64,000 bases of DNA from Antitrichia curtipendula. Lineage: Eukaryota > Streptophyta > Bryopsida > Hypnales > Leucodontaceae. Position numbers and translations under genes: made by a program. The stretch spans positions 5,642,001 to 5,706,000 of the forward strand of contig OX579641.1 of assembly GCA_951230915.1 (NCBI GenBank). Direction: 5' to 3'. Positions within the stretch are counted from its first letter, which is position 1; each line of letters starts with the position of its first letter. This document shows, piece after piece, positions 1 to 64,000 of the stretch. The notes below the pieces were generated by a model. The model was given only the letters and a program-made list of their open reading frames with translations. It was not told the origin of the DNA and ran no database searches.

Positions 1-1663
1 TTGGCAAACGTCACTATTACCATTACAAGTTGCAACTCATAACTGGCTTCTTTCCTTTCAACTTGCTTCTTACACCCTTGGATTATGAAAATCAAAGGTT
101 GTGACTAAAAAATGTACAACCGGTTATGTACAATAACCTATTTGCTACTAGTGCGACTCATAGGTTATCTAATATATCTCATTGGTGAAGCCTGCTCTTC
201 AAGACAAAGGATGGTTGGAAGGAAAGTTCTGAAGAAAATTATGAGGTGGTAAGGATGTGAAGCAAGGTGCCCACAACGGTTCCTTTGGAATTCTTGAGAG
301 TAAAGATTGGGTTCAATGCAAGTCCGAGAAAGGTCTTATATTGAGTGAACTTCAATACTGAGGTGTAAATGAAGAAAGATTGGGAATTGAGGACTTCTTC
401 ACATTACGTCCCAAAGTCCTACTAATTGGTGGAGAGTTGAAAATTGGGACTTGAGGTTTCAAACTTCTTTTGAAATTCCTAAGTCCCCCATCGATCCAAA
501 TGTGTACATGGCAATATTTCAAGAATGTGGACTTGGAGGCCAAATTGGATCTAATAAAAACAGAAAACTAACTTAGCCTTTATGTCCCTACAAATGATTT
601 GAATATAAAATGAGGAAAAAACCATGATAAATAAAGCGTCTTTGTGGGTTGAATTTTTTTTGAAATCTATCCAATCACTCCAATGTAGATTTGATGCTAA
701 AAGTCACCAAAAAATAGGGTTTTGACTTTTTGATTCATTTTAGTGCACTTAATTGCAACAAAATATTATATGTAAAACAATTTGAGACTTTGAATTGGAA
801 CTTTGGCCTTCACACTGTGAAGTTCCAAGTTCTACATTTGATATCTTTCATTTGTTCATCAATTCCAAAATATGCTTCCGAAGAGTACTTTATGATGATT
901 TTTCTCAAACCGTCAGTTTTAAAGAAGACTTTGGACGTTTAGAGGTTAGTGTGTCTTTCTTTATTCATGATGAAATTGATTGTATTTAATGTGAAGAATT
1001 CCCCAATCTGTAGTAAGTTCTATTGTAGAAACAAAACTGTGAATCCAATCAGTCTGAGTATGTGCAAAAGGACAACTGTTGTTACAATGAATCATCCTAC
1101 CTTACTACATCAATATACTAAAAGCAATGTTGACATAGAGTCAAAGGTCGTAGTTAGAGCCAAAGCAAGAACTCATTACACCTGATCAGGTGCACGAGAT
1201 TTTTCCCGATTAATTGAATTCAAAAGTCATAACCCGGCGTTTCAAGTAAGAGAAAAAAACTGAGGCAGACAACTCAGTCTTCTGCTGGCCTTCTGAATAC
1301 AAAAAACTCTTTGAAAAATACAAACAAAATTCAATTCACTTTCGAAAACTCCGAACCATGAACATTGCTCAAACGCGAACACAGAACTCAGACTTCAACA
1401 CATGCACTGGACACCGTTTTATGGAAAGGAGATGAACTGTGAACCTGATATTTCATTAAATGTTGGGCAACTATGGCGGGCGAAGCCTAAATGAAGGGAC
1501 ACCTCACACTAGCTTGGCCGGATCTTAATTAGACCAGCGCTTCCGAGAACAATTTGCTCTCATGCTAAAGAATCAGAAGTAGTACATTAATTAGACCCTG
1601 TCTTGTAAAGAATGTTGATACTAACTGCCAAGGGACATGATGTTTCCAGACTCTGGTCAGTGT
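1..1663. other. Spacer with 3' flank of GLP1
   Basis: No gene is supported here; the open frames are short and AT-rich. From about 1,190 to the GLP1 stop the sequence is related to the 3' flanks of the other germin-like genes in the window. The shared landmark ACACCGTTTTATG-like sequence is at 1411-1422 (ACACCGTTTTAT). The rest looks like ordinary AT-rich plant spacer. Confidence 0.5.
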
Positions 1664-2329
1664 TTACATGCGGAACTGCTTCTGGATCAGGTCCACCGTC
1701 TGCTCGTTGATGCGGAAAGCCTTCTCCAAAACCTCGTCCTTGATGTCCGGTGTGAACAAAGCCGGAGCAATCTGCTGCACGCCGGGGTTCTGGCTGCTCA
1801 AAGCGGCGAACGCCAACGCAGGGCCCTTGCCCACGTTCAGCTGAAAGTGTACCAGCGCCTTGGGGAACACGAACAGCTCGCCCTCCTTGAGATTGGTGGC
1901 AAACAAGGTGTTGTTGGTGTCCACAAAGCCCACGTACAACTCGCCCTTCACCACCAGCAGAATCTCCGTGGCTCTGGGGTGCGTGTGCGGGGGGTTGATG
2001 CCGCCCTTGGCGAAGTCGATGCGAGCCGCGGAGATGCCCAAAGTGTTCAATCCGTGGAACTGAAGCACGGAGGCGGGAGTGACAGCGGCCTTGTTGGCGA
2101 CGTTGGTGTTTCCTGGGTTCTTCAAACCAACAAATGTGAAGTCGTCCACGGAGACCTCGGCGGCCGGCTTGCAGGTGAGTCCGTTGATGGTGAGTCCGCT
2201 CTTCAAGTCTGCGACGCAGAAGTCCTGGAGCGGATCTGCGTCCGCTGCCATGGCGAGCATGGGCACCAGCGCCACACTCATTAACATGGCCACGGTCACC
2301 CACAAGCTGCGGCGAGTCATGATGGCCAT
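1664..2329 (-). CDS. Germin-like protein 1 (secreted cupin)
   Basis: Intronless 221-codon gene for an apoplastic germin-like protein. Residues 1-29 form a basic then hydrophobic signal peptide ending at an AMA-A type cleavage site. Cys38 and Cys53 match the conserved N-terminal disulfide of germins. Cupin box 1 has His115, His117 and Glu122, and box 2 has His161, the four metal ligands known from barley germin (usually Mn). A KGE box follows box 1, and one N-glycosylation sequon (NNT) is at Asn139. In box 2 the usual PxG is PKA, a change shared only with GLP2. Family members act as oxalate oxidase or superoxide dismutase or are structural wall proteins; activity cannot be told here. The ATG at 2329 is chosen because it starts the signal peptide and aligns with the sister genes; the upstream in-frame extension has no signal-peptide character. 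Confidence 0.94.
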   Translation of the reverse strand: MAIMTRRSLWVTVAMLMSVALVPMLAMAADADPLQDFCVADLKSGLTINGLTCKPAAEVSVDDFTFVGLKNPGNTNVANKAAVTPASVLQFHGLNTLGISAARIDFAKGGINPPHTHPRATEILLVVKGELYVGFVDTNNTLFATNLKEGELFVFPKALVHFQLNVGKGPALAFAALSSQNPGVQQIAPALFTPDIKDEVLEKAFRINEQTVDLIQKQFRM

Positions 2330-2540
2330 GTTGAGTAGATCGATATCAGTCGCCTCGAGCTGCTGGAATTTGAATTGAAATCCTGATCGACGAGTTCTGG
2401 AGTTGAGCTTGCTGCTAGTAAGAGAGTCGAGCAGTGTCAGTTGCAAGAGATGTAACAGTACGTGTCCCTGGAGATGGCTGTGGAAGCTGGAGGTGGTGGA
2501 ATAATGTTGGTGTTACAATTAATTGCTGGGGTTGTGAGGG

Positions 2541-2600
2541 TTTATATCCATCTCAAGGCAAGGCGTGACTGGTGAAGCGCGTTCTCCAAGACGCGGGGTG
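2541..2600 (-). promoter_or_regulatory. GLP1 core promoter: TATA and CGCG inverted repeat
   Basis: On the minus strand a TATAAA box (2541-2546) is followed by the CCCTCACAACCCC stretch found in the other copies. Upstream at 2574-2596 is the inverted repeat CCGCGTCTT...AACGCGCTTC seen before most GLP genes here. The CGCGT core resembles the CGCG box bound by plant CAMTA factors, which is inference. Confidence 0.65.
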
Positions 2601-3564
2601 CCTGGAAGGAAAACTCCGAAGAAAATTCGGTATTAACTTAACTCTGAGACGACCAAGGAAACGACGCGGGCTGCAGGCAGGGTCCCGCAGGGCCACCATC
2701 CTCGATCTAAGATTCAAGAAAGTATAGACGTACCGGGTCCACTGGAAGGACTTCTGACGTGTGAGCCGCCACTCCGCCAGAGCGAGGCGCAGTTGTAAAT
2801 GGAGGAAGATGGGGAAGCCATTTCCGGACCGGCACGCCAGGGCTCCGTGATTCTTGGAGTTCAAGTTTTCGTCTCCTTGCAAGTCCGGGAAAATCTTATT
2901 AGCCAAACTCTTTTGTCTTCAGAGCGGCCCTGCGGGACTGGACCCTGCCTGCCTCCTTTCCTATTCACTCCATGTGAGTGAAACTGAATCGAGCATTCTT
3001 TTCATCCATCAACCCTTAAAGGACTTCGGACGTTCAAATTGGGAACAGCGGATGAATGTAGCAGATGAATGTAATCATGTCCCAAGCACTACTACTCACT
3101 TGAGTTATAGAAACTTGTTTTTTTCATCCAGGATTCCAGGCACCTAAATGTTGGTACATTTTTAACTTTTAAGTTGTTTTTTATGCACTTGTATGGTGTT
3201 ATAGATATTTAGAACATTTCTTTGTAAATATTCTATATATTAAAAGCACAAGTATATTTGACCTCAAAAACTAATGCAAATGATTAATCATTTAATACAA
3301 ATGATTAATCAGTAATCAGTTCTGAAGTAATTTTTGTTTTTGTTTTAAAATTTATTGAAAAATATTGGTTAATTTAGCAAATGATCTAAGCTTTTGGACT
3401 TTGGATGTGATCAAAAGATCACATTTTATCATTTTTTTTTAAGAGTCATCATTAAATTACTGTTTGAAGTTGCATTTTATTATACATCTTTACAATTTTG
3501 TAAATTTGAACTATTCTTTGCTGGGGGAATTTTGGGAAAACAAATTATGGCTTGATAAATGGGG
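2601..3564. other. Upstream spacer of GLP1, no gene
   Basis: Moderately GC-rich to about 2,950, as expected for a gene-proximal upstream region, then AT-rich. Short open frames occur on both strands but none shows a domain, a signal peptide or a match to another part of the window. Confidence 0.4.
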
Positions 3565-3876
3565 AATTTCGTTAAAATGGCGGTATTCCATGTGCCATTT
3601 TTAGACCGCCTAGTCTGAACTGTGAAAGTGACATCTAGGTCAGTCATAGATTTTAAAAAACTTGATCTTATATAGATTTCATAAATCTAGGAAAGGTATA
3701 GATTTCATACCATACAGTTTAAATTGTGAAATTAACATCTATGACTCTTATAGATTTTAGACATCTAGGAATGATATAGATTTTAGAAATCTAGGAATAT
3801 TGTATATTTCAGACCGCCCGGTCTAAACTGTAGAAAATGCCAAAGTTGCAGAATTTCCGTCATTTTAACAAAATTG
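3565..3876. mobile_element. MITE with GTTAAAATGRCGG termini
   Basis: The left end reads GTTAAAATGGCGGTATTCCA (3571-3590) and the right end, reversed, reads GTTAAAATGACGGAAATTC. A second level of inverted symmetry follows inside (AGACCGCCTAGTCT near 3602 and AGACCGCCCGGTCT near 3812). No coding capacity. A related copy lies at 6394-6552, and a shorter one may be at about 26,717-26,797. Confidence 0.6.
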
Positions 3877-4683
3877 CCTATATAAGCTTGTAGACATAAG
3901 ATCTTCATTGAAGCAATTTTTTTATTTTTTCCCATTTCTACAGAAACATATTCAAAAGCTTGTACAAAAATAAAAAAGCACTTTATGAGAAGCTAATTAC
4001 ATTAGTAAAGTGTAGGCAACATTTGTTTTTTTAACATATTTGGATAGTTCATTGACTTCATTCAAATTGTAGATTTTTGAACTAGGTTCTTGAAAATGTA
4101 CACAATCCATCCAGTGTATGTCATCTCTCTTAGGTGTTAAGGACTTGACCAATAACCGAATGGTCAAACATCATTTCCAAACTCAATTTAGCCTTTTATA
4201 CAAGTTTCAATCTTGTAATAAGTATGTTTTTTACATTAATCTATGTGGAATTGTGGATACTCTTAATTTAGTCTTGTAAAAATATCATTGATAAATTTAT
4301 AAAGAAATGTGAAAATAAGCTCATGAAAATAGCAAATACAATCCAATCATTTGAGATTCCTTTTCAAAGGACAACTTGCAAACTAACAATGTATAATACA
4401 ATAGTACAAATTTATTAAATAATTATTTCATTTTTGCTTACAAAATACATATAGCACTTAATTGCAGTATAATATTATATGTGAGATAAGTTGAGATTTA
4501 GAGTTAGGACTTTGACCTTTACAATATGAAGTCCCAAGTTCCACATTTGATGTCTTTTATTCACCTTCTACAACCCCCAAAACTTGAAATTGGATTTGGC
4601 CTTGAATTAGGCCTAAGAGAGTTAGGGATTGGGATATAATGTAAAGTTCTCCTTATTTGCGCTTCTCTTCATTTTGGATAAAT
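3877..4683. other. AT-rich spacer, no gene
   Basis: Very AT-rich with poly-T tracts. No open frame of interest and no clear repeat pair seen. Confidence 0.4.
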
Positions 4684-4917
4684 GCCACATTTAACTACTT
4701 TTGGACTTTTACGTGAATTCTAGACAAAACATTCAAAAAATTCCGGATACAAACATTTGGAGATCTCCAGATGTTTGTATAGATCTTCAAATGTTTTGTA
4801 TTGATCACCCAATGTTTTACATAGATCTCCTGATGTTTTGTATTATCTCCAAATGACCATTTTTTTTCTATTATTAATTTTGGACCCTTTGAAAGTTCAG
4901 AAGTAGTTAAATGCGGC
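4684..4917. mobile_element. MITE sharing termini with the 21.6-kb element
   Basis: The left end reads GCCACATTTAACTACTTTTG and the reversed right end reads GCCGCATTTAACTACTTCTG. These match the terminal repeats of the large element at 41534-63101 (GCCAYATTTAACTACTTCTG). The inside (about 4750-4855) is made of four to five degenerate 21-22-bp repeats with the core TAGATCTCCAGATG and TTTTGTA. It has no coding capacity and looks like a non-autonomous relative. The flanking TA-rich bases hint at a target duplication but the exact size is unclear. Confidence 0.75.
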
Positions 4918-5179
4918 ATATAAGTTGAACTGAATAGAATATTCATTTAGGAAAATTGTATTTGATTGACCTAGCCAAATTCTCTAATTTAGCCAATATT
5001 TACATGAAGAGAATGGGTGAAGAATGCATAAAGAATACTAGATGGAATTGTCAAATTGTTCTAAAAAAATATTAGGTTTGCCAACATTTAGATGAAATTT
5101 ATAAATTATAGATATTTTATGGATGAATTTATGTATCAATGATTTTATTCATTTTTTCTTTAGATAGTTACCTATTATC

Positions 5180-5919
5180 AAGGTTGTTTTCCCGGACATC
5201 GCAACACGTGACGTCCAATAGTGCCTCTGCAATGTCCAACAAAATCAAACTGGCCATTGACTTTTCCAAAAAAATCCTTTGTTGCCCAGCTACCTGGATG
5301 CCATGTGGCATTCCCGTGGCACATTCACTGGCGCATGCGGGTCTGACATGGATGGGTGACTGTTGGTATAGGGCGACCACGGATAGGGGCGACCTCGGGT
5401 ATGGACAACCGTGGAAAGGGGTGACCTCAGGTGCGAGATTGCGGTAAGGGGCGACCGCACCTCCAAGAATAAGAAAGGCGACCGCAGGTTAAGTAGCCAA
5501 GTAGGGAGCAAAACCCGCGGTTGCCTAGAAGTACCCATAGTTGCCCTTCCCAGAGCCGTAGTTGCTTTTCCTAGAGGCGCGGTCACCCCTTGAACTTGCA
5601 GTCACGCCCTTTCCCGAAGTTGCGCTACACCTTGCACCTAAAGTCGCCTTGATTTTTGTACCCGTGGTCACCCTACTCAAACCTGCATGTGCCCCGACCC
5701 GAAGTTGCCCTTGATGATGTGATTTTTCCTTTCCATGTAACACCTTAACAACCAACCACATAAGACAAATTCGTGCAACCCGGGATTAAAAAAAGTGAAG
5801 TCCTAATTTTCTACGCAATGCCTTATCTTGTTTTGTCAGACATTTGTCCTATACAACACGTGATGTCAGACGTCCAACACGTCATCAATACCCCGGGACA
5901 TGTTCGACAAGACAACCTT
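5180..5919. mobile_element. Possible 740-bp inverted-repeat element with GC-rich core
   Basis: The left end reads AAGGTTGTTTTCCCGGACAT and the reversed right end reads AAGGTTGTCTTGTCGAACAT. Both ends also carry ACACGTGA and GACGTCC motifs a little inside. The middle (about 5340-5700) is GC-richer and holds degenerate repeats of the form GGGGCGACC. Open frames across the GC-rich part look like by-products of the repeats. Target duplications were not resolved. Confidence 0.45.
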
Positions 5920-6393
5920 GCCTACAATCGTAGGTTGATTGCTCGCAAACTAAGACTCTTCATTTCTTTTGCATCATTAATCCAAATTAAATGAATTAAA
6001 GGTTTCAAGTAGACATAAAATAATATATTCTATAAGAGATTGATAAACTTTCAATATTTTTTATTTCAAATTTTTGACAATTTTTTATTTGATTTGGTAT
6101 CCAAACTTAAGCACTTTGTGATTAGCGAAGTGATATAGTATTTGCTCTCAAGCATAGATTGGAATTTATTAAAAATTTATCCTCATAAAATTAATCAGAT
6201 ATTCTATCTTTGAAAAAGGTCTGAAAAAGCACACCAAATCTTTGAAACAAAAGAACTTGCTTGTTCTTTCATTTATTCAATCATAAAATCTAATGGTCCA
6301 TTTGGGGTTTAAATGTTTGTAGTCATTTATTAAGTATGGCATGTTTCAGAGAGCCAAGCTTGTGACATTCAATTGCACATAACTCTTAACATC

Positions 6394-6552
6394 AATTTTG
6401 TCAAATTGACGATATTCCACAAGCAAAATAATGTGATATCGATATATATATTTTCACATTGGTCTAATTTCAGACCACAACTAGGACAGGTGTATATTTT
6501 GGTTTCAGGCCATGTGTGCCAAAGTAATGGAATACCGCCAATTTAACAAAAA
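6394..6552. mobile_element. Short MITE with TTTGTYAAATTGRCG termini
   Basis: Left end TTTTGTCAAATTGACGATAT and reversed right end TTTTTGTTAAATTGGCGGTA, both then reading ATTCCA. Same family as the element at 3565-3876 but shorter. No coding capacity. Confidence 0.6.
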
Positions 6553-7184
6553 CTGACGTTTCCTACTAGAATTAAGACTGGTGACCTGGTGCAAAAGCAA
6601 ATTGGAGGTTCAAGTTACATAACTTAGTTAATGAATGCAACATCGTGACGAGGAATTTCACAAAACTGAAAGACGACGGTAATTAAACGAGGCTGAAAAC
6701 TCGTGCTCACGATCATCAAGCTTACTGTCTGGACCTGGAGTGTCCTTATGAACTCAATGACAAGCATCTCTCTGAAATTTCATCTGCAAACATCCACTGT
6801 TTGTTTGTCTTCCACAAGGATAATTAAGAGATGCATACGTTCACGACTCTTTCATACGCCAACACCGACGGTGCACACCGTTTCATGAACTTGAAGAGTC
6901 TGTGAACTGAAAGTTATTTCATGAAGTGTTGTCCTGCTGTGGCCTGGAAGACCAAATGTACATGAATGAGGTCAAGAAACACTACACAGCTAGTTAGCTA
7001 CTAGACAAGCAATTCTGAGAGCAATTTACTTTCAACTGACAAATCAGATGTCATCGGACCCCGTCTCGTTTCCTAAATCAAGTTAGCTCATACAGTAGTA
7101 AAGTGGTCTACATGCTAACTACATAATTATATGTATATGTTTCCACAGAATTTGAGAACTAATTCGGATGAGCTATTGATCGAA
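6553..7184. other. 3' flank of GLP2
   Basis: No gene. This stretch is related to the sequence downstream of the other germin-like genes; the shared block ACACCGTTTCATGAAC starts at 6875, about 300 bp past the GLP2 stop. It may hold the 3' untranslated end or simply be part of the duplicated unit. Confidence 0.5.
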
Positions 7185-7840
7185 TTACATGCGGAACTGC
7201 TTCTGGATCAGGTCCACCGTCTGCTCGTTGATGCGGAACGCCTTCTCCAACACCTCGTCCTTGATGTCCGGAGTGAACAAAGCCGGGGCAATCTGCTGCA
7301 CGCCGGGGTTCTGGCTGCTCAAAGCGGCGAACGCCAACGCAGGACCCTTGCCCACGTTCAGCTGGAAGTGTACCAGCGCCTTGGGGAACACGAACAGCTC
7401 GCCCTCCTTGAGATTGGTGGCAAACAAGGTGTTGTTGGTGTCCACAAAGCCCACGTACAGCTCGCCCTTCACCACCAGCAGAATCTCCGTGGCTCTGGGG
7501 TGCGTGTGCGGGGGTTGATGCCGCCCTTGGCGAAGTCGATGCGAGCCGCGGAGATGCCCAAAGTGTTCAATCCGTGGAACTGAAGCACTGAGGCGGGAGT
7601 GACAGCGGCCTTGTTGGCGTTGTTGGTGTTTCCTGGGTTCTTCAAACCAGCAAACGTGAAGTCGTTCACGGAGACCTCGGCGGCCGGCTTGCAGGTGAGT
7701 CCGTTGATGGTGGTTCCGCTCTTCAAGTCTGCGACGCAGAAGTCCTGGAGCGGATCCTCGTCCGCTGCCATGGCGAGCATGGGCACCAGCGCCATGCTCA
7801 TCAACATGGCCACGGTCACCCACAAGCTGCGTTGCGTCAT
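7185..7840 (-). pseudogene. Germin-like protein 2, frameshifted
   Basis: Closest to GLP1 over its whole length, with the same cysteine pair, HxH...E and H metal ligands and the PKA variant of box 2. A G6 run present in the sisters is G5 at 7510-7514, just before the HxH motif in the reading direction. This moves the C-terminal half, including all metal ligands, into another frame. The upstream frame ends soon after in unrelated residues. In addition the codon equal to Met1 of the sisters is TTG (7847-7849), so the first ATG is three codons later at 7840. Promoter elements are intact. It is either a young pseudogene or a homopolymer error in the assembly; the missing first ATG argues weakly for a real decline. 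Confidence 0.8.
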
Positions 7841-8030
7841 GATGATCAAGTCGACGACTGCAACAATCGGTGCTGCTCTAAACTGAAGGAGGAGTTCGAG
7901 ATCAAGTTCAGCTGCAAGTCGAGCTCAGTCAGCTGCAAGAGATCTAGTAGTGTCAGCTGAGATGTTGGTGGAAGTTGGAGAATGCCACTGGGGTGGTTAT
8001 TACTGTTTCAATTGCTTTGGGCTGTGGGGG

Positions 8031-8085
8031 TTATATACATCTCGCGGACATGACTTGTGAAGCGCGTTCTCGAAGACGCGGAGTG
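8031..8085 (-). promoter_or_regulatory. GLP2 core promoter
   Basis: TATATAA on the minus strand at 8031-8037, followed by CCCCCACAGCCC. The CGCG inverted repeat (CCGCGTCTTCGAGAACGCGC) is at 8061-8081, the best formed copy in the window. Confidence 0.65.
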
Positions 8086-9218
8086 ACCCTGCAGGTGAGT
8101 TGGGTGAATCTCGGAAGCGGTTTACTGTGGAGAAAGAAAACTGCATAGTACGGTACTGCGGTGTGAATGGGTCGCCCAAATTGGAAAGCCACTCCCAAGT
8201 GTCGACCATGCTTTGATAGCCGTAATTAATGGTCGTAGAAATTCGTGTTATGGCAAGAGGAAAATCTTTGGCCTGTTTTCTATTTTTGAATTGCAATTCG
8301 ACGTTTGTCAATTGAGACAGTCACTTAAGAAAAATTTGAAAAACCTTTGGACTTTGTCGTTGTTGAAATATTTGTTGAATAATATTTACTCGCTGTTGAA
8401 ATGGATTTCCATGAGTGTCAGAGCAGAATTGCGAAATCCGTGGACTTTGGTCCAACAGATGGTCGCTTTTCTCTTCAATTTCATATAAGAGTTGAAGGAA
8501 CCGAAGTCACCTGAATAATGGTAACTTCCACGGTGCGAAGAAAGGAACGGAAACTAGTTACGAGATGGATTTGACATACACATGCACTGGAGTACATAAC
8601 ATTCCAGAACTTCATTAATTGCAGCGGATTTTTTGAGCTCCCCATGAATCAAGTCTCCAGAAGAAAGTCTTGAAGGGAAGCTTGCCCTTGAATTGTCGGC
8701 CTCAGTACAATGACATTGTAGAAGACCACGACCCCAGCTCCCACTCTTTAACTATATAACAATGTTATGCCCAGTTGTCAAATGTCTCGTGAACCCAAAA
8801 TATTGGATTGAGAAGTTGAGCAAAGAATCAGGGATCAGTAGTTGTTCTAAGGTACAAGCACCCAAAGTCCCACTTTTCTGGTTCTGCAATCACCTAACTG
8901 AAGGTAGAATTCCAATTTTTTTTAACGAGCTTATTGGTGACCTAAAGAGAAACCTAATTCAAGAGGTTTTATAATTTATCCATACTTGGGTAGAATAATA
9001 TGTTGTGAATTTTTTAAGTTGAAAGCCTAGGTACTTGCATTGCTTCATTGGGACCTACATATGCCATTAGTAGTAGACTCTCTTTAAATGGCCACCTTGA
9101 AGTACAAAATACTTCAACTCCTATGTATTGTTTCAAGGAATTCTTCAACTTCCATTGATTGTTTTTTGGAAACTTGTGACTAAGGACATGTATTCAATGT
9201 CTAAAAATGTTGATGGCA
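8086..9218. other. Upstream spacer of GLP2, no gene
   Basis: The first 400 bases resemble the upstream regions of GLP5 and GLP6 (for example the TTGGAAAGCCACTCCC block near 8179, also near 33999). The rest is AT-rich without a supported gene. Confidence 0.4.
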
Positions 9219-10172
9219 TTAACCCCTAAAGGACCACTGTCCCTTCAAGGAACAAATGAGATTTCGGGTAGGTACCTACGGGCTGAATTTTTACCCTGAT
9301 TTTTTGAAATTTTTTTTGAAGATATAAAAGTTGATTAGCTTTGTGGGAAAATAACATGATTTTTTTCAATTGATGCTCGGGAACAAAAGTTATGCCCAAA
9401 TAAGATTAGAACAAGGGAAAGCAGGCAACAAAAAAAAATTTGCAAAAATTTGAATTTTAAGTGTTTTTTTTTTCTCATAGATTGTATTTTTGTCTATCTG
9501 GTAAGCTTTGATTCATTTCATTTGGATTTGTTATGAGAAAGTTATGGACAATGACTTGTTTTTTGGGCAATTAGAGCATCTTCTTTCAAAAAATAACTTG
9601 TAGGATTCATTTTTAAATGCAATTTTTGCAATTTTTTATAAACAAAATCTCCACATGGTTGAATTTGCTTGCTAGAACAATCCCATCATTGGGATTAGTG
9701 CATTTTAATTCCATCTAAAAGATGTTAAGATTTAAGATTTTCCTTCTACCTAAGATTTAAGATTTAAGATTTACCTACTTCTACTTAACAATTTTTTGAA
9801 GAATGAAAATTAATTTTCTTTTAATTTTTAAATTTTTTCCTGGACTCTCAACTCAATTCTCCACTATAAAGATTTAAAGCTCAAAACTTTGTAGTACAAA
9901 TTTTTAAGTTAAAAATGCTCAAAGTCAAAAAACCTAGTATCACAATGTGCTGAAGAAATTATTTTTTTGATTGTTTCACTTTAAACACAGATATCTTGCA
10001 ATTTGTTCAATCAAAAATTCTGAAATTTTTTCCACACATTTTCATACTAGCTAGGTGTAAGATCCTACAGTTGGATGTGCAAAAAAAACAATTTTCAAGT
10101 CTTTTTACTCTTTGCTATAGAAATGACAGTTTTGAGTGTTTTTTTGACAGAAAAAGGCCTTGGTCCTTTTAA
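9219..10172. mobile_element. TTAA-ended transposon relic, copy A
   Basis: Begins TTAACCCCTAAAGGACCAC at 9219. The reversed right end reads TTAAAAGGACCAAGGCC and has lost about six terminal bases. It matches the element at 30202-31131 in opposite orientation over most of its length. TTAA at both ends is the target used by piggyBac-type elements, but no transposase frame remains, so the superfamily is inference. Confidence 0.65.
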
Positions 10173-10397
10173 GATTAATTGGCTATATTTCAATACCTTG
10201 CATCATTTATAAAACTCGTGTTGTGAAATATAGTGTCATATAGGTTCTAGATTTTAGACCTCTATGAACATATAAATATATAATTGATAAAAATCACAAT
10301 TTTTGTTGTTGGAACCATGCCACTTTAAAAAAATTGATGTTTAGACTAATAGACTATAATAAATTTCATTCTTGAATGGCTACTAGTATTGGAAGTC

Positions 10398-10425
<28 letters not shown>
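10398..10425. repeat. (AT)n microsatellite
   Basis: An uninterrupted run of alternating A and T of about 28 bases. Confidence 0.9.
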
Positions 10426-10429
<4 letters not shown>

Positions 10430-12897
10430 AACCCCTAAATTTGTGAGACATTATATTTTGGTGTTGATTATTAAACTTTAAAGTAAAATATAATCTTACC
10501 AAAGTACTATCTTTGATAATTTTTAGAAAATTGAATACCCTTTAAATTCCGAAATTAAGTATCCAAAACCTTATTTTTTTAAAATTGTTCATAATTTGGG
10601 TCATTGCAAGAAAAGTGCAATATCTCATGAAAATAGGTACTTTCATTGTAGTTTCACATTTTAATTTGTAAAAAATAGGATTTAAAAATTAAAAAAACAC
10701 TAAAATTTGGACATTTGGGAAGAGTTTGTAGTAATGAGGTTTCACCAAAAGATTAATCTTAGAACCATCTTCATTATTCAGAAATTGCACACAATAGGAG
10801 TGTTGTTTGCACTCATGTAGAAGACACAAAAGAATATATTTTTAGATTTCTTTTGATAGGGCTCTGCAAATAGACCATGAAAATTCCCAACTCCAAATCA
10901 TTAAAATTTGGGACTTCTAACATAGTGAAAACCTCTAAACCTTGTAGTTTGACAAGTAAACAAAAATGATTTTTAAATATTTTTTTTTAAATCTAAAAAA
11001 TAAGAAATATGATTAATATCAAGTCATACTTCTCCACTAAAAATTTCAAGTTTATAAGGTTTTTCTTTAAAAGTTATAGAGAATGACAAAAAAATATCCC
11101 CTCATTGTGATGATACATAGGACCAATCTTTCTTGCAATGATCCATTTTTCTGTTGAAGATTTTGTCCAAAGGTGTACATTGCAAATATTCACTTTTTAT
11201 TGTTAAAAACTCATGGAGATGAGCCTCAAATATACTAAATCTTTAAGGAAAAATCACATTGAAAATTGAAAACTCGTTTAAATTAATTGTAGAGTAGATT
11301 TTGAGAGTTGTAAATCAATTGTGAGTTATGCATGTTATGTCTTTTAGCCACATATTTTTTCATGACATGAATTGAGACTTGGTATGTAAAAAGTGGATTG
11401 AAAGACTTCAAAGTTCAAATCACCTTACAATTTTAACACTCTCTTTATCAAACGTTATCATCTTTCAATCCATAAGTGATATTGTTTTCTGTTTTTTTCC
11501 TACATGATCCATAACATGTCTAGTTTGGATTGAAACAGTCACAATTTCTTTAAATTGATGAAAAAAAAAAAAATCACAGCTTGATTTTTTGTGTTTAGTT
11601 TTGCTTCACAATTTGTTCTTGATACGGTAAACACAGGTCTGGACCTTGGGGTGAGGTTCTTAATTAATTAGCGACACTTTTGAAGCATGCAGAGAACCAA
11701 ATATTTGAACCAGGACTATCCTGCTGTATATTCAAGAAATGTTCCATTGTCCGATTGCATAATTAAAGTAGTTGATATTATTTCATTAAATACTAACACA
11801 GTCACACTGCCTCTTCTACCAGTATTTGAAATGTTAGTAACTATCTTTGTATTGGCACATCTTCGAGTGGTATATATAGCAGCTCAAGCAAAAACGACTG
11901 TTGTCCTTTTGCTTGCATCATTCTGAAGAGTTTGATAATCTTTCTTCATTTCTAGGCGTATGAAACTTCAGGATATGTGTTACTTTGCTCAATTGCTCTT
12001 GTCTGAATGATCGAGTGAGACAGACTTGAGAGCGTTGAATGGAATGGATGAGAACTTAGCTATTGTAACTGATTCGGCCACTTGTCGACTTGTAGTCATC
12101 CAACCAACGTGAAAACTAGTCTACTTCAACTTCTAAGTTTAATTAGCGTCCTTCAACTTCGACTTACTAGTTACTATAACACTGTTAAGCTCCATTAAAT
12201 CTCAAAATATCAGATGCAGGCATCGACTATTAATAAAATGAATCATATGCTAACGCAAAGTCACTGAGAAATTAACGACGGAGGTACCGTAAACTCAGAA
12301 GATGAACTTAAACAGAGTACGTATGCGACTTTAGTTGCAGGTTATCTTATAGTGCTAGCCTAATAAACTATAAATGCATCATCATAGCCAGGAATTTCAA
12401 GTAACTATTAAGTATCTGAAAATAAATGAGGCTGAAAACTAGCACAATCAGTTATTACTGTCCTTGCATGTGAACAGAAACATATTTATATCTCATTTGA
12501 AATTTGAATGTCTGCAAACACCATACACTTTCCTCAAAGTAAGAATGATGCAAATTCACGGGGCTTTCTTCACGTTGTGCACAGAAAACTCAATATTGAT
12601 ACTTCAACGTGCAATGTACACCGTTTTATGAAATGAGAACCCGCTGAGTGACCTATTTTTATTCAATTAGATGTGGTCCAACTTTTGCCCAAACCAAATG
12701 AAGGATCATCACTTCCCACTTGGACGAGTTCTGACCAGCCACTGCGAGAGCAAATGAGCAATACAATCATGCTAACGAATCAGAAGTTATCGGACGCTTT
12801 CATGCTTCCTAAAGAATGTTGATATATAGTAACTGTCCTGACTCTGTAGATGACGATACGTGTCCACAAACTCTGATCAATCTGATCAACTACTGAT
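10426..12897. other. Spacer with TE fragments and 3' flank of GLP3
   Basis: No gene. Bases about 11,340-11,560 are related, reversed, to 63,700-63,850 and to 49,430-49,560, so they are a fragment of the TTAACCCCTAAA family. Bases from about 11,640 (GGACCTTGGGGTGAG) match blocks at about 23,970 and 36,770, part of the duplicated GLP units. The conserved block ACACCGTTTTATGAAA is at 12618-12633, about 270 bp past the GLP3 stop. Confidence 0.5.
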
Positions 12898-13563
12898 TTA
12901 CATGGGGAACTGCTTCTGGATCATGTCCACCGTCTTCTCGCTGATGCGGAAAGCCTTCTCCAACACCTCGTCCTTGATGTCCGGAGTGAACAAAGCCGGT
13001 GCAATCTGCTGCACGCCAGGGTTCTGGCTGCTCAAAGCGGCGAACGCCAACGCAGGGTATTTGCCCACGTTCAGCTGGAAGTGCACCAGGCCCTTGGGGA
13101 ACACGAACAGTTCGCCTTCCTTGAGGATGGTGGCAAACAAAGTGTTGTTGGTGCTCACGAAGCCCACGTACAACTCGCCCTTGGCCAGTAACAGAATCTC
13201 GGTGGCACGGGGATGAGTGTGCGGGGGGTTGATGCCGCCCTTGGCGAAGTCGATGCGAGCAGCGGAGATGCCCAAAGTGTTCAATCCGGAGAACTGAAGC
13301 ACGGACGCAGGCGTGACGACGGCGTTGTTGGGGTTGTTGGTGTTTCCTGCGTTCTTCAAGCCAGCAAATGTGAAGTCGCTGACCGACACCTTGTCAGCTG
13401 GCTTGCAGCTGAGTCCATTGATGGTGAGTCCGCTCTTTAAGTCGGCTACGCAGAAGTCCTGGAGAGGATCCTCGTCCGCTGCCATGGCGAGCATGGGTAC
13501 CAGCCCGACGCTCATCAACATGGCCACGGTAACCCACAAGCTTCTGCGGGCCATGATTCCCAT
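12898..13563 (-). CDS. Germin-like protein 3 (secreted cupin)
   Basis: Intact intronless gene of 221 codons starting at the ATG on 13563. Signal peptide about residues 1-29; Cys38 and Cys53 for the germin disulfide; metal ligands His115, His117, Glu122 and His161; box 2 with a normal PKG; KGE box at 129-131; sequon at Asn139. It groups with GLP4 and GLP7 by the LLAKGELY segment and the STNNT sequence that replaces DTNNT. The product is expected in the cell wall as a ring-like oligomer like other germins. Whether it is an oxalate oxidase or a superoxide dismutase cannot be read from sequence. Confidence 0.95.
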   Translation of the reverse strand: MGIMARRSLWVTVAMLMSVGLVPMLAMAADEDPLQDFCVADLKSGLTINGLSCKPADKVSVSDFTFAGLKNAGNTNNPNNAVVTPASVLQFSGLNTLGISAARIDFAKGGINPPHTHPRATEILLLAKGELYVGFVSTNNTLFATILKEGELFVFPKGLVHFQLNVGKYPALAFAALSSQNPGVQQIAPALFTPDIKDEVLEKAFRISEKTVDMIQKQFPM

Positions 13564-13737
13564 GTCGACGACTGCAACAATCGGTGCCGCTCTAAATTGA
13601 AGGATCAGTTCTGGAGTTGAGCAGCAAGTCGAACTCTGTGAGTTGCGAGGGAGCAGAGTGCGCTAGATGGTTGTGGAAGTTGGAAGTTTTAGGATATTGG
13701 AATGATTGCTTCTGTTACAACTGCTTCCGTTGTTGGG

Positions 13738-13785
13738 GTTTATATACAACTCAGGAGCGTCACAGGCGAAGCACACGTGGGGTGA
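13738..13785 (-). promoter_or_regulatory. GLP3 core promoter with a G-box instead of the CGCG repeat
   Basis: TATATAAA on the minus strand at 13738-13745, followed by CCCCAACA. The place of the CGCG inverted repeat is taken by a shorter sequence with CACGTG at 13774-13779, the core bound by plant bZIP and bHLH factors. This copy may therefore answer to a different signal; that is inference. Confidence 0.55.
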
Positions 13786-14163
13786 CTGGAAGGATAACTA
13801 CAAAGGAAACTCGGGACTTGTTGTAGTCATGGAAAACGGCTGGGGTAGTTCTGGATACCCTTCTGACAATCTTAACGTCGAGATCTCAACGACGAGATCT
13901 TAACGTCGAGAAGGGTACCCCAACTCTATACTGTAGTCAAGATCAGGTCCAAAGAAAGTCAGAGGCGTGCAGTTTAGACGAGTGGCGGAGCTGCAAAAGT
14001 GAGTTGCTGCCTGGGCCCGCAGTCTCGGAATGACAGAGCTAGCCGCCAACGCGAGTTGCCCGAGAACGAACCATTGGACGTCACGCTTTGGCCGCCGTGA
14101 TTAACGGGATTAAAAATTCAAGATATTGACATTCAGACATACCGATAACATTGTTAGGGTTCG

Positions 14164-14494
14164 TAGGGTAGGAGGTCCATAAGTGGCCCATTTAAGAGCT
14201 GAAATTCAATTTTTGGGTGGTGAAGCTTCTTGAAATACTTTTCAGTAAATTTTTCTTGAAAATGAAGTGGAATTGGCATCTAATGCAAGTCGTTTTATAT
14301 GTTTTGGAACTTTGTGGAATTAGTTATGAATTTTTGAAGTTGATATGGCATAGGGTTCTAAAATGGCCCACCTCCTGAAATGTACAATGTTTGTACATTG
14401 CTGAAGGCTACCAAAAAGAAGCATGTACAAATAGTGTACATTTGAGGAAGTGGATTGTTTTAGACCATGTGCAGTTTTCGAACCTCCTACCTTA
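14164..14494. mobile_element. MITE with TAAGGTAGGAGGTTC termini
   Basis: Left end TAGGGTAGGAGGTCC and reversed right end TAAGGTAGGAGGTTC, spaced about 330 bp, no coding capacity. The right-end sequence recurs at about 26,322-26,338, where I could not find a left partner. The element at 24075-24487 has a related start. Confidence 0.5.
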
Positions 14495-16726
14495 AACCAT
14501 TCCCACTTTCAAGATTGGAATAACCCCTCCTAGGATGCTTGGGAATAGTCAGTTTATAGTAAACTAGCCCATTTCCATTTACTACCTAATTCCATCATCC
14601 TACTTTTGGCCCCAATTTCGTTAAAAAAAAACAATCATTCAAATCAATTCATTTTTTTACAAAATCATTGTATTAACCTCTAAAGGTCGAAGGATGTTTT
14701 GGAAGAAGAAATTGAAATCCAAAATTGTCAATTTTATAATGCATTGCCCCAAATCAAAAATTAATTTAAAGAAAAAATTTGAACCATACAAAAATGTATT
14801 AAATATTTGATCAAGTAGGTGAATGTGTGGAAATTTTTTTAATCCATTTGACTGCATAGTTTGAAAGATTATTACTTTTGAAGTGAAAAAAAAAAATTTC
14901 ATTCCTACAAACAAGATCAACAGACTTTGAGCCTTCTTGGAGTAAAATTTTGGCAACTCAAACCTTCTTGGATTTTAATTTAAAAAATTCCTCATTTCAC
15001 AAGAAACCATCAAAAATGACTAGTAAAATGCCAAATGAATTAACTTAAATGGAGAATTTCAAGTGCCTTATTAGAAATCCAAACACTGAAAAGTTAGAGA
15101 CAAACATTTAATATATATGGAAAAAATTTCAAGAACTTTGACTACGCAATTTGCAAGATAATAGGACTTGAAGTTAGAAGAAATGTTTTTTCTTGAACCC
15201 CCTCTAATATAGCTTACAAATTTTGACTCCTTTTAGAATGTGATTTGAAAACATTTTTTTTTTCTAGACAGTTGTATGTCATATTTTATTAGTTACATAC
15301 ATGCCAAATTTCAAAAATTTGATGAGTGTTTTTGCAAATGATGCCTTAAAGATGCCCAAATTGTTCAAGTGGCCAAAAACATTTATGGCAACACAATAAC
15401 TTTTGGTTTGGGCACCCAATTGAAAAAAAATTATATTTCCACTAAGGGGGTATATGTTTTGTGCCAAAATTTTGTGAACATCAAACCAAAGTTGACTTCA
15501 TAGGAATTGGTCAAGATTTTCAATTGTTCGTTCAACAGATGATTGATCTCGAGGAGATAATGCCAACAAGGGATAATGTATATCAATCCTTTAATGGTGA
15601 ATACTTAAGTACCATTGGATATATGAGAGAGCGGTTATGAATTTGGTTTATAGGATGCTCATGACTCCACTCTATAAATGATTTTGTAATTTCGTGGCAG
15701 ACACTTCAAAAATTCACATAAATTATAATTTTACAGGGAAAATTATAAATCCACTTGGATTTGATTCGTGATACAAGCGCACACCTCTAAAAAAATGTGC
15801 CCCTCTTGGAGATTTGGAGTTCGCTTCAAGATATTCAGATTGTTAGTTTGCATGGTAATAAACTTGTCTACTTTAATCTACAAAGACTCATTGGTTAGCT
15901 AGAGAGACTAAGAGAGATTTGAAAAATATGAAGGCATAGATTACAAAGTCAATGGACTAAAAAATTGCACTATTAGGAGGCCCATGCTTCCTAAAGGAGC
16001 AAAATGACCCCAACATTGGTCAATAATGTTATGCATTGGAATTCTGTGCTCAATGAAGAATTCACTTTTCCCTTCATTTTCACATTCAAGTAAGTAATGT
16101 GGAATTGTGGATTATGCTCTCAGTCTCATGCCTAATATTTTATTTTTTATTTTTCAAGATAGTATAATCTGTATCCTTGCTTAGAGTGATGAAACTATTT
16201 ATCTTTATAATTATTTAATTTATGGATAAATATCCCATTATAATCCATCCAAATCTATGTACTTTCATTCAAATGTAACCTCATGGGACAATATTAACCT
16301 ATTTGGGGTATTTTAAAAAGTTGAAGTGGACTTTAAGGGTGATTTTTTCTATTCAAAAATAAAAATATATATCAAGATACTCAAAAAGTCAGAATGTCCT
16401 CCCCTCCAAACTTGAAAGAATCACTACAAATGAAATGTGTGTTTTATTTCATGCATAATGGAGAGAATAGTAAATTAGATAGGCCGAGAGTATAAATATA
16501 GTTCAAGACTACATTTGCATATTTTGTATACAAAAGGTCATTGGTCAAAATTGTAATTTCAACTGACTTGTGAAAAAAGCCATATGATTTAGTGCTGAGA
16601 ACACACTATAAGAAACCAATGTTTTTTGATGTCTAAATTGACGGATTTTAGGTGACATTGAATCTATTAACCCTTGTTTTTATGTCAACAATGATGTCCA
16701 ATGTAACATCATCTTGGTCCTCTGTT
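14495..16726. other. AT-rich spacer, no gene
   Basis: Strongly AT-rich. The frames on the minus strand near 14,657-14,956 and 15,279-15,467 are rich in Phe, Ile and Lys and have no recognisable domain. A TTAACCTCTAAAGGTCG sequence near 14,673 looks like another end of the TTAA family without a clear partner. Confidence 0.4.
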
Positions 16727-18215
16727 AATATAGATTGCAAGATTATAGAGTTTGAAGTTATAAGAATTTTTTTTATCTAGCTCTAGATATCAAAATGACA
16801 TTGAATGCTCTTAAAGCTACAATTCAGCTTAATTAGGGCACATCCAATTTTAAATTTGCAAGACCTTCAAATTAAACAAAATTGCAATCCAAAATTTAAA
16901 TTAAATAATGTAATAATATTCAACTAAAACATATAGCTTCAACAAACTATAATTTGTTCTTCAAAATTTTCAAAATACACACAATTTAGAATTTTTTTTC
17001 CAATATGGCCCTCTTTAAATAAATTTTTTGAAGTTTGATTATTCACTAATATTAAATTTGTTCTAGATATCAAATTTCTAGGATATAAGTTCTATTAAAG
17101 ATAAATATAAAATATAGAAAATTTTTGAATGAAAAATAAAAAATAAAAAAATTTATTTTTAATATAAAAAAATTATGAAGTTAGATTGAGTAAAAATTTG
17201 ATTTGTCTTTTAAAGATTACAAATTCAAATCCTTCCTCCTAATTATTTATGACTTGTAGCCCAACAATGTAGACATTGAGAATGTGAAGGTTAGACCATA
17301 AGAATTGTGGCTATTAATAATAAAAACAAACATGACATATATTGATATATCACTAACTATTAGAAAGACAAAAATGAATAAAAAATTCTAGCACAATTAT
17401 ACATGTTTTCTAGGCTCATGTCATGACAAATTGACCACTAAGTATGTTAAGTGGTGCATATCCATATTCATATATTGAGCTCTAATGTCATGTTATCTTT
17501 GGTGGTTTCTTCTTCAATCATGTTTATTTGACAAAAGGGGATTTCAATCTCACTATTTGCACCTTCAATTTCACATTTCAAATGAATTGCTTTAATTTGC
17601 CAACAACAAGGTATTTTTATGAGGAACTACAAGATTTTGGAATTGGATTGCATATTCTATGAACTAATTATCTAATTTAACTATAAAAGTAAGTTTTGTC
17701 AAAATTAGAAGCTATTGCAAGTCATAAGTAGACTTGGCATGAAATAATTGAAAATATACAATTAAAGAAATTTTCGGACTATTTGGGTCAAAATGACCAA
17801 TTGCAAACAAATTGAATGGCCAAACATTGACATTGTTCAAAATACAAACAAATAGCTACAAAGAAACATTTAATTTAAGAATTTTTGAAATTCATCATAG
17901 TTCAACATCCAATTTAAAACTTTATAGAAACTCAATATTTTAGAATGGAATATCAAGAGGATTAATTTGGCTCATGAAAATCAAACAAGGTCATAGTCTA
18001 CCAATGAATAGAATTTAGAATGTTGGAAATAAAATAAGAGAGTTCATTTTGCGAATATGATAGTAGAATGAAAGGCGGGATGAAACGACCATAGCAGACC
18101 GTAAGCAATGCAATAGTCTACATGGAACATTTGAATTAGGCAACTATAAAAATATGAGCTCATTCAATCATTTCAAGTATCTCTACTTCCATCACAATAT
18201 AATACTAATGTTCTT
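16727..18215. repeat. Left arm of inverted duplication (partner 39292-40745)
   Basis: About 1.45 kb that matches 39,292-40,745 in reverse orientation with moderate divergence and small gaps. Clear anchors are TATAGATTGCAAGATTA at the left end against TAATCTTGCAATCTATA at the right end, and the GAATTTAGAATGTTGGAAAT segment near 18,006 with its reverse at about 39,450. No coding capacity. Confidence 0.7.
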
Positions 18216-18587
18216 AGGAAGACTTCCAAAGTCCAAACTCATTTATGTGATATAAACCAAATTTTTTTAAATAAAATCCGCCAATGTATATACATATTAC
18301 ACCCATGTTCAACATTGCCCCAAAAGTGACACCAACATTTGGACCAAAAAATGTCACAAAAATGTAGATATTGATTATACAAGGTGTACACAATCAAAAG
18401 ATGAAAGTTTATGAGAATGTGAGGTTGGGTTTTTTGTACACATGGAGACAGTATTTTGAAAATTCATAACTTGATATTCACACACTGTCCAAATAATGCA
18501 TGCTACAGCATAACATTCATTAGCCTTTAGAGAGGCTGCCTTTTCCTCTCTGGAGTCCTCATCCACAGAATTCATCCTCTCAGCATT

Positions 18588-18749
18588 AAGGTAAACCAGC
18601 CTATGACAGGCAGATTGCATGGTTTGCCTTGTTGACATATTTGAAATTTTGAATTTTTTTTTTCATATAAGGTAAACCAGCCTATGACAGGCAGATTGCC
18701 TGGTTTGCCTTGTTGACATATTTGAAATTTTGAAATTTTTTTTTCATAT
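18588..18749. repeat. 81-bp tandem duplication
   Basis: Two copies offset by exactly 81 bases, each starting AAGGTAAACCAGCC. Each copy can fold, since AAGGTAAACCAG pairs with CTGGTTTGCCTT about 30 bases on. Confidence 0.8.
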
Positions 18750-18933
18750 AAAGGCAAACATGAAAAATTGGTAGAACAATTGAAATTTTATTTTTTTGAC
18801 AAAGTATGAATTTGTTACAGATTTTTGAAGTGAATTGGCCAGATGGCTCAAAACAGTCTGTAGACTATCCCACAACCATCAAAAACTATACCCATGGTGG
18901 TCATCAAACCACCCAATGCAGTTACAATATTTC

Positions 18934-19025
18934 CTAACATGGTTGAAATATTTTCTAACATGGTTGAAATATTTTCTAACATGGTTGAAATATTTTCTAA
19001 CATGGTTGAAATATTTTCTAACATG
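18934..19025. repeat. 21-bp minisatellite
   Basis: Four full and one partial unit of CTAACATGGTTGAAATATT (plus TT), in perfect 21-base register. The unit length is a multiple of three, so it makes open frames on both strands that are not genes. Confidence 0.9.
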
Positions 19026-19502
19026 GACATGACATAAAGGAATAAAAAAAGTTAGTTCATGTAATGAATTACACTAGAAAGGGACAAGTTCCTAAAACAG
19101 TCTCTAACATCTCCATCACCATCATACAAAACATTGATTTCAGCCATCAACCTACCTAATAAAGTTTTGCTTACATTAATTGGAAAAAACTTGGCACAGA
19201 TTGATGGAAAACTGTAATGGGTCATCTTATAGATGTCTGTATTAGAGCATCCCCACTCCAACTTGGCAAAAAGACACTCCAAGTGGCTCTTTGGAGTGTT
19301 GGAGAAATGCGGCCGGCTCGTAGGAAGGGAGAGTGGTCCACAGCAACACAGTGAACCCCACACTGTAACATTGTTTCGCGATTTAAAAGACTAACTATTA
19401 AAATTTTAATTCATTGAGAGAAATGAATTAAGTGACTAACTTCTTTTGCTTCCGAAGTCAATTCCATTTCGAAATATTGATGGAGAAGGAGGAGAGAATC
19501 TC

Positions 19503-20030
19503 TTTATATACACATGGGGTGGTAGGAAGTAGAACAACCCATGTGGGATAAATAATATTAGAATTGGTAAGAGCTCAACCACTCATAGCTAAGTCAAAAT
19601 AGGAATTGTGTTAAAAATATAATTTTAGACCTAATTTAGGCATAGTAGAATAACTTTTTCTAAAAAATTTTGAACTAAAGAAAGTTGTTAAATTAATATA
19701 AATTTCACCTCAAACAATCCGTTTGAGATTTAAATCCTGCAATAAAAAGTTATGGACAAATTTCAGAGAGGATGTTTGAAAATGTCAAAAAAAATTCCCT
19801 TCCACCCCCTTTGTGAATTTTGTCCATAAATTTTGATTAGAAAATCCAAATCTCAAACAGATTTTTGGAGGTGAAATTTATATTTATTTAACAACTTTTC
19901 TTAGTTCAAATTTTTTTAGAAAAAGTTATTGTATTGTGACTAAATTAGGTCTAAAATTCTACTTTCAACACAATTCTAACTTTTTACAATGAGGAGTCAA
20001 GCTCTTTTATTCTAATTATCCCATACTTTT
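19503..20030. mobile_element. Foldback element, copy 1
   Basis: Two arms of about 240-260 bp are imperfect reverse complements around a short centre near 19,780-19,800. The arms contain AGTTATGGACAAATTTCAGA and its reverse, and TTAGACCTAATTTAG and its reverse. Same family as 20653-21235 but more diverged. Transcription through it would give a long hairpin RNA. Confidence 0.7.
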
Positions 20031-20652
20031 TGAGGGCTCACGATGAACAATGGATTTCTCTATAAAAGCTACCTCTCCAACCTTACTTTTCACCATTTAC
20101 CCATGAAACTATTCATTCATGTTATCACCCAATTTAAATTGATGATAATTGATTGTAATAGGAATAGTGACATTGGTATATAAATCATTTAAGTTGATTT
20201 ATTTCTTAGTTATTAGGAATATGGTAGTAGCCTGGTGTGCCTAATACAGTAGGTTGTCATGCGTAGCCTGGAGCCACGGGGAACGAACACTACTTTTCCG
20301 TCCGCTCTCCAGTTTCTGCCGCGCCCGGCCACTCTCTGGGACTTGGCGTGCCTGCCGTGGAGCACGCATTTTGGCTGGGCGTGGCCATTTGCCCAGTTTG
20401 AGTCAGTTGTTGAGTTGGAGTGGGGATGCCCTTAGGCACTTGGCCTGTCATAGGCTGGTTTACCTTAATGCAAGCTCCGGTACCAGGATAGTGACAGTAA
20501 ATTATGATATTCTCCACTTTCTTTTGTTAATTTTAGGACCAAACATACAAATCTAGTTTGCCAAAAACACTAAAAATCCAATGAGTAATACACTATTGTA
20601 ATCTTATCATTTGCCATCAATAATTCATTTTGAGATTTCTAGTGAGAAGACA

Positions 20653-21235
20653 CTCTTTATATACACATGGGTTGGTAGGAGGTAGAACAAATCATGTGGG
20701 ATAAGCAAGTTAGAATTTGTTGTTTGTGAAGCACTCATAGTTAAGTCAAAAACAAATAATTTTGTTAAAAGTGAAATTTCAGACCTCATTTAGGCATAGT
20801 AGAATGATTCTTCTCAAAAAACTTTGAACTAAAAGAAGTTGGTAAGTGAAGATAAGTTTCACCTCCAAAAATCCGTTTGGCATTTTGAATATCCAATCAA
20901 AAGTTATGGACAAATTTGAGAGAGGGGTTGGAATGGACAATTTCTGTAACATTTTTCCAACCCCTCTCTCAAATTTGTCCATACCTTTTGATTGGATATT
21001 CAAAATTTCAAACGGATTTTTGAAGGTGAAACTTATCTTCACTTACCAACTTCTTTTAGTTCAAAGTTTTTTGAGAAGAATCATTCTACTATGCCTAAAT
21101 AAGGTCTGAAATTTCACTTTTAACAAAATTATTTGTTTTTGACTTAACTATGATTGCTTCACAAACAACAAATTCTAACTTGTTTATCCCACATGGGCTG
21201 TTCTACCTCCTACCACTCCAAGTGTATATATATAG
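20653..21235. mobile_element. Foldback element, copy 2
   Basis: Arms 20653-20934 and 20955-21235 are near-perfect reverse complements around a loop of about 20 bases. Both ends begin TATATACAC...TGG(A/G)TTGGTAGGAGG-like sequence. The similar open frames on opposite strands (about 20,779-21,109) are a result of the palindrome, not genes. Confidence 0.85.
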
Positions 21236-21523
21236 CTTTCTTTACCATTGATAACTCAAAATAATATTAATTTTATATAAATGCAAGCTAAAAGTTAGAA
21301 AACTAATGAATCATGTTTTTGGCTAACCTTGCATTCATACAAAACCAATAATGTTTTGAGTTTTCAACACATACAATGTATAGGTGTAGAATGCTGATTA
21401 TTGTGTGTTTGATTTAATGGGTGTCTGGACATTGGTTTTGTTTTAATTTTTAATGTATATTGTACAGTTGCAGCCAACTGACTTACCCTCTGACAAATTT
21501 TGACACATATCCCATAGCTACTG

Positions 21524-21588
21524 ATGGTGTGGAATATTCCACACCATATCATCCGGAGGATGAAATGGTGTAGAATATTCCACACCAT
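21524..21588. repeat. Two 24-bp palindromes 41 bp apart
   Basis: 21524-21547 is a perfect palindrome with the core GGTGTGGAATATTCCACACC. 21565-21588 is a second copy with one mismatch. They are spaced 41 bases start to start. No function is known to me. Confidence 0.8.
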
Positions 21589-22329
21589 TCTGTCAGGGGG
21601 AAGGCAGCGCTTCCCTCTGCTACTGAATGTTATGAGTGTCTTGGAATCATCCTTCAATTCCCATTTAATGCAATTAATGCAATTAAGGACAATAAATATT
21701 GTTTTGTAAGAAAAGAATCATGTTTTATAATAGGAGGTATGATACTGATGATCAGTTGTAAGTAGTGACGGTCATGGGGCGCCCACCTAAAGAAAATGTG
21801 AAAAATCGATCTGGCACCTCCACTTCGTATCACGGAATGTTCCTGTCAGGTACACTACACGTAAGCTTCCTGTCGTGGAGCTTCGGTTACGCGAATTCAC
21901 AATTTCAAACCAAAGTTTGACCAAAGTTCGAAAATTTTCCACCAGCAAAACGCCGAGTTTTTTAACACCATGAACTGAATCTTAACTAACATAACACTCA
22001 ACTGAAGGTCAGTTTTTATTTTTCTGACACCTTGGTGTCAGACTTTAATGTTGAGCCACAGTGACAGTGGCTTCAAATTTGGAGGGACCATCCTCCATTT
22101 TCTGCATGCTCTACTGCTACAGTGCAAAAAGAAAAACCTGCTGAAGGTTGGAAGTGGAGACTTTCTGATTTACTCGTTCACTCTGACACCTAGTTCACTT
22201 TCGTGACTATCCAGTTTGCACAGCTGAAGTCCTCTGACTATCATTGGACCCGGTCTTTACTCAATACAAACCCAGCCGCTATTCTCTTCTCCTCTTCAAA
22301 ACCACCTGAGAGTCACTTTACCTTCCAAC

Positions 22330-22390
22330 CACTCCGCGTCTTGGCAAACGCGCGTCACCGTTGACGCCCTCTGGATGGATCGTATATAAA
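22330..22390 (+). promoter_or_regulatory. GLP4 core promoter
   Basis: TATATAAA at 22383-22390 followed by CCCCCACAGCCC. The CGCG inverted repeat (CCGCGTCTTGGCAAACGCGC) is at 22334-22353, in the same relative place as in the sisters. Confidence 0.7.
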
Positions 22391-22578
22391 CCCCCACAGC
22401 CCAAACAATTGTAACAGCAGCAACCATTCCAGTGCCTTCCTCCAGCTTCCACAACCACCTCAGTGCACAGTACTATCTTTGCAACGGACAGAACTTCGCT
22501 TGAATTCCAGAACGTACTGTCTGATCCGGACTTCCAATTCGATCTAGTAGCTAGCATCGATTGTTGCAGCCAGTCGAC

Positions 22579-23241
22579 ATGGGCATCATGACCCGGCGTA
22601 GCGTGTGGGTGACTGTTGCCGTGTTGATGAGCGTGGCGCTGGTGCCCATGCTCGCCATGGCAGCGGACGAGGATCCGCTCCAGGACTTCTGCGTAGCGGA
22701 CTGGAAGAGCGGACTGACCATCAACGGCCTCACCTGCAAGCCGGCCGGTGAGGTCTCCGCGGACGACTTCAAGTTCGCTGACTTGAAGAACGCAGGAAAC
22801 ACCAACAATCCCAACAACGCAGTCGTCACGCCTGCGTCCGTGCTTCAGTTCTCCGGATTGAACACTTTGGGCATCTCCGCTGCTCGCATCGACTTCGCCA
22901 AGGGCGGCATCAACCCCCCGCACACGCACCCACGCGCTACTGAAATTCTGCTGCTGGCCAAAGGCGAGTTGTACGTGGGCTTCGTGAGCACCAACAACAC
23001 CTTGTTTGCCACCACCCTCAAGGAAGGCGAGCTGTTCGTGTTCCCTAAGGGCCTGGTGCATTTCCAGCTGAACGTGGGCAAATACCCTGCGTTGGCTTTT
23101 GCCGCTTTGAGCAGCCAGAACCCTGGTGTGCAGCAGATTGCCCCCGCTTTGTTCACTCCGGACATCAAGGACGAGGTGTTGGAGAAGGCATTCAGGATCA
23201 ACGAGAAGACGGTAGACCTGATCCAGAAACAGTTCCCCTGA
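22579..23241 (+). CDS. Germin-like protein 4 (secreted cupin)
   Basis: The only plus-strand member. Intact, intronless, 220 codons from the ATG at 22579; a longer in-frame reading would need a TTG start. Signal peptide about 1-29, Cys38/Cys53, His115, His117, Glu122, His161, PKG in box 2, one NNT sequon. It ends in FP where the minus-strand sisters 1, 2, 3, 5 and 6 have one more residue, a feature shared with GLP7, its partner in the inverted duplication. Lys43 of the sisters' ADLKSG segment is replaced within ADWKSG, also as in GLP7. Confidence 0.95.
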   Translation: MGIMTRRSVWVTVAVLMSVALVPMLAMAADEDPLQDFCVADWKSGLTINGLTCKPAGEVSADDFKFADLKNAGNTNNPNNAVVTPASVLQFSGLNTLGISAARIDFAKGGINPPHTHPRATEILLLAKGELYVGFVSTNNTLFATTLKEGELFVFPKGLVHFQLNVGKYPALAFAALSSQNPGVQQIAPALFTPDIKDEVLEKAFRINEKTVDLIQKQFP

Positions 23242-24074
23242 TCTGTAAATTGATGAATAGCTCGTCAAATTTATTATCAGAGTCGAACTAGCTGTGAATA
23301 TTAACATCATGCGCAGCCACAGTCGAGACAATTACTGTCAATGTTCGGTTTAGGATCCGATGACTTCTGATTCGTTACTCATTAGCTCGATTGTATTGCT
23401 TTCAGAGCACTGTCTGGTCTGAATCCAAGTGCATGTGAAGTTATCCGTCATTTATCCCTGGCCATAGGTGGACAACATGCATCTATTTGAATAAATATAT
23501 ATTGATCACTCCGTTGTTTTCTCATTTTCGTAAAACGGTGTACTGTACAGTGTGTTGAAGTAGATCAATGAGCTATGATCTGTTCAGATCTTGTGAGCCT
23601 GTGCATCTGTAAGTCACATTGAGGTAAATCTGTGTTGTTTGCATCTCAAATTTCAAAGAGACGTTGTTCACGAGGGGAGTAGTACGGAGTAGATAATTGT
23701 ACGCGCGAGCACATAATTGTGCTTGCCTTGTTTTTAGCTTCCATTTATTTTCAGTTAGTTACTTGAATTCCAGGTTATGATGTATTGATGTTGCAATTAC
23801 TAGGTGACCGTGTAAGTTATCCTGCCAGTAATGTCTCATTCTCTGAGTTCATCTCCTGATCGAGTTAAAAGTAGGTCTTACGTCTTCTCTTAGCAATACC
23901 TGCCTAGATTTTCGAACAACGGTACTATTGTCACGGACTTGTCTTCAATTCAGAATTTGCGGGTCTGGACCAAGTTGGGGTGAGCTCCTTCGGTGACGAT
24001 CTTATGAAGCAGTGATCCAGAATATTAGAAATAATAATAAGACGAATATCATTTACTTGCGAGAAATGAAGCAG
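23242..24074. other. 3' flank of GLP4
   Basis: No gene. It contains the conserved 3' block (AAAACGGTGT at 23532-23541, about 290 bp past the stop) and the end of the inverted duplication. From about 23,900 a block matches 36,680-36,880 in direct orientation. Confidence 0.5.
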
Positions 24075-24487
24075 TAAGGTAGTGTGCTCTAAAAGCGCCC
24101 ATCTTCTTGAAATCACCCCTATTTTTAGGTGAAGAATGGAGATGGAGTGATCCTTAAATGGACCAGTTAGCAATTGAATGCATTGAGGAAAAACTATTTT
24201 CCTATTGCAAGAGCCAATCATTGTCTTTGATTTCTGCACATCTCTTTACAAGTTGCAAGTGGACAGATTTTGGAAGACCTATGGTCATAAATAGGTGCCT
24301 ATGCCCTGAATCTTTGAAAATTCATAAGTAATTCAAAAATGATTGGAAAAATACAAAACCACTTATGTTTGGTATCACATCTATTTTTCTTTCTCTGAAA
24401 AATGATCTAAAAATATTTTCGTCCATGAAAGCCTGTGAAAAAGGTGGACCAGCCCTTAAATGGTCGCTTTAAGAGCATACTACCTTA
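24075..24487. mobile_element. MITE with TAAGGTAGTRTGCTCT termini
   Basis: Left end TAAGGTAGTGTGCTCTAAAA and reversed right end TAAGGTAGTATGCTCTTAAA, 413 bp in all. The inner part (for example AATTCATAAGTAATTCAAAA near 24,318) recurs near 26,168, so a second, damaged copy lies at about 26,090-26,340. Confidence 0.7.
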
Positions 24488-27412
24488 GATATTTCATTAT
24501 TCACACAATCACACTATGCCTCTTCTGCCAGATAGGAGTAATAACTAAGGCTCATAATTATATTGATTTTCAAATCATTAAAAGACACGGAAAGAAAATG
24601 ATTTAGTGTTTTCAAGCTAATTAAGCATGTGATTCATGAATTTTCTTCATTTTTTCTTCAAAGTTCATGATAAATTCAAATCTATACAAAAAGAATTCAT
24701 GAAAAAATTCACAAAGAATTAGTGGTTGCCTGCACTCCCAGTGTGGAGTTTTATTGCACCTTGTGAAGGTGTATGCAGTTACACATATGTGGTGTCATAT
24801 TTGAATATGATATGGACATATGATTCAGATGTTAATGTGACATTATAATGTTCATTCTTGGCTAGATTTTTTGGCTTTGAATTTTTGCATTTCTTAACTT
24901 CAAATTTTTGGCCTATTTATTTTGAAATGCTTGTTCATTTTCAGAATTCTTGACAACGAGGAGATTGCCCGACATAAATGCCCATCTAGAAATGGATGAA
25001 ACATGTGATTAATGAATGAAAAATTTGTAATCACTGATTTCATGCACTCGGAGGAGATTAAGAAAAATAATCCTCCTTCAAAATGAAAGGGACATTTCTT
25101 GGCGGGTTTTTACAGATGGAAGCAAGCAATCTTATTGCATTGAGAGCATTTGCTTCTGAGTTCCAAAGTGTTCACTCTAATAATTTCAAAAATGAACTTT
25201 GTCTAAGTAGAATTCATGATTCAAATAAGTTCCTCATAACTGACGTAATTTAATTTTTTGTATGATAGATTGGTAGGTGGACCACTTATTAAAAGTAGCT
25301 AGCTCAAAAAGTCTAACTTTTTTTCCATTGGTGTCTATAAAACTAATAAAAGTATAGCAAATCATGGTGTTTATCAAATTCTTCCTTTTTTATAGTTAGA
25401 AAATCTATATAGCAAGTCACCTAGGTGACAAGTGACAAGTGACAAGTCTAAATTTGAAATTGGAATAAGATATTTGATTTTATGATTACATTAAGTGTTC
25501 AAATTAAAGTAGAAATTTGACTTGATAAACTTCATCTCATTAATTCAAGAATTCAAACTCAAAAATTTATTAATTTCATGGATGAAATTTAGATCAAAGA
25601 TAACAGAGTTATCGAGCAAGCTAGTCAATGGCCAATACATTATTTACAACTTACATTGAAGAAAATATGGACTCCCTAGAGGGTTGAGACATGTCATTCA
25701 GTTGTGCAAAAATAAAAAGTTTCTAACAAAAAAATTAAAATTAAAAATTGCAATTTGACATGGCATTGGAAGTATTCATGTGGTCCATGATCATAAATAC
25801 TTTTTTTCAAAAAAATTAAATACTTTTTTCCATTTTCATGAATGTATTTGCACATCTGGCCAACAGAGAAACGACCCTGTAGAGAGTCCAAATTTTCTGT
25901 AATGCTAAAAGTGTTTTTTTGGAACAACCCGCTGTGATTGTTGATAAAAGCAGCCACCTTGAAATGTGGAAGAGAGGGTGCCATTCTTAGAATTTTGTGT
26001 CATGCTTGCCTGCTTAGATGTCATTGGATGAATCAAGGAAAGAAGCATTATCAATTGCAAGAGCCAATCATTCGCCATGCTTTCCCCATCTTTCTTTAGA
26101 ATTGCAACTGAACCGTTTATAAATGACCTAGGGTCGTAAATAAGGACCTATGATCCAACTCGTTTGAAAATTCATAAGTAATTCAAAAATGCTTGAAAAA
26201 ATACGAAACCACTTGAATTAGATTCCTCATCTATTTCTCTTTGTCTGAAAAATGACCTAAAATTATTCCCGTCCAATGAAATACACGGAAAAAGGCGGAC
26301 CAGCCCTTGGATGTGCCATTTCTGAACCTCCTACCTTAGTCTAGTTCTTCAACAAGTTCTAAATTCAAGCGCATTATAAAGTTTCAAGAAATCTCAACAT
26401 TCCAGATGTTGGCATCTATTTCTATTATCAGTATTATGAATCATATCATTCATATGCCAACCCAAACTCCCAAAAGTAGCAGAGAAAAGAGGTACTTTAA
26501 AACTGGACTTCAAACTCTAACCAAACTTTCGTTAATATGGACCGAGCGGAAGGGGAAGGGTGAAATTCTTGACAGCTTCGTTAAATTGGCACGATTCAGG
26601 ACGCCAGAAATTGTAATTCATCTGCACAAAGCTCTAAAGTCTAGGACTGGTATAGATCTCAGAACGCACAGACTCACGGCCTAAACGTGAAAGTCCCAAG
26701 TTTGTTCAAATATGCGTTTTACCGTTAAATTGACGGTAAAAGAAGGTTATGAATTGGAAAAATGGTATATGGAATACCGCTATTTTAATGAGATTTTCCA
26801 TTCCTATCTTGGTAGATCTATGGACACAGAGAATACGACTTTAATAGCAGGTTAACTTACACAAGCAACCTTATCTTCTCGATAATATATATAATGCAAT
26901 TCTCATCATAACCAAAAAGTTCAAGTAACTAACTGAAAATAGCGCAATCATCTATTGTATTACTCGCCTCGTGAATCATGAACCCAGATATCTCTTTTGA
27001 AATTTGGTCGACCAATATCACTCAGACTTTTATTTTCCTCCAACTGAGTTACAAATATTAATGCACAGGACTAAAAACTGTGCTCAGATTCAAAACTTGA
27101 TGCTTCAACACTCGGCACACCGATTTCTGAATATGAGAAGACCTGTGCATACACAGTATGGACCTATATGTCATGGATTATTCGATCAGTTCGATCGATA
27201 TTGTCCAACTACATATGGGTAGACCAAATGAAAGATCACGTGCTTCACACTTGCCACTCTGAGAGCAATATACAAAATCATGCTAAAGAATCAGAAGTCA
27301 CTCAACCCCTGTCTCGCTTCAAACGCATCTTGATCTCGGAGGAACTGAAGTAACATACGATGTTTCCACTGATCGACTCAGTCTGACTAATTTGATGAGC
27401 TATTGAACAATT
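24488..27412. other. Spacer with damaged MITEs and 3' flank of GLP5
   Basis: No gene. Bases 24,750-26,000 show nothing I can interpret. A damaged second copy of the 24,075 MITE ends near 26,338. A short GTTAAATTGACGG-type MITE may span about 26,717-26,797. From about 26,800 the sequence is the 3' flank of GLP5, related to that of GLP6. Confidence 0.45.
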
Positions 27413-28069
27413 TTACACGCGGAACTGCTTCTGGATCAAGTCCACCGTCTTCTCGTCGATCCGGAACGCCTTCTCCAACACCTCGTCCTTGATGTCCGGA
27501 GTGAACAAAGCCGGAGCAATCTGCTGCACGCCAGGATTCTGGCTGCTCAAAGCGGCAAAAGCCAACGCCGCGTATTTGCCCACGTTCAGCTGGAAGTGCA
27601 CCAAACCCCTGGGAAACACGAACAGCTCGCCTTCCTTGAGGGTGGTGGCAAACAAAGTGTTGTTGGTGTCCACAAAGCCCACGTACAGCTCGCCCTTCAC
27701 CACAAGCAGGATCTCGGTGGCTCTAGGGTGGATGTGCGGGGGGTTGATGCCGCCCTTGGCGAAGTCGATGCGAGCAGCGGAGATGCCCAAAGTGTTCAAT
27801 CCCGGGAACTGAAGGACGAAAGCGGGAGTGACCGCGGCGTTGTTGGCGTTGTTGGTGTCGCCGGCGTTCTTCAAGCCAGCAAAAGTGAAGTCGTCCGCGG
27901 ACACCGCATCGGCGGGCTTGCAGGTGAGTCCGTTGATGGTGATTCCGCTGTTCAAGTCCGCTACGCAGAAGTCCTGGAGCGGATCCTCGTCTGCTGCCAT
28001 GGCGAGCATGGGCACCAGCGCCACGCCCATCAACACGGCCACCGTCATCCACCCACTGCTTCTGGCCAT
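27413..28069 (-). CDS. Germin-like protein 5 (secreted cupin)
   Basis: Intact and intronless. The codon equal to Met1 of most sisters is ACG, so the first usable ATG is three codons later at 28069, giving 218 residues; the signal peptide is still long enough. Cysteine pair, HxH...E and H ligands and the NNT sequon are all kept, with PRG in box 2 as in GLP6. It also has HIHP in place of HTHP in box 1, between and after the two metal His residues; the ligands themselves are unchanged. Closest relative is GLP6, about 5.6 kb away in the same orientation, so the two are a recent tandem duplication. Confidence 0.93.
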   Translation of the reverse strand: MARSSGWMTVAVLMGVALVPMLAMAADEDPLQDFCVADLNSGITINGLTCKPADAVSADDFTFAGLKNAGDTNNANNAAVTPAFVLQFPGLNTLGISAARIDFAKGGINPPHIHPRATEILLVVKGELYVGFVDTNNTLFATTLKEGELFVFPRGLVHFQLNVGKYAALAFAALSSQNPGVQQIAPALFTPDIKDEVLEKAFRIDEKTVDLIQKQFRV

Positions 28070-28220
28070 GATGCCCGTGTCGACTACTAGGCTGCTAGAA
28101 ATTGAAGGTTTGTTTCCGGAGTTCAACTGAGTGTAACGTCAGCTGAGATGGTTGTGGAATTCAGTTGGGAGGATGGCACTGAAATGGTTGCTGCTGTTAC
28201 AAATGTTTGGGCTGTGGAGG

Positions 28221-28273
28221 TTTAAATACATATCGGGCCATGACTTGTGAAGCGCGTTATCGAAGACTTCGGG
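28221..28273 (-). promoter_or_regulatory. GLP5 core promoter
   Basis: A weaker TATTTAAA box on the minus strand (28221-28228) followed by CCTCCACAGCCC. The CGCG inverted repeat at 28249-28273 is degraded on one side (GAAGTCTTCGATAACGCGC). Confidence 0.55.
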
Positions 28274-30201
28274 TGACTGGCAAGGAAGTAAACTTCGGGA
28301 GTGGATTACTTTGGAGAAAGAAAACTGAATTCGGTACTACTGTTGTGAAGCTAGGCCCTAGAACGGAAACTCGGACGCGCGCCGAATAATTGAAAAGCCT
28401 CTCCCTTGACGGAATTGCCGTGATTAATGGTCGAAGAAATTGTGTGATTAGGGAAGAGGAGAATTTTTGAACTGATTTCTTCTCTTGAATTGTAAATAGA
28501 CGTGTGCCAATCTGGAGGAATTGAAGGAAATTTAAAAAATATCTTAGGACTTTGTCGCCATTGAAATAAATGTTGAATAATATATATATTTCTCTCGCTG
28601 TTGAAATGGTTTCCCATGTTTGCCAAATCAGAATTACGAAAATCTGTGGACTTCTGTCAAACTGGTGTTCGATTTCCTCAGTTCATTTTCGTAACAGTTG
28701 AAGAAGGTTGTCAGATGGATTGTCGGATTGGGGCAGGACACAAAAGTCGGCACGCCCATAATAATGCGGTGAGAAGTCGAACAGGCGCCTTCTTCAATCT
28801 TCATCATCAAATCTTGAGCCTCACTCAACTCTCAAATACTAATTTTTTTAACAAGACTAGAATGATTAAATCCCTCAAGGACTGGGGTACTGATTGCATG
28901 CAGAAAATTGGCAAAACTGTCACTTTTAAACCCCTAAATGCTCAAGCCTATTTTGAGCTTCTTGGAATTTGCTCTAAATTGAACACAAAGTCAAACATTT
29001 TGAAAAGTTTTATTTAATATTTTTTTAATTGTAAGTTTGTAACCTTTAGTTATAAATTCAAACTAGACATGTTAAAGGTCCAGAGGAAAAGAAATCACAA
29101 TAATATCATTTATGGGTAGTAGAATTTAAAAGAATAAATTTTTTTGTCATATACTTTCATTGCTTAACCCCTAAATGCCCAAGGCACCAAATTTTGGTGT
29201 CAACAAAACTTCCAAGTTAAGTAAAACCTTACCAAGCTGAAAATTCTCTTTAAAGTCTAGTTTTGAAAATGAATGTTTATAATTTTTCAGTTCAAGATTT
29301 TGTTCAAGGACTCAAGGAGTTGAAGTAAGATGAAAAAGGTATATTTTTGACCTCATGGTTTTACCAAATGTGATTAGTCTATAAAATTCAACTCCTCTTA
29401 TTCTGAAAATTTTGAACTTATAGTATTTGGTTTCAATAGAAAATGGAAATCTAAAGATCTTGTATTATGTTATTTCAGAAGTAAAATAAGAATTCTTTAC
29501 ATGTCAAAGTCCAAAATTGTCTACCTTGTAGCCCAAAAAACTTTAAACAATATAACTCTTGATTCAACACCAAATTAGAAAGAAAATATAACGAATGCAA
29601 TGAAGTAAATTAAAGAGCTTGATTCAATGCGACTTTCAAAAGTTTTGAAAAATTACTCAAAAGAGCAAAATTTGTACATGTGGAATATATTTGAGCAACA
29701 AATACTAATTTCTTTGATAATGTCCACAATATCACCAATCTTCTATCCAATTTTTAGTTTTTCCCTTTCCGTTTCATTACTTTCATAGCAATATAGGAAA
29801 GTAAATTTGAAATGTCAACATTGACATATAATTTTTTTAGAAATTATCCTTACAATTTAATTGAAACTAATATTACTTACATCCAAATTATATTTTGTAA
29901 GTGTAAGGAAAGAAAAATTCTCACTTTCAAATATTCAAATTCTATTTTTAGAGATACTATTTTATTTGTTATGAATTTTATAAATTTGGAGCTATATAAA
30001 ATTTTCTAAAAGTAGTCGAAGAAGTCATCATTTTTGGGATGCAATAGTTTTCACTTTGCGCTAGCATTTGCACATATAATTAGTGTAAAAGGAACAAATT
30101 CAATATAATCATACAATAGAAATTCATTAAAATGTTAGTTTTGGGCCAATTATTGTTTAAAAGCCTAGGAATTGTAGGAAAGCTTGAGGTGAACGACTTT
30201 T
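28274..30201. other. Upstream region of GLP5 and TTAA-family fragments
   Basis: No gene. 28,274-28,720 resembles the upstream region of GLP6. AAACCCCTAAATGCTCAAGC near 28,927 and TTAACCCCTAAATGCCCAAG near 29,165 are ends of TTAACCCCTAAA-type elements. The first is related over about 170 bases to 63,587 onward. Their right partners were not found. Confidence 0.45.
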
Positions 30202-31131
30202 TTAACCCCTAAAGGACCAAGGCCATTTTTCTGCCCAAAAACACTCAAAACTGCCATTTCTATAGCAAAGAGTTCAAAAAATTGAAAATTGTTTTTTTTC
30301 CACATCTAACCGTAGGATCTTATACCTAACTAGTATGAAAATGTGTGGAAAAAATTTCAGAATATTTGACCGCACACATTGCAAGATATCTGCGTTTAAA
30401 GTGAAAAAAACAAGTTTTTCAGCACATTGCAGGACTAGATTTTATGACTTTGAACATTTTTAACTTAAATATTTTGCACTATAGAGTTTTGAGCTTTTAA
30501 TCTTTATAGTGGAGAATTGAGTTGAGAGTCTAGGTTACAAAAAAAACCCCAAAAAAACTTAATTTTCATTATTAAAAAAATTGTTAAGTAGAAGTAGGTA
30601 CAAGATAGAAAGAAAATCTAAAATATCAATATCTTTTATATGGAATTAAAAAGCACTAATCCCAATGGTGAGATTGTTCTAGCAAAAAAACTAAACCTTG
30701 TAGAACTTTTTTTTTTAAAAAATTATAAAAATTGCATTCAGAAATAAATCCTACAAGTTATTTTTTCAGGAAGATGCTCTAAGTGCCCGAAAAACAAGCT
30801 TGTCCATAACATTCTCATAACAAATCCAGATGAAATGAATTAAAGCTTTCCAGATAGACAAAAATATAATCTATAAGAAAAAAAAATTAGAAAAAATAAA
30901 AATAAAAAATTGCAAATTTTTTTTGCTGCCCCTCGACCCCTGTTTTGAGCTATTTGGGCATAACTTTTTTTCCCGGGCACCGATTGTGAAAAAAATTATA
31001 TTCCCATGAAGCTAATCAGATTTTCTACCTCCAAAAAAAGTTTCAAAAAATCAGGAGAAAATTTCAGCCCGTAGGTACCTGCCCGAAAACTCATTTGTCC
31101 CCCGAGGGGACAATGGTCCTTTAGGGGTTAA
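30202..31131. mobile_element. TTAA-ended transposon relic, copy B
   Basis: TTAACCCCTAAAGGACCA at both ends in inverted orientation, with TTAA as the outermost bases (30202-30205 and 31128-31131). It matches copy A (9219-10172) in reverse across most of its 930 bp. No intact frame; a short minus-strand frame near the right end is not conserved in copy A. Confidence 0.75.
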
Positions 31132-33032
31132 AGGACTTTGCCTTATTAGTACCCTGACATTTGATCTAAGCAAATAATTGGGATTTTCTTTGGTTTCCAT
31201 AGATTTTAAAAACATCCATGCAACATTAACAATGTAAGAACTTGCCAAAGTTTTTAATTGTTTATTCAATAGATATTATTTTGGTGATTTCAGTCTTTTA
31301 AAGATTAGGCTATCAGCTTGATAAGGATGTAGAAGATGCAAAATGACTTTCAAGGTTCATGTAGAAAGGAAAATATACACAAGATTTTATCATATCAAAA
31401 GGTTCATTTCTCAAGTGATGAGTGATGACCATAGTGGTAACTAATAGACTTTTTGTTTCAAAATTAACTTTTGAAAGCATGGATAGAACCATAAATATAA
31501 AATGATATATGACTCTTCAAACAACTGTACACCTCCTAAGTGCAATAAAATCAACACATCAACCATTTGTTTATTTCTTGTAGTTGCCCAATTAAATTGC
31601 TTCAAATAGTTTTTATTTTATTTTTGAGAAATGAATCACATATCTTCTATAAATAACTAAAATTTTAGGTTATTGCAATGATTTGAATTTACCATGAATC
31701 TTTGAAGAAAAGCCATGAAGAAAAGCCATAACCAAAATGCAAAATCAGTAGTTCCAAAAACCATAACTTTTTTCCATACATGTTTACAAATTAAAGCTTA
31801 TCTAGAACATTATAGTGAAAAACAAATTTCCTTGTCTTTCTATAATAATAAAATCAATGGATCAATTTTGTTATAAGCCCTTTGTTCAAATTGTAATAAA
31901 GTATCTATGAAGTACGTATATGAATCTTTCAAAATTTCAAATTAGAGCAGAAAAAGAAAAATGAGAAAATAGACCTAGTAAGCTTTCTTTCAAAAATGAA
32001 GACAAAACATCATTTTCCTGGAAAAATTTCAGATCAAGATCAAGGAGTTTGAAGTGGCAAAAAAATATAAAAGTCCATTGTTTTTTTCAACCACCCCATA
32101 ACTGTTGTTGATGTCAGTTGGTAAAAGCAACCGACAGTGAAATGCGAGAGAGAAGGATACATGCATCCGCGCTCTTGTCTGAATAAGTGAACGACTGTAC
32201 CACCCTTGAATGGATGAAAGATAAGATTTAGAATTGGTTTCTTTGCAGTCTTCCAACCCGTCCGAAGTAAAAAGTAGTCTAATTCTTCCACTTCTAAACT
32301 GCCTAAGTGCATTATTTATTGAGCTCCAATAAACCTCATTGTATATATATCAAATGCTGGCATCTCCTATTAAAATGATTATAGGTATCATAGGTTTACA
32401 CACTGTCGCAGAGAAAAGGGGAACTTTACCGCCCGGGACTTTCAGCCCAAAGGATGAAGTAATGAACAAAGAGAATAGGATTTTAGGTGCAGGTTAACTT
32501 GCAGAACAGCAGAACCTAGCAAATAATATAATGCAACATCATAACCGGGAATTTCAAGTAACTAGCTTTCTGAAACCAATGAGGATCGAAATTAGCACAA
32601 CCATCTATTACTCGCCTTGTGAACACAAACTCTATTCAAATTTGGTCAGCAAACAAGATGTACAGACTTTCATTTCCTCGAACTGAGATATGATGCGAAT
32701 GCACAGGGTCACAGAGTGTGCTCCAATATGTAACTCAATGATAATTCAACACATTGATCACCGTTTTATGAAAATGAGAAAACCTGTGGATGGACCAATC
32801 ATTACTCAATTACATGGGGTGTCCAATTATGGGTACTAAACCAATGCAAGGATGGATCACTTCAACCTTGGGTTCAGACCAGCCACAATCAACACAATCA
32901 ACCTAAAGAACCAGAAGTCACTCGACGCCTGTCTCGCTTCGAACGCATGTTGATCCAGCAACGGTGGCTGATACTATTATTACTATAATTCCACAAACTC
33001 GGTGACTCGATCTGAAAAGCTATTGAACAATT
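31132..33032. other. Spacer and 3' flank of GLP6
   Basis: AT-rich without a supported gene up to about 32,350. After that it is the duplicated GLP 3' flank, with CACCGTTTTATGAAA at 32759-32773, about 265 bp past the GLP6 stop. Confidence 0.45.
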
Positions 33033-33698
33033 TTACACGCGGAACTGCTTCTGGATCAGGTCCACCGTCTTCTCGTCGATCCGGAACGCCTTCTCCAACA
33101 CCTCGTCCTTGATGTCCGGAGTGAACAAAGCGGGAGCAATCTGCTGCACGCCAGGGTTCTGGCTGCTCAAAGCGGCGAACGCCAACGCCGCGTATTTGCC
33201 CACGTTCAGCTGGAAGTGCACCAGGCCCCTGGGAAACACGAACAGCTCGCCTTCCTTGAGGGTGGTGGCAAACAAGGTGTTGTTGGTGTCCACAAAGCCC
33301 ACGTACAGCTCGCCTTTCACCACCAGCAGGATCTCGGTGGCTCTGGGGTGCGTGTGCGGGGGGTTGATGCCGCCCTTGGCGAAGTCGATGCGAGCAGCGG
33401 AGATGCCCAAAGTGTTCAATCCCGGGAACTGAAGGACGAATGCGGGAGTGACCGCGGCGTTGTTGGCGTTGTTGGTGTCGCCGGCGTTCTTCAAGCCAGC
33501 AAAAGTGAAGTCGTCCGCGGAGACCTGGTCGGCAGGCTTGCAGGTGAGTCCGTTGATGGTGATTCCGCTCTTCAAGTCCGCTACGCAGAAGTCCTGGAGC
33601 GGATCCTCGTCTGCTGCCATGGCGAGCATGGGCGCTAGCGCCACGCTCAGGAACACGGCAACCGTCACCCAAACGCTGCGTCGGATCATGACACCCAT
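33033..33698 (-). CDS. Germin-like protein 6 (secreted cupin)
   Basis: Intact intronless gene, 221 codons from the ATG at 33698. Signal peptide about 1-29; Cys38/Cys53; His115, His117, Glu122, His161; PRG in box 2; NNT sequon at Asn139. Very close to GLP5, including the KYAALAF segment after box 2 and the C-terminal FRV. It keeps the first ATG that GLP5 lost, so it is the better candidate for an active gene of the pair. Expected in the cell wall. Confidence 0.95.
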   Translation of the reverse strand: MGVMIRRSVWVTVAVFLSVALAPMLAMAADEDPLQDFCVADLKSGITINGLTCKPADQVSADDFTFAGLKNAGDTNNANNAAVTPAFVLQFPGLNTLGISAARIDFAKGGINPPHTHPRATEILLVVKGELYVGFVDTNNTLFATTLKEGELFVFPRGLVHFQLNVGKYAALAFAALSSQNPGVQQIAPALFTPDIKDEVLEKAFRIDEKTVDLIQKQFRV

Positions 33699-33856
33699 GT
33701 CGGTGCTGGTAGAAATTGAAGGAGGAACTCGGGAGTTCAGCTGCAACTCTGCAAGTCGAGCTCCGTGAGTGTAGCAGTGTCAGCTGAGATGGTTGTGGAA
33801 ACTGGAGGATGGCACTGAAATGGTTGCTGCTATTACAATTGCTTGGGCTGTGGGGG

Positions 33857-33908
33857 TTTATATACACACCGGCGTCATGACTTGTGAAGCGCGTTCTGGA
33901 AGACGCGG
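33857..33908 (-). promoter_or_regulatory. GLP6 core promoter
   Basis: TATATAAA on the minus strand (33857-33864) followed by CCCCCACAGCCC. CGCG inverted repeat (CGCGTCTTCCAGAACGCGC) at 33886-33908. Confidence 0.65.
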
Positions 33909-36900
33909 GTTGACTCTGGGGTAACTGAGAGGAAATCTCGGAAGTGGATCATTGTGAAAAAGGAAGATTAACTTTAAGGTGTGCATGGATCGCACAGATT
34001 GGAAAGCCACTCCCGAGTCCCATCCGAGCTGGAAGTGCCGTGATTAACGGTCGTAGAGATACGTGTTAATACCGGTATGGCAGGGGGGGATTTTAGGCCT
34101 GTTTTTCTATGCTTAGATTGCAATTAGACGTTTGTCAGTTGGGGTGAAGTTAAGGGACATTTTCCTGTTTTTTTGAAATCCATGATCTCCATTTGTGTCA
34201 AAAAGAAGAAGAAGTTCAGGGACATTTGTGTAAATGTTTCGACTTTGTCGCCGTTGAAATTACATGTTGCATGCATTACAATTTCTCACTGTTGAAATGG
34301 ATTTCCATGTGTGCCAAATCAGAATTGCGAAAATCTGTGGACTTTGGTCCAACTGGTGTTCTTGATTTTCGTAAGAGTTGAAGATTGAAGAGAACGGTGA
34401 CTTGAATGAGCGAATCGTAAGTTATCAGATGCACCTACGCTACTGGACTGATTCAAGTTGAGCAGAGACAGACCCACTGCCTAGTCCATTATCTGCAGAT
34501 GGCTCTATTCTTTCACTGTGGAAGTTCCGCAAGTCTCCAATAGAAAATTTATACTTAATTTACTATTTAACCCCTCAGATGCCCTCATTCGCGCGTACAT
34601 TTTAGGCAGAAATTGTCAAAAGCAGCCACTTTTGAGGAGCCACCTTTTAGGGCAGTAAAATAAATTAAAAAAAGAGTTTGATAAACATTAAACTTGAGAA
34701 ATTGCACTAAACTATCATGGGTATTTGTGAAAGAAATTTGGAAACTTTGACCAAGTAGAGGGTGAATGCAAGAAACACCTGTACTATTTGTTGCGTTTTA
34801 CTACAGTACTCATGACTTTTTTTGGAGTACTTTAAAATTAGAAAATTAATTTGAAAAAAATTTGAAAAATATGAACAATGTATACACCTCTAAGATGAAG
34901 GCTTTCACCAAAGGAAATTGATAGAAAAATTCTCTAAGTAGGAGAACTTAAAAAGCGTCAAACCTCAAGAAAATACATACCTTCATGTTTTAATTCGGAA
35001 AAAATAGTAAAAATAAGTAAATACAAAAAATAAAAAGTGTCCATTTGCAACAATTCTATGGAGATGGTCATTCACCAGAAAAAACACCAAAATAATATTT
35101 TATATGTTTCAAAATTCAAGCAGAAAGAAGCTCTTTTTGTAGACTTCCACACCACATAAAAATAACTTTTTTCAAAATCCCTCATGTGGAGAGATGTAAG
35201 TCTACTAGAAGACCATCTCGTCCAAATTTCATCTCAAAATCATTAAAAAAAAGGTACTCCTTAGTACTAAAAACCTCCAAATTCTCATTGGTGACATTTA
35301 ATCACTAATACTGTTTTAATATTAAAATATTTTTGAAAATTATGAAAAAATTATGTAAGGTGTATGATAGACATGAGTACCTTCTCTAGAAATCTTGAGT
35401 CATTTCGAGCAAAAATGCAAAAGTTATGGCCAAAAAACAGATCAGCACTTAGCTTGTGACAAAAAATAGTACAAGTGTTTCTTGCATTCACCCTAGATTG
35501 AAAGATTGTATGTAGCATACTAGCATTATTAAAGTAATATTGTAAGAAGTGGAAAAGAATCTAGACCTTGCCCAACATGATCAATATACTTCAACTCTTC
35601 TTTGTACAATAGTGAAATACAAGGTAGAAATGACTTGTCCACAATGTCGCAGTCAATTTGCAATCATTGTTATCATAAATGACTTCTAGAGTCATGGTAG
35701 ACAAGACATTTGTACCCTTGTTTTCTTTTAATGAAATTTTTACACTAAACATGGTTCTTTTGGGGGTCAATTGCATCTTGTATTCTTATGTCATGTTTAT
35801 AGAAGAGGCATTTGCACTTCTTTTCCCAAGGTAAAAGTTGTTTGCTCTACCCCGAAAATTGAACAATGTAACTTTTGATTAATGTAGCAATTTGAAGGAA
35901 AATAAAATTGACTTGGGCACTTGTTTAAGTTTTGAAACTTGCACAAGGTGCAATAACAATCCAAATTGGATGTGCTATCTGTCACTAATTCTTTCTAAAG
36001 ATCTTTGTGAATTTTCTTGAGCAGACTTGAAATCTTGAATTCACCATGAACTTTGAAGAAAAATTGAAGAAAATTCAGTTATCAAATGCATAATTTGCTC
36101 AAAAAAACTGAATCATTACAATGGGTGTATATAAAAGTGTAGATTATTGAGGTACAAACCAAATTTCCATATCTTTCAATAATTAAAAAATGAATGGGCC
36201 TTTGTTATAACTCCTATATTCAGATTTTAGTAAAACATCATAATTCAAGATGTTTCTTCAATTTCAAATTTGGAAAGAAGTGGGATTGATGGAAATATTT
36301 TGTGAAAATGACTGTATTCCACATGCCATTTTTCATTTTTTCCATTCATTTTCCTCTATCAAAGTCAATTTCATTAAATTGGCATATTCCCAAAAACTTG
36401 GTACTCTTAAGTTTAGACTGTATGTTTTGAAATCTATACTAGACCTAGACTTTAGAGCTTTGTGCAAGATGAATTACAATCTTTGACGCCTTGCTTAAAC
36501 GGTGCAAATTTATCAAAATTGTCCATTTGAAATCAAGAACAAGGAGCTAGAACTGTTAGTACTAGAAGGGCCAAAATCTCAGAGTCAAACTACTGTTTTT
36601 TGCAACCACCCTACAAGCAACGTTGTTGACAAAAGCAACGGACATTGAAATGAGAAAGACAGGACGCAAGTCTTAGAATTTTGTGCCATGGATACCTGCC
36701 TAGACTTTCAACATGTACTAATGTTATGAACTTGGCTGAAATTCAGAATTTGCTGTTGAAATTCAGATTGGACCTTGGGGTGAGCTTCTTCAGCTCCAAT
36801 TAATTATGAAGCAGTGATCCAGAACATTAGAAATACTAATAAGATGACAATTCTGTACTTAGTACTTACAAGAAATATCCCATTTAAAGCAGTAGACATT

Positions 36901-37279
36901 TCATTATTCACACAATCATGAATGCTGTGCCTCTTCTGCCAGAATTGATAATGTTAGCACCTTCGTGTTGAAACAGTGAAGAGCGGCATTGCAACTCAAT
37001 CCAAAATTATCGGGCTTTAACCTACAGACGCTGATAATCGTCCTTAATTTATAAATGTATGAAACTATAAGATACGTGTGCTCTTCTCCAAATGAGTGAA
37101 TGACTGCACGACCGTTATGTTGAATGGATGAGAGATAAGATAATCGAATGATTCAGTTGAAGTCTTCCAACCCAACTGAACATTAGTCTAGTCCTTCAAG
37201 TTCTAAGTGTAAGCGCATTACACTTCAACAATCCTCAAAAGGTCAGATGCCGGCATCATTCTACTGTATTGTACATTAG
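33909..37279. other. Spacer with TTAA-family end
   Basis: Upstream GLP6 sequence to about 34,400, then AT-rich DNA with no supported gene. TTAACCCCTCAGATGCCC at about 34,567 looks like one more end of the TTAA family. From about 36,680 a block repeats 23,900-24,060 in direct orientation (GTGATCCAGAA and AATACTAATAAGA anchors). Confidence 0.4.
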
Positions 37280-37927
37280 TTTTAATATGAACTCAGAGAA
37301 TAAGACATTACTGGTTAACTTACACCACCTAGTAATTGCAACATCAATACATCATAACCTATATAACAATAACATCAATAATTCATAACCTGGAATTCAA
37401 GTAGCTAAGTGAAAATAAATGGAGGCTAAAAACTAGGCAGCACAATTATCTATTCGGAGGACTACGTACGACTCCCCTTGTGAACACAAACGTCACTTTG
37501 AAATTTGATATGCACACAACACTTTTTACCTTAGTGTGACTTGCAGATGCACAAGCTCACAAGGTCTGCAAAAATAGCTCATTGATCTACTTCAACACAC
37601 TATACAGTACACCGTTTTAAACTTTCAATATGAAAATGAGATTTCAAACTAGCTTTGGAGTGATATATATTTATTCAAATAGATGCATGTGGTCCACCCA
37701 CGGCCAGGGCCAAATGACGGATGACTTCACATGAACTTGGACTCAGAACAGATAGTGCTCTGAAAGCGCGCAATACAATCGAGCTAATGAGTAACGAATC
37801 AGAAGTCATTGGATCCTAAACCGAACGTTGACAGTAATTGTCTCGACTGTGGCCGCGCATGATGTTAATTTTCACAGCCAGATCGACTCTGATAATAAAT
37901 TTGACGGGCTATTCATCAATTTACAGA

Positions 37928-38590
37928 TCAGGGGAACTGTTTCTGGATCAAGTCCACCGTCTTCTCGTTGATGCGGAAAGCCTTCTCCAACACCTCGTCC
38001 TTGATGTCCGGAGTGAACAAAGCGGGGGCAATCTGCTGCACGCCGGGGTTCTGGCTGCTCAAAGCGGCAAAAGCCAACGCAGGGTATTTGCCCACGTTCA
38101 GCTGGAAGTGCACCAGGCCCTTAGGGAACACGAACAGCTCGCCTTGGTTGAGGATGGTGGCAAACAAGGTGTTGTTGGTGCTTACGAAGCCCACATACAA
38201 CTCGCCCTTGGCCAGCAACAGAATCTCGGTGGCGCGGGGATGAGTGTGCGGGGGGTTGATGCCGCCCTTGGCGAAGTCGATGCGAGCAGCGGAGATGCCC
38301 AAAGTGTTCAATCCGGGGAACTGAAGCACGGAGGCGGGAGTGACCGCGACCTTGTTGGCGTTGTTGGTGTCGCCGGCGTTCTTCAAGCCAGCGAACTTGA
38401 AGTCGTCCGCGGACACCTCACCGGCAGGCTTGCAGGTGAGTCCGTTGATGGTGGTTCCGCTCTTCCAGTCCGCTACGCAGAAGTCCTGGAGCGGATCCTC
38501 GTCCGCTGCCATGGCGAGCATGGGCACCAGCGCCACGCTCATGAACACGGCAACAGTCACCCACACGCTACGCCGGGTCATGATGCCCAT
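37928..38590 (-). CDS. Germin-like protein 7 (secreted cupin)
   Basis: Intact intronless gene of 220 codons from the ATG at 38590. Signal peptide about 1-29; Cys38/Cys53; His115, His117, Glu122, His161; PKG in box 2; NNT sequon. It is the inverted twin of GLP4, sharing the FP end and the ADWKSG change. Between KGE box and box 2 it reads ILNQGE where the sisters read LKEGE. Expected function and place as for the other members. Confidence 0.95.
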   Translation of the reverse strand: MGIMTRRSVWVTVAVFMSVALVPMLAMAADEDPLQDFCVADWKSGTTINGLTCKPAGEVSADDFKFAGLKNAGDTNNANKVAVTPASVLQFPGLNTLGISAARIDFAKGGINPPHTHPRATEILLLAKGELYVGFVSTNNTLFATILNQGELFVFPKGLVHFQLNVGKYPALAFAALSSQNPGVQQIAPALFTPDIKDEVLEKAFRINEKTVDLIQKQFP

Positions 38591-38760
38591 GTCGACTGGC
38601 TGCAACAATCGGTGCTGCTGGACTTGGAAGTCGGGAGCAGTTCTGGAATTCAAAGGAAGTTACGTCCTTTGCAAAGAGAGTATTGTGCACTGATGAGGTG
38701 GTTGTGGAAGCTGGAGGAAGGCACTGGAATGTTTGCTTGCAATTGTTTGAGTTGTGGGGG

Positions 38761-38818
38761 TTTATATCCGATCCATCTTGAAGGCATCAGCGGTGAAGCG
38801 CGTCTGCCAAAGACGCGG
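38761..38818 (-). promoter_or_regulatory. GLP7 core promoter
   Basis: TATAAA on the minus strand at 38761-38766 followed by CCCCCACAACTC. CGCG inverted repeat at 38795-38818 (CCGCGTCTTTGGCAGACGCG). Confidence 0.65.
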
Positions 38819-39291
38819 AGTGGCTGGAACGTAAAGTCAGTGACTCTCAGGTGGTTTTCCAGTGGCGGCTGGGTTTATAATGAGTAAAGACCGGGTCTAA
38901 TGATAGTCACAGGAGCTCAACAGTTCAGACTAGAAAGTCGCGAAAGAGAGGTCCTGCCAGTGTGAACGGAGAATAAATCAGAAGTTCTCCACTTTCGACC
39001 TTGTTAGCCAAGATCCAGGGTATTAAAAAAAACTCGGCGTTTTGCTGGTGGAATTATTTTTTAGATTTGGTCAAACTTGGGTTCTCATGAGCTTTCATGT
39101 TTTGGTTGTGTACAGTCTCATGTACTAATCAATTTCTAGACTTTTCTTACACTTTTTGGTTCGACGGTTGGTGTCACATTTTGGGCAATGTTGAGTGTGT
39201 ACTGTGTACATACCTCTCTCAATGGAATTTTTTTTTCAAAGTTTTTGGTTTACTACATCATATGAATGAGTTTGAAAGTTTTGCTTGGAGC

Positions 39292-40745
39292 ATTAGTATT
39301 GTGCTATTAATGATGGGAGTAGGATACTTGAAATGATTGAATGAGCTCACATTTGATAATCTATTTAATTCAATTTCCTACATCAATAGATTGTTGCATC
39401 ACTTAGGATCCTACTGCCCTACTATCCTATTTGTATAATGAACTTATCTTATTTCCAACATTCTAAATTCTAATCATTGGTAGACTATGAACTTGTTTGA
39501 TTTTCATGAGCCAAGTCCTTTTGATATTCTATTCTAAAATATCGATTTTCTATAAAGTTTTAATTTGGATGTTGACTTGATGAACTTCAATGCATTTTCA
39601 AATTCAATGTTTTGTTTTCGCTATTTGTTTGTATTTTGAACAATGTCAACGTTTGGCCATTCAATTTGTTTGCAATTGGTCGTTTTTGACCAATTTATTT
39701 TATAATTTTCTTGATTTCATATTTTGAATTATTTCATATCAAAATGCCAAATTTATTTATAGTTTATAATAGATTACAATTTCTAGTCATATTACATAAT
39801 TAGTGCATTTAACAAGTAAAGAGACAATCCAACCAATTCCAAAATTTTGTATTCCTCATGTAAAATATTGTGTTGTTGGCAACACATTTTGAAATGTAAA
39901 ATAGAATGTACAAACAGTAGGTTTCAAAAGCCCTTCTATAAAATAAATACAATTGAAAAGGAAACAATCAAAGATAACACGACATTAGAACTGAGTGTAT
40001 GGATATGCACTACTTAGCATACTTAGTGGTCAATTTGCCATGAAAATAAACTAGTCTAAAACATGGATGATTGTACTAGAATTTTTTACTCATTTCACTT
40101 TCTTTAATGGTTAGTGATATATCAATAGATGTCATGCTTATTTTGATTATTAATAGGCACAATTCTTATTGTATTACCTTCATATATTGTCTACACAACT
40201 AGGCCATTGTAAGTCTTATATAATTAATAGGAACAATGAGTTTGTAATCCTTAAAAAGAAAAATCATGTCTTTACACAATTAAATTTAATAATTTTTTGC
40301 TCTTTTGTACCAAAAAATAGTATAAGTTTTATATTTATCTTCAATTTTCTATAATAAAAATTGCTATTATAAAATTTACATGATTCTTTTAGTGGGTTCT
40401 TCATAGAAATTTTAGTCATTAATTCATCACTAACATCATTTCTTAGAACATTAGAAAAAATTTAGAAAAATGGAAAGACTAGTAAACCACAACTTACATA
40501 TTATAAACTTATAATTAGTCTATTGTTTGAACTTATATCTATAGAAATTTGATATCTAGAACAATTTTAGTTTTAGTGCATATCAAACTTCAAAGATTGA
40601 CTTAAAGAACCTTAATAAAAATACAATTTTTTAGTTTTTTTTTATTAAATCAAATAATAGAATGAAAGCTACATTTTTAGTTGGATTTCATAATATTTAA
40701 ATTAAAAATTGAATTAACTTCGGATTCTTTAATCTTGCAATCTAT
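39292..40745. repeat. Right arm of inverted duplication (partner 16727-18215)
   Basis: Reverse-complement relation to 16727-18215; the small plus-strand frames here are not conserved in the partner and are not taken as genes. Confidence 0.7.
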
Positions 40746-41533
40746 ATCATTTTTGTGCTTTTTATAGAGATCTATCATGTAGAACAAAGACATTACAATG
40801 AGGGATGACTTGTATGAAATTCAAAATTTAGCACCAAACTCTAAGTGGAGTCCACAATTGGTAGAAAATTCTACACAAAAATCATTGATATATAATGGAA
40901 GATGAAGATCTAAAATTTTAGCAAGTTGTGAAAATTTTAATTTTTGCTTCAAATAAATATTGCAATTTTGGCAAATTTTCAAAGTATCAAGCTTTAAATG
41001 GGTGATTGCAAGAAAGACTTAACTATTTGTTGTGTTTTGGATTTCTTTTGTTAGTTAGTAGTATATTAGACTATGAGTACTACAAGTATTGTGAATACTA
41101 CCAAAGGCATACAATATGAAATGCAGACTGTTAATGTGATTGTAGATCTACCACCCCGACAAAACGTATACATTTATCATCTGATGATACGAATGGATGT
41201 CAAAGTCTATTCATTAGTATCGAATGGGAGGATGTCATTTGCCTTTGTATTTTGGATGAACTTTGGATGATGGACAATACAATTTAATGCTACACCATTT
41301 TCATTTAAAATAGAAACTTCCACATTTTTATTTTTTTAAATGATGGAATCCACTTTGAAATTTTGGATAAAAGTGGCCATTAATGCCAACTCATTAGAGA
41401 GAAGTAAGCACACTTTAGAACAATGCGCAAGAGACTTGAAGCATTGTAGTTTTAAAAATTCCTCTCCTAAAAACATATACATTGCTTATGCGAAAAAACT
41501 TACGAAAACTAAGCTCAAAATTCTTCACAATGG
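40746..41533. other. AT-rich spacer left of the large element
   Basis: No supported gene. A plus-strand frame at 41340-41582 runs across the left terminal repeat of the large element and is most likely chance. Confidence 0.4.
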
Positions 41534-41565
41534 ATATATGCCATATTTAACTACTTCTGGACTTT
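41534..41565 (+). repeat. Left terminal inverted repeat
   Basis: Starts ATATATGCCATATTTAACTA and ends GGACTTT. One mismatch to the right end (T for C at the eleventh base). Followed by a small hairpin, GGACTTTCAATAGTCC. Confidence 0.85.
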
Positions 41566-41791
41566 CAATAGTCCAGAATTAAAGAGATGGTGAAATCCTC
41601 CGATCTACCTCAATTTCTGCACTCATAAGTCTTTTGGAGAGTGCTTCTTCGTGTGCTTGGAAATGCTAGAAAATTTGTAAATTACTGTTCCGTAGTTGAC
41701 TGTGTCAGAGTTCACGTGTCTGGATTGGGAGACCTGTGGACCAGGTTTCCATAATTTCAGCATCCCGTTTACAGCTCAGGTCCCCGAACCT

Positions 41792-42117
41792 ATCGAGAGA
41801 TCCCACGATGACAACTAGTTCAAGCAAATACGGCTCCGAGCCCTATATTAATACCTCACTCACCGTTCTGTTTGAAACGAATGCATCGTGAGATCCCCTG
41901 ACAAGGTTGTCGAATATGTGGCAGCTTCAGTGACAATCTTTGTGTCGAAGCGCTACAGTTTGATTCATGTGCTGTAGACAGTGCAATTCATAGATACATT
42001 AATGGAAGAAAACTTGAAATTCACTGGAACTCCCAAACATCACTTCAGAATTATCAAACAAGCACTTCCTCTCGGGAAGAAGGAGACCATTTTTATCTAA
42101 GCAGGAGATCCCCCGAT
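41792..42117. repeat. Dispersed palindrome, left end group
   Basis: Copies at 41792-41809 and 41885-41902 and a half copy near 42100-42117, each a variant of ATCGTGRGATCYCACGAT. They lie between the left terminal repeat and the transposase-like gene, in sequence with no other feature. Confidence 0.75.
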
Positions 42118-42708
42118 GGAGTGCTAACACAAGAAACATTGTCATTTCACACTACATCCAGTGGAATGACAGGACTGTAGACAAGTGAGTCACAAGTGCT
42201 CAGACATTCAGCATACATCTGTAGACTGATGAATATCGGCTACTGTACTATTCCATCTGAGGTATTTCAGTTTGTGTGGAGAAAATCGGGGTTCTATCAC
42301 TACTGAAATACATCCAATCTCTGATGTCCACGTAATTCTAAATATGCAAAACCCAGTCGACTGGAATTCCAACACGGACTGAAAGGGTAAAAAAATAAAT
42401 GCGTATTCAGACTAATCTTTGTGCATGTATAATCCGAACACTGTATTTGTCATTGATAAAAACATGAACCACTTCCATTTCAGCAGAGGAAAGAAAAACA
42501 GCCCGCACTTCACATATCAGGTGACTGCCCGTGTTTCACACGCATAATGAACACCATAAACGAATTCATATATTCATCAAGATTTATGATGCTAATACAT
42601 GTCACATAAAAACAACACTGAGAGGTTCATCGTCTAACAGTCGAACTCAAACAGGGTAGTGTACATAGAAAACCTAACTTTCGACTAAGCTACCTCAACG
42701 TGGAAAGC
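42118..42708. other. Spacer inside the large element
   Basis: No gene and no palindrome copy seen here; it lies 3' of the minus-strand gene and may contain its end signals. Confidence 0.35.
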
Positions 42709-42847
42709 CTCGTGGGATCTCACGATTTCCGCAGCGACCTGAACAATGCATCGTGAGATCACATGATGGCCGCGACAACCCCCGCAATGCATCGTGAGAT
42801 ATCACAATAGGCGCGCTACTCCACCGTATGTCGGGAGATCTCACGAT
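42709..42847. repeat. Four palindromes in a regular 41-bp array
   Basis: Copies start at 42709, 42750, 42791 and 42830, spaced 41, 41 and 39 bases. Three of the gaps share AATGCATCG-like or GCGC-rich sequence, so this is a short tandem array built on the palindrome. It ends 30 bases before the stop of the transposase-like gene. Confidence 0.85.
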
Positions 42848-42876
42848 AGATTACTGTTCTCGGACAAGGCGCTTGA

Positions 42877-45800
42877 TCACGGGTCCAACACGTTTGCCCG
42901 ATTCAAATTTGCCAAGGCAGCCTCCCTACTCTTCTTAAGAATGGTCCTCGATTTCGGATCCACTATTTTCGACCAATTCACATACGCCACAGCAGCTGCG
43001 TCAACCCAGGTAGGGGCTGAATCTTCAACAACCCATTTACCGTACCAGCAATTCCGGTACCTCAACTCCAGCGTACTTTCGGAGTTATCGGGTCGCCAAT
43101 ACTGAATCAAAAACTTTCCGTAATTTGCATCTCCTTCCAGTCTGCATACAGTAGACAATGCTCTTCCTTGCCAAACAGCACATGTTTCCGAGACTTCCAG
43201 CCTAAGAAGTACCCATGAGCCCGGTCGTATGTCCAGCCACGGATTGAATCTTTCCATTGGCGCTTCATTTGCGGGGCCGCAATAAGGTTCGGGTTCCTCT
43301 TCTTCCTCCGGAATCACATCCATGGGATTTCCTTGGCGAGGGACTCCATTCTGCGCTACCCTCCAATCATACTGTGGCCAGAAGCCTTCCACCAACTCCG
43401 GAGGACACTCAGGTAGTGGCTCCTTCAGCTCATCCAGTACGCACTTCCAGTATTCCACGTAAGGGCCAAATGCAGCTACAAATCCCTCGCATTTTGACAT
43501 TCCTTGTTGCCAGTACTGAATGTACTTCTTGAGTCCCACCAAAATGAAACCCTTGTTCACGATAGCTTTCCGCGCCATTTCCCTTGCCTTCTCTTGATTT
43601 CCACCCGCGACGTGAACCTCGTTGCCCCACATGGGCTTAAATGGAACAGGCTTCGGACAACCGTGAGGGAGCATGGGGCGACCATTTTCATCTCTCCTCC
43701 AAATGCGTTGAGAAGGTTTATTAGACGGAAGCCACTTTGAATCAACCGCTGACTCCTTGTAATTCATGACGGGGACCCCATCAGTGTCCACGTAGAACTT
43801 GAACAGGTGCATCTCCCCCAATCCAATTAATCTTTCGGAGCCACCGGTCTGGTAACCCTCCACGAACGCCTTGAAATCCCCCACCTCCTGTATAAACTCC
43901 GGCAGAAATGACAATTCTTGGGACTGCATGAAGGCTTTCATGAGGTCAGCGACGACGAAAGTGTTCTTGGTCTTGAGCGCCTTCGAAAGGTGGCTGAAAT
44001 AGGCATTGATATCCTCGTGAGTATGTTCGACTAGTAGAAACCCGACCTGAATTTCCTTGAAGACACCTCGTGCAGTGAGCAACGACAAGAACGCCATTAG
44101 GTATTTGTTCTTGTTATCCTTAGCAGAGTTGTCGAGTTGAAGATATAACTTTTCAGGAAGGGGGGTCCTACCGACCCGAGCTCCTGGTTCAGTGAGAGTC
44201 AGGCTGTCCATACATCTCGACTTTCCTCTGAGCAGTGCCTCAAACATTGGATTCGCCGGAGGGTATGGAAAGAGGTCGCCTGCCTCTCGAATCGGTGGAC
44301 CCTCCAGTCGGCGCAACAACCTCGCCAAAGACGAAATGGTGAAGTTGGAGTCTGCCGGCCAACACGATGGAGCATAATGGACGTACGCACCGTCACCATG
44401 ACCATGAGCTACCATTCCTGTGACGCTCATGGGAAGCTGCCCCAAACCCGCCGTGGCCTTTGTCGTCACCCGCATTCTAGGGAGAGCCGTCTTCGCCGTA
44501 TCCATCTTGTCGTGAATTATACATAAAATTCTCCGTGGATCTTGTTTGGATTCCTCACGCCAAGAGGCATACAGACGACGGCAAGACGCTTGGTGATTCA
44601 GATGATGAGCCCTCTGATTCATAAACTCCACGTATTGGGGGCTTCCTTTCAGGGACTTCAGGATGTATTGCTGTAGATCGTCGCATAGGGTACATTTTGC
44701 GAACGAACTCCCAACAGGCTTAATGTGGACGTTGTTGAAGTGGTCCTTCTTAATTCTACTAATGGTCGACTGGCTAACGGGCGGCAGACCGTAGTCGGCA
44801 TTCAACTGGAAAAATAGAACGACTAAGCTTCAGAAACAGTACGAGCAAAAAGAGCCAGCGAACGAAAATGACAAATACTATTCCAGAGAAACGATCGTGA
44901 CATCCCACGATCGTTGATCCAGTCGAGGGATCTCACGATCACTAACTGCATTACTCAGAATCAATGGGTTTACCTCGTTAGCATCCGCTTGGACTCGTTT
45001 CCAGTTTCTGCCTGCAAGCAGATATTTAAGAGTGTCCACTCGGCCATTACCGATACTGCGCATTTGGTGGGGCATTTGATCAGCGTTCTCGTCAATAATG
45101 GCTTTCATAGTCCCTGTAACCTGAACAGTCTGAGTCCTCGGTCGCTTAATCCCTTTGTTTCCGTGCGTCCCCAAATTCACGCCGTCGTTGTACATCTCGA
45201 TGTAAGTGTGGTAGGTCGACTTTGGGATTCCGTGAATTGTGTACCACGCCGTACCACAAACTTCCACTCCCTGTAATGTGATGAATTTTCGCTTCCAATC
45301 CCTATTCATTTCGTGGAGCTGCCCTCCCACTGCAATCCCATATTCGTGGCGGTCCTCGAACGACTTCAAGTAGTATTTCTGCCTAAGCAACAGCGTCAAC
45401 TCCTGGTTAAAATGCTGACAACACAGATGTTTGCAACACTTTTGCGAGCTCACTTTGCGGATCTCTTCGTCTGCCGTTTTCCGGTCTAATTGTGATTCTT
45501 TCAGCTTTATACTGGGTTTACGGACTACAAAGCGATATGGTGCTTTCATTCTACCTCCGAGATAAGCGAGAGGGTCGTCTGTATCTGGATTGGCGGCAAA
45601 ATGATCCACGGTCTCCTTCAACAACCGACCGCTTGGAAACCAGCACTCCGACAATGGCCACCTCTCGTGCGACATTATGGCTTCCTCGTTACCCACAAAA
45701 ACATCGAGGACTAATACACCCACGAAGCCCTCACCAAGTGTTTCATTTTGGAAATGATCCTCCGCCCTCCAGCAAATGATACGGCCCGACGAAACGTGGA

Positions 45801-46254
45801 GTCCCCATTCGTCTTTCCGATGAACATCAAGTGCAAACCAGGCTCCTTGGCGTATATATGGACAGGGATCCATTGGGGGATCCCTCGACGCTCTTACAAC
45901 GTCGGCGATTCTCCACAGCACGACACATCCCTGAACATCATACAATGTTCTATAACTCCTGTGTTGGGGGTTAAATCTTAAATTCTGGAACGCTAACTTT
46001 ATGGAATGAGGCTGCACCAGAATATAAATCCAGGGCTCTACAGGTAGAGGCACATCCAGCCACTGGCCCTGAGGACGAACCTCCTTAACAATCCCAGATC
46101 CGACTTCACCGTATCCAGGAACAAACAGCTTAACCCAATCACCGATCAAGAACGATGGAGATTCATCGCTGGACTCCTGTGATCCACTTCCCACATGTTC
46201 ACCGCGTACATATGGAACAATCGCATCAGCAGCGGACTCACTAAATGAATCCAT
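42877..46254 (-). CDS. DUF7869-like DDE transposase-type protein, two exons
   Basis: Exon 1 is 46254-44974 (427 codons from an ATG), exon 2 is 44805-42877. The 168-base GT-AG intron between them keeps phase 0, giving 1,069 intact codons. Residues 35-205 and about 950-1030 look like Tudor/SH3-type barrels (GDWVKLFV and PGSWVLLRL starts). A Cys/His cluster (KCCKHLCCQH) lies at 272-281, a VCGTAWYTIHGIP segment near 332 and GTHGNKG at 362-368. Exon 2 has a CxxC at 465/468 and then HDKMDTAKTALP (Asp526, Asp529), LQLDNSAKDNKN (Asp652) and HTHEDINAYF (His688, Glu691, Asp692). This order is typical of the DUF7869 family as I know it and is compatible with an RNase H-like DDE centre. The role as transposase of the surrounding element is inference. 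Confidence 0.7.
44894..44949. repeat. Two palindromes inside the transposase intron
   Basis: Copies at 44894-44911 (ATCGTGACATCCCACGAT) and 44932-44949 (GTCGAGGGATCTCACGAT). Both are inside the 168-base intron 44806-44973, so they take up about a fifth of it. Confidence 0.8.
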
Positions 46255-46297
46255 TCTCGGTGATTTATGGCGAAGAGATCTCGAAGATTTGTTGAAC

Positions 46298-47457
46298 CTA
46301 CAAAAATCATGAACTATACCAGGAGTTAGTTTAGTTAAGAGATCGGCGTTCCCTTCGTAGCCAAGGAACCTGACGACAATGTCTTCAGTTCCGGCTGACT
46401 ACTAAGGAAACACTTGCAGTACGATATACAAGATACCTAGTCAATCATCAACAATAGTGTCAGGGAATCTAAGGATAGCAGGTCTTGGCAAATGAATAGA
46501 GTACCCCGACAAGGTACGCAAGAACATCTGATGTCCACAAGCGATCGTGAGATCACACGATGCCCATGAAGGGAGCACTAAGCGAGTACGTACATTGAGG
46601 AGTAGGCCACTGGAACCAGACAGAAAGGTCCACACACCAAGGATCAATGCGTCGTTGGAACCCACAACACACAGGTCGTTGGGTCACCCTTTTCAGAGAT
46701 CGTGTCATCCCACGATCCTCCTACCGAATTACGCCTGGAGGGAGTGAAATGCTAATAAACAAGTAAACGAACATAATTATGCAGGCAGATCCCAATCTCA
46801 TATCTAATCGGTCGTGTGATCCCACGACCAAAACATTCTAGGATCCACGAAACAGACATCCCGAGATCTGCTCATTAGAAAGAGAGACAGCTGGATCCCT
46901 TGGTCGTCGGGAACCAAAGAAGACATAGTCCCGAGTTAACGAGACCCAAAACCAAATTTGGTGTAGTGAATCGTTGCATCCTACGAAACCAAGATCGTGA
47001 GATCCCACGATACTACGATCCTGTGATCCTCCGATTTCTGGGTCGCTGATTTCTTCCATTCAGAGATCAACGGGAGTCACTAAACTTCAGAATCACCAAT
47101 TGTGGGATATCACGATCCTGTTTGATACGTACGCGTACTACTCTATCGTATATCACCGTATCTAGACTTTGTCCTCAACATACGACGGCACTGTGGCTGT
47201 ATTTACAGGCACATTAAGCTCTGTCTTCTGTCGTCTCCAAGTGAACCTCCATGTCACCAGAGCGTGGTGATCGCTTCACTAGGTGAGTTTATCCTAAGTA
47301 AATCTATTGCTCGGAGGAACCACCCGTAGTCGGACTCTTCTGCACTCTGAATCTACACGCGCTTGAAGCGTTTCACGAAATTGCAGTGGCATGCATTCGA
47401 CTGATGAAACACTGAGGCTCGAAATTCCACTGTAGTTGATAGGAATGCATTGCTTAC
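46298..47457 (-). other. Probable 5' leader intron of the transposase-like gene
   Basis: On the minus strand CACGAG|GTAAGC marks a donor with its first intron base at 47457, and TTTTGTAG|GTTC an acceptor with its last base at 46298. The joined leader has a stop codon before the ATG at 46254, so it is untranslated. Six palindrome copies lie inside. Splice sites are read from consensus only. Confidence 0.5.
46544..47116. repeat. Palindrome group in the leader intron
   Basis: Copies at 46544-46561, 46699-46716, 46811-46828, 46994-47011, 47018-47035 and 47099-47116. Variation falls mostly at the two bases on each side of the central GATC or ATAT, while the outer ATCGTG and CACGAT are most constant. 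Confidence 0.8.
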
Positions 47458-48240
47458 CTCGTGAATAACGGCCCGGTCAAAGCATCGTCCGCCTCCACTC
47501 CAATCTCGTCGCCTACACCGGTAGACACCGACTCCACTCCCCCGCAGCGTGCTCCACTTGTTCACGTGTGCAAGCGAAAAGGAGAAGCTGAAGGTTCGTT
47601 TCGGGTTATAAGACACTTGCACTGGAATTCAAGAGCTGTGGATTCCCGCCGTGAGTTTTCAAATTTTCAAGCGTTCTTTTTTTTCAAATGTTGGTTGGAT
47701 GCGTTCTAGATTGCCGAGCCGCAATCAAGACGTGGAGTACGTGCGGTTTTACACTTTGGAAGTGGAATGAACTCTTGAATTCCGCGCTGCTCCGACTACA
47801 AGGAGGGAGGGCGTGAGGCTCTTGAGTTTGTGAATGGAAATTCGCAGCTCCAGTGTTCCCTGCATTCCGGATCTTCACTGACATTCTGAAATTCGCCGCA
47901 TTCAAGGATGGTATCCCTGCACGGTTTCAGAGGAGTCAATGATGCTTCGAGCAAAGAGAATTCGGTCTTCCAGACTTTCATTTCCCGGATTTCACACGCG
48001 TCCAGGTCAATACTTGGACGAGTAACTCTGTGTCCCTCCACCTCAAGGCGATCTAATGACCTGAATACCAACATAACAGTTCCAGAATTGTTGTGCCCTA
48101 GTCTGTTCCGTGCCTAATGTGCTCTGTAGGTAGGGGACTTTTTTGGTTCAATCTGTCAGTCGATTTAGGCGAGGAGCGGAGGTTTGTTTTCCTTAGCCCC
48201 AGACCGCCTGCGGTTTTAGGGTGTGTACCAGTGATCCCAG
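47458..48240 (-). other. Putative leader exon and promoter side of the transposase-like gene
   Basis: GC-richer than the centre of the element. A minus-strand leader exon likely ends at 47458. Small frames exist on both strands, none recognisable. No clear TATA box was assigned. Confidence 0.35.
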
Positions 48241-48613
48241 AACTGCTTTACTGAATTTAGTGAAACATGTTACCTAGGTTATTAGGATTTAGTGCAATAT
48301 GCTACCTCCTCAAGACAAATGGGACTCAATTTTGGCTACCTTGAGGGTGAGTAGTATTAGAAAAAATAAAGAAGATAGGATTTTGCAAGTTTTAAAGAAT
48401 CATTGGGAGTACTATAATACAAAACAACCAAAATAGCTGCTAATTTCAATATAGAGGAAGTTGCACATTGCCTACCAAATTCTATTGTTTGTTGCAATCT
48501 TGACTAAAATCTAATTTTTTCAAGGATTTTTTTTAATACACTTTTAGCTCCTGAAGTTTTTCAGTAGCAATGGAGCAAAATTTAGCCACTTCTATGATCA
48601 TTAGTCTGTACTG

Positions 48614-49667
48614 GAATCCCTAAATGGCCAAGGCACCAGTTAGGTTTAGGTGGTTTCCGAAGAAGTGTTGAGGTGGCAACTTACAAGAAAATGCTCTAGC
48701 CAAATATTTTAGTATTCAGCTAAATTTTATATGGAGTTATGTTTTCATCCACATTTTTCGATGAGTGTCCTTTATACATGACATTTTCATTCAAAATTTT
48801 AAAAAAATTAGAGCAATTTGGCATTGTCATCTAAATTTTCTTCAAATTTCTTCATATACTAGTAGGCTCGATGCAACCCATTTATTTTTGAGGGATGGAG
48901 CTACACAAGGCCAAAAAATAGGGTTTACGGATTAGGATTTTTAGGATTTTAGGGTTTAGGATTTTAAGGGTTTAGGATTTAGGATGTAGGGTGCAAGGCC
49001 CCCGTAGGTGGTGTCTAAGAAACTTTTTTTGGAACCCTTTCTTAAGATGCAAATGAATTTCACTAAAAGTCAAACCGTACCAAATCCCTATTTTTAGTAG
49101 AAAATATTATTGGAAGATTCTTTTTTAAGTCTAACCGTAAACCCGAAAACCAATTTTGGGGCATGAATGATTATGATTTTTCCTATTCAAAATTTGTGCA
49201 AAGGGTTCCATTGCAATCTTGACTTCTTGTATTGTTCAAGGGTCTTGGAAATTTGCCTCAAATACTCTAGATTTTAATGAAAAAATCATTGACACTAGGA
49301 ATTCTTTATAAAAATTGGTAGTGTAGATTTTGAGATGTCATAAAATGATTGGGCTTATATATTTGATTAGGCCCTTCAACCTCATATTTTGGGGGTCTTG
49401 AATGTTTTAGATTTGGCATGCAGAAGGAGAATGAAAGTTTTTCATAGTTTTAACACCCTAATGATCAAACATTACAATCTTTCAATTGATACAAATTATG
49501 ATGTTGTTGTGTTTCCTTTTCCTATGTGATATTTAACATGTGTAGTTTGAATTTGTATGGTTACAATACCCCAAAATTTGATTCAACTTATCAAAAGGTT
49601 GGCCTCTAGTTCAATATAGAGTAAATTCAAAGAGGCAAAAAACAGGCCTTTGGTATTTAGAGGTTAA
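48614..49667. mobile_element. Nested TTAA-family element
   Basis: Left end CCCTAAATGGCCAAGGCACC and reversed right end TTAACCTCTAAATACCAAAG, the termini of the TTAACCCCTAAA family. The inside near 49,430-49,560 is related to 11,400-11,530 and, reversed, to 63,700-63,850. It is a relic without coding capacity, inserted into the centre of the large element. Confidence 0.6.
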
Positions 49668-50268
49668 CGTTTCCAATGAAATTCTAGAGCATTGGAATCC
49701 AAAACAAAAACAAATTCTCTAAAAAAAGAGGTAACTATTGAACCCCTCATTTTTTATTAAATGAAGGATTAATTTTCACCTGAATCCCCTCATTTGCAAA
49801 AAGAATTCACAATAATTTCAGGTTCACAGGTGTTCATACTTGATATTTTATATTTGAATGACTGAAGTCTTAAGGTCTGGGTTCCACGGTTATAAGGGCG
49901 ATTGTCCGCGGTTTAAGGACGCAAAGTACACACTTGTACGGTTGAAGTTTAACATGTGAAGAGTCATGATTTTTGGGTTTAAGGTTTAGCATTCAGGAGG
50001 GCATTGTTCATGACTAATAATGCTCAGGCTTAGGATTAATTCATTTCAGGGTCATGGTTATTGGTTTAAAGTTTAGGTGTATACTTCATGGTTTAGGGTG
50101 GTCAATTCTAGAGTCTTTGATTTTAGATAGATGATTTTCGGATTACCGGTTCCAGAACTTTTTGTTCAAGTTTTCTAAATTCATGCTTAATGGATTTTGA
50201 GATTTGTCACAAATGATTTAGAAATTATCACTAAGTAAACTTGTATTTGGACTACATCGTTCTTCTAG
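49668..50268. other. AT-rich centre, no gene
   Basis: Contains GGTTTAGGGTTTAGG-like degenerate runs (also at 48,920-48,990) that recall plant telomere repeats but are too irregular to call. No gene. Confidence 0.35.
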
Positions 50269-50806
50269 GTTACGTGGTCCATTTTGGGGAAAAGTTGCAT
50301 GGATTGTTTCCGCTCATGAAGATTAACTTCATGAGCGGAGTATTTACAACTTCTACATTTTTTTTTTCATCCCAACGTGTACTATTTTGAATAGGACTTA
50401 TGGAATGAGGTTTCTTTGAACTGCAGGACGGAAGTCCCATTTCTTAGTTACGTGGTCCATTTTGGGGAAAAGTTGCATGGATTGTTTCCGCTCATGAAGA
50501 TTAACTTCATGAGCGGAGTATTTACAACTTCTACATTTTTTTTTTCATCCCAACGTGTACTATTTTGAATAGGACTTATGGAATGAGGTTTCTTTGAACC
50601 GCAGGACGGGAGTCCCATTTCTTAGTTACGTGGTCCATTTTGGGGAAAAGTTGCATGGATTGTTTCCGCTCATGAATCTTAACTTCATGAGCAGAGTATT
50701 TACAACTTCAATCTACATTTTTTTTTTTTCATCCCAACATGTATTATTTTGAATAGGACTTATGGAATGAGGTTTCTTTGAACCGCAAGACGCCGGGAGT
50801 AACATT
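50269..50806. repeat. Three 178-bp tandem repeats with an internal hairpin
   Basis: Copies start at 50269, 50447 and 50625, 178 bases apart, the first two almost identical. Each holds CCGCTCATGAAG and CTTCATGAGCGG around ATTAA, a perfect 12-bp stem in the first two and slightly broken in the third. A fourth, partial copy lies at about 51,177-51,262. Confidence 0.9.
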
Positions 50807-50879
50807 ATATTCATTAGTTTGGGAGATTGAGGACCTCCCAAAATAATCATGTTGATCTCAACTTAAATCAACAACTCGC

Positions 50880-51270
50880 ATTTAAAATGAGAGGTTTGAT
50901 GTAAATTGACATAAAACCTTTCAATATTAGGTCAAATCTTGAAAGATTTTCTATCCGTTTAACTTGAATCGACTTAAATTGACATAAGACCTTTCAATTT
51001 TAGGTCAAATCTGAAAGGTTTTCTATCAATTTAACTCGAATCGACTTAAATTGACAAGAAAACCTTTCCATTTTAGCTGAATTGATATAATTCTTTTCGT
51101 TGAGTTTTTTTTAAATAACCTCTCATTTCAATGGAAAACTCCCATTTGAATGTGTCGTCGTTTTGAGTCCCATTTTTTAGTTACGTGATCCATTTTGGAA
51201 AAAGGTGCATGGATTATTTCTGCTCATGAATCTTAACTTCATGAGCGGAGTATTACAACTTCTACCTTTT
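50880..51270. repeat. Short direct repeat and partial fourth 178-bp unit
   Basis: Two to three copies of a 60-70-base unit with ACCTTTCAATTTTAGGTCAA and TCGACTTAAATTGACA, followed by a partial unit with GTTACGTGATCCATTTTGG and the CTCATGAA...TTCATGAG stem. Confidence 0.7.
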
Positions 51271-52189
51271 ACTTAAAAACTTAAGTTAATTATCTATACA
51301 ATTTGAAGACAGTATTTTTGTCTAATTTGAGTCAGATTTTTAGAAGTTCAATATTGCCTTCCAATTTGGTGTTTCAGTGAAAATCCTCCGCTGTCCCTCT
51401 GCCAATCCAGTTTGAATGCAAGCGCTTTACTTTGCTAAAGCCTCAGAATTGGAAGCCACCGGAAATTTATCATTGATTTAGGATGCAACTGAAGTTAGGC
51501 CACAATATACCCAGAAAATGCAGGACCTAAATCCAGTAGCGAGAAAAATGAATTTGATCATGAAATTGGGGTCTTCACGCTTTGCTATTCATATTTCTAA
51601 TTAATAGCAATAAATATATTGAGGGAGGTGACTGTCTCAAATTTTTTTGTCTTCCAATATAATGAAAGCATCTTGCAGTTTCAGTTATCTAATAATTTGC
51701 ACTCCGTTCTCATAGTCGCTCGCGGAGTTATAGTATTAAAACATGGTCAACTTGCGGTGCTTAAAAACAAAAATTTCAATTTTGGGGCATAAAAAATGTT
51801 TGTTTGAAAGGTTCTATGATGGGACTAAGGACTTTGGACTTCATGTTTTCCTGGATCTAACATCGCTAAACCCTCTTATACTCTTATATTTTTAGTATCA
51901 CCCTATGATTGAAGGTTTTATATATGATTTGAATCATTACATGAATTTTATTAGAATCGATTTCTATAAGAAAACACTTTATTTTTTCATTTGAGAGTTT
52001 GTTTAATTTTTGGGGCATTTAGACTTTCATATTTGAAGCCTATAACTTACTAATAGAGGAGTTCAAGACATGCAAGTAACTATGACTATGAGTATAAATG
52101 GAAAAGAGAGTAACTTAATTCTCATTTATGGTAAGTTCATGGTAACTTCATTTTCACTTATGGTAAGTTAATATTCACTTATGACTTCG
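51271..52189. other. AT-rich centre, no gene
   Basis: No supported gene, repeat pair or palindrome copy. Confidence 0.35.
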
Positions 52190-52818
52190 TTTAGGGTCAT
52201 GAGTGATCCGAAACCGTAGATTTCTCAGTAATGAGGAGGAGGGCTGACAGTGATTTCCTCCGCCGTCTCTCCCCTGACAGCGCCACGTCGACAGGGGGAG
52301 CTGGGTTTCCCTTCTCCAGTGCACACGATATCGAGTGCTCTCCCCCTTCACCTGATGTCGTGTGCAGCTGGAGAGTTCCCTTTCGTATTCCCTGCAAAGC
52401 TTGTGTTCCGCTGCGGAGTGTGCGCGAACTTGACCGATTCATGAGTGTTTGACGCCGCGATTTTGATTGTGCTTGACGGGGCGAGTTTGATTGTGCTTGA
52501 CGCCGCGAGTTTGATTGTGTTTGACGCCGCGAGTGTCCAGGAGTTGTGGGCGGAGCGTTGAAGGCGGTTGCGCGTGGGGCGTCGTCATTTACGAAGGGGA
52601 GGGAGGCGATCAAATTCCGTTTCCAGTCTGTGGGTGGGAGCTATCGCTGGTGGAGACGAGCGCGTGAGATTCCTCGTTTTGGCGACCCAGCATTTGCTGG
52701 TGGAGACGGACGTGCAAGGTGGTGGAAGTTGGCGGCCAAGCATTTGCCGAAGGAGACGTTTCGTGAGCTGCGCACCGGATTTGTTGTGGCGAATGTGTGC
52801 GCGAACTTGACTCCAGAG
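52190..52818 (+). other. Putative 5' leader exon of the right-arm gene with 24-bp repeats
   Basis: GC-rich block ending at a donor CCAGAG|GTGAGT (52818/52819). At about 52449-52534 a 24-base unit (TTGACGCCGCGAGTTTGATT plus four more bases) is repeated about 3.5 times in exact register. Spliced to 53346 the frame leading to the ATG at 53384 has a stop codon, so the exon is read as untranslated. A 138-codon frame on the other strand is a by-product of the repeats. Confidence 0.45.
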
Positions 52819-53345
52819 GTGAGTTTCCTGCACATTCTTCCGCCGATGTTCATTGTTTGAGTTTTTTATTTCCATTTGCACAGACTGGCTTCATTTCTAG
52901 AGGGAGAGAACTACCGATTCAAGTGCGCGGCGTTAGACAGTCTTCATAATTATACTTGAGCTCCTAATTATCCTTTCCACTTTCCAGCTCGCATCCCTTC
53001 TCGACTGAAATCCCCCATTTACATTATTATTTTGAATGTTCTCAGTTCTCAAATGATGCATGTAGTAAGACAGTCATGGCATTGCTTGTTTTGAAATCTA
53101 TACTAGGCATGTTCTGCATTAATTTCCTAGTATCGTGACTTTTCGGTTTCAATTGGCCTGAATGTGTCGTCGTTGAAGGTTGCAATTTCTAGTTTTGTGC
53201 TGAATGTGATCAGGCTTGAATTATGGCAGTAAGATAGTCCAATGCATCTGGAAAATATTGTTTTGCTGTCGAAACTAGTCTTCACATTCTGTTGTACTGA
53301 TTGGATCGTATGACTTTTTTTTGGCATCCGTCGATTTTTGTACAG

Positions 53346-53436
53346 TTGTATTGCATTCCGGACTTGGGCAAGCTGTCGGTACGATGGCAGGGACTTCAGC
53401 TCTGCGTACAGGAGGTCAAGTAGATTGGAACGCCTC
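53346..53436 (+). other. Start exon of the right-arm gene
   Basis: Acceptor TTTTTGTACAG at 53345, ATG at 53384, donor GCCTC|GTAAGT after 53436. It encodes 17 residues (MAGTSALRTGGQVDWNA) plus two bases that join the next exon in phase to give Ser. Confidence 0.55.
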
Positions 53437-53675
53437 GTAAGTTTCTAAATGCAACCCTCATTTCCTTTTCGTGCATGCAATGCAAAGCTTTAGAACAGTG
53501 CAATTAAAACTAGGGTGAAGGCTGTTGTTGTTGTCCTGTGATTTAGGGTACTCTGCACTCTCTTTACTCTTTGTTACAAACCCTGTCGAGAGTTACGGTA
53601 GTGCAAATCAATAGAACAATACACGGTAATAAGTATCCCACCTTATTACCGTGCTTTGAACCCCTAAACCCGTGC

Positions 53676-54303
53676 ATCGTGAGATATCACGATAGGTTAC
53701 AATTTCAAGATATTAGAGGACTGTCCATCGTGGGATCCCACGATTAAGGCTCATGGAAGAGCCTAATTATGTCCCGAGGACCGTTCTCGCTGGAGTAGAA
53801 CACGCCACATCGTGGGATCCCCCGATGAAATGTCGTAGAGACTCTAAGGAAATGCAAACCAAACCTCAAGTGCAAATGAGGAAGGAACGAAATCCGACAT
53901 CGTGGGACATCACGATGCATCATTGTGTGCCGCCTCATCGAACACAGACGAATAGGTGAATAGGCCTCAAAGATTACTCATCGTGGGATCTCACGATCGA
54001 TGTAGACAATACCCTGTGAAAATCATTAATAGAAGGCGGCCGTGAAATATTCCGAAAGCATGACCGACATACTTCAGAGGTCATCGTGATTTCCTACGAT
54101 GTCTATGCCATCATGATATCCTACGATCTAGAAGCTCTCGTGATAGCCTTACACTCCACCGTCCAGTTAGTTAGGCGATATCCCGTTCTATATTGTCCCA
54201 AAACAAGGAGTAGGCGTCATAACAACTGCTAACTAGAATGAATCACAGATGTCTTACGTCTCAAGGAAATGTCATAAAATCAACAATCGTGATATCCCAC
54301 GAT
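53676..54303. repeat. Eight palindromes in intron 1 of the right-arm gene
   Basis: Copies at 53676, 53727, 53809, 53899, 53980, 54083, 54110 and 54286 (18 bases each). 53727-53744 is a perfect ATCGTGGGATCCCACGAT. This is the densest group outside the 41-bp array and lies wholly in the 961-base intron 53437-54397. Confidence 0.85.
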
Positions 54304-54397
54304 CGTGCTTGTAATACAAGCATATAGAGAGAATTAGCATTGCAAGACTATTGATTTTCCATCTCCCTCACTAACATCACTGTCTACAATGCTGCAG

Positions 54398-55721
54398 AGA
54401 ACATCAATTCGATGACGGTCCGGAAGATTGTTCACCGAGGAAGCTTAGTCACTTTGTCGACTCCTGGATCCGCGACTTCAAGTACAAAGGTCCACATAAA
54501 CCTGGAGCTATATTCCGATGCGACCAAAGCGTTACGGAATGGGGCCTGGTCTGGAAGGTTGACAATGACGGATCAGCTTTGATTCTTCCCTCTATTTTGA
54601 ACAACGGCAAGGGACATGGAACAGGCGGTCTCAAGGTCGTGGAAGTGCAAGGACTTGACAACAAAACAGCGCTTCTTGTCATAGAAGAGAAGGTACCCCT
54701 ATCCATTGAGTCCATTACCTACGGCTTCATCCTCGACTACGAGACGATGAGCATGGGACTCTGTGAGACCATGATAGCCAAGGCGCATTTGATGTGCAAG
54801 GACCCCGCGAAGCCTTCTTGGAAGCCTCAAGAAATGAAGAACCAATGGGATATCATTTAGGAAGATTTGGCTGAATCGAGTGCTGCCCCCAAGGCAGTCA
54901 AAGAGGATGCTCCCAAACCATCACCGGCCAAGAAGACCGAGAAGAGGAAGTCAGTGGTTGGAGCTCCAGGCGATGACGATGATGTCGGACAGGGTTCAGC
55001 CGGAAAGAGGAAGAAAGCTGAGACCCCGCTTTTGCTGCACGAGGCTGTCGCTCTAGGGGAAGCAGAGATCAAGAAGATGCGACCGGAGCAAATGATGGCA
55101 ATGAAGACATTGTACGAGAAATCCTTTAGTGGCTTCTACAGATGGGGAAGAAAAGCCCTTCGTGACAAAAATGGGGAGCTGATCCGCGTGAACATGAAGT
55201 GCCTGCACGAGGCATCAAAAGCACTGCTCGTATATAGGGCCATCGATCTTGAACGGCTGGACAGAGTCACGAGAAAGGCACGTATCACGCCAGAGTATGA
55301 CTCAGAGAGCAGAGTGATTATAGTCCTCCCACTTAAAGTTGGCCCATACGGCCCAAATGGCGTGGTGACGCACTACGAGAAGACACCACCGAAACCAGAA
55401 ATCTTTGAAGACCCGAAGACGCAATACTTCATTATTGGGGGACAGCACACTGTCAAGGCCTTCAAGAACCTGATTGATGCTAATGAAATTCCCGAGGCCG
55501 ACAAAAAGCTCGCGTCTACGTTCTACATCATTCCAGTCTGGACACCCAAGGTCAACCACGGAGACCTACTACACTTCTCGCGGGCACTGAACCAGAATCT
55601 CGCTGGTGAATAGAAGGAGATGAATTTCACCAAGCAACTCTTGTACGCAAGAACGAAATGGCGCAGTATGGGAAGTCTGCAGCCCGCCATAATGGGGAGA
55701 ACTCACACGCAAGAGTATAAT
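54398..55721 (+). pseudogene. Exon 2: unknown domain plus ParB/DGQH-like segment
   Basis: Frame is open from the acceptor GCTGCAG at 54397 to the donor TATAAT|GTAAGA except for TAG at 54858 and 55611. The first 150 codons (FVDSWIRDFKYKG, EWGLVWKVDNDG, TYGFILDYETMSMG) are not recognised. After a Lys/Pro/Asp-rich linker with a KRKK nuclear-signal-like run comes a helical part and then QYFIIGGQHTVKAFKNL (about 55,420-55,470). This resembles the GxHR core of ParB/sulfiredoxin-fold and DGQH-R proteins, with Thr where Arg is usual. The resemblance is by motif only. Confidence 0.45.
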
Positions 55722-55779
55722 GTAAGATTCCAATTCATACTTATGTTGACTCTGCATCTCAATGGAACACTTAGCAGTC

Positions 55780-56152
55780 ATCGTGGGATCCCATGATCGA
55801 CTTGTGCTTACAAACATAAGCAGACGAAATTGTAATGAAATCACTGTGGGTTCCACCATAGCTCCGGCAAAGCATTCTCAAATCCTCGGTGGACAAAAAT
55901 AAGGTCTGTGTGATATGGTTTCTGGCTTCATTTCTAGGAATTGTATTGTGGATTCCTGTTCTTGACTTTTCGGATCAACTATCGGATTATCAATCGTGTG
56001 ATCCCACGATGTCCATGTTTGTGTTCTACTTCCATTTCCTTCACAATGCCGTCATTGTAATATCCTCTGATGGTTTTCTAGTCTATCCCACACAACTGAC
56101 GCTATGCCGATTTGTTTTACTGTAACTATCGATGATCGTGGGATCTTACGAC
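55780..56152. repeat. Three palindromes in intron 2
   Basis: Copies at 55780-55797, 55993-56010 and 56135-56152, all inside the 493-base intron 55722-56214. Confidence 0.8.
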
Positions 56153-56214
56153 TTCGTATCCCATTCATGGTGTAAACCTCATCATTGGATACTCACTTTG
56201 ACTCTGTTGTGCAG

Positions 56215-57575
56215 GCATTTCATCCATGCTTGGTGACAATCTTTGCGGGTGTGAAGACTGTTGATAACTCGGAACTGCGAATACCCCTGCTCTTCCTGGA
56301 GGACGACGTCGACGTAAAGAGGTGGATCGACATTGAGGAGAAATTCATGAAAGGATATCTTCCCGATGGAACGGGCCTGGTCGATGTATGCGGGAAGCAG
56401 GAGCGAAAACCCCTAACGCAGAACGACTTCAAGACGCTCTATGGACTTTGACCGGAGGACATAAACTACCTTGCGGATCAAGTGGAAGCCAACGTCCTCT
56501 GTGTAAAGAGTTCGAGGATGACAAGTCAGAAGAGTGGCCGGCAGAATTTCAAAATCATCCTCTCAATACCGCTGGTGCAAGATTGAGGCTGGTGAGGGCC
56601 ATGAAGAACGAGCTCTTGGCACACTATACAAATCAACTGTTGCCCATGAGGAAGATGGAGTATGTACCATATCCGGAATCCACTTGGGAGAACTTTGCGA
56701 CCGAGAAGGACATCGGAAGCGACGAATTAGATTTGTGGGTGAACAAGGCCATGGAAGTCCCTGCTGGGAAGAAGTGGTTGGAAGGCAGGACAAAGGGATT
56801 GAACAAGACGTTCGACCCAAAGGACCTCCCCGAATTCGTCATTAATATGTGGGAGTCGTTCTTCAAGTCCGCTGTGGAGGATGAAGTGACACAGGCGCAT
56901 GTACATGATTTCTCGAAGCACTATCTGTGCAAAATGATGGATGAGAGAACCTGGAATATCAACAAAACTTTGTCGGCCCCATACGTCAAGGCATGGCGGG
57001 GAAAGAAGAAGCGTCACCTTTACATCTGGTTCATGTTTGAGGAAGCATCCTATAGATCCCGTACGAAGATGCTGGAGTTTGGAAAACTGAACAGACTCTT
57101 CAATGCTCTGGAGTTCTACGACCCTAAGGACAAGACTGTCTCACCACAGGCTGGCGCCGTCCTCATCACAGATGCCGAGGGATTCCACACTATTGCGAGC
57201 TATCTCGAGAAAAGAGATGAGGAGATGAGAGCAAGGTTGTGGGACTGGCACGTTGTGACTTACATGGCTGGGCCGGACGACTTCTTCCCTATGTCACCGG
57301 CCGGGGAGGGGTTCAACGTCTTTCTCGTCTTCATCTTCGAGCACATCCCTCACGGAACCAAGCACGATTCCTTCAAAGCCTACTTCCCTGGACTAACTGA
57401 TCTGAAGCAGACTTACAGATCGCAAGACATGAAGGATGTCCACCCGTATTGGCGACGACCGCATGTGTCGTACCTGAAGATCAAGACGGCGGAGGAGATA
57501 TTTAAAGGACTCGCATACACCGACCTTGTCCTCGTGAATGTCAACGGCGGTCCCGAGTTCACCTACCTGGGACTG
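56215..57575 (+). pseudogene. Exon 3: large unrecognised domain
   Basis: Opens after TTGTGCAG and reads AFHPCLVTIFAGVKT onward in phase. TGA at 56449 is followed in the same frame by PEDINYLADQVEANVLCV, so the stop looks secondary. From about 56,510 the coding frame is another one and stays open for over 1 kb, with WRGKKKRHLYIWFMFEEASY, LITDAEGFHTIASYLEKRDE and SYLKIKTAEEIFKGLAY. It ends at TACCTGGGACTG|GTAAGG. I do not recognise a family. Confidence 0.5.
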
Positions 57576-57675
57576 GTAAGGTCTTGGGCTCCACAATCTT
57601 CCTTTCATTTCGAGCAACACAATGTTTTGGTCCTGCCAGTTCCAGGCACACTAACAACTGATTGGTGTATTTCAG

Positions 57676-57966
57676 AATTTAGGAGGTGTTCAAGTGCTGG
57701 AGGTAGTGCATTCCGCTGAAGCTGTGACGGCAAGTGAGGTCTTCGCCAAACAGATTTGGGACGACAAGGAAGCACCCGCGGCAGCTCCTCCAGTTCCAGA
57801 AGGCACCGGCGAGGCCGAGGATCAACCGGACATGGAGGCTGATAATGACGAAATCAACCCATCCGATCCTCTAGATTCCCATGACGAGCATGAGGACAAT
57901 ATAGTGAATGAGGTCATCGACGAATCCCATGAACGTACAGGAACAAGGTCGGTTGATCACAATGAG
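57676..57966 (+). pseudogene. Exon 4: acidic linker of the right-arm gene
   Basis: A 100-base intron (57576-57675) joins CTG to AAT in phase 0, giving YLGLNLGGVQVLEVV. Most of the exon is Asp, Glu and Pro-rich and probably disordered. Donor AATGAG|GTTAGT. Confidence 0.55.
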
Positions 57967-57991
57967 GTTAGTGTGCGTTAATTGCTGAACC

Positions 57992-58009
57992 ATCGTGAGA
58001 TCCCCTGAT
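57992..58009. repeat. Palindrome in intron 4
   Basis: ATCGTGAGATCCCCTGAT inside the 125-base intron 57967-58091. Confidence 0.8.
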
Positions 58010-58091
58010 CTTGGGAAGCTCAAATTAGTGATTTCTGGTGTTTGATTGGGATTCTAAATGTCCAAGTGATTTGTTTTTGGATTCGACGCAG

Positions 58092-59820
58092 GAGGAAGAT
58101 GCGCCTTCAAGAACTCCCGCAGGACAGTCGGAGGACGTAAATGTCACTGACCCCAACGTTCAGTCGCCTCCAATGGGTCCAAGCAATATGGTGGAGCAAC
58201 AGGAGCATCATTCTGAACCGCCAGCACCAAGTTGGCTGGGAGATGTAGCCAAGCAGCCACAGAAAGCTCCTCAGCCGGAAGGAGCTGGACAACAAGTGCA
58301 TTTCCTGTCCGACAGTTCAACAGGCGATGAGGTTACAAGGTCTCCGCTCGAGAACCCGAGGACATCCAAAAGGAAGACTGAAAGTAATCTGGCCAAGTAT
58401 CTTGGCTGTGGAAGAAAAACTGCTAGGAAGAAGGCTGTGACGCGACGACGGCAAGGTAGTGCAGCCACAGTGCAGCCGCGGAAGGTGGTCAGTCCCAAAG
58501 CGAATCCGAACAGGGACGTCGCCGAGGCGGAACAAGATCCGCAGATGTCAACTGGGATTGTGAATCCCGAAGCATCACACGCGGCAGGCATACTTCTGAC
58601 ATGTGCTTGCCGGCCGTCAACTCTGGAGACTATCGATTTAGGCGTTCCCGACGAGGAGGTGCCGCAGACAGCTAGTGGCGATGGAGTTATCAGGAATGTG
58701 CCCGATGGGACAGAACCTACCCGAGGGATGAATCAGATGGAGTTCAGAAGAATTCCAGGTCCATCAGGGGATCCCACGATGAACACAAGGACTGTGTTGG
58801 ACATAGTGAAGGGTTTGGAAAACTCAGATGAAAGCACCGGCCGCCAATCAACTGAAGGGTGCCGAGATCTTACTCTTGGTGGAGACCTCCCGGGGATTGA
58901 CGCCAGCAGACTCGAGTTGGAGGTTCCCGCGACAGATGCCCCTGCACCAGGCTCTGGAAACCATGATAAGGGGGCTGGGGCGAGCACAAAGACATCGTCG
59001 GATCCCCTGATCGTCTAGGAAACGGAGGTCGTCATGGCGCAGGTTGATCAGGCAGCTGGCGAGGATATTGACGGACATCTCGTAGGGTTAGGAACTTCTA
59101 CATCGGGGGATATCACGATGGTCGCTTCGCAAGGTCTCCTGCTCACGGGAATAACGGTGGACGAACAGGAGGACACCCTCGTTGACTTGGTATCCATGAG
59201 TCCGAGATTCAGACCGAAGGTGACTGTGGATATTGCTTCTGTCGCCTCCACTGTTGCACTGGCGGTGTCAAGTGAAGTGGCTCTTGGAAACGGTGAGGGA
59301 ATTAACGAAGAAGTGTTGGAGGCCTTACCATATGAGGCCGCAGACATAATGAAATTGTGCGTCGTGGATGCGGTCAAATTACTTGCTGAATCTCCGAGTA
59401 ATGATTTTATTGCGTTCGATTTCATCGACCCTAAGGATCCTTTTCGAAAGACGAAACAGCATACGCAAGCCGTAAGGCGAGCGCACCGATTCCTATACAA
59501 ACCATTGTTTAATTGGGCATTTCAGAATGGGCCGCGTGCAGGACTGGAAGGAGGGGATCCAATGGATCAACTATTCAACGAGGAAGGCGATGAGGAAGAG
59601 CAAGAGAGCGACGACGACATGGAAGAGGGGAAGGGGCCAATTTTTGGCGACGATAGGGGGAAAGACGAAAATCGCGGCGACGAGAGGGGGAAAGGGCCAA
59701 TGGTTCAGGACGAGATAGGAAATCGGCAACGGGACGGTGATGAGGGCAAGAAAGCATTTCAGGGTGTCGACAAGAGCAAAGAAGGGCCTCCCCGAAAATA
59801 CATCCGACCCCGGATTCCAA
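58092..59820 (+). pseudogene. Exon 5: low-complexity region containing palindromes in frame
   Basis: Opens EEDAPSRTPAG. A basic patch (GRKTARKKAVTRRRQG) is followed by acidic and Ser/Pro-rich sequence, ending in Glu/Asp/Gly repeats with GDDRGKDENRGDERGKG. TAG at 59016 interrupts a frame that stays open on both sides. Palindrome copies at 58763, 58994 and 59102 lie within the frame and are translated as SGDPTM, SSDPLIV and SGDITM. Donor CCAA|GTAAGA in phase 1. Confidence 0.5.
58763..59119. repeat. Three palindromes inside coding sequence
   Basis: 58763-58780 (ATCAGGGGATCCCACGAT), 58994-59011 (ATCGTCGGATCCCCTGAT) and 59102-59119 (ATCGGGGGATATCACGAT). Each is 18 bases, so insertion of a whole copy keeps the reading frame. 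Confidence 0.75.
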
Positions 59821-59906
59821 GTAAGAAGTTAACCAATTTTTATAATGCTTATACTTGAGAACGGATTCTTAACTGGACTCTAACGCGCTGTTTGTCGGAT
59901 TTTCAG

Positions 59907-60573
59907 CAGGTTGTCGAGTCACCGAAGTCTCTCGTGAAGAAGTGCGGAAGCCGTTGAATAAGGTAGAACCGCGGCCGTATTTTGTGATCTTTGACCTGAA
60001 TGGAGTTCTAGTTCACAAGACTTTCGATGATCGTAATAGACGTCGCTATGCTGTGCGACCGAGTTGCCCACACTTCCTGGACTGGGTGCATAGGACTGTT
60101 AAGCTTGCATTCTGGAGCAGTATGACAAAACAGAATGCGACATTCGCTTTGAACCAGATGTTGTCCGGGGCGGTTGTGAAGCCGAAGGATGTGCCTGTTC
60201 TCACGTAGGAGGACTGCACACTCTCGTCTTACAGAGACCGTTGTCGTCCGGACAGGCCTTACTTTCTAAAGGATCTGTCACACACTTCGCCCGTAAGCTG
60301 AATTTGCCGACACAGGAAAATCTTCTACTCATCGATGACGACCCATTAAAGAACCTCCAAAACGACTGTCATAGCACCATCTTCCCCACAACTTGGGATG
60401 GTGACATGAGAGATGATGACTTAATGGGGAAGCTGTTTCCTTATCTCAACCAACTTTTCAAGTCACAAGAAGCTGTCCCAGCGTATGTTAGAGCCCACCC
60501 GCTTCTTCATGGTCAGAATCCGGAGATCCCGTTGACCAGACCGGGGTGTGACATATTGAAGGGTGTAATTTAG
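59907..60573 (+). pseudogene. Exon 6: FCP1/NIF-like HAD phosphatase domain
   Basis: Acceptor TTTTCAGCAG (two possible AG sites three bases apart, both in frame). Then RPYFVIFDLNGVLVHK, the HAD motif I region with the second Asp replaced by Asn, as in the plant LDLNGLL-type FCP1-like proteins. LAFWSSMTKQNA matches the motif II region, and NLLLIDDDPLKNL the DD motif. TAG at 60206 replaces a codon between VLT and ED, and an extra CA at 60278-60286 shifts RPYFLKDLSH into HFARKLNLP. With Asn in motif I even the intact domain might be a poor phosphatase. Confidence 0.65.
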
Positions 60574-62024
60574 ATGTGGTTATTCTTCTGCGTGGGACTG
60601 GATCCGGAGATATCACGATCTCATTCTATCATACTTCATTACTTACTGTTTAATACTCTTGAACTCACTGTGAATTTTGTAAATGCATTTTTTAAATACT
60701 TGACTTTCCCATTTATTAAGAGTCATTTTAAATTTTACTCATTTTGTAAGGCACATTGTAAATATTATTGTATGGTTATATGTGAAATCCATTTGTGAGT
60801 TAGAGTTATGATTTCAATTGGATAATTTTGACCTCCGTAATTATCGTCGTGCGTGAATATACTAAGATGTGTTTGTATAGTATGCAAGTTCATTTCCTGT
60901 CGTGAGATCTCACGATGGACTGTAGGGGCGATTTTAACTGACATGTGTTGTCGTACTCATTGTGCACAGCGTTAGTCTCTCTTCTTCTTTTTGTTAAATC
61001 GCATATCATGTTGCTGGGGATAATGAAATTGTATTTAACTCTGAAGTATTTTATTTCTGTTTCTCCGAAACAACTGATGGATCATTGCATTTAGAATGGT
61101 AAGCAAGATTGAAGCCATGACATATGGCATTAAGAAATTAAAGCAAGTAAAGAGATAAATGAAGAGAATGGAGCAAAGAGAAACATGAAGACTAAGTGAA
61201 GGAGCAGAGTGGGGGACCTACACTCCAGCAATCCCCATCACGTCTGAAGACGATGGTAAGGTCCCATCATGTCTCGCGAAGATGGGGGAATGCTGGGAAG
61301 CGGTATCTTCAGTAGATTTTATTAGTGTGGGCCTCATAATGTTCAGCTGCTTAGTTCAATCAGGAGATCGCACAATCTTCCCTCTTGCCGTCCAAGGAAT
61401 TTAATGGATCACCATGTACATGTCCGATAGTACAAACAGTTGTGCGTCTTTCGTCCCCGTAATGTCCTCCATTTTGGTTTATGTAATAGGGGATGATAGT
61501 TGTAGTTGTGCTTATGCAATTTGTTGGGCGTGTTCCTCCTATTGTCAACAAGACTTCACCCTAAAACCGTTGAAGTCTTGAGTTGAATTTGTTTACGTAA
61601 TCTTGTCTCTATGGCTTGATCGGGAGATCTCATGGTCGTGTGACTTTGCCTCTAATGGATACTCTGAACTTTGCAATTCTTTCGCTGCAATGTAATGCAG
61701 ATCCTTCTTTTCTTTTGTATTAATTTTTGGATCTCATATTATTTATGCCTAATTCCACTTTCTGTGTTTAAAAGAATCATTTATCTGCATGCCTCACTAG
61801 TCTTGCATTTTTGGACTGCAGTCATATTCTACACGTAATATTAACTTTCCTAAGCTCATCTGCAAATGAGATTTTCACTTGATGTTCTCTTTTCTAATCC
61901 GCCAGTTCTATTCGGTACGCGGTTCTGTAGTAATGCATATTCATCGTGATATCTCACGATCATTCGACGTCTTCTTCTGTCTTTACATCATTTCTGTGTG
62001 CTGAGATGTACTTGGTCTTTGCAG
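60574..62024. other. Spacer inside the large element with palindromes
   Basis: No gene is supported. AT-rich, with palindrome copies as listed separately. GTCTGAAGACGATGG and CGCGAAGATGGGGG near 61,235-61,290 form a short imperfect repeat. Confidence 0.4.
60602..61960. repeat. Palindrome group 3' of the right-arm gene
   Basis: Copies at 60602-60619, 60899-60916 (GTCGTGAGATCTCACGAT), 61359-61376, 61619-61636 and 61943-61960 (ATCGTGATATCTCACGAT). Two are well kept; the other three are worn on one side. Confidence 0.75.
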
Positions 62025-62501
62025 AAGGCGATGCTCCTTGTACTGACTGGGGATCTCTGCGTTAAGGGCGGTGTGGAGGATCTTCCACAGAATATACAAA
62101 TACGGGCTGGCTTCCACGATCTTCTGCGATATCTTGTTGAAGAAACTCACTATGGCTTGTGGGCGGCAGTGCAACCTTCGACATTAGCTGTTCTCCTTCG
62201 ACGTATTCTACCGCTGGAGATTCTTTCAAGGTTCCTTTTCTTTTCTGGATCCGACAATCCACGCAAGAACCAACTGTATCCGCGGCGTCATGCACTACTG
62301 AGGACTCTTTCAAGTAATCCTCGGACGCGTAGGGTACTCTTGAATGACACTGTCGTAATGCTTGTTCTCGATCCTCTGAATTGGGCACGTCCGCATTTAC
62401 TTCAACCGGCGTTGCATGTGAGGGATGATGTAGATACTTCAGATTGGCAATGTTCGCACGTTATAGGACCGCGCTTTGATTGGTCGTGGGCCCAGAAATA
62501 A
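62025..62501 (+). pseudogene. Second FCP1-like HAD exon, degenerate
   Basis: After the acceptor CTTTGCAG the frame reads KAMLLVLTGDLCVKGG and stays open to TAA at 62499. The layout follows plant FCP1-like proteins: motif I region LLVLTGDLC (catalytic Asp lost), HYGLWAAVQPSTLAVLLRRI, RFLFFSGSDN, VLLNDTVVMLVLDPLNW for the DD motif, also changed. No convincing upstream exon was found; an ATG at 62031 could start it. It may be a pseudo-enzyme or a fragment left from a duplication of exon 6. Confidence 0.5.
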
Positions 62502-62826
62502 GCATAGGTTCACATGGAACTAGTGGCACTTATTTGATTGGCACCCATTCGATTTGAATGGCACGTATTTGTTGCATCCAAATGATTATAAAGTCCTTTT
62601 CGTTTGTTATCACTTGGGTTGTGCACAGTCATTGCTTTGGCTGTTTTGTATTGTGTTTTCAAGTAGTGGGTTCGCCCTATTCGTTTCACCAAAAAGTAAA
62701 AGATGATTATGAATTGGTGAATCCACCTTCTGTATTTCACTGTTATTACAACTTATCAAATGTCCGTAACTGCATGAATGTTTTGCCTCATCACATCTTT
62801 CTTCTTGGGTAATGCTCTGCAAAATA

Positions 62827-63035
62827 TGTCGTGACATCTTTCGATCTGTAATGTCGCATATTTAAAGCCAACCCTAAATACGAATGCATCAATCTGTTCC
62901 TACACTTTAAATCCAAAAGGGATACAATTCCACTGCATCAACAATCTCCCGATGACTCCACATCCTAAGGCAGTTTAAGCCTCCATCGAAAGGCATTGCG
63001 GCCTCAGTTTACATAAGATCAGGATATCCTACGAT
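62827..63035. repeat. Palindrome group at the right end
   Basis: Copies at 62827-62844 (GTCGTGACATCTTTCGAT) and 63018-63035 (ATCAGGATATCCTACGAT). The last ends 35 bases before the right terminal repeat. Confidence 0.7.
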
Positions 63036-63069
63036 GCCCTAAACCTTCACAAAGTCCAGAATTCCCGCT

Positions 63070-63101
63070 AAAGTCCAGAAGTAGTTAAATGTGGCATATA
63101 T
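63070..63101 (-). repeat. Right terminal inverted repeat
   Basis: Read inward on the minus strand it starts ATATATGCCACATTTAACTA. AAAGTCCAGA occurs twice here (63051 and 63070), a small direct repeat at the tip. Confidence 0.85.
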
Positions 63102-64000
63102 TCAATAGTACTGAAAACCTTGAATATTGCATGTGTAATACATGTTCAAAATTCACTCAAGATCTACTAAATTAATTTTAGAAACATAGAAAAAATTCAA
63201 GTATATTGACAATTTTTACATGAACCTTTTTTATAAATTGTATGTTCGCTAGATTATTTTTGCAATACTTATGCTAGAAAATTACTTCTATATTCAATGT
63301 GTGATGAGAAATAATACAAGTGTTCCTTGCAATCACTCAAATCTGATTCAATAATAAATAATAAATATTTTTTTCAAAAATTGACTAAGCAGATTTCTTT
63401 TAATGATATATAGAAGAATTTCTATTGACGAAAATCTTGAAACTTCTTAAAGACATACTCTAGAATTTATAGTATAATCACCTAAGTTTTGCATAAAAAC
63501 TCTTAGGTCATTACTCATTAGGGGTCAACCTAAGATTAACAATGCATTTAAACTACAAAATTTAAAATATTGGAAAATAATTTATCATAACCCCTAAATG
63601 CCCAAGCCTTCTTTGAGATTCTAAAAATTTGCATCAATTGAACAAAAATCCAACATTTTGCTAAGTTATATTTATTTATTTTTAACTGTAACAATACAAA
63701 TTCAAACTAGACATATAAGAGATCACATAAAATAAAATAAACTCAACAATATCACTTATGGATTGAAAGATGATAATGTTTGATCATGAGGGTGTTAAAA
63801 TTGTAAAAGTGATTTGAAGTCTTTCAATCCTCTTTTCACATGTCAAAACAAAAAAGACGGTTACTAAAAAAATATGAAGATAAAGGGTCTAACATACATA
63901 ACTCCAATCAATTTATGGTTTCTCAAAATTTACTCTACCACTTTTTTAAATGAATTTCTAATGTGATTTTTTCTTCAAGATCTAGTGTATTTGAGGCTCA
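63102..64000. other. Right flank with a TTAA-family fragment
   Basis: AT-rich. From ATAACCCCTAAATGCCCAAG near 63,585 to the window end the sequence is a member of the TTAACCCCTAAA family, related to 28,927-29,100 and reversed to 11,340-11,560. It is cut by the window end. No gene. Confidence 0.5.

Follow-up and report, generated by a model that had tools for sequence, protein, structure and literature searches.

A 21,560-bp DNA transposon in a bryophyte-like plant genome, with a DUF7869 gene, a predicted ParB-fold gene on the opposite strand and an array of dispersed palindromes

We analyzed a stretch of 64 kb of DNA (hereafter the window) and found that positions 41538–63097 are one DNA transposon of 21,560 bp (no strand given), real and recently mobile, of which the window holds a decayed copy. 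Its ends are inverted repeats of 28 nt at 41538–41565 (plus strand) and 63070–63097 (minus strand) that differ by one mismatch, and it is flanked by a 4-bp target-site duplication, ATAT, at 41534–41537 and 63098–63101 (no strand), which at this copy is itself a palindrome. The termini ATGCC..GGCAT were set as the element boundary by comparing many copies, and the left boundary fits 30 end pairs. An earlier reading made from the sequence only (hereafter the sequence-only reading) had described 32-nt inverted repeats with one mismatch at 41534–41565 and 63070–63101; the repeats are there, but since their outer four bases are the target duplication, the true terminal repeat is 28 nt long.

The sequence-only reading took the interval for a single large cut-and-paste element, to be checked by searching the genome with the terminal repeats, aligning junctions for target duplications and collecting full-length copies and empty sites, and to be given up if the ends had no partner at about 21 kb or belonged to two separate miniature elements (MITEs). 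We searched the 400-Mb genome and compared the best 40 of 587 left-end candidates with the best 40 of 198 right-end candidates (one extra short row was left out of the right-end list). Among these, 30 of the 40 left ends are followed within 100 kb by a right end on the same strand; for 27 the distance is 17–26 kb. The other 10 have no partner within 100 kb; on the wrong strand or the wrong side, as a control, no pair was found at 17–26 kb. A perfect 4-bp duplication was observed at 29 of the 30 paired ends (the exception is C4:46160835), also at the three pairs spaced 35, 49 and 72 kb, while 10 of 870 mismatched left/right combinations, again as a control, agree in the 4-bp flank. Because three pairs have common flanks, these amount to 28 independent pairs, of which 27 are perfect. 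The identical flanks, seen at C9:25241263, C10:23859380 and C6:34216440, point to a segmental duplication that followed insertion; two of these three copies are no more than 0.5 Mb from a contig end. Both the near-constant spacing of the inverted repeats and the fixed length of the duplication are as expected of a TIR DNA transposon. Six further copies, picked for a spacing of 21.2–21.8 kb, align end to end with the window element and are colinear over its full length, with gaps of at most ~200 bases and identities mostly of 96–98%. One of the copies found, at C10:23745671, interrupts the DUF7869 gene of another transposon; when its flanks are joined minus one TGGT, an unbroken frame results that has 75% identity to P0044 over 95 residues spanning the junction, and this empty site shows a clean insertion with a 4-bp duplication. 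Colinear copies, 4-bp duplications, the empty site and paired ends 17–26 kb apart strongly support the single large element, and its ends are not two separate MITEs. A copy at C6:28901148–28922495 is inserted at TTAA, apparently within the terminal repeat of a related element.

The two-armed gene set proposed earlier was borne out, with a DUF7869 gene on the minus strand of the left arm and a ParB-fold gene on the plus strand of the right arm. The main exon of the putative transposase gene (42877–44829) matches DUF7869 (PF25273, E=1.4e-41; 80 homologues). The 5' exon with the putative start lies at 44974–46398, its boundary taken from homologues and from locus L084; its open frame continues into the intron to 44878, and the intron between the two exons (44830–44973) contains two of the palindromes described below. 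The structural model of the main exon (pLDDT 84.9) has, by fold comparison, a predicted RNase-H/DDE core, and a BAH/SH3-barrel-like domain is predicted at the C-terminus. A Pfam scan of the transposase found no family besides DUF7869 at E<=0.1, and the PDB sequence search returned one row only, at chance level. DUF7869 proteins of Physcomitrium patens, Ceratodon purpureus and Riccia sorocarpa have the domain and conserved acidic motifs in common with the transposase of the element. The homologues that carry a species name come from mosses and a liverwort, which suggests a bryophyte as host. In Pfam, DUF7869 is a domain of unknown function, and no paper in the literature searched names it, whereas the protein of the element is a predicted transposase: it is very probably a DDE transposase that would bind the 28-bp ends, excise the element and join it to a target cut with a 4-bp stagger. 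This chemistry is what we infer; the duplications and the empty site are what we observe. Genome-wide, 1613 first-look DUF7869 candidates were found, the best 150 of which all score above the Pfam cut-off and several of which have frames of more than 1000 residues; they point to other DUF7869 transposon families, some of them perhaps younger.

On the right arm, the ParB/sulfiredoxin-fold exon (54375–55720, 3' end approximate) is interrupted in the window by two stop codons. It is followed on the same strand by exon R3 (56182–57719), which is conserved beside it, open over its full length in copies E and F and shorter in the window, by the low-complexity open region R4-R5 (58032–59858), in which a stop at 59016 is private to the window copy, and by a NIF/FCP1-like phosphatase domain (59873–60573), whose frame is broken in the window and open across the span in copies A, D and E. 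The sequence-only reading had named a ParB-like segment and FCP1-like domains, and each name holds in part. For the former, the fold test predicted a ParB/sulfiredoxin core fold, but no Pfam ParB match was obtained and a PDB sequence search with a ParB alignment was empty; the protein contains a GGQHT motif. For the latter, the Pfam NIF family matches another copy (E=4.7e-13 at L051:2779-3474), but only at E=0.033 in the broken fragment of the window. Pfam and PDB profile searches with R3 were empty and gave no known domain, and the idea of a decayed methyltransferase, to which its motifs looked similar, was dropped on that result.

Scattered over both arms of the element we found a GATC-centred 18-bp palindrome, ATCGTGNGATCNCACGAT. 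With up to 3 mismatches allowed, the window has 34 sites where 0.13 would be expected. All of them lie inside the element, between 41792 and 61960, so the private repeat family claimed for it is confirmed within the 64 kb searched. The palindromes form a left array of 14 (41792–47116), the first of them 254 bp inside the left end, and a right array of 20 (53676–61960), with no strand assigned to either; none was found at up to 3 mismatches between 47117 and 53675. Exons, with limits trimmed by homologue and splice evidence, occupy 8,783 of the 15,001 bp that remain without this middle region, which was left out of the test after the sites had been seen, and 31 of the 34 palindromes lie outside them (binomial 2e-9); if three chance-open intronic stretches count as coding, 28 of 34 are non-coding (1e-6 at the same coding fraction). 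The six other copies contain 33–39 palindromes each. None of 56 loci matched when the palindrome was sought in a stricter form of 20 bases. The middle region itself (47117–53675) is AT-rich from ~48 to 52 kb; we rejected a recent nested insert as its origin because all six copies compared contain it. A piece of it (49176–49565) resembles a dispersed repeat found outside the element at 63687–63997 and 11145–11306 and probably stems from an old insertion that became fixed in the family. The middle region also has tandem repeats, of 178 bp at 50263–50796 and of 73 bp at 50902–51076, where the alignments of other copies are shifted.

We searched the genome for relatives of the right-arm genes, using a length filter by which longer relatives may be missed. 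Among the best 90 of 505 ParB-like candidates, 44 have 88–100% identity, one has 71% and 45 have 45–57%. The R3 search listed 86 rows (84 of 462 candidates scored), at least 35 of them at 50–52% identity; at least 8 of these 35 have a ParB-like row next to them with the gene order conserved, and the arrangement recurs in one pair at 67 and 71%. The divergent R3 rows, mostly a 481-residue frame with near-identical scores, include 21 on contigs C25 to C299 and 4 near the ends of C1, C2, C5 and C8; their position on apparently small contigs and near chromosome ends suggests a subtelomeric or array-borne relative. At the one divergent locus that was read, C5:5047130, a transposase is encoded on the opposite strand, with the spacing expected. 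It is 79.3 and 75.5% identical to that of the window over 644 and 219 codons (dN/dS 0.10 and 0.09), while the ParB-like exon has 50.8% identity over 443 codons (dN/dS 0.15, dS near-saturated) and R3 50.1% over 450 codons (dN/dS 0.31). By this comparison of sequences, both genes are constrained in the pair of the window and C5:5047130, with more change in the right-arm gene than in the transposase. The locus also contains 4 palindromes (at most 3 mismatches) in 7.3 kb, compared to 0 in each of 60 random sequences, located in the two corresponding introns and 3' of the transposase.

Bacterial ParB is a CTP-dependent clamp on parS, and ParB, Noc and KorB act at palindromic sites. The protein of the element resembles them in its predicted core fold and in being encoded beside many dispersed palindromes; it differs in having no Pfam ParB match and in its GGQHT motif. 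As the palindromes are numerous, lie outside exons and occur in the window only within the DNA that encodes this protein, they would be its most economical targets. The ParB-fold protein, as the conserved partner of the transposase, may bind the dispersed GATC-centred palindromes and coat or mark the element's own DNA, which would help the element to be expressed, to escape silencing or to pair its distant ends; we give this proposal slightly less than an even chance. The GATC centre only hints at a possible methylation mark. It is a more speculative and rather doubtful idea that the palindromes kept in introns and spacers are loading sites from which a ParB-type protein spreads over the 21 kb, so that the element's own DNA is identified, protected or paired; if true, this would be a self-marking system, with an array of parS-like sites in a transposon of a eukaryote. 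Subterminal repeats are transposase binding sites in some plant transposons, and the palindromes might likewise be bound by the transposase, with the ParB-fold protein doing something else. Their presence on both arms, beginning 254 bp inside the left end, and their retention together with the transposase at the divergent locus C5:5047130 are in line with this; however, they are scattered over 20 kb and within introns instead of being clustered at the ends, and a miniature element with the same terminal repeats (see below) has none, and we consider this explanation unlikely. The proposed link between the ParB-fold protein and the palindromes is the part most worth testing: it ties the protein to concrete candidate DNA sites. 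The accessible text of PMC12477816 proposes that ParB-like accessory proteins bind and mark the giant algal transposons that encode them, and such a role becomes directly testable here.

The right-arm genes might also be captured passengers without a role for the element. Substitution ratios among seven near-identical copies are uninformative, ranging from 0.33 to 1.34 in genes and from 0.45 to 1.15 in non-coding or opposite-strand controls. R4 (1.20) and the NIF-like region (1.34, counted in the broken frame of the window) show no excess of silent changes, as would suit passengers, and the NIF frame is broken in the window; against this, R5 has a ratio of 0.58, and the ParB-like and R3 exons adjoin at at least 8 loci at ~50% identity and are constrained at C5:5047130, which makes passengers improbable. 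Since the ParB-like gene is kept at ~50% identity beside the same kind of transposase in one divergent locus, we regard it as core, and to call the element cargo-carrying, as the sequence-only reading did, is misleading for this gene. Constraint looks weaker in the NIF/FCP1-like and R4 segments, which have about an even chance of being true accessory cargo.

We are fairly confident in reading the element as a giant DNA transposon of the cut-and-paste type, from a bryophyte-like plant, with two core genes on opposite strands. To our knowledge, it is unusual for a land plant to have a DNA transposon of 21 kb that is nearly complete and recently mobile. Exact ends, many copies with both ends and a small terminal-repeat cassette make this one open to testing, and it points to DUF7869, a domain of no known function so far, as a transposase. 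The Sola superfamily makes 4-bp target duplications, and the duplication of the element fits. CACTA/EnSpm elements have CACTA termini and a 3-bp duplication, and the target of piggyBac is TTAA. The termini ATGCC..GGCAT and the 4-bp duplication agree with neither, and TTAA was found in 2 of 30 left duplications. According to the accessible text of PMC10045372, piggyBac termini are CC..GG, and the target duplication of Polinton/Maverick elements is 6 bp, which the 4-bp duplications do not match either. The accessible text of PMC12477816 reports on giant elements of Ectocarpus that belong to KDZ, EnSpm and Sola-1, among them Sola1-1_Ec32, a Sola-1 element of 21.5 kb whose opposite-strand gene combines ParB-like and N4C/N6A methyltransferase domains. 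The present element looks built on a similar plan in its size, its two opposed genes and its ParB-like gene opposite the transposase, a likeness by description. It differs in coming from a bryophyte-like plant and not from a brown alga, in that no methyltransferase was detected in R3 with Pfam and PDB profiles, and in its palindrome array, of which the accessible text of PMC12477816 mentions none for Sola1-1_Ec32. The earlier statement that the element matches no superfamily is only partly right: in duplication length, size, opposed genes and ParB-like partner it resembles Sola1-1_Ec32, and Sola is a candidate superfamily. Like the giant KDZ and EnSpm elements of algae (accessible text of PMC12477816), it exceeds 10 kb and has accessory genes and fixed inner repeats; unlike them, its transposase is DUF7869, with no other Pfam family at E<=0.1. 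The literature searched, with most subscription papers outside its scope and including the accessible text of PMC10045372, PMC12477816, PMC6431247 and PMC12695648, yielded no ParB-bearing moss transposon. A virus-derived or self-replicating (Polinton-like) element would account for the large size and several genes, but no polymerase, capsid or protease family was found in the 10 window frames scanned against Pfam, and the duplications are 4 bp instead of 6 bp (accessible text of PMC10045372), which leaves this reading very little probability. A search of viral contigs gave no relative.

A 238-bp miniature element at 4682–4919 has terminal repeats near-identical to those of the giant element and is flanked by a 4-bp target duplication, ATAA, at 4678–4681 and 4920–4923. 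It contains several AGATCTCC-like stretches and no palindrome ATCGTGNGATCNCACGAT at up to 3 mismatches, and the DUF7869 transposase probably also moves miniature elements with such ends. Its presence would suit the view that the giant element's ends come from two distinct miniature elements and enclose unrelated DNA, but that view is refuted by the pairing of ends at 17–26 kb, the common 4-bp duplications and the six colinear copies, and its chance is negligible. Elsewhere in the left part of the window, a GC-rich unit of ~660 bp occurs seven times (1663–2331, 7185–7844, 12897–13565, 22572–23271, 27389–28085, 33032–33702 and 37933–38594) with ~88–96% identity and wider similarity around some copies, and two long palindromes at 20658–21230 and 19603–19976 are 93 and 81% self-complementary, respectively.
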